From: a virus
IMG/VR virus record: IMGVR_UViG_3300010368_000114
Location: 1 to 23,648 of that record
Length of the DNA: 23,648 bases
Strand: one strand, 5' to 3'
Part shown: positions 1 through 23,648 of the stretch, piece after piece
Layout of the letters: each line of letters starts with the position of its first letter
Numbering within the stretch: the stretch's first letter is position 1
Made by a program: the position numbers and the translations under genes
The notes under the pieces: model-generated
Told to the model about the DNA's origin: nothing
The model's database searches: none
What the model saw: only the letters and a program-made list of their open reading frames with translations

Positions 1-675
1 GTTGATCAGCCAGCGGAAGTCCCTCCTGTTAATAGTTACCCCAATGACCAGTACAGTGTATTCCTGCCATTTGATGACGTTGACGAAAACCTAGAGCAAT
101 ACAGTTGGTATGGCGAAACCTACGTAGGGACAGGCAAACATGACGGGGCTTTTGTATTTGACCATGAGGCAGTTCTATCAGTGCCTGTGCCAACCATTGA
201 CCCTAACGCATACAGTGTGGTTTTCTGGATAAACGCCACGGGTGTGAGATTCATTGGTGAGCTTGACGCCAAGGTAATCTGGAGGGGTGACATCAATAAT
301 CTTTCAGACCCTGTCCCGCATTATATCTTCAATACCAGCAAAAATTTTTACTCAGGGGATGTTTGTTACCACGACAGCTCTTTTCCTTTGCATAGTGAGG
401 TAACTAGTGATTTGCTTGATGAAACTTGGCGTCACGTTGCTATCACCTATGACGGCGCAAGGAAATCTTTTTATCTAGATGGGGTGTTGAGACACACAGC
501 AGTTGCGTCTCCTGCTCCTGTGGCAAATGACACGTTGAACTTTGGCGGCGTCCCTGGGTACTACTACAAGAACGGGTCTCTTGATGACGTGGGTTATTTT
601 TCCCGAACCGCACTTACACAAGAACAGATTTACGAAATCTATAGCAGCCCCGGTCCTTTGGGTACACCCCCCTAA
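1..675 (+). CDS. LamG/concanavalin-like protein, 5' end outside the window
   Basis: The reading frame is open from base 1 to the TAA at 673-675, so the start lies upstream and only about 224 C-terminal residues are seen. The C-terminal half looks like a LamG (laminin G / concanavalin A-like jelly-roll) domain: a strand with VVFWINATG, then ETWRHVAITYDG followed by SFYLDGVL, and the closing GSLDDVGYFSRTALT and EQIYEIY segment typical of the family. Such domains usually bind carbohydrate or protein ligands. It sits just before the tail tube gene, so it could be a virion decoration or adhesion protein. A GTG at 181 could be read as a start, but the protein-like frame continues upstream (residues such as YSVFLPFDDVDENLEQYSW, the usual first LamG strands), so that start is rejected. 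The domain fold is fairly sure; the role is inferred. Confidence 0.75.
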   Translation, partial: VDQPAEVPPVNSYPNDQYSVFLPFDDVDENLEQYSWYGETYVGTGKHDGAFVFDHEAVLSVPVPTIDPNAYSVVFWINATGVRFIGELDAKVIWRGDINNLSDPVPHYIFNTSKNFYSGDVCYHDSSFPLHSEVTSDLLDETWRHVAITYDGARKSFYLDGVLRHTAVASPAPVANDTLNFGGVPGYYYKNGSLDDVGYFSRTALTQEQIYEIYSSPGPLGTPP

Positions 676-817
676 AAAATAATTTTTATAGTAACTTATT
701 GAGTAGTTACGTACAAAAAAGGTGCAGTACCTGTAGTTAGGGTTCCTGCTGTTCAATACACACCGAATGATTAGTCTATATTAGACTACCCTGATCTAAA
801 AATAGGAGTACTTTATA
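676..817 (+). other. gene-free gap before the tail tube gene
   Basis: This 142-base AT-rich gap is the longest gene-free stretch in the window. It holds an A-run/T-run pair just after the upstream stop (674-687), a perfect inverted repeat at 772-788, and the ribosome binding site of the tail tube gene (AGGAG about 9 bases before the ATG at 818). A TATATT at 777-782 inside the inverted repeat could serve as a -10 box, but no convincing -35 sequence lies 16-18 bases upstream. A promoter for the tail operon is plausible because all other late genes are nearly contiguous; it is not demonstrated. Confidence 0.5.
772..788. promoter_or_regulatory. perfect 17-nt inverted repeat upstream of the tail tube gene
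   Basis: TAGTCTATATTAGACTA is a perfect inverted repeat: two 7-base arms around a TAT centre, ending 29 bases before the tail tube ATG. No poly-T follows, so it does not look like an intrinsic terminator. It could be an operator, or an mRNA hairpin that protects or bounds the very abundant tail tube message. Which of these is true cannot be told from sequence. Confidence 0.45.
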
Positions 818-2407
818 ATGCCAGTAACAGAATCTCATATCCTGAGTAACCAGACAGGGTTGACTGTCGCGGAAGAGTTGTCGCCTAAAGTTTTGCCATT
901 AAATCCTGTTTGGCGGGAGCTGGAACCCAACACGGAAGACATGGGCGCTAGTTATAGCCAGGTTGCACGAAGCCCTATCAATAGCAGCAGGCAGCGTCGT
1001 AAGGGGGCAGTTACTGACCTTGACTCGCAGGCTTCCCTTCAAGTGGATCTTACCACGGACCCTGTAGTACGTGACCTGCTTCAGGGCTATGTCTTCGCAG
1101 ACATCGAGAATAAAGGCGTCAGCGAGAATGTACTTGGCAGCACGCAACGTCAGCACGCTATTGACTCTAGCACGGATGTGGTGACAGCCTCCGGCGACAC
1201 GCCCTCCTTATCTGATGACTTCTCGCAAGGTGACCTAGTCTTAGTATCTGGGTCTTTTTCGGAAGCAAACAACGGCCTGTTTAAGGTTGATAGTGGGGCC
1301 ACCGCAACCACATTGAGCCTTATCGCTGCGGATGGGACTGACGGATCAGTCAATACCGTGGACGAGTTGGCCACTTCGGAGATTACCCTAGTAAAGGTAG
1401 GGGCACAGGGCGGGTCTGGGGCCATTGAGGTATCTGCGACGGGTGGCTTCCCCCAGTTGACTAGCCTTTCCTTTGACTTTACCACTCTGGGTCTTGTACC
1501 TGGTGAGTGGATTTATGTTGGCGGCGACGAGCTAAGTACTAAGTTTGCTACTGCCGCAAACAACGGATTTGCGCGGGTCCGCTCGGTCACATCAAACGTA
1601 ATCACGGTGGACAAGACATCGGATACTTGGGTGACTGACAACGGCGCAACTAAGCTAATTAGCCTATTCATCGGTCGGCGTCTGCGTAATCGCACAGGTT
1701 CTGCAATCAAGCGCCGCTCCTATCAGTTTGAGCGTAGCCTAGGAGCGCCCAATAGCGCGTCCCCCGGCCAGGTCCAGTATGAATATGTTACGGGCGCGGC
1801 ACCTTCCATCGCCAAGATTGACCTTAGCACTGCTGACAAGGTCATGGTTGATCTTGAGTACATCGGCCTTGGGTACGAGACTCTAGATGCGGCCACCGGC
1901 AAAAAGAGTGGTACCCGCCCTACATTGGAAAGCGGGGATGCTTACAACGCTTCTAACCATGTCAAGCGAACATCCTTGCGTCTAGCGAGTGGTCAAAACC
2001 CCAACAACACGGATGAGTTCACTTACGCTGCGGACCTAGAGTTCTCCATCAATAACAACGTCAGCCCCCTGAAGGCCATTGGCACGCTTGGTGGGTTTGA
2101 TACAAACGCCGGGGAGCTTACAGTTGATGCCTCGTTGACCGCATTCTTTGCCGACATTGTGGTTATGAGTCGTATTGCAAATAACGACGACATGACCCTT
2201 GATACGATTTTGGTCCAAGAAAACAAGGGGGTAGCGATTGATCTACCTTTGGTGACACTAGGCTCCGACAATCCGCAAATCTCGGCTAACGAGGCTGTAA
2301 CTTTGCCTCTGACCATTACTGCGGTATCTGGGAACGCTATCTCTAGTACCTTGGATCACACGATCATGTTCAATTTCTTCGATTACCTACCAACAGCAGC
2401 AGGCTAA
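818..2407 (+). CDS. major tail tube protein with an internal beta-domain insertion
   Basis: This 529-residue protein resembles the large siphophage tail tube proteins (Phage_tube type), whose monomers stack into hexameric rings around the tape measure. Family-like parts are the N terminus (about residues 1-110, with the conserved EPNTEDMGASYSQVAR and LTTDPVVRDLLQGYVFADI stretches) and the C terminus (about 310-529, ending in HTIMFNFFDYLPTAAG). Between them, about 115-300, lie two related beta-rich stretches built on a GD/GEW-hydrophobic-VGG pattern and ANNG-F-V, probably a surface-exposed decoration. The ATG at 818 has an AGGAG site and follows a real gap, so the start is secure. Its place directly before the chaperone and tape measure genes fits the invariant order of siphophage tails. 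Confidence 0.85.
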   Translation: MPVTESHILSNQTGLTVAEELSPKVLPLNPVWRELEPNTEDMGASYSQVARSPINSSRQRRKGAVTDLDSQASLQVDLTTDPVVRDLLQGYVFADIENKGVSENVLGSTQRQHAIDSSTDVVTASGDTPSLSDDFSQGDLVLVSGSFSEANNGLFKVDSGATATTLSLIAADGTDGSVNTVDELATSEITLVKVGAQGGSGAIEVSATGGFPQLTSLSFDFTTLGLVPGEWIYVGGDELSTKFATAANNGFARVRSVTSNVITVDKTSDTWVTDNGATKLISLFIGRRLRNRTGSAIKRRSYQFERSLGAPNSASPGQVQYEYVTGAAPSIAKIDLSTADKVMVDLEYIGLGYETLDAATGKKSGTRPTLESGDAYNASNHVKRTSLRLASGQNPNNTDEFTYAADLEFSINNNVSPLKAIGTLGGFDTNAGELTVDASLTAFFADIVVMSRIANNDDMTLDTILVQENKGVAIDLPLVTLGSDNPQISANEAVTLPLTITAVSGNAISSTLDHTIMFNFFDYLPTAAG

Positions 2408-2411
2408 GTAT

Positions 2412-2852
2412 ATGGCACTTCGCGACCAATTTAAGACGGACAATAAACTCGAAAATGATGGCATCTGGCTGGAATTTGACGAAGTAAGAGTCCGTGTTCG
2501 GCGAGCGGGAAAGTCTAACAAAGCATTTCTAGCTGAAATGGCCAAGCACCAACGTGCCTTGAGTATTGGTGCAATCCGAGGCTCAAAAGCAGACAAACTG
2601 GCGTATGAGGTATTCGGCAAGACGGTAGTTTGCGGATGGGAGACTATGGTTAAGGGCCAATGGGTAGAGGGTATTGACCCATTGGACGCGGGCAAAAAGG
2701 CTTCTAAGACAGGAGACCTTCTCCCAGCAACTAGCGAATTTATTATTGATGTGTTCAACGAGTTGCCGGAGTTCGCGGATTTGGTGATCAGCCAAGCTTC
2801 TAACCATGAGTCATTTCTTGCTGAAGTTAGGGAGGAGAAAGCAAAAAACTAA
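2412..2852 (+). CDS. tail assembly chaperone, zero-frame product (lambda gpG analogue)
   Basis: This 146-residue protein begins four bases after the tail tube stop. Its pattern (DGIWLEFDEVRVRVRRAGKS, then ETVV-like GKTVVCGW, and a helical end) is that of phage tail assembly chaperones, which coat the tape measure and recruit tube protein but are absent from the finished virion. The gene ends GCA AAA AAC TAA, that is, a slippery A AAA AAC directly followed by the stop, so a fraction of ribosomes should shift to -1 and make the longer G-T product. Family assignment rests on sequence pattern plus position and the frameshift, which together make it strong. Only a weak ribosome binding site (AGCAGG) precedes it, so coupling to the upstream stop is likely. 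Confidence 0.85.
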   Translation: MALRDQFKTDNKLENDGIWLEFDEVRVRVRRAGKSNKAFLAEMAKHQRALSIGAIRGSKADKLAYEVFGKTVVCGWETMVKGQWVEGIDPLDAGKKASKTGDLLPATSEFIIDVFNELPEFADLVISQASNHESFLAEVREEKAKN

Positions 2853-2884
2853 GGGAGGCCCTCCGTTATGCGTTGACGGAGGGC
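2829..2884 (+). promoter_or_regulatory. -1 programmed ribosomal frameshift signal in the chaperone gene
   Basis: Three elements are in register. AGGGAGGAG (2829-2837) is a Shine-Dalgarno-like stimulator five bases before the slippery site. A AAA AAC (2843-2849) is a canonical slippery heptamer, correctly phased to the zero frame and immediately followed by the TAA stop. Eight bases later a perfect 9-bp stem, GCCCTCCGT (2858-2866) with ACGGAGGGC (2876-2884), closes a 9-base loop. The same three-part layout is known from E. coli dnaX. A -1 shift joins the 146-residue frame to the open frame ending at 3172. Confidence 0.92.
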
Positions 2885-3172
2885 AAGTTTGAACAAAAGG
2901 CGCTGGAGATGTGCATCCATCAAGGGATGCCTCTTCCCGCTCGAATTGAGAACGCTCCCCAGCCTGCGGAATGTTGTATACTTTTCTGGGCTGCTTTCCA
3001 CGAACTTACCAGCACACGCTCCATCGGATTCTCTATCGGCCCAATCCCTTGGACGGCAGTAAAAGCATGGGCGGATGAGCATGAGCTTGTAGGTAGTGTA
3101 CGCGAAGACCTTTTTTTCTATGTATCCGCGATGGACGAGGAGTTTCTGAATCATCATGTCAAAAGTGACTAA
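2849..3172 (+). CDS. tail assembly chaperone, -1 frameshift extension (lambda gpT analogue)
   Basis: This frame has no ATG and no separate ribosome binding site near its beginning; it is reached by a -1 slip at 2843-2849. The fused product reads through KAK into LREALRYALTEGKFEQKALE and has about 253 residues in total, 107 of them from this extension. The extension carries the pattern usual for gpT-like parts: a helical start, W-AFHEL-TSTRSIGFSIGPIPW in the middle, and a closing helix with AMDEEFLNHH. In lambda the gpGT fusion binds the tape measure through G and the tail tube protein through T, and the G:GT ratio matters for assembly. A TTG at 2873 could in theory start it separately, but that is much less likely. 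Confidence 0.87.
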   Translation, partial: LREALRYALTEGKFEQKALEMCIHQGMPLPARIENAPQPAECCILFWAAFHELTSTRSIGFSIGPIPWTAVKAWADEHELVGSVREDLFFYVSAMDEEFLNHHVKSD

Positions 3173-3659
3173 CCACAAAACCTTTAAGTCACTTGTGCTG
3201 AATCTTAAACGCCGCGCTAAGTGGATGCAAATGAATGCGGATGAGAGGCTAAAGACAGCAGCGACAACTGGTTTACATTCTGTTGCTATGGGTACCCCTG
3301 CTGACACGGGTCTTGCCCGCTCTAGTTGGAAGGTAGGGATAAACCGTATACCCGATATCACGCCTAGAAAGCGTCCTTTCTTTCCTGGGAAAAACTTGGG
3401 GATGGATGAGGGTTCCAATGCTATGGGATCAATCCGAGCAGGCTATAGACGGCTCAAGCGGGTTAAGGCCCACCATACGGTTTATATTCTAAATACCCAG
3501 CCCTACCTCAACAGCCTAAACGACAGCCCAGGGAAAAGCCCTCAGAATCGCCACTTTATTGAGAAGGCTCTAGACAAGGTTAGAAGGGTTCACTATAGCA
3601 GGTCTTTGTTAGGAAAGCCGGTAAAAGCTAATTCTTTTAGGGTGAGAAGCAGTGGCTAG
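3156..3659 (+). CDS. HK97 gp10-like minor tail / tail completion protein
   Basis: This 167-residue basic protein overlaps the end of the chaperone extension by 17 bases. The segment MGTPADTGLARSSWKVGI is the signature of HK97-gp10-like proteins (a small family at the neck/tail junction, where PxDTGxLRxSW is conserved), and a later YILNTQPYLNSLNDSP matches the family's YIxNxxPYxxxLE part. A long basic helix precedes it. In most phages this gene lies between the head and the tail tube genes; here it sits between the chaperone and the tape measure, which is unusual. The ATG at 3156 is chosen because the preceding GAGGAG, though 13 bases away, is the best site and the frame begins here. Confidence 0.65.
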   Translation: MSKVTNHKTFKSLVLNLKRRAKWMQMNADERLKTAATTGLHSVAMGTPADTGLARSSWKVGINRIPDITPRKRPFFPGKNLGMDEGSNAMGSIRAGYRRLKRVKAHHTVYILNTQPYLNSLNDSPGKSPQNRHFIEKALDKVRRVHYSRSLLGKPVKANSFRVRSSG

Positions 3660-6276
3660 TACAAGAGATACTCATGTGATGGAGTTCCAGACTAGAGGTC
3701 TGGGAAAGTCTAAACGTGCCCTAGAGGGGACCGGAAATTCCGCTATGCGCGCCGGTAAAAGAATAAAATCACTGGGTGCTGCTATGGCAGCACTCGGTGG
3801 CCTTTCTGCCGGTGCTTCTTTGATAAAGCTGGGGGATGACTACAAGCAACTGCGCAACCGTATTCGCCTGACGACTGGTAGCGTTAAAGAGCTGAACTCC
3901 GTTCAAAACCACCTAATGCGTATTTCAAGAAGCACGCGAACTGATGTACGGACTAATGCAGAGGTTTTCAACCGGATGGGGCTGGCTGTAAAGGGACTAA
4001 GTTTCAGCCAAGCAGACGTAATCAAGGCCACCCAAGCCCTGAATGCTGCTATGCAGGTGTCGGGGGCTAGTGCAGATGAGGCGAGTGCCTCTATTATCCA
4101 GTTTACTCAAGGGCTGGCGTCTGCCCGTCTTGCGGGCGACGAGATGCGCTCCATTATGGAGCAGACACCGAAGGTTATTGATGTCATCCTCCAGCACGTC
4201 AATGCAGTGGAGAATCTAAATCTCGCCCGTGGTGACGCCAAGGAAATAGCCATGACGGGCTTTTTCAACCCTGAGCGTGTCTTTGGGGCGCTTATAAGCA
4301 AAGCTGGTGACGATGCGATTAAGGAGTTTGAGGAGACCCAAAAGACCATGCGGCAGAGCATTACTGTTCTCCGCAATGAGTTCCTTATTTCTATTGGGGA
4401 GTACATGGATGTAATGGGGGTAGATTCTGGTCTGAGCAGGGTTCTGGAGTTAATCAGCGAAAACGCAAAGGGAATAGTTCGCATTCTTGGGGCGGCGGGG
4501 CTTTTGGGGGCAATAGCCACCCTAGGGTCCGCTATGGGTGTACTTTTAACCCCCTTTACTGCCACCTTAGCGGGCCTAGTTGGGCTTATGTCGAATATGG
4601 ATAAAATTAAGCTGGGCGTGGTAGAGAAAACCAATGTGTTCGCTGTGGACATAATGAACTCTTTTCTTCACAACAGCATAGATACCTTAAAACAGGTAAT
4701 GGCGAAGAGTTCGGAGAAGATGCAGAGCCTTTTAAACCTTCAGGAAGACGGCCCAGGATTACATAACATCCACCGAGTCCTCTCAGGAGCCGTAAAAGGG
4801 GCAATTGCCTTCATAAAAGTTAATGTGTTAGCGGGTATGGTCCTAGTGGAGAACCTTTTCATTATAGGAAAGCAGTTATTTAACAAGATGACTGAGATCA
4901 TCGAACGTATTTATAAGAAGATACAAGATCTTCTCCAATCCTCCCAAGGTTTAGTATCCCACATCAGGGTAAAGACGGGCTTGGACACTGTAGGTCCAGA
5001 ACCAATGCAAAGCCCTGCCCCAAGGAAAAAACCTGCTTGGCAATCAGGAGCGGACAAGATGTTTAAGTTAGCATTGGGGGATTCTTTGCCCGAACGCCGC
5101 GAAGGCGAGATGAAACTCTTCCATTTAGGAAGAGGGATAGGTAATTTCTTGGGTAGTATGTTCGAGAAGGAGGACCCAGATTTATTTGAAACCAACGATA
5201 TTGCGTTAAGAGGGGTGCCGCCAAGGGTAAAGCAAACAGCCCCTGGGCTTCCGCTACTGCCTGCGACTCCCGTTTCTCCTCCTCGTGATATCGTTGGGGA
5301 GTCGCTAGTTAAGATCCAGACAGCCTTTGCTGGCGCTGAAGAAGCTATCTTGGGGTTTACTGCTAATGTTGTAACTGACTCCCTCCAGCACGCACGGAAC
5401 CGGGAGCAATCCCAGCGGCATCTTATGAAAAGGCTTAATATCAACCCAGACGAGGAGTTTGAACTTCTAGGAACAAGCGCCTTCCCTGCGGGAGGCAATT
5501 CTGGCAAAGCGGGCAAGCCTGGGCAGTATAAGGTCGATGCCTTGATAAAAGAATTAGCCATTGAGGGGGAGGCGATCCTGAAGTTCTCCCAGTCACAGTT
5601 AAGCATGGAGCAAAAGCATTTAGAGATCATCAGCAGGTACAACCATATACTTACCGAGGGCGTAAACGGCACCAACGAACAGATACGAAAGCTATTGGCT
5701 CGTAATGAACTGGCCAAGATTGCGGCACCTATCAAAGAACGGTTTACTCGCTCAGAGGATGTTATTAGACAAAGGGCCGCAGACATGCTGTTGGACCGCG
5801 AAGACATCACCCCTAGGCAGCATACCCTTGTCACACAAGAGAATCGCCTAAGCGCACTTTCCGAGTCCCAGACCATGATGGCAGGCGCAGAGCGGGCATT
5901 GATTCAGTTGGAGCTTCAGGCCGCAGACTCCGCAGGAAACATGGAGAGTGTATTAACAAACGCCTTCCAAGGGGTTGAGGACGCATTGGCCAAGTTCGTA
6001 GAGACAGGTAAGTTAGACTTTAAGAGTTTGGTTTCCTCTATCCTTTCCGATATGACCAGGCTCGCCATCAAGGAGAATATTACACCCTTGTTGGCACAGG
6101 GCGTTCGGGGGGCATTGGGGATGATTGGTCTATCTGCACCCAACCCCGCAGCAGCCGCCGGTGGAGACTCAGGGGGTGTAACCAACGTCTTTCAAATTCA
6201 AACTCCAGACGCGGCAAGTTTTCGAACCTCTATACCCCAGCTCACAGCCACCGCAGCAGGAACAGGAGGAAGATAA
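3652..6276 (+). CDS. tail tape measure protein
   Basis: An 874-residue protein that sets tail length and is ejected with the DNA. Residues about 55-200 carry the tape-measure N-terminal domain (TMP_3 type): YKQLRNRIRLTTG, VFNRMGLAVKGLS, and QFTQGLASARLAGDEMRSI followed by EQTPKVIDVI. Residues about 273-312 form a Gly/Ala/Leu-rich hydrophobic stretch able to cross a membrane. The end, about 763-820 (NAFQGVEDALAKFVETGKLD and SILSDMTRLAIKENITPLL), matches the lambda gpH-like C-terminal motif. By the usual 0.15 nm per residue, the tail would be roughly 130 nm long. The start is a GTG overlapping the upstream stop by eight bases; an ATG at 3679 is an alternative start. No lysozyme or peptidase domain is visible inside. 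Confidence 0.92.
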   Translation: MASTRDTHVMEFQTRGLGKSKRALEGTGNSAMRAGKRIKSLGAAMAALGGLSAGASLIKLGDDYKQLRNRIRLTTGSVKELNSVQNHLMRISRSTRTDVRTNAEVFNRMGLAVKGLSFSQADVIKATQALNAAMQVSGASADEASASIIQFTQGLASARLAGDEMRSIMEQTPKVIDVILQHVNAVENLNLARGDAKEIAMTGFFNPERVFGALISKAGDDAIKEFEETQKTMRQSITVLRNEFLISIGEYMDVMGVDSGLSRVLELISENAKGIVRILGAAGLLGAIATLGSAMGVLLTPFTATLAGLVGLMSNMDKIKLGVVEKTNVFAVDIMNSFLHNSIDTLKQVMAKSSEKMQSLLNLQEDGPGLHNIHRVLSGAVKGAIAFIKVNVLAGMVLVENLFIIGKQLFNKMTEIIERIYKKIQDLLQSSQGLVSHIRVKTGLDTVGPEPMQSPAPRKKPAWQSGADKMFKLALGDSLPERREGEMKLFHLGRGIGNFLGSMFEKEDPDLFETNDIALRGVPPRVKQTAPGLPLLPATPVSPPRDIVGESLVKIQTAFAGAEEAILGFTANVVTDSLQHARNREQSQRHLMKRLNINPDEEFELLGTSAFPAGGNSGKAGKPGQYKVDALIKELAIEGEAILKFSQSQLSMEQKHLEIISRYNHILTEGVNGTNEQIRKLLARNELAKIAAPIKERFTRSEDVIRQRAADMLLDREDITPRQHTLVTQENRLSALSESQTMMAGAERALIQLELQAADSAGNMESVLTNAFQGVEDALAKFVETGKLDFKSLVSSILSDMTRLAIKENITPLLAQGVRGALGMIGLSAPNPAAAAGGDSGGVTNVFQIQTPDAASFRTSIPQLTATAAGTGGR

Positions 6277-7247
6277 TGGGTTTCCATGACGTGAGAATGC
6301 CGGAGGAGTTGGAGTATGGCTCAGTCGGCGGACCCTACTTTCAGACCCAAGTTAGTACCACGGATGCCGGGTTTGAGCAGCGGATTAGCCGCTGGAATCA
6401 AGTCCGCCATAAATACACCGTGCAGATGAAACTGACATGGCTTCTGGGTCAGCAGCTACGGGAGTTTTACATTGCCCGCCAAGGGGCCGCTCACAGCTTT
6501 CGCTTTAAGGACTGGATGGACTACCGTACCCCTGCCACGGGTTTTAGTGAAGGTCAAGGGGGAGCAACGATAAGTCCCACGGACCAAGTAGTTGGGGTAG
6601 CAGACGGGGTTACTTCCCAGTTCCAACTAGCAAAGAGATACACAAGCGGCGATACGACGCGGGTGCGTACTATCTCAAAGCCTGTTGAAGGTACTGTGAG
6701 TGTTGCAGTTTCGGGGGTAACCCAACCTCAGAATACTTGGAGCATTGATTACAACACAGGGCTTTTAAGCTTTTCTTCCGCTCCCACCTCCGGTGAGATT
6801 ACTTGGGGTGGGGAGTTTGATGTAGAATGTCGTTTTTCAGAGAGCGCAGACAAGCTTCTTCATCTTCGCTGGGAAAGTCATGGGTCTATCTCTATTAATA
6901 ACTTGGAGCTGGTAGAGGTAATGTCCCAAGACTCTCCGAGCGATGAGGTCTACTATGGGGGTAGTTTTGAGGGAGATATAGATGCCGAACAGCACCTAGG
7001 CTGGTCCAGCCCTATGCTACAGGTGCTAGACCCATATGAAGGGGACGCTATGGTGACTCTGCCAGCGCCAGACTCTAACTCCCCCCACTCAGGTGGCCCT
7101 TTCTTCGTTATTTGCCACGGAGGGCCTCTAAACGTCATTACAGTAAATGACGCATCAACCTCCACTGTGGTTACTATTTCTGCGGGTGAGAGTTACATGT
7201 TTTTCCTTCTGATTACTCCAACGGGGCATCAGTGGTATGCGGTCTAG
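6276..7247 (+). CDS. DUF2460 distal tail protein (GTA gp12-like) with extra C-terminal domain
   Basis: This 323-residue protein starts at an ATG that shares its A with the tape measure stop and has a strong AGGAGG site. Residues about 1-205 match DUF2460, the distal tail protein of the Rhodobacter GTA: the opening FHDVRMPEELEYGSVGGP, RISRWNQVRHKYTV, and the AAHSFRFKDWMDY strand. The DUF2460 protein forms the ring linking the tube to the hub. After the core, residues 226-323 make a small beta domain (YYGGSFEGDID ... GGPFFVICHGG ... GHQWYAV) which is not part of DUF2460 and resembles the N terminus of the next gene product. Location, length and motifs agree, so the identification is firm. Confidence 0.88.
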   Translation: MGFHDVRMPEELEYGSVGGPYFQTQVSTTDAGFEQRISRWNQVRHKYTVQMKLTWLLGQQLREFYIARQGAAHSFRFKDWMDYRTPATGFSEGQGGATISPTDQVVGVADGVTSQFQLAKRYTSGDTTRVRTISKPVEGTVSVAVSGVTQPQNTWSIDYNTGLLSFSSAPTSGEITWGGEFDVECRFSESADKLLHLRWESHGSISINNLELVEVMSQDSPSDEVYYGGSFEGDIDAEQHLGWSSPMLQVLDPYEGDAMVTLPAPDSNSPHSGGPFFVICHGGPLNVITVNDASTSTVVTISAGESYMFFLLITPTGHQWYAV

Positions 7248-9210
7248 GTCCATCTACGGCGGTAGCCTGGAAGTTCAGTTCACTGGCTCCGACATTAAAA
7301 TGGACCCACGAACAAGAGTACTTTCTCTAATAGGGGTATCCTCCAACGGAGACGGGCGGTTAATTTTACCTGTAGCTGCCCCTGCTGGGGGTTTTTTCTA
7401 TATCACGGGCGGAGACATTGACATCCTTGAAGGGGAGACCGTAGTAGGTAACTCATCTGGCGGAGTAATTGCTTTTTCAACCAAAACCGGCTGGGTTCTA
7501 CGAAGCCCTGCGGATAGTTCTACTACTACTCTCACGGGATTAGTACAGGAAAGATCCCTAGTAGTTGAGATTAACCCAACATGGCAACAAAGTTTCTCTT
7601 TTAATTTAATAGAGTATCTAATCTCCATCGACAGCCCTGTCGTATGGCCAGAAAACTCTCATGTTAAGTGGAATATTAAAGTAATTCATCCCGCTAATAA
7701 AGTTTTGATGGCTTTCAGCTTTTCTTATGCCGAAAGCACATTCGATGGGACACCCTATACAGGAAAAGATGACCCTAAAAGCTTTGCTTTTAGGGTAGGA
7801 GAGCCGGGAAGCTACCTTGTTAATGGAATCGAGGTAGAAATCTTTGTCCACCAGACCCCCACTATATTGTTGACCAATTATGGGTATATCCTAGGAGGGG
7901 GCGGTAGTGGCACCGAGGGTGACCCAGTGGGGTACCAAGGGCAAGGATCTAGCGCCATACTGGCAGATCTCCCGATGACTATCGACAATAGGGGCTGGAT
8001 ACTAGCTGGCGGCGGTGGTGGTTCAGTGCCTGTTGGTGACACAGGCATAGCTTGCTCTGGCCAAGGATACTCTAGGGGGGAACCATTTATAGGAGAAAAT
8101 TACCCAGGTAGCGGGAGTACTTTTTTAACAAAACATGGCTTTACACCAAAAGGGACGATAGATTACATCGGCTGGGCTTATATAAAAAATGACATATATA
8201 ATGATAATGCCTATATCCATTGCGCTCACGGGGGTGCATGGGGATGCCCAGGGCAGTCAATAGGAGGGGCTAGAGGGGGCCAGCCGGGGCTTTTAGTGTC
8301 TAAGGCGGAGAATGTAACTTGGCTGGCTGTGGGGGTGGCACAGGGGCTTTGCCGGAACTTAGTGGATAATATATGGGAGCTATACCTAGCTCTCCCAGAG
8401 ACCTATATAGATTCTTCAAAGGAGCCATTGGACCCATCGGCCACCCCTGTTGATCTAGGTGAACTGCTCCCATACTACGGCTATTCCTCTACTACTCCCT
8501 CGCAAGTTATAGTCCATGTCCAGAACGGATGCCTATTCGCCAACCCCAGTGATGTCAGAGTTCTATTTTACGATCCTGATCAATATTTATCCCTTGGTCC
8601 TCCTTTGTATGGCAGAGCATTCAGAGAGCTTAGGGCACCTCAATTAAGTCATACTCCAGTCCTATCTACTGGATCTGCTCATCACCCAATGACAAGCATC
8701 TCTATCAATGTCGATATTGGATGCCGTATCATTGGCCACGGTGCCTCTGCGGTAAGAGAAGGTCCTCATCCGAATGGGGGAGATGCTATTGTAGCCCAAC
8801 ATGACATCACGGTTAATAACAAAGGTAAGATAATTGGGGGAGGAGGAGCCGGGGCTTCCCTTACAGAGGATAGATTATCAGGGTTCCCTGGTTATTCTTA
8901 TACAGGCGGTTCTGGGGCAGGATTGCCCAACAGTACACCCTCCTCCCCCTCTAGTATAAATGGGGGTGAGATTCTACCTTACCTCTCTACTCCTGCCAAT
9001 GGAGAGAAAGACGATGACGGAAACATAATTGGCGGCTCTGGGGGCGAGTATGGCAGAAATGGCAACTACCCAGAGGGAACGCCCCCGCTGCCAGAGGGCG
9101 TTACAGGATGGATAATTCAAGAACCTTCCCTAGCCGGGTGGGCAGTAAAGGAAGAAGGAGGGATCTCTACTATATTAGGTAATGGTCTTTTTATAGGAAG
9201 GAGCGTCTAG
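7237..9210 (+). CDS. glycine-rich tail adhesin-like protein
   Basis: A 657-residue protein starting inside the end of the DUF2460 gene (11-base overlap). Residues about 6-92 repeat the small beta domain found at the end of the DUF2460 protein. Later come three copies of a motif in which an Asn/Gly turn leads into a glycine run: NYGYILGGGGSG (about 214), DNRGWILAGGGGGS (about 249) and NNKGKIIGGGGAGAS (about 526), followed by more Gly-rich segments near the C terminus. Such repeats are known in phage adhesins with polyglycine-II sheets, for example the gp38 adhesin of phage S16. A receptor-binding role at the tail tip is therefore inferred. The gene is inserted between the gp12-like and gp13-like genes, which are adjacent in GTAs. 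No enzyme motif was seen. Confidence 0.65.
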   Translation: MRSRSIYGGSLEVQFTGSDIKMDPRTRVLSLIGVSSNGDGRLILPVAAPAGGFFYITGGDIDILEGETVVGNSSGGVIAFSTKTGWVLRSPADSSTTTLTGLVQERSLVVEINPTWQQSFSFNLIEYLISIDSPVVWPENSHVKWNIKVIHPANKVLMAFSFSYAESTFDGTPYTGKDDPKSFAFRVGEPGSYLVNGIEVEIFVHQTPTILLTNYGYILGGGGSGTEGDPVGYQGQGSSAILADLPMTIDNRGWILAGGGGGSVPVGDTGIACSGQGYSRGEPFIGENYPGSGSTFLTKHGFTPKGTIDYIGWAYIKNDIYNDNAYIHCAHGGAWGCPGQSIGGARGGQPGLLVSKAENVTWLAVGVAQGLCRNLVDNIWELYLALPETYIDSSKEPLDPSATPVDLGELLPYYGYSSTTPSQVIVHVQNGCLFANPSDVRVLFYDPDQYLSLGPPLYGRAFRELRAPQLSHTPVLSTGSAHHPMTSISINVDIGCRIIGHGASAVREGPHPNGGDAIVAQHDITVNNKGKIIGGGGAGASLTEDRLSGFPGYSYTGGSGAGLPNSTPSSPSSINGGEILPYLSTPANGEKDDDGNIIGGSGGEYGRNGNYPEGTPPLPEGVTGWIIQEPSLAGWAVKEEGGISTILGNGLFIGRSV

Positions 9211-10067
9211 TGTTAGATATACCCTCTCAGTTATCCCCATTTCCTGGGGCACAGGTTTTGCGTTTTGTATCCTGCTGGCACCTAAGCCGAAAAGACGGTA
9301 TAGTCATACGCCTTACAAATCACGATGAAAGAATTGTTCTTTATGATGAGGTTTATTACCCTAGGGGTACAATTAACCAAGCGGCCCTAGAGCGTAAAGA
9401 TGGCTACCAAGAATCCAAACGTGAAATGGTAGGTGTCTTGTCTAGCGATCGTATAACCCATGAAGACCTAATCTCTGGGGCTTACAGGGATGCTCATATC
9501 ATTGAGCATCTAGTAGACTGGAAATTTCCCAACGCCGGTGCAATAGAGTCTACTGATTATTGGATAAATAAAGTAGAGATGACTGACCATCAATGGAAAG
9601 CAGAGGTTGGTGGCCTTGCTAGATTTCTCAGCCCTTCTGTTGGGGAGGTCTATGGTAGAAACTGTCGTCATGCTTTGGGTAATGAAATGTGCAAAGTAAA
9701 TATATTATCTTATTCTACACCGGGAGTATCTGTAGAGAGCATCTCAAATGCCCGCACTCAGTTTACCCCTTATCCTCGGCTAGGAGAGGAGTTCATTTAT
9801 GGCAAGTTGATCTGGGAATCTGGCAGCAACCTTTCTACATCTCAAGAAATACTCTTGATAGATACCGAAACCGGGGTTGTTTCTTTGTCTGACCCCGCTC
9901 CGCGTAATATCCAGGAGGGTGATACTTTGTCTGCCTTCCAAGGCTGTGATCGTCTTCGGGTTACTTGCCACGAAAAGTTCAACAACGCAGAAAACTTTGG
10001 GGGCTTTCCTTTTATCCCTAATCGTGACGCCCTTATCGAAGTACCTGGTCTATCTGATGATGAATAG
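9210..10067 (+). CDS. DUF2163 baseplate hub protein (GTA gp13-like, lambda gpL-like)
   Basis: A 285-residue protein beginning at GTG 9210, which shares one base with the upstream TAG and follows an AGGAAGGAG site. The N-terminal part (VLRFVSCWHLSRKDGIVIRL, TNHDERIV, YYPRGTINQAALERKDGY) and the C-terminal part (VTCHEKFNNAENFGGFPFIP) match the DUF2163 / Phage_BR0599 hub family. Four cysteines at about residues 152, 161, 246 and 253 are placed like those that bind a [4Fe-4S] cluster in lambda gpL and, as I recall, a metal cluster in the GTA hub. The protein would form the trimeric hub connecting the distal tail ring to the tip. The metal cluster here is an inference from the conserved cysteines. 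Confidence 0.87.
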   Translation: MLDIPSQLSPFPGAQVLRFVSCWHLSRKDGIVIRLTNHDERIVLYDEVYYPRGTINQAALERKDGYQESKREMVGVLSSDRITHEDLISGAYRDAHIIEHLVDWKFPNAGAIESTDYWINKVEMTDHQWKAEVGGLARFLSPSVGEVYGRNCRHALGNEMCKVNILSYSTPGVSVESISNARTQFTPYPRLGEEFIYGKLIWESGSNLSTSQEILLIDTETGVVSLSDPAPRNIQEGDTLSAFQGCDRLRVTCHEKFNNAENFGGFPFIPNRDALIEVPGLSDDE

Positions 10068-10458
10068 AATAGAGTATACAGCATTATCTCTTAGGGGCAC
10101 TCCTTTTAAGCACCAAGGAAGAGATTTAAAGGAAGGGCTAGATTGTGCGGGTCTGGTAGCTTATGTACTTAAAAAGTCAACTGGATTATCCCCTAGCATT
10201 CCTGATAACTACCCGAAATCTGTGAGAGGATCTTACATTGTTGATGTTCTGGAAGATCACCTAGAAAAAGCAGATGGTCTCCCTATAGGTGGAGTTGTGA
10301 CTTTTTGGATAGATAAACCGGGTATTGTTAGGCATTTAGGTATTATCGTAAGAGATGGTTTTGTACACTCCTCTCCCTCCTATGGCACCATGTTTCAGTC
10401 ATGGACTGATAAATGGGAAAAAAGAATACAGAATGTATATGTATATCGAGGAAAATAA
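10057..10458 (+). CDS. NlpC/P60 family tail peptidase (GTA gp14-like)
   Basis: This 133-residue protein starts at ATG 10057 (or the next ATG, 10060) within the end of the hub gene; the open frame upstream of it is antisense-like filler and is excluded. It has the NlpC/P60 cysteine peptidase triad pattern: Cys30 in EGLDCAGLVAYVL, His93 in VRHLGIIVRD and His104 in GFVHSSPS. Enzymes of this family cut peptide bonds in peptidoglycan. In this position, between the hub and gp15-like genes, the homologues sit in the tail tip and open the cell wall for DNA passage. Length is normal for the compact phage version. Confidence 0.85.
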   Translation: MMNRIEYTALSLRGTPFKHQGRDLKEGLDCAGLVAYVLKKSTGLSPSIPDNYPKSVRGSYIVDVLEDHLEKADGLPIGGVVTFWIDKPGIVRHLGIIVRDGFVHSSPSYGTMFQSWTDKWEKRIQNVYVYRGK

Positions 10459-13400
10459 TGGCTGAGATTGTATTAGCAATTGGCGCTCAGTCTCTTGCCA
10501 CCAGCATGGGGCTAGGGGCAACAGGGGTTTCAATAGCAGGCGCAATAGGTACAGTTGCCGGAGCCGCTATCACCAGTTCGTTGAGACCTGGCCCTCCTAC
10601 GGAATTCGGTCCTAGGTTATCTTCGATGGATATTACAGGCTCCGAGGAAGGTAGCCCTATACCACGTATTTACGGACCAGAGGCTAGAGTAGACCGTACA
10701 CAGCTTTTGTGGAAGGGACCTCTTATAGAAAATAAGAGTACTACCCAAACTGCGTCAAAGAATCGTGCGCGTATTGTTGAATTTAGCTACTACATAGATG
10801 TTGCAATCGCCGTGTGCGAAGGGCCTGTCGAGAACATCTCTAAAATAAGAGCAAATGGAAAAGTAATCTATGATGTTGCCGAACCTCAAGTAGGTTTTGC
10901 CCACTATCAAAGCATAAGCCTTTACTTAGGTACTCCCGGCCAAACCCAAAACTCCCTAATGGAAGCGGCGGAGAATCCAACGGGGGACGGCATCCCAACC
11001 CCCGCATATAGAGGAATTTGCTACTTTGTAATAGAAAAACTTTCTGTGGATCAGTTTGGCAGGCAGCTTCCCACATTTTCAGTTGAGTTGTCCGCTACTA
11101 CTGGGTGGGAGTTTAATTACCCTAGTAGTGGAGACGTGGTATGGGACGAAAGCACAGACCAAGCTTATATCTACGACCCTGATGTTATTCCTGGGGGGTG
11201 GAGCAGACATCGAATGGGGTACCAAGAGGGGGATATTATAGTAGATAGCCTAGCGATGGACCCTCCAGAGGATGCCCCACCTGGAACCAAGGTGCTTGTT
11301 TTTGATGATGCTTTAATCGGAGCAGATCCTATCTGGACTTTCCTTCTATACGACTCACAGTGGGTGGGTCGAAATTGGGGAGAACCAGGTCTGTGGGTAA
11401 AAGAGGAAAATACTCACTATGATGTTTATTTCAAATTAGTGGGGACCAGTTGGCATGTTGACCGACTGGTACCCACATCTACGCCCTTTAGCCCAAACAT
11501 GATGCAAGTGGATAGGATGATAGGCAGTACCCTGCCCATACTGGGGGAGGAGGATATAGGAAAGAGGTATGCCAGTCTCTATGGATACATACCAGTGTCC
11601 TCCTCCAACTGGCCTGGGGCTGTCTTTGTATACGAGGGATTTGGGGTGACTTCCACTGGGGCCTTCTTCCCCCGCATGGGTCAAATTGCCAATAACTTCA
11701 GCGGGGGGTACACAACAGGCGATGCAGTAGCGGAGTTGACAGCGCGCAGCGGGCTGTCCACTGAACAGGTTGATGTTTCCCAAATTACCTCACCCTGTCA
11801 CGGCATTTTGCTTTTGGATAAGGAGCCTATTGGCAATACGCTGACTACTCTTTCCCACGCATACGGCTTTCGTAGTCAAGTTAAATCCGGCAAGCTAGTA
11901 TTCTTCCCTCAAGGCAAAGAGCAAATAGCTTATTTGGGTGAAGAGGATATTGGCACTCAAGGCGGAGAAAAGCCCGGTATTTCTATCACTGATGTATCCG
12001 ATTTAGAGCTTCCTAGGGATGTCAATGTACAGTATATTGACAGGGACGAGGATTACACCGTCGGGTCACAGAGAGAGTTACGGGTCAATGCCGAGGGGGT
12101 AAACTCTATATCCTTAAATCTACCTATCACTATGACAGGTTCGGATGCAAGAAGCGCAGCCTCTCGCTTGTTGTGGGAAACTTGGTCAGAGAGAAGAACT
12201 GTTTCTTTTAGCCTAGGGCCTCGCTGGGTTACACTACAAGAGAATGATGTGGCGGTCTTGGACTGGGCAGGAACTAGGTACCATGTAAGGATTACCCAAA
12301 TAAAACGTGGCTTCAATTACCAGCATGATGTTAAAGGTGTAATCTTTTCTATTGCCCCTGGCGAATCAAGCCCCCCTGTTTACCTCTCCTCCTCCCCACC
12401 GGCGGAAGCAGGGGGCAGCGTCTCTTCTGGAGGAGGAAGAGAAGAGACATATATCCCCCCTGTTGTCACCTACCAACTGATGGACCTACCCCCGCTAGTG
12501 GGCAGCGAATTTGACATAAAGGGTGTATTCTATGCCCAGACTACAGCCACAACATTTAAGGGGGGTACTTACAATTTCGCAAACGACCCCTCTGGTCAAT
12601 ATGAAGAAAGAAAAACCACCAATAGTGTAAAAAGCACTATGGGGACAGCAGACACTGTACTCCCTACTACTCCCTCCCCTAATGTTTGGGATGAAGCCTC
12701 TACCCTAGATATCACGCTAGTCGAAGGGGTTTTATATAACTCAAGTAAACAAATGGTTCTGGCGGGATCAAATATGGCGGTGGTTGGGGTTTTTGACCCT
12801 AACTCGGTGGACTACGGGTTTGAGATTATTGGGTTTGCTAGAGCGGAGAGCCTAGGTGGGACCTCCTATAGGCTAAGTACCCTCATAAGAGGAAGGCGCA
12901 ATACCCAAGATTACGTAGGGCGTCATACTGCCGGGGAGGATTTTATTCTCTTAACCGAGTCACAGATTACTTTTCTCCAACTAGGGGCAACTGATCTTGA
13001 GGTTTTCCGTTATGTAAAATACATCCCAGTAGGGGCTGTTGAGGAAGACGTGGAGGAAAAGGTAATCCGCGTTGTGGGCAACACTACCCGTCCTTTTTCT
13101 CCTTCGGCGGTGAAAGGTAACTATGTTGCCGGAGACTGGCACCTAGGATGGAACTTCCGCAGCAGGGTTCCTCAGACTACATTCAATGGGTTTGATCCTG
13201 TCAACCCAGAGGGGCCTGAGACCTCTTACCTACTCACTTTCTATACAGACAGTAGCTTTGATACAGTAGCGGGTACCCAAATAACATCTGGGACATCCTA
13301 TACCTTTACCTCTGCTGCTCAGACAACACTCTTAGGTTCTCCGCAGACTACTGTTTACGTTTCTGTAGAGCAAAGAATAGCAAGTTCAGATGGCGGAGGG

Positions 13401-13466
13401 TTCTCGGAGCCTCTTAATTATTCTTTGATTTCCTCAAAACAGCAACGATCCACCCTTACAGCATAA
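10458..13466 (+). CDS. tail tip protein, GTA gp15-like / lambda gpJ-like
   Basis: ATG 10458 shares its A with the peptidase stop (TAATG) and has a GAGG site; an in-frame ATG at 10413 would only add residues that overlap the peptidase. The 1002-residue product opens with a Gly/Ala hydrophobic stretch, then the gp15 signature GSEEGSPIPRIYGPEARV and YIDVAIAVCEGPVENISKIRANGK. About residues 512-660 form the Phage-tail_3 part (DLELPRDVNVQYIDRDEDY, SAASRLLWETWSERRTVSF). The end, about 890-1002, looks like a fibronectin-III-type domain. Residues about 217-402 are a Trp- and Tyr-rich insertion in the zone where the GTA protein has a TIM barrel; no TIM-barrel sequence is recognised, and the protein is shorter than GTA gp15. 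It would form the central tip that contacts the cell. Confidence 0.85.
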   Translation: MAEIVLAIGAQSLATSMGLGATGVSIAGAIGTVAGAAITSSLRPGPPTEFGPRLSSMDITGSEEGSPIPRIYGPEARVDRTQLLWKGPLIENKSTTQTASKNRARIVEFSYYIDVAIAVCEGPVENISKIRANGKVIYDVAEPQVGFAHYQSISLYLGTPGQTQNSLMEAAENPTGDGIPTPAYRGICYFVIEKLSVDQFGRQLPTFSVELSATTGWEFNYPSSGDVVWDESTDQAYIYDPDVIPGGWSRHRMGYQEGDIIVDSLAMDPPEDAPPGTKVLVFDDALIGADPIWTFLLYDSQWVGRNWGEPGLWVKEENTHYDVYFKLVGTSWHVDRLVPTSTPFSPNMMQVDRMIGSTLPILGEEDIGKRYASLYGYIPVSSSNWPGAVFVYEGFGVTSTGAFFPRMGQIANNFSGGYTTGDAVAELTARSGLSTEQVDVSQITSPCHGILLLDKEPIGNTLTTLSHAYGFRSQVKSGKLVFFPQGKEQIAYLGEEDIGTQGGEKPGISITDVSDLELPRDVNVQYIDRDEDYTVGSQRELRVNAEGVNSISLNLPITMTGSDARSAASRLLWETWSERRTVSFSLGPRWVTLQENDVAVLDWAGTRYHVRITQIKRGFNYQHDVKGVIFSIAPGESSPPVYLSSSPPAEAGGSVSSGGGREETYIPPVVTYQLMDLPPLVGSEFDIKGVFYAQTTATTFKGGTYNFANDPSGQYEERKTTNSVKSTMGTADTVLPTTPSPNVWDEASTLDITLVEGVLYNSSKQMVLAGSNMAVVGVFDPNSVDYGFEIIGFARAESLGGTSYRLSTLIRGRRNTQDYVGRHTAGEDFILLTESQITFLQLGATDLEVFRYVKYIPVGAVEEDVEEKVIRVVGNTTRPFSPSAVKGNYVAGDWHLGWNFRSRVPQTTFNGFDPVNPEGPETSYLLTFYTDSSFDTVAGTQITSGTSYTFTSAAQTTLLGSPQTTVYVSVEQRIASSDGGGFSEPLNYSLISSKQQRSTLTA

Positions 13467-13476
13467 AGAGGATATA

Positions 13477-14124
13477 ATGTCCACAACTACACTAGGTCTT
13501 CCCTTGATGTTTGAGGGCCAGACAGGAAATGAGATACAATACAACGAGATGATCGTTTGGGTAAGTGCCCTATTACGCACTGGCGCAAAAGACATTCTTA
13601 ACACGCCACCCGGCTCCCCCACCCAAGAAGACACCTACCTAATTGGCCCAGCGCCTACTGGGGATTGGGTAGGAAAGCCTTACTACATTGCTACCTACAT
13701 CGGAACAGCATGGAAGACCATTTCGCCGCTAGAGGGCTGGTCCCTTTGGATCGACGAAGAAGACGAAAGGTACACCTATGACGGCACAAGCTGGGTCGTT
13801 TACGGCGTTAAGAAGGAGTCCGTGTCAGTTACTGGGGTAGTCAGCAAGTTCGCCGGTAAGCATGTAGTCAACCTGACAGACACTCTAACCCTGACAGTAC
13901 CCGACCCTACGACGTACAACGCCAACGAGCAGCAGCGTACAGAGTTAATCCTGCGGGTACCTGGGGCGCATACAGTAACCCTAGCCACCCCCTCTGGTGT
14001 ATTTCGCTCGGACCTAGCTCCCAGCGGAGTCTCCTCCCCTACATTATCAGGACAGTATGTACAGCTTTCGCTGCACACTGATGGAACTGATTGGATTACC
14101 TACGCAAACGGAGGGATCGCTTAA
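13477..14124 (+). CDS. DUF2793 tail protein
   Basis: A 215-residue protein with an AGAGGAT site before ATG 13477. The first 110 residues match DUF2793: LGLPLMFEGQTGNEIQYNE, TPPGSPTQEDTYLIGPAPTG, and SPLEGWSLWIDEED followed by YTYDGTSWVVY. DUF2793 proteins are encoded at the end of GTA-like tail modules, next to gp15, and are thought to be tail-fibre or tip accessory proteins. The remaining 100 residues (TLTVPDPTTYNANEQQRTE and later YVQLSLHTDGTDWITYANGG) form another small beta domain of the kind common in fibre proteins. Function beyond being structural is unknown. Confidence 0.82.
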   Translation: MSTTTLGLPLMFEGQTGNEIQYNEMIVWVSALLRTGAKDILNTPPGSPTQEDTYLIGPAPTGDWVGKPYYIATYIGTAWKTISPLEGWSLWIDEEDERYTYDGTSWVVYGVKKESVSVTGVVSKFAGKHVVNLTDTLTLTVPDPTTYNANEQQRTELILRVPGAHTVTLATPSGVFRSDLAPSGVSSPTLSGQYVQLSLHTDGTDWITYANGGIA

Positions 14125-17100
14125 TGCGCTGCCTACTTCTTTCTCTACTTCTCGCCATTACGGCTCTGGCCGGTCCTGTCCCACTAAAAGTTGACAATCA
14201 GACTGGCGATATCTACCCACCCCCTGGGCAGGTAGTAAACCTTCCAGCCGGGTCCACAATGGGTAACGTGCCAATTGCCACGGGAACTGGAGCCGTCATT
14301 ACAATTAGTGATGATGGCAGCGTTACGGCTACTAATATTAGTACTATTGACTTTGGCTCAGTCCTGGACATTAACATTGCCGGGTCTGAAGCAGATGTAA
14401 CTTTGACAATCTCAGAAGCAAGCGCCGCAACGCCTACCTTGACTGACACTTTTCTTTTGGGAGATGCCAGTGACAGTGGTCTTATCAAAAGGGCTACTCT
14501 ATCCGAGCTTAGGACCCTGATTGATACTGGCGGAAATAGCCTGATAGTTATCAAGGAGGATGGGGGGCTTACCACTACCAAGGCCACCACAATAAACTTA
14601 GGTACTGGTCTGGATTGGACCTGGGCTGACCCAGAAGCTACGCTGGACCTAGATATAAATGAGTATGGCTCGGCTACCCCCACCCTTGTAGATACTATCT
14701 TGATTTACGATGATAGTGCTGCGGCTGTAAAGAAGTCAAGCCTAGTTAATGTACAGGCTCTAATTGACACAAATACCACGTATACTGCTGGGGCCGGACT
14801 TACTCTTGCGGGTACAGTGTTTTCACTCGATCATCTTGGCTTTCAGGATATGACAGACCCCAATGGCGACCGAATTACCTACTGGGACGACACGGCAGGA
14901 AACATGGACTGGCTTTTTGTAGGCTCCACCCTTCAAATCGTAGGGTCTATCCTTAACGTAGCCGCAGACAGCATCGGAAACACAAAACTAGCAGAAATGG
15001 CACAATCCACCCTAAAGGGCAGGCAGTCGGGAGCGGGCACTGGAGACCCACAGGATCTGACAGCGGCTCAGGTGCGCACAATCCTAAACGTGGAAAACGG
15101 GGCGACTTCTGACCAGACAGACAGCGAGATCGAGACGGCCTACAACAACCAAGTAGCGCAGGTGTCTACAGCCGAACGTACTGCTGGTACGGAGACCGCA
15201 ATCCGACGGTTAAGCCCTGCTGATATTCACAGCATGATTGATACCCATGGTGCGGGCGGAGGTGCAGGCGGGTCTGGCACGGTTAACAGAGTCAAGGATG
15301 ATGGGCTACAGGTAGGGGAAGCGGATATCGTCACTATCGATGTGGGGCTTGGGCTAAAGGCCACTGAGTCCCCTGATAAAGAAATAAACCTGGACCTAGA
15401 CATTGCCGAGCTTCCGCTCACTTCTCTTAATACATTGGACTCATTGGTGTTTATGGATGCCTCGGATAGCAACCTACCCAAAAGAAACACATTGTATGCG
15501 TTGAAGCTTATGATTGATACAGATACTGACACAGACACGCAGTTGACAGAAGAGCAGGTTGAGGATTTTATTGGCAATGGCCTCACAGGCAACACAGAGA
15601 CCGGAATTACCGTCACATATCAAGACGCAGATGGCACATTTGATTTCGTAGTTGACTCTATCACAGCGGCTGATCTAGGGGCGGCAAGCGAAAACATTGA
15701 GGCAGACGGGACAATTCGGTGGGAGGACGCGGGGGCGTTGGATTCTAGTGGAAACCTGACAACTACTTATCTTGTAGCGACGGATATAGACACCGAGTCC
15801 GAGTTTGAAACTTTGTTGACTAACGTCACAAACGTCTTTACTAACAACGATATCTCATCTTTTGGGGCCAGCCTTGTTGATGATGCCGACCAAGCATCTG
15901 CCCAGACTACATTGAACGTAGACCCAGCAGGCACGGATAACTCTACAAATGTAACATTGGCAGGCACACCAGACTACGTAACTTTATCCGGCCAAGTGCT
16001 AACAAGGGGACTAGTTGATGTAACTACTGATATTACGGGTGTTGTACCTATCTCTAACCTAGCGACAGGTACCCCAAACGGAAGCAAATTCATCAGAGAT
16101 GATGGCGTTCTTGCTGAAATAGCGGGTGGAGGTGATGCCCTTGTCGCGAACCCACTTTCCCAATTTGCAACGACCACATCTCTTCAATTAGCGGGGGTTA
16201 TCTCAGATGAGACAGGAACTGGTGCTGTTGTACTCAGTACTTCTCCTACTCTGGTTACCCCGGCATTAGGTACACCATCTGCTGCGATTCTGACTAATGC
16301 TACTGGATACCCAGGGGACGAGAGTCTTCTTACTACAGGTACAATTGGTACAGGAACTTGGCAGGGTACTGCTATTGCAGATCCTTATATTGCCAGTGCT
16401 GCAACATGGAATGGAAAGCAAGATCAAGCAAATGTGCTAGATGACATAACAGCAACGGGTACAGCAACAGCAGCAGATCAAATCATAGTATCGACAGGAG
16501 CAGGTACCTTTTCTTTGGAAAGCGGATCAACACTTTTAGCCTCTATCGGTGCTGACCCAGCAGGCACGGATAACTCTACAAATGTAACATTGGCAGGCAC
16601 ACCCGACTATGTAACTCTATCTGGCCAGGTGCTAACAAGGGGGCTAGTTGACGTAACTACCGATATTACGGGCGTTGTGCCTATCGCTAACCTAGGTACA
16701 GGTACTCCAGACGGAACTAAATATTTGAGAGACGATGGGGTATTTGCTAACCCTGGGATAAATCATTTGAGTGATGTAAGTATCTCTGATCCATCAGAGA
16801 ATGACATTCTTGTGTACGACACAGGGAGCTGGGTGAACGTTGAGAGTGTCCCAAGCGCAGACAGAACTCAATTTAAAATACGGAACGAAACAGGTTCTAC
16901 TATTTCGGCAGGTACACCAGTCTACATTTCTGGTTTTTCCGGCGGTCAGGATGTGCCACTCGCAGCCGCTGCCGATGCCTCTTCCGCAATTACAATGCCA
17001 GCGATTGGAGTTCTAAAAGAAGACCTTTCAAACAATTCAACGGGTTACTGTGTTTCTCTTGGCTCAGTTGTAAACATCGACACTTCAACTTTTTCAGCGG

Positions 17101-18671
17101 GTGACACACTTTACGTTGCAAATGGTGGAGGGTTTACAAAAACCAAACCTACTGGAACAAATCTAATCCAGAATATCGGTAAATGCTTAAAAGTAAACAC
17201 CACAACTGGGTCAATAGAAGTTATGGGAGCAGGTAGATCAAATGATGTACCAAACATCACTTCTGCCAATTTCTGGGTAGGTAACGCCTCCTCAGTTGCA
17301 ACGCCTGTGGTAATGAGTGGGGACGCAACTATGACGAATGCTGGTGTTGTTTCCCTTGCTGGTAATTCAGTCAGCGATGCCGAAATTGCATTGGTAACTC
17401 CTGCTCTTGGTACCCCTTCCTCCGTGGTTTTGACTAACGCTACAGGTTACCCCGGCGATGCCAGTCTTGTAACCACAGGTACAATTGGGACAGGAACTTG
17501 GCAGGGTACTGCTATTGCTGACGCCTATATCTCAGGTGCAGCGGGTTGGGATGCCAAACAAGCCCAGGCGGATATCCTTGATGATATTGGTGCGGTAAGC
17601 GCGCCGGGAGCGGCAGATCAGGTCTTGGTTTCGACTGGGGCAGGCGCGTTCGCTTTGGAGTCTGGCGCTACACTTCGCACGAGCCTGGGACTGGCAATCG
17701 GGTTTGATGTCCAACCTTATAACCCAATCGTGGCAGATAGTCAGGACACACTAGGGTATTTCTCATCGACGACTTCCGCCGAACTGGCAGGAGTTATCTC
17801 AGATGAAACAGGTACTGGTGCTGCTGTATTTGGCACTTCGCCTACTCTTGTTACCCCCGCGCTGGGTACCCCATCCTCCGTGGTCTTGACTAACGCGACA
17901 GGGCTACCCGTCGCAGGACTAGCCGCCAGCACATCAGCGGACATGGCAACCGTTTTATCGGATGAGACAGGTACGGGCGCTGCGGTCTTTGGTACCTCCC
18001 CTACCCTTGTCACCCCCGCGCTGGGTACCCCATCTGCTGTGGTCTTGACTAACGCTACAGGTTACCCCGGAGATTCCAGTCTTGTAACTGTCGGGACGGT
18101 TGCCACAGGGACTTGGCAGGGTACACGTGTAGACAGCGACTACCTAGATCTGTCCGTAAAACTACTGGGCCAATGGTACGACATGATGGCAGACGCTGCG
18201 GCGTGGAAGCCCGATAGTACGACAGGCCCAGAGACGGGAGACTCCGACGAGCATACGATTAAGGCGTTCTCTGGTATCGCATCCGAAACTGCCCGTATCA
18301 AGCCAATGATGCCCCGGTCGTGGAACGAGGGCACTGTGAAGGTCACGGTAGCATGGAAGGGCACTACAGGCGCTGCGCCTGGCGATGGGGTGGCTTTCGT
18401 GATCTCTGGGGCATCCGTCGCAAACGATGGCGCTTGGCCACCAACCACCGGCAGCGCAGTCACATTTACTGATACTGTGATTGCAGTTGGGGACATGCAC
18501 TATGTCACCTCTGGGTCGATCACTGTTGCTGGGGCTGCTGCTGGAGTCCTTACTGAGTTTGAACTGTATCGTGACCACGACCATGTCTCAGACACCATGA
18601 CGGAAGACCTCCATCTTTACTCAGTCCTGCTACACTATCAGAAAGCCAGCACAGAGGTGGCAGCACCATGA
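14124..18671 (+). CDS. large repetitive tail fibre-like protein with N-terminal signal peptide
   Basis: ATG 14124 shares one base with the upstream TAA and has GGAGGG eight bases before it, so this start is well supported; the product has 1515 residues. It begins MRCLLLSLLLAITALA-GPVP, a textbook Sec signal peptide, odd for a phage fibre. Three copies of a 65-80-residue unit follow (about 60-135, 140-206, 387-465), each ending near DASDS-KR-TL-LIDT. Then come a DTDTDTDTQLT linker, paired repeats at about 600-645 and 811-856, four copies of VTPALGTPS-VLTNATG, and at about 915-1035 a compact beta domain (IRNETGSTISAGTPVYISG, AIGVLKEDLS). The units are common in aquatic phage fibres. The C-terminal 170 residues are non-repetitive and could be the receptor-binding end. 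Confidence 0.75.
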   Translation: MRCLLLSLLLAITALAGPVPLKVDNQTGDIYPPPGQVVNLPAGSTMGNVPIATGTGAVITISDDGSVTATNISTIDFGSVLDINIAGSEADVTLTISEASAATPTLTDTFLLGDASDSGLIKRATLSELRTLIDTGGNSLIVIKEDGGLTTTKATTINLGTGLDWTWADPEATLDLDINEYGSATPTLVDTILIYDDSAAAVKKSSLVNVQALIDTNTTYTAGAGLTLAGTVFSLDHLGFQDMTDPNGDRITYWDDTAGNMDWLFVGSTLQIVGSILNVAADSIGNTKLAEMAQSTLKGRQSGAGTGDPQDLTAAQVRTILNVENGATSDQTDSEIETAYNNQVAQVSTAERTAGTETAIRRLSPADIHSMIDTHGAGGGAGGSGTVNRVKDDGLQVGEADIVTIDVGLGLKATESPDKEINLDLDIAELPLTSLNTLDSLVFMDASDSNLPKRNTLYALKLMIDTDTDTDTQLTEEQVEDFIGNGLTGNTETGITVTYQDADGTFDFVVDSITAADLGAASENIEADGTIRWEDAGALDSSGNLTTTYLVATDIDTESEFETLLTNVTNVFTNNDISSFGASLVDDADQASAQTTLNVDPAGTDNSTNVTLAGTPDYVTLSGQVLTRGLVDVTTDITGVVPISNLATGTPNGSKFIRDDGVLAEIAGGGDALVANPLSQFATTTSLQLAGVISDETGTGAVVLSTSPTLVTPALGTPSAAILTNATGYPGDESLLTTGTIGTGTWQGTAIADPYIASAATWNGKQDQANVLDDITATGTATAADQIIVSTGAGTFSLESGSTLLASIGADPAGTDNSTNVTLAGTPDYVTLSGQVLTRGLVDVTTDITGVVPIANLGTGTPDGTKYLRDDGVFANPGINHLSDVSISDPSENDILVYDTGSWVNVESVPSADRTQFKIRNETGSTISAGTPVYISGFSGGQDVPLAAAADASSAITMPAIGVLKEDLSNNSTGYCVSLGSVVNIDTSTFSAGDTLYVANGGGFTKTKPTGTNLIQNIGKCLKVNTTTGSIEVMGAGRSNDVPNITSANFWVGNASSVATPVVMSGDATMTNAGVVSLAGNSVSDAEIALVTPALGTPSSVVLTNATGYPGDASLVTTGTIGTGTWQGTAIADAYISGAAGWDAKQAQADILDDIGAVSAPGAADQVLVSTGAGAFALESGATLRTSLGLAIGFDVQPYNPIVADSQDTLGYFSSTTSAELAGVISDETGTGAAVFGTSPTLVTPALGTPSSVVLTNATGLPVAGLAASTSADMATVLSDETGTGAAVFGTSPTLVTPALGTPSAVVLTNATGYPGDSSLVTVGTVATGTWQGTRVDSDYLDLSVKLLGQWYDMMADAAAWKPDSTTGPETGDSDEHTIKAFSGIASETARIKPMMPRSWNEGTVKVTVAWKGTTGAAPGDGVAFVISGASVANDGAWPPTTGSAVTFTDTVIAVGDMHYVTSGSITVAGAAAGVLTEFELYRDHDHVSDTMTEDLHLYSVLLHYQKASTEVAAP
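15283..15522 (+). repeat. third copy of the fibre N-terminal ~75-residue unit
   Basis: This stretch encodes the third copy of a unit whose first two copies lie at about 14301-14528 and 14547-14741. All three share the order: an [I/V]xxDG start, TI-x-[F/L/V]-G, an acidic Leu/Asp strand, TxxLDxxLxxDASDS-like, K-R-x-TL, and LIDT or MIDT at the end. The copies are diverged (roughly a third to a half identical by eye), so the duplication is old. They probably form successive beta modules of a trimeric shaft. Confidence 0.6.
15921..16056 (+). repeat. fibre repeat A, copy 1
   Basis: About 136 bases that recur at 16554-16689, 633 bases later in the same frame. The first 50 or so bases are identical; after that nearly all differences fall on third codon positions, so the encoded protein (DPAGTDNSTNVTLAGTPDYV and beyond) is almost unchanged. 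This suggests duplication inside the gene with later silent drift, or partial gene conversion. Confidence 0.85.
16335..16378 (+). repeat. fibre repeat B, conserved core
   Basis: A 44-base stretch that recurs at 17475-17518 with a single mismatch; it encodes TGTIGTGTWQGTAIA. A more diverged third copy, coding TVGTVATGTWQGT, lies near 18088-18123. Each follows a VLTNATGYPG segment, so the core is part of a larger unit. Confidence 0.8.
16554..16689 (+). repeat. fibre repeat A, copy 2
   Basis: Second copy of the 15921-16056 unit in the same reading frame. The protein is nearly identical (one visible change near the end, SNL to ANL), while third codon positions differ. It is followed by GTGTPDGTKYLRDDGVFANP, which parallels TGTPNGSKFIRDDGVLAEI after copy 1, so the protein-level repeat is longer than the DNA-level repeat. 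Confidence 0.85.
17475..17518 (+). repeat. fibre repeat B, second copy
   Basis: Second copy of the 16335-16378 core, 1140 bases downstream and in frame, with one mismatch. It belongs to a longer block (about 17395-17590) that parallels 16249-16470 at protein level, including LTNATGYPGD and a VLDDI / ILDDI end. Confidence 0.8.
17792..18063 (+). repeat. tandem fibre repeat C, 53-residue period
   Basis: Two adjacent copies of a unit that starts at SDETGTGA and runs through FGTSPTLVTPALGTPS and VVLTNATG. The spacing is 159 bases (for example the PALGTPS codons after 17850 and after 18009), exactly 53 codons. A related single copy lies at about 16200-16310. Differences between copies are mainly silent. 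Confidence 0.8.
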
Positions 18672-19828
18672 AGTATATAATACCATGCCTACTTCTAGTA
18701 TTGCAACTATCGGCAGTAGATGCTTGGCCTAGCTGGGCAAATGACTGGGGCTTGCGTATTGGAATCACTACCGACTCCTCGAAGATTGACAGCGCAGCTA
18801 CAATACCTGCATTATTTGACCTGTCTCAGATCGGTTCAGGCGATGCTTTCTGGACTGATGTAGATGCAGACGGAGACGACATTGTAATGGGACTCGGAGG
18901 TACTTCCGTTGACACCAGAGTGGCTTGCCACGTTCTTGATTTCGACAAGACCGCTAAGACTGGATACGTGGTATATGCAGGCAGTGATAATAGTACCTCT
19001 ACGAATGTGGTATATTATATCTACGCCAGCAACGCAACTGCAACTCCACCCGCGATAGATGCAGCATATGGGCAAGAGGCTGTGTATTCAGCAGCAGGGT
19101 GCGTAGTCGCGCACCATTTTACAGGGGCATCAGTAACGGATCTCGACGATTACACCGCGTCAGACGTAGACTTTGAGACGGATAAAAACTTCCCTCTTTA
19201 CAACATAGTTGGTAAGCACGGATATGCTTACGAAAATAGCGTGGGCAACGAACACTTGAAATCTGAACCGGATCCTACTCCTGCTCTGCCGGTGATTAGT
19301 AGTGATGTGTGCCTTATGATGTGGGTCTACCCTAGTGATGTAGTCGGCAATGAGCAAATTATGGGATTTCAGTACGATTACTCAAATGGCCCATCTATGC
19401 GCCTGACAACAAATAAACCTCAGACTCGTACGGAGAATACAGTGTTAACCTCTGCAAATCCGATATCAATAAACACTTGGTACCAATTTGCTGTCACTTG
19501 GGACTCCAGCAACTTGAAACTTTACGTGGATGGAACTGAAGAAGCGACGGTAGCCAAATCAGGAGCAATGACGCCTACAACTAACCCCACATATAAACTG
19601 CTCCAAATTGGGTCGTTTGCTACAGGCTCTGAGCATTATCACGGCAGAGTGGACACGATGATGATCTTTAATGTCAGCGGAACGCCGACTGCTGGTTTTG
19701 TGTCCACGGTATATAATAACCAAGCAAATAACAATTTCTATAGCAATGTTTCAACGAGCGAGACTCAACCTGTAATAGGAGCAGGCGGCGCTCAAGATGG
19801 TTTTCTCTCCCCTGTCACCTTCGACTAA
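18668..19828 (+). CDS. DUF2341 plus LamG protein with signal peptide
   Basis: A 386-residue protein that starts at ATG 18668 within the fibre stop (ATGA overlap), with AGAGG about ten bases before it, so it is translated with the fibre. Residues 1-19 (MKYIIPCLLLVLQLSAVDA) form a Sec signal peptide with an AxA-like cleavage site before WPSW. About 28-115 matches DUF2341 (IGITTDSSKIDS, FWTDVDADGDDIVM, RVACHVLDFDKT, GYVVYAG), a domain of secreted and surface proteins. About 145-350 is a LamG jelly roll (VVAHHF, CLMMWVYPS, TWYQFAVTWDSSNLKLYVDG, HGRVDTMMIFNVS). It resembles the fold of the product at 1-675. A ligand-binding or adhesion role is inferred; whether it is in the virion or on the infected cell is open. 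Confidence 0.75.
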   Translation: MKYIIPCLLLVLQLSAVDAWPSWANDWGLRIGITTDSSKIDSAATIPALFDLSQIGSGDAFWTDVDADGDDIVMGLGGTSVDTRVACHVLDFDKTAKTGYVVYAGSDNSTSTNVVYYIYASNATATPPAIDAAYGQEAVYSAAGCVVAHHFTGASVTDLDDYTASDVDFETDKNFPLYNIVGKHGYAYENSVGNEHLKSEPDPTPALPVISSDVCLMMWVYPSDVVGNEQIMGFQYDYSNGPSMRLTTNKPQTRTENTVLTSANPISINTWYQFAVTWDSSNLKLYVDGTEEATVAKSGAMTPTTNPTYKLLQIGSFATGSEHYHGRVDTMMIFNVSGTPTAGFVSTVYNNQANNNFYSNVSTSETQPVIGAGGAQDGFLSPVTFD

Positions 19829-19851
19829 CCAAAAACACACGAGGTTCCCCG

Positions 19852-20400
19852 ATGATCCGCGCAATCGCAATCGCAATTCTCATTACACTTTCTTCCGCCG
19901 CTGAGTCCCCTTCCGAATTCGTGAATAGGGCAATTTCTCCTTATGTTATTTCTGTGATCTCACCAGTTCAGGAAGGGGATCGATCAGACCCAGGCCATAT
20001 CTTCCAGGTGCAGACTATAGTCTCCAAGGACGCAGAGGGTAACGCGAGAAAGGTTACGCAAAAGTTTACCCCAGATGGTGCAGACAGTTTTGTAATGATC
20101 AATGGCTTGATCAAAAACTTTGACCCGGCAGGGCAACCGGAACTGAGCGTCCTATCTATTGGTTCTGGCCTGATGAAGAATTGGGAAGGCACTGTACCTT
20201 CCCTTGAGCTAGGGGAAGGAGAGATCTACTACCCCTTTGGCCCTACTCTGGTCCTTCAAAGTTCTATCTTACTCCGAGGCGAAAAGATACAGGAGTTCAA
20301 CCTGCCGGTGATGAAATTAACATTTACCGACGGGACTCAAATTGTCGCGGCGCTTTGGATGGAGTACGGTAAACTCTACTGGCACGAAGCTGCCCAGTAG
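19852..20400 (+). CDS. secreted protein of unknown function
   Basis: This 182-residue protein is not recognised. ATG 19852 has CGAGG seven bases before it, and a 23-base gap separates it from the DUF2341/LamG gene. It opens MIRAIAIAILITLSSAA, a short basic-then-hydrophobic stretch that looks like a signal peptide cut after SAA. The rest is mixed beta: HIFQVQTIVSKDAEG, VTQKFTPDGADSFVMINGLI, a Gly/Leu stretch, VMKLTFTDGTQIVAALWMEY and a YWHEAAQ end. There is no Cys in the mature part. It is the last gene of the tail operon, a place where fibre accessory or lysis genes often lie, but no lysozyme, holin or spanin pattern is seen. Confidence 0.6.
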   Translation: MIRAIAIAILITLSSAAESPSEFVNRAISPYVISVISPVQEGDRSDPGHIFQVQTIVSKDAEGNARKVTQKFTPDGADSFVMINGLIKNFDPAGQPELSVLSIGSGLMKNWEGTVPSLELGEGEIYYPFGPTLVLQSSILLRGEKIQEFNLPVMKLTFTDGTQIVAALWMEYGKLYWHEAAQ

Positions 20401-22758
20401 TTAACCTAGGACCTCATCGTCCATCAGGGCGATGGGGTCAGGCCACTCTACGGAAAGACCAGTATGCTCGCACCAAGCTCTGCGGGAATCCTCTAAGTCA
20501 TAAAGATTAGTGAAGTACACCGGCCTGCTCATCGTGTTACCACTGGCCAAGATTATTGGGTTCCTGCTCCGCTTTTTCCCCAACGAGGAGGAGCAGCAAC
20601 GCATAAGTTCCTCAATTTCCTTGGCTATTCTGGTGGAGGACTTCCTACCTGTAGGGCAGCTACGCTTGTAGTCCTCAACCAGCATCTCTACAGCAACTTG
20701 GGTCTTCCACGTTTCGTGGTCATCTAACCAGTAGCCACGCTCAAGTTTGTTATAGAACCACTCCATATGGTAGGGCATTGAAAGTAACTGCTGCTCCTGA
20801 AGGGCTTCTGTCCTTGGAGCAAGCCGTACTTGGAACCCAGTAAGGTCGAGGTGCATAAGATGGTAGAGAAGCGCCTCGTAGCCCCCCGATGAAAGCTGGG
20901 CCTGCATATCCAAAAAGTAAGGAATGTCCTGCCGGTGGCTCTCACCCACATCCAGCACGAAAAATCGGCGCTCATCCCCAGAGCTAGGCACTACCCACTT
21001 GTCGTTTGACGACATAATTATGTGCAGGCAGCTTTGCTGGGCTGCGATGTCGATGCCCTTCTTTTCGACGTTAAGTAGGTCCTCGGTAACCAACCCCTTC
21101 AGGACACTCTCGTGTGCTTTATCCCCAGCATAGAAGGCTTCGTCACCGAAAAGCACAATACAATCCTGTAAATGTGCATTGAACTGGCCAGTGATATGCC
21201 GAGAGTTTGTCACCTGCATGAAATGACGCCCAAAAAGCTTTCCGAAATGATCAACAGCTTGGCCTTTACCTACTCCCTTCTTTCCCCGCAGCACGACTGC
21301 AACCTGCCCAGGCTGGTTGGGATGCTGTACGCAACTAGCCATCCACTTAGTCAGGTAGTCGTAATATACATCATTGCCATTGCATACCACATCCCGTAGG
21401 TGAGATAAATAAAGGTCACAACAACCCTTAATAGGAGGAAAGGAAAAACCTCTCCATAGGTTAAATGCATTTGGGATTTCACGTTCTGGGGCGAAAACCA
21501 GGGTCTCGTACTGGCGGCGCTTTGGGTGGCGCAACCACCATTCCGCCAGCGGAGTTAGTTTAGTCTCGCCATTCTTTGACGTTGTCTCCTTGAATCTATT
21601 GGCGTAGGCTGCTTTGAAATCAGTGGGAGCCATGTAAGTCAAAGCAGTCCGGTCAGACTTCGCACCGGGGACAATAACCTCTGTGGTAATGCGGAACTTT
21701 CCTCCCATGTTCTGGATGCAGGCATACTTCTCATTTAGCTGCATTAGTTCTGGATCAGCAACAAACTGCTTGGCTCTGCTGATCTGTCGCATAGCATAAC
21801 GTCTACAAGCCGAAGCTGACCCCTTGTCCAGGACAGACGCGCTAATCCTATAGTCTGGGTCCAGCAAAATCGAGAAAATGAGGGCATCTGCCACATCTGC
21901 TTCATGTAGGCGGCAACAAACCCACAAGAGTGCAGCAGAGCGATCCCCTTCCCATCTGCCCTCCTGAACGGGATCTTCTCCTGAGATAATAACAGCTTTC
22001 ACGCTGTCCTTCACCGAGGTAGGTAGGTTGTCTAGGTCTACATAAGATGCGGGTTCCATTGGATCGACATCGACTTCACAGCTAGGGTCGTAGTCCAACA
22101 AAAGCCCAGAATCCTGGGTGAGTGGCATTGAATTGAACTCGGAAAGAGAGTGGCTTTCTTGGTCGTAGTAGACTACAGTGGCAAGAGACTCTTTTTGGCC
22201 TCTAATAATCTTCTTTGCATTAGGGAAATTAGTAGTGTAGGGCAGACGCATGATCCGGTCCACGTTGTGGCAGTGATCAGCATTATATTTACGCTCCAAA
22301 CTTCTGTTATAGGAAGCAGCGGTCTCGTAGGCTGTCTGGTTGCCTCGGATAGGCATCGGGTCCGTCAGACGCCAGAAACACTGGTACCCTCCCCCAGAGT
22401 CAATAACCAAGTTAGGCATCGGGGTGCCCTTCTGCGGGCTAAGGACCAATTCACTAATACGGACGCGCTCTTCTTGGAAGTCACACTTCTTATCGGGGTC
22501 TACATCTACATGCAGCCATGTAAGTTCTGATATATCCTCACGAGACGCCTTCTTAAACATTTGCCGTAAGGTGGGATTAACCCCAAAGTAGATGTTCTTT
22601 CCACAACTGGCGCTGACCGCCACCCACTTGAGAACCTCTTCTCCTGATGTAAAGCTGGCAGATACGGGAGGGCTTTCACCCTTTGGGTCGATAGCGGTCA
22701 AAAGCCAAGGACCGCCGGGGCGGTACCACGTCAGGAACTCAGACGAATTAGCAAACAA
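20401..22758 (-). CDS. primase-polymerase / SF3 helicase fusion
   Basis: A 785-residue replication protein. The N-terminal part is of the RepB/PrimPol primase type: HVDVDPD (residues 83-89, acidic metal-binding motif), VIDSGGGYQCFWRL (about 118-131) and HNVDRIMRLPYTTN (164-177). The C-terminal part is a phage D5/P4-like SF3 helicase of DUF5906 type: Walker A GKKGVGKG (492-499), Walker B CIVLFGDEAF (ending in D539-E540), a sensor-like IMSSNDKW (581-588) and GDERRFFVLDV (594-604) that probably gives the arginine finger. It would make primers and unwind the origin. The start is a TTG at 22758 preceded by GGCAGG; the next Met (residue 67) would cut off part of the primase fold. Its stop abuts the stop of the convergent gene. 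Confidence 0.9.
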   Translation of the reverse strand: MFANSSEFLTWYRPGGPWLLTAIDPKGESPPVSASFTSGEEVLKWVAVSASCGKNIYFGVNPTLRQMFKKASREDISELTWLHVDVDPDKKCDFQEERVRISELVLSPQKGTPMPNLVIDSGGGYQCFWRLTDPMPIRGNQTAYETAASYNRSLERKYNADHCHNVDRIMRLPYTTNFPNAKKIIRGQKESLATVVYYDQESHSLSEFNSMPLTQDSGLLLDYDPSCEVDVDPMEPASYVDLDNLPTSVKDSVKAVIISGEDPVQEGRWEGDRSAALLWVCCRLHEADVADALIFSILLDPDYRISASVLDKGSASACRRYAMRQISRAKQFVADPELMQLNEKYACIQNMGGKFRITTEVIVPGAKSDRTALTYMAPTDFKAAYANRFKETTSKNGETKLTPLAEWWLRHPKRRQYETLVFAPEREIPNAFNLWRGFSFPPIKGCCDLYLSHLRDVVCNGNDVYYDYLTKWMASCVQHPNQPGQVAVVLRGKKGVGKGQAVDHFGKLFGRHFMQVTNSRHITGQFNAHLQDCIVLFGDEAFYAGDKAHESVLKGLVTEDLLNVEKKGIDIAAQQSCLHIIMSSNDKWVVPSSGDERRFFVLDVGESHRQDIPYFLDMQAQLSSGGYEALLYHLMHLDLTGFQVRLAPRTEALQEQQLLSMPYHMEWFYNKLERGYWLDDHETWKTQVAVEMLVEDYKRSCPTGRKSSTRIAKEIEELMRCCSSSLGKKRSRNPIILASGNTMSRPVYFTNLYDLEDSRRAWCEHTGLSVEWPDPIALMDDEVLG

Positions 22759-23077
22759 CAGTAACCTGCCTTGGGAAGTAGGCGTTATCTATTTCCATCT
22801 TAAATCTCTTTGTAATCTCTGGGAAAGTTGCACGCCCGGTTTCGTGGTAGGTGACGGCAGAACAATGCAGACCAAGATCTTTCGCGACCTCTTCTCTGGA
22901 AAGTCTGAGTCGTCGGCGCATGAGCATGTCGTGTTCATTGATTGAGATCTCCGTAAGTGAGACATCGGCCTGCTCCCAAAGTGCAGATCTAGTGCAGATT
23001 AGGTCTGCGTATTTAGCTTGGGTGAGGCCAAGTCTTCGGCAGACAATGAAGTGGGCCTCTGATTGGGTGATATGCAT
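22748..23077 (-). CDS. small regulator with two helix-turn-helix-like halves
   Basis: A 109-residue protein with a very strong site (AAAGGAGAAACT then ATG) and an 11-base overlap with the primase start. Residues about 54-83 (RRRLRLSREEVAKDLGLHCS ... HETGRA) look like an XRE/Cro-type helix-turn-helix. Residues about 14-39 (RRLGLTQAKYADLICTRSAL) show the same spacing of RRL, L-T/S, A-DL and S-A-, so the protein seems to be a tandem pair of such units; the first is more diverged. A DNA-binding role controlling early or replication genes is inferred. The start lies inside the 3' end of the nuclease gene, giving a 79-base overlap in another frame. Confidence 0.7.
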   Translation of the reverse strand: MHITQSEAHFIVCRRLGLTQAKYADLICTRSALWEQADVSLTEISINEHDMLMRRRLRLSREEVAKDLGLHCSAVTYHETGRATFPEITKRFKMEIDNAYFPRQVTVVC

Positions 23078-23463
23078 AGTTTCTCCTTTAATTTTACAGA
23101 ATCAAACAGCGGCAGGTACAATATAGAGTGGGCAATTAGTTCCTCCTTAGTGCTATGCCCAACAACCTCTGCGGCTACGGTGCCTGATAACAATAGCCAT
23201 TCCTTCCGACATTGCAACAGCAAAAATGCATTACCCCCGCGAAACTCTCGACGGCGGAGCCAAAGTCGCTGCTCCTTGGTGAAGTGATCTATGCGAACAG
23301 GCGTCGTAGGCCGTAATGGCCAAGCCCGCAGCCACTTTAATTCTATCCACCCAAAAAGGTAGTTAACGTCAGGGGTGCCTTTAGCTACACTATTCTCGAT
23401 AGGGACCGCATCCAGGCTCTTGAGGGCCTTAACTAAACGTCTACGCATATCAGACTCAGCCAC
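22999..23463 (-). CDS. PD-(D/E)XK nuclease (VRR-NUC-like)
   Basis: A 154-residue protein. The catalytic pattern is readable: Glu23 in VPIENSVAKGTPDVNYLFG, Asp32 after GTP, and E41-x-K43 in WIELKW. This E...GxPD...ExK arrangement is typical of VRR-NUC and related phage nucleases that act on branched or nicked DNA during replication and recombination. The C-terminal 25 residues overlap the start of the regulator gene and may be dispensable. The start is either GTG 23463, which has AGGGGA before it, or ATG 23448 (removing five residues), which has a weaker site. It overlaps the previous gene, as the other genes in this - strand block do. Confidence 0.75.
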   Translation of the reverse strand: MAESDMRRRLVKALKSLDAVPIENSVAKGTPDVNYLFGWIELKWLRAWPLRPTTPVRIDHFTKEQRLWLRRREFRGGNAFLLLQCRKEWLLLSGTVAAEVVGHSTKEELIAHSILYLPLFDSVKLKEKLCISPNQRPTSLSAEDLASPKLNTQT

Positions 23464-23648
23464 TTTGCTCGGTCCCCTTTTTGATCATACATGCTCCATG
23501 GTAGGTCAGTTGGCAACAAATCACATCCACCCACATCGCGTTTCTCCAGCTCTGCGACTTCGCCTGGATGGTTTGCCAACTGTAGTCCTTCGAGGTGTTC
23601 ATCCACGAGAAAGCTGGCCTCCTTCTTAGTGATGGTGGCCCACCCGAA
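23433..23648 (-). CDS. unknown protein, C-terminal 71 residues only
   Basis: Reading the - strand from the very end of the window, one frame is open from base 23648 to a TAG at 23435-23433 and has a protein-like composition: ITKKEASFLVDEHLEGLQLA, then a short PTDLPWSMYDQKGDRAKW stretch. The start lies outside the window, and the 3' end overlaps the nuclease gene by 16 or 31 bases, depending on which nuclease start is used. A second frame is also open to 23457 but is rich in Trp, Cys and Ser and looks less like a real protein. No family is recognised. Given its place it is probably a replication or recombination accessory gene. Confidence 0.55.
   Translation of the reverse strand, partial: FGWATITKKEASFLVDEHLEGLQLANHPGEVAELEKRDVGGCDLLPTDLPWSMYDQKGDRAKWLSLICVDV

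Follow-up and report, generated by a model that had tools for sequence, protein, structure and literature searches.

Tandem-tRNA -1 slippage at the heptamer A AAA AAC very probably yields a predicted 253-aa G-T fusion beside a 146-aa tail assembly chaperone in a virus fragment of 23,648 nt from IMG/VR (record IMGVR_UViG_3300010368_000114, positions 1 to 23,648; hereafter the window). The original prediction, made from the letters alone, had described a -1 frameshift cassette in the tail chaperone gene consisting of the heptamer, a Shine-Dalgarno (SD)-like sequence and a hairpin; re-derivation of the sequence reproduced these elements and their coordinates base for base, and the cassette is supported by the sequence. 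Frameshifting in tail chaperones is already established and was predicted before within this family, and the window is a well-supported, ordinary case.

The G-T junction and its place in the tail operon

Regarding the two reading frames, the 0-frame product matched PHROG 313 'Tail assembly chaperone' (E 7e-17) and the T part matched Pfam PF23812 Phage_TAC_18 (E 9e-20, above the family cut-off), while the -1 frame product also matched PHROG 3817, and PHROG 8233 covered both the G and the T part. G-part and T-part domains are thus present in overlapping frames, and the pair is sited between the tail tube gene and the tape measure gene (Table 1), with T and the tape measure gene separated by a single neck/completion gene, likewise in the Burkholderia phage KL1. 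Read from these profile matches, the two frames each encode one half of a single predicted tail assembly chaperone. A second contig was 99.87% identical to the fragment over 5.3 kb. No matches to Rfam families were found in the window.

Table 1. Positions of the G-T junction elements and other features in the window
Feature	Position	Strand	Location or basis
Tail tube gene	818-2407		upstream of G; PF18906
G-like short tail assembly chaperone, 146 aa (MALRD...EEKAKN, then stop)	2412-2852	+	PHROG 313
SD-like sequence AGGGAGGAG	2829-2837	+	duplex with anti-SD, -11.8 kcal/mol
Slippery heptamer A AAA AAC (gcA AAA AAC), in frame, phase X XXY YYZ	2843-2849	+	sequence re-derived
T-like -1 frame extension, 107 aa (LREALRY...)	2849-3172	+	Pfam PF23812, PHROG 3817
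0-frame stop TAA, next codon after the heptamer	2850-2852	+	sequence re-derived
Candidate stimulatory hairpin, 11 bp (2858-2868 with 2874-2884), 5-nt loop	2858-2884	+	RNAfold
Second, distal hairpin in the T frame	2905-2936	+	z of the window -3.0 at +45
Stop of the T-like reading frame	3170-3172		
Lambda-type tape measure gene	3652-6276		downstream of T; PF20155
Putative 1526-aa tail fibre with repeated motifs, e.g. VTPALGTPSAVVLTNATGYPGD	14091-18671		
DUF5906/VapE-like gene	20401-22758	-	opposite in strand to the tail operon

The 3' end of G reads gaa gtt AGG GAG GAG aaa gcA AAA AAC TAA. A TAG at 2828-2830, 12 nt before the heptamer, closes the -1 frame on the upstream side, and this frame then stays open from 2831 to 3169; a shift into it is therefore confined to 2831-2852, an interval of about 20 nt that holds the heptamer. 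In-frame heptamers of the types X XXA AAN and X XXU UUN were detected 19 times in 7066 codon positions of the genes of the window, and one of these 19, the heptamer at the end of G, is directly followed by a stop codon.

In the proposed mechanism, most ribosomes would read gcA AAA AAC and terminate at the codon that follows, releasing the 146-aa chaperone, while a minority would be held by pairing of the anti-SD with AGGGAGGAG upstream of the decoding site and by the 11-bp hairpin at the mRNA entry. The tRNAs on AAA and AAC would then jointly slip back one base onto AAA AAA, and reading would resume with CUA AGG GAG to give the G-T fusion (146 + 107 = 253 aa predicted). The junction peptide, earlier given as KAK-LREALRY, would depend on the moment of the slip, since slippage after AAC decoding would give AKN-LREALRY and slippage before A-site decoding AKK-LREALRY; the T side of the junction is the same in both. 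By analogy with lambda, the G product may bind the tape measure protein and the T domain may recruit tail tube subunits.

Conservation of the slippery site among relatives

A tblastn search with the T part returned 271 phage records, the majority of which aligned from T residue 1, and the junction was compared in 88 non-redundant relatives, including loci drawn from 80 in IMG/VR. Two loci (L005 and L006) proved to be no chaperones but chance matches to a short stretch, and were discarded. A search of bacterial genome contigs gave three loci, all in one Anaerolinea MAG, which are too few for a host assignment; these three copies (L110, L111 and L112) lie on two large contigs (DYKZ01000001/2) of the Anaerolinea thermophila MAG and are possibly on phage contigs binned along with it.

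The pattern XXXAAAN was present in identical register in 88/88 relatives, as G GGA AAC in 48, A AAA AAC in 39 and G GGA AAG in one, with no intermediate forms. The final base was C in all relatives with the exception of L034, which has GGGAAAG. The middle codon alternates between AAA (Lys) and GGA (Gly), and both forms occur within close clades; on a tree built from the T protein with the junction left out, the heptamer form switched at least three times on well-supported branches and 16 times by parsimony. The encoded residue thus varies between Lys and Gly while the heptamer persists, which argues for selection on the nucleotide pattern, and the distribution of the two forms fits simultaneous re-pairing of two tRNAs rather than transcriptional slippage on an A run. 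The original prediction had named relatives that keep both reading frames but lose the heptamer and the stem as evidence against it: the heptamer has been lost in none of the 88, whereas the particular stem of the window has been lost in many.

A stop as the next codon after the heptamer was found in 65 of the 88 relatives, compared with 30.1 expected from synonymous choice at the first two T codons, a comparison between sequences of shared ancestry that carries no strict probability. The site had been called unusually compact, which is not borne out by this frequency nor by the published sites of KL1 and the Acinetobacter phage Loki. The excess of stops is in agreement with a possible, though doubtful, variant of the mechanism in which the slip is delayed by one step. 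The stop would then occupy the A site, the tRNAs paired with AAA and AAC would sit in the E and P sites, and the ratio of products would be set by competition with the release factor. With the HIV slippery site in bacteria, the abundance of release factor altered frameshifting when a stop was the next codon, which was read as E/P-site slippage (PMC4373837), and in bacteria AAC is an unfavourable A-site codon for slippage (PMC4066793). However, 23/88 relatives retain the heptamer with a sense codon in that position, a stop there reduced frameshifting in the HIV test (PMC4373837), and the next-codon stop may be selected merely for prompt termination of G. In the YuA-like clade (L013, L014, L058, L071, L078, L080, L081, L083, L085, L087, L094, L104 and L107), which has a sense codon after the heptamer, G extends 39 nt further in the 0 frame.

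Separate synthesis of T by re-initiation after the TAA at TTG 2873 would use AAGGGAGG (2851-2858) as its ribosome binding site. This SD-like sequence lies 14 nt ahead of the in-frame TTG and many depositors have entered T as a separate gene, but re-initiation is very unlikely in view of where conservation begins: the T motif LxEVLxY starts at codon 1 after the heptamer, ahead of any start codon in most relatives, with L at the first codon in 87/88 and V, L and Y at positions 4, 5 and 7, whereas the first possible start codon of T is located anywhere from codon 4 to codon 71, and in over half of the relatives it comes after codon 17. AAGGGAGG also overlaps the base of the hairpin, and re-initiation leaves the invariant slippery heptamer unexplained. 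Joined G-T products have been annotated by depositors in KL1, Loki, RcRudolph and AH03. RNA polymerase slippage on the A6 run, with standard translation of the resulting mRNAs of altered length giving the fusion, is extremely improbable: A-rich heptamers can signal transcriptional slippage (PMC3711429), but in bacteria it has been described on stretches of roughly 9 A or T (PMC5009743), and more than half of the relatives carry G GGA AAC, without such a run.

RNA structures and the SD-like sequence around the heptamer

Regarding tandem-tRNA slippage at the heptamer, a downstream structure with suitable spacing is present in the window beyond the constraint of the coding sequence. The perfect 9-bp stem reported earlier (2858-2866 with 2876-2884) was confirmed together with its 8-nt spacer, and RNAfold lengthens it to 11 bp by one G-U and one A-U pair. 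The energy of the hairpin was -21.6 kcal/mol (z -4.0), and none of 200 dinucleotide shuffles was as strong. Because the stem sits in coding sequence, synonymous recoding was chosen as the control; recodings of the hairpin of the window gave -9.2 +/- 2.8, with 0/400 as strong, and across the family 41/87 sequences had P <= 0.05 in this test. With the heptamer in the P and A sites, the hairpin starts 11 nt past the P-site codon, and at such a distance the stems of dnaX and HIV impede the binding of tRNA to the A site (PMC7282821). The possibility that the hairpin is a terminator was rejected, as no T run follows it and a terminator scan of the + strand was empty.

The register of the window (8-nt spacer, pairing sum 44) was the main or strongest local fold in 33 sequences, and the hairpin is missing or in a different register in many relatives. 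Covariation was analyzed in set A4, comprising 38 sequences including the window, and 5/11 pairs were altered on both sides, with 11 cells showing compensatory changes compared with 3.7 in shuffles (0/500), in a set that was picked by similarity around the protein motif of the hairpin and is hence biased towards hairpin carriers. The 11-bp structure pairs in 84.9% of the cells of this set and outscores every slid version of itself, and in the alignment the exchanges at three hairpin pairs come from the window itself. RNAalifold returned no consensus structure for the same 38 sequences. The stem of the window exceeds what coding constraint explains, yet it is present in only part of the family.

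The SD-like AGGGAGGAG is strong in the window (P = 0.01 against synonymous recoding); 0.2% of gene G windows in the family pair with the anti-SD as strongly. It falls inside the spacing of 6-17 nt of stimulatory SD sequences (PMC4066793). Across the family, SD-like sequence is more abundant at the junction than in the remainder of G, but selection on SD strength beyond the demand of the Glu-rich peptide was not detected (mean z -0.08 against synonymous recoding); the SD is not conserved in relatives as an upstream stimulator, which is an optional element of such sites, and was rejected as a family-wide one. The strong SD is a feature of the window and not of the family.

When the codons of gene T were shuffled synonymously in 86 sequences, a position-resolved structure test revealed two peaks of excess structure, one at the start of T (mean z -1.9) and one at +54 to +102 after the heptamer (mean z -2.0), over a baseline that was close to zero elsewhere in T and about -0.3 in G. 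At +54, z was below -2 in 59% of the 86 sequences, and the excess overall spans +45 to +102. The second peak comprises a distal hairpin with two main registers (pairing sums 163 and 158), each of which shows more covariation than shuffles do; in the window the distal hairpin lies outside the main registers and is less strong than that of many relatives. The distal hairpin region was noted in loci L004 and L007-L109.

In a Septimatrevirus-like clade without the compact hairpin, the energy was extreme only when about 120 nt were folded (12/12 with z <= -2.5), and the EVLAY codons pair with the NAPEL codons around the second hairpin. This long-range stem (+1 to +22 with +98 to +124) was significant in that clade and is not claimed for the window, where z was -0.2. 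A stem of +7 to +18 with +105 to +118 reuses the 5' arm of the compact hairpin in relatives that do not have that hairpin; loci with a long-range stem are L004, L007, L011, L017, L018, L022, L025, L029, L093, L100-L102 and L109. No earlier report of the second hairpin or of the long-range stem was found in the open-access literature. These analyses show two selected hairpins in the family, one immediately past the heptamer and the other about 55-100 nt downstream of it, with a putative role in frameshifting. Tentatively, the AAC-ending sites might be offset by a two-part RNA stimulator, made up of the proximal hairpin or the Septimatrevirus-like long-range stem together with the distal hairpin, often with a next-codon stop and release factor competition.

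Frameshift level and comparison with known systems

The high efficiency suggested earlier is unsupported, as A AAA AAC is much less shifty in E. coli and a lambda-type chaperone needs a low ratio. AAC is a poor A-site codon for -1 slippage in E. coli, so slippage would need stimulators, or else a host whose tRNA-Asn is more permissive. The frameshift level is more likely to be modest, by analogy with the chaperone sites of another family, which were measured at 6-7% (PMC3711429), and the lambda-type chaperone ratio is low, at 30:1 (PMC5009743). These phages of bacteria retain AAC-type heptamers, a class that is weak in E. coli but strong in eukaryotes.

The compact site of heptamer plus stop is a trait of the family and not an oddity, and the comparative set is worth more than the single case, as it separates what is fixed (the heptamer register and C as its last base) from what is optional (the SD, the hairpin register and the stop) and flags two selected RNA structures that are directly testable. 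Should the second hairpin or the long-range stem contribute to frameshifting, these phages would offer a tractable example of distal stimulators in bacteria.

Among published predictions, KL1 has GGGAAAC immediately upstream of TGA (PMC3483164) and Loki has AAAAAAC next to the stop (PMC5313236). Both share with the window homologous G and T halves (PF23812-type), a slippery site immediately before the G stop and a gene order in which one gene separates T from the tape measure gene, at a protein identity of about 30-40%; neither has the 11-bp hairpin register with the 8-nt spacer or the strong SD of the window, and the hairpin of Loki is in another register. For phiCbK-like Caulobacter phages and Colossus, a frameshift in the chaperone preceding the tape measure gene was predicted at AAAAAAC or GGGAAAC (PMC3556154). 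These phages, to which the phage of locus L028 is related, share a frameshift of this kind with the window but are very distant from it and differ in downstream structure.

Regarding lambda, gpG/gpGT resembles the window in its presumed two-product function and its position in the tail operon. The slippery site of lambda gpG/gpGT is GGGAAAG.

The resemblance to E. coli dnaX that had been proposed holds for the layout, with an SD, a six-A heptamer and a hairpin of about 10-11 bp, and fails at the key codon: the heptamer of dnaX is A AAA AAG, read twice by tRNA-Lys, and its shift gives a shorter product at about 50% efficiency, whereas that of the window is A AAA AAC and its predicted shift gives a longer one. 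In E. coli, which may not be the host of the window, A AAA AAC is much less shifty than the A AAA AAG of dnaX (PMC5009743; PMC4066793). The Chlorobium dnaX candidate is nearer in layout, in that a 0-frame stop immediately follows its site (PMC5009743), and the g-t sites of the haloarchaeal viruses HCTV-1 and HCTV-2, compared for the heptamer alone, share both heptamers with this family in different hosts (PMC5009743).

Follow-up and report, generated by a model that had tools for sequence, protein, structure and literature searches.

The late tail operon of a phage closes with three consecutive genes that each begin with the features of a Sec signal peptide, and their products are probably exported from the cytoplasm of the infected cell. 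The window analysed (23,648 bases) is an entire IMG/VR virus record, and the three genes, all on the plus strand, encode a fibre-like protein of 1515 aa (14124..18671) with SDETGTGAxVFxTSPTLVTPALGTPS repeats and a diversifying tip, a LamG (concanavalin A-like lectin fold) protein of 386 aa (18668..19828) and an orphan protein of 182 aa (19852..20400). The predicted signal peptides occupy 14124..14171, 18668..18724 and 19852..19899, also on the plus strand, with cleavage predicted at MRCLLLSLLLAITALA^GP, MKYIIPCLLLVLQLSAVDA^WP and MIRAIAIAILITLSSA^AE, respectively. All three have a positively charged start, an apolar core and the small residues at -3 and -1 expected for Sec and SPase I, and in each protein the most hydrophobic 19-residue stretch is at the N-terminus. 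The ATG of the fibre gene (14124) overlaps the stop codon of the preceding DUF2793 gene (TAATG) and has GGAGG upstream, the ATG of the LamG gene (18668) overlaps the fibre stop codon (ATGA) and has AGGTGG upstream, and the ATG of the 182-aa gene (19852) is preceded by GAGG. An automatic start scorer picked the same three starts. Lipoprotein (SPase II) signals were considered and rejected, as there is no lipobox, all three signals score as type I and the N-terminal Cys residues lie inside the core. The fibre and LamG signals have an 11-base word in common (TGCCTACTTCT), possibly by chance, and the signal of the 182-aa protein is unrelated.

Signals were evaluated with our own rule-based scorer, which considers n-region charge, the apolar core and small residues at -3/-1. 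Its rule was loosened once, after it had missed the LamG protein and Bla, and it then found the E. coli signal peptides tried (OmpA 5.58, PhoA 4.78, Bla 4.97, DsbA 5.71). The fibre, LamG and 182-aa proteins score 5.99, 5.46 and 5.50, within range of these known signals, and when the residues of their N-termini were shuffled 20,000 times the real score was reached in 13, 25 and 170 shuffles, respectively. In 158 related viral contigs there are 1,214 genes that encode 150 aa or more, of which 19 score 4.5 or higher and 4 score 5.4 or higher, and three in a row are therefore not attributable to chance; the cubed frequency at 5.4 is about 4e-8, a value that presupposes independence of adjacent genes. 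In the phage itself, neither the window nor a sibling contig has a further called gene that scores as signal-bearing; the genes without a signal include those of a second LamG protein and a GP38-type adhesin.

The sibling contig, IMGVR_UViG_3300010316_000031 (29,257 bases), is 99.87% identical to positions 413-18555 of the window and extends the genome leftward, ending before the starts of the LamG and 182-aa genes. None of the 24 differences between the two falls within the fibre signal. It is very improbable that the triplet is an artefact of chance, wrong starts or assembly error: the window is a metagenomic contig and there are only two near-identical records of this phage, but the genes have ribosome-binding sites and overlaps, the cubed base rate is minute and the sibling contig has exactly the same fibre start. 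Chance and wrong starts, in particular, were rejected on the scores, the shuffles and this identity. The original prediction, that three consecutive genes of the tail operon each have a Sec signal peptide and a good ribosome binding site, is thus confirmed by starts, scores and shuffles.

The operon that ends with these genes is of siphovirus type and has, in order, genes for a tail tube, a tape measure, a GP38-type tail adhesin (657 aa, 7237..9210, plus strand, PF05268 8.2e-11), a minor tail protein, an NlpC/P60-type protein, a GTA-like tail tip, a DUF2793 protein (215 aa, 13477..14124, plus strand, PF10983 3.6e-16) and the three signal-bearing proteins, with a convergent replication module to its 3′-side. 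The adhesin and the DUF2793 protein have no signal peptide. The second LamG-bearing protein (341 aa), also without a signal, has its 3′-part at 1..675 on the plus strand of the window and its start in the sibling contig (10352-11200), where the gene lies between the head-completion and tail-tube genes; its LamG domain is fused C-terminally. A recent duplication of the two LamG proteins was rejected, as they match over only 39 residues (E 6e-4). Left of the window, the sibling contig (2360-4336) has a large terminase gene with an intein-like insertion, recognised by eye only, that spans roughly HCLPPGSRVLMSDG to WMSGNS. The window primase is 42% identical to primases of Mesyanzhinovviridae, the tail tip is closer to those of GTA-like phages (25-28%), and none of the primase relatives has the gene order of the window, with a similar operon end in 0 of 85 loci. 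There is no integrase in the available phage sequence.

This position in the operon could mean that the three proteins are normal virion components whose N-termini serve assembly or membrane contact rather than export, and the cleavage is predicted from sequence only. We consider this improbable, given three charged starts with good cleavage sites and nothing similar in the other tail proteins of the phage.

Neither the fibre nor the 182-aa protein matched a Pfam family above cutoff. The LamG protein scored 68.1 bits against PF13385, for which the cut-off is 27.6 (1.2e-18, residues 211-337). It had also been labelled a DUF2341 protein, a label that Pfam does not support, with no DUF2341 match listed at E up to 0.1, a search in which the HMMER filters drop weak matches. 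No relatives of the LamG protein were found in the phage collection or the viral-contig scan. AlphaFold2 models made without an alignment are not interpretable for the LamG and 182-aa proteins (mean pLDDT 37.5 and 32.2). The fibre has the sequence attributes of a tail fibre, namely fibre repeats and a position after the tail-tip genes, and resembles other fibres only in the repeats, one internal domain and the tip. Its homologues by domain in sequenced phages, where the matching genes were read, start without a signal. The combination of fibre, LamG and 182-aa genes, for which a survey of related phages had been suggested, was found in no other phage in the scans made.

The last fifth of the fibre gene (17943-18515) contains 16 of the 24 differences between window and sibling. 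Those in the fibre tip (18347-18515) are all synonymous, a pattern as might be left after exchange with a diverged allele. Tip divergence is one of the points in favour of the main rival to a function away from the virion, namely that the fibre and LamG protein fold in the periplasm and join the tail only at lysis, perhaps via the DUF2793 protein. The best argument for such late decoration is the tail-operon position with the stop-start overlap with the DUF2793 gene, and the repeats and tip are also common to annotated tail fibres. We regard it as unlikely nonetheless, as the phage already has an adhesin of the GP38 type without a signal. To our knowledge, no tailed phage has been shown to assemble its fibres by attaching exported fibres after lysis.

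Signals are rare among the phage fibres that have the same repeat as the window fibre. A repeat-motif scan of viral contigs gave 75 complete fibre genes, of which about two are signal-bearing: one (L109) has a clear signal as called and the other (L118) has a signal (5.29) if its start is the ATG 12 codons downstream. The gene that follows in L118 (821 aa, with Ig and chitobiase-C-like domains) is also signal-bearing. Two viral contigs, L405 (3679-5954) and L118 (7005-12363), have two consecutive signal-bearing genes each, fibre-like in part, and these pairs are the closest parallels found to the triplet. Four other viral contigs (L097 10268-11725, L106 9901-10647, L111 10892-12367 and L136 13902-15380) have a common signal-bearing protein of about 490 aa, with no Pfam family, encoded downstream of a signal-less fibre gene. 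All such counts are conditional on the simple gene caller and on our own scorer.

In GTDB genomes, 23 of 57 complete repeat-bearing genes score as signal-bearing. Some encode host proteins, in Flavobacteriia, Patescibacteria and similar groups, and other signal-bearing fibre-like genes are located in apparent prophage tail or late operons, as in Bradyrhizobium (L202), Sphingomonas (L211), Rhizobium lusitanum (L230), Paraburkholderia (L231 and L245), Cupriavidus (L240), Pararobbsia (L181) and a Verrucomicrobia MAG (L250). The repeat is present in 1 of 385 genomes of the class of the Sphingomonas genome and in 3 of 300 of the order of the Cupriavidus genome; Verrucomicrobia were rejected as a special home of such fibres, with the repeat in the seed genome only (1 of 388). 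A planctomycete MAG (L191, 3447-8058) has a chromosomal set of three genes, with no phage genes around, that encode a fibre-repeat protein, whose apparent signal was read by eye and is missed by our scorer, an Ig-like protein whose C-terminus is a hydrophobic tail and an apparently barrel-like protein of 232 aa. This operon is possibly a host-owned fibre display system.

Such loci raise the alternative that the three window genes were captured from bacterial secreted fibre-type adhesins and function as a moron for the host or lysogen, with cell adhesion as one example. The repeat does occur in secreted proteins of Flavobacteriia, Patescibacteria and the planctomycete, in the last of these together with two other apparently secreted proteins, and LamG domains are common in bacterial surface proteins, which also favours capture. 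The three genes, however, have the base composition of the rest of the window and no excess of terminators or promoters around them, the available sequence lacks an integrase, and the genomes and contigs scanned gave no host homologue for either the LamG or the 182-aa protein; for the latter there are no relatives in the viral contigs or in 294 genomes from the phylum to which the planctomycete MAG belongs. Host capture is, on balance, quite unlikely.

A family of fibre-like genes is also informative on export. Members include gp19 of Burkholderia phage BcepC6B, annotated as a tail fibre protein, orf035 of Xanthomonas phage PBR31 and genes in Paraburkholderia and Cupriavidus, with a common layout of a signal peptide followed by a mature start like ATLNPIQLLNPAGSTSGQAIVSTG. 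A profile of the family N-termini found 60 IMG/VR loci, of which 56 were read; the profile included the signal, and the sample leans accordingly to signal-bearing members, with the recruiting patterns lying in the mature start. Signal scores of at least 4.0 were obtained for 52 of the 56 loci and the other four score 3.67-3.93. Among 48 distinct N-termini, pairwise identity is 28% in the core and 75% in the mature start, polar residues make up 0.2% of the core and 22% of the mature start, and pN/pS is 0.61 for the signal and 0.29 for the mature start. By these measures the predicted signal evolves like a working signal peptide, free to change and held apolar, and its retention in nearly every member despite divergence is the pattern that selection for export predicts. 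Phages therefore do appear to carry fibre-like genes with an export signal under selection. The genes often follow a signal-less spike or fibre gene of 600-850 aa, or sit among lysis-type genes, the neighbours being labelled from annotation in PBR31 and BcepC6B and by eye elsewhere, and the L405 locus has two signal-bearing genes in a row. The PBR31 paper mentions a signal peptide only for the gp40 esterase. Two entries of the phage collection, OK094664.1 (Shewanella phage) and OP650936.1 (Hujiaoplasma phage), are both 47,902 long, do not differ in their match statistics and may be one sequence under two host names. The mature start of the family, ATLNPIQLLNPAGSTSGQAI, is absent from the window fibre, which has GPVPLKVDNQTGDIYPPPGQ, and as the two are not homologous beyond generic repeats, the family supports export of the window fibre by analogy only.

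The premise that virion fibres normally lack export signals consequently holds for the domain-level homologues of the window fibre, although exceptions recur in unrelated phages and prophages. Homologues without the hydrophobic N-terminus had been proposed as evidence against export, and here the outcome is split: the fibre homologues lack it, while other fibre-like genes have it and in one family it is conserved.

The explanation that we tentatively prefer, at a little under an even chance, is that the three genes encode late, Sec-exported fibre- and lectin-like proteins whose place of action would be outside the cytoplasm and whose role may be that of receptor decoys or adhesins. After passage through SecYEG late in infection and removal of the signal by signal peptidase I, the proteins would take their mature form outside the cytoplasm and would therefore not be available for ordinary cytoplasmic tail assembly. 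In the periplasm, envelope or lysate they might bind glycans or receptors, which is the least certain step, and the bound proteins could then limit re-adsorption or superinfection as decoys or masks, or else be adhesins, while attachment of the virion would be left to cytoplasmic proteins, for example the GP38-type adhesin. One such hypothesis, as first proposed, is a system for adhesion or exclusion at the surface of the infected cell; no outer-membrane export route or anchor was recognised for the three proteins, and this counts against the preferred explanation, as do the tail-operon position, which argues for a virion role, the signal-less domain homologues in sequenced phages and the limited homology of the gp19/orf035 family. 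In its favour are the strong signals, their well-placed starts, the chance estimate and their restriction to these three genes within the genome, a candidate cytoplasmic receptor-binding protein without a signal, the GP38-type adhesin, and, by analogy, the gp19/orf035 family, the prophage late-operon genes, the L118 and L405 pairs, Lom and PblA/PblB. Sequence alone does not separate a decoy or adhesin role from post-lysis assembly or host capture.

It is conceivable, although we think it rather unlikely, that tailed phages of several lineages encode a distinct class of late Sec-exported fibre and lectin proteins that work outside the virion, represented here by a three-protein set. Members would bind receptors, whether of the infected cell, debris or neighbours, so preventing re-adsorption, excluding rivals or aggregating cells. 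Fibre-repeat proteins are, as a matter of routine, annotated as tail fibres of the virion; should a recurrent and conserved subset be Sec-exported, these annotations, and the host-range predictions based on them, would be wrong for it, and phages would have an activity outside the cell that has gone unrecognised. Export can be tested directly on isolated phages, for example BcepC6B, whose gp19 has a clear signal peptide and is named a tail fibre protein.

Phage-made surface proteins are already known, and we found no description of Sec-exported tail fibres as a class in the open-access literature. The fibres of the Synechococcus cyanophage S-PRM1 and the Flavobacterium immuto phages are repeat-type tail fibres that have the repeats and one domain in common with the window fibre but, where their starts were read, no signal peptide. 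The secreted fibre-repeat proteins of Flavobacterium, Patescibacteria and the planctomycete are like the window fibre in having a SPTLVTPALGTPS-type repeat after a signal peptide, and the planctomycete locus also has three consecutive genes of secreted type, but it is chromosomal and its partner proteins are not LamG proteins. The BcepC6B gp19/PBR31 orf035 family is similarly fibre-like, with a Sec signal and a location in the late region by spike or fibre and lysis genes, whereas its members are about 250-550 aa, have the conserved mature start ATLNPIQLLNPAGST and are usually encoded by a single gene. PblA and PblB are phage tail-type proteins that, once released by lysis, act as adhesins on the bacterial surface; for pneumococcal PblB, a signal peptide is predicted (PMC4508584, PMC9917116). 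They differ from the window set in having a Gram-positive host, and the S. mitis proteins reach the surface by lysis-type release, with no shown Sec route. In lambda, the lom gene is located between those for the tail spike and the tail fibre, and its product is a signal-bearing protein of the outer membrane (PMC12309495). Lom is like the window proteins in being signal-bearing and encoded among tail genes, but is a small beta-barrel, neither fibre nor lectin.
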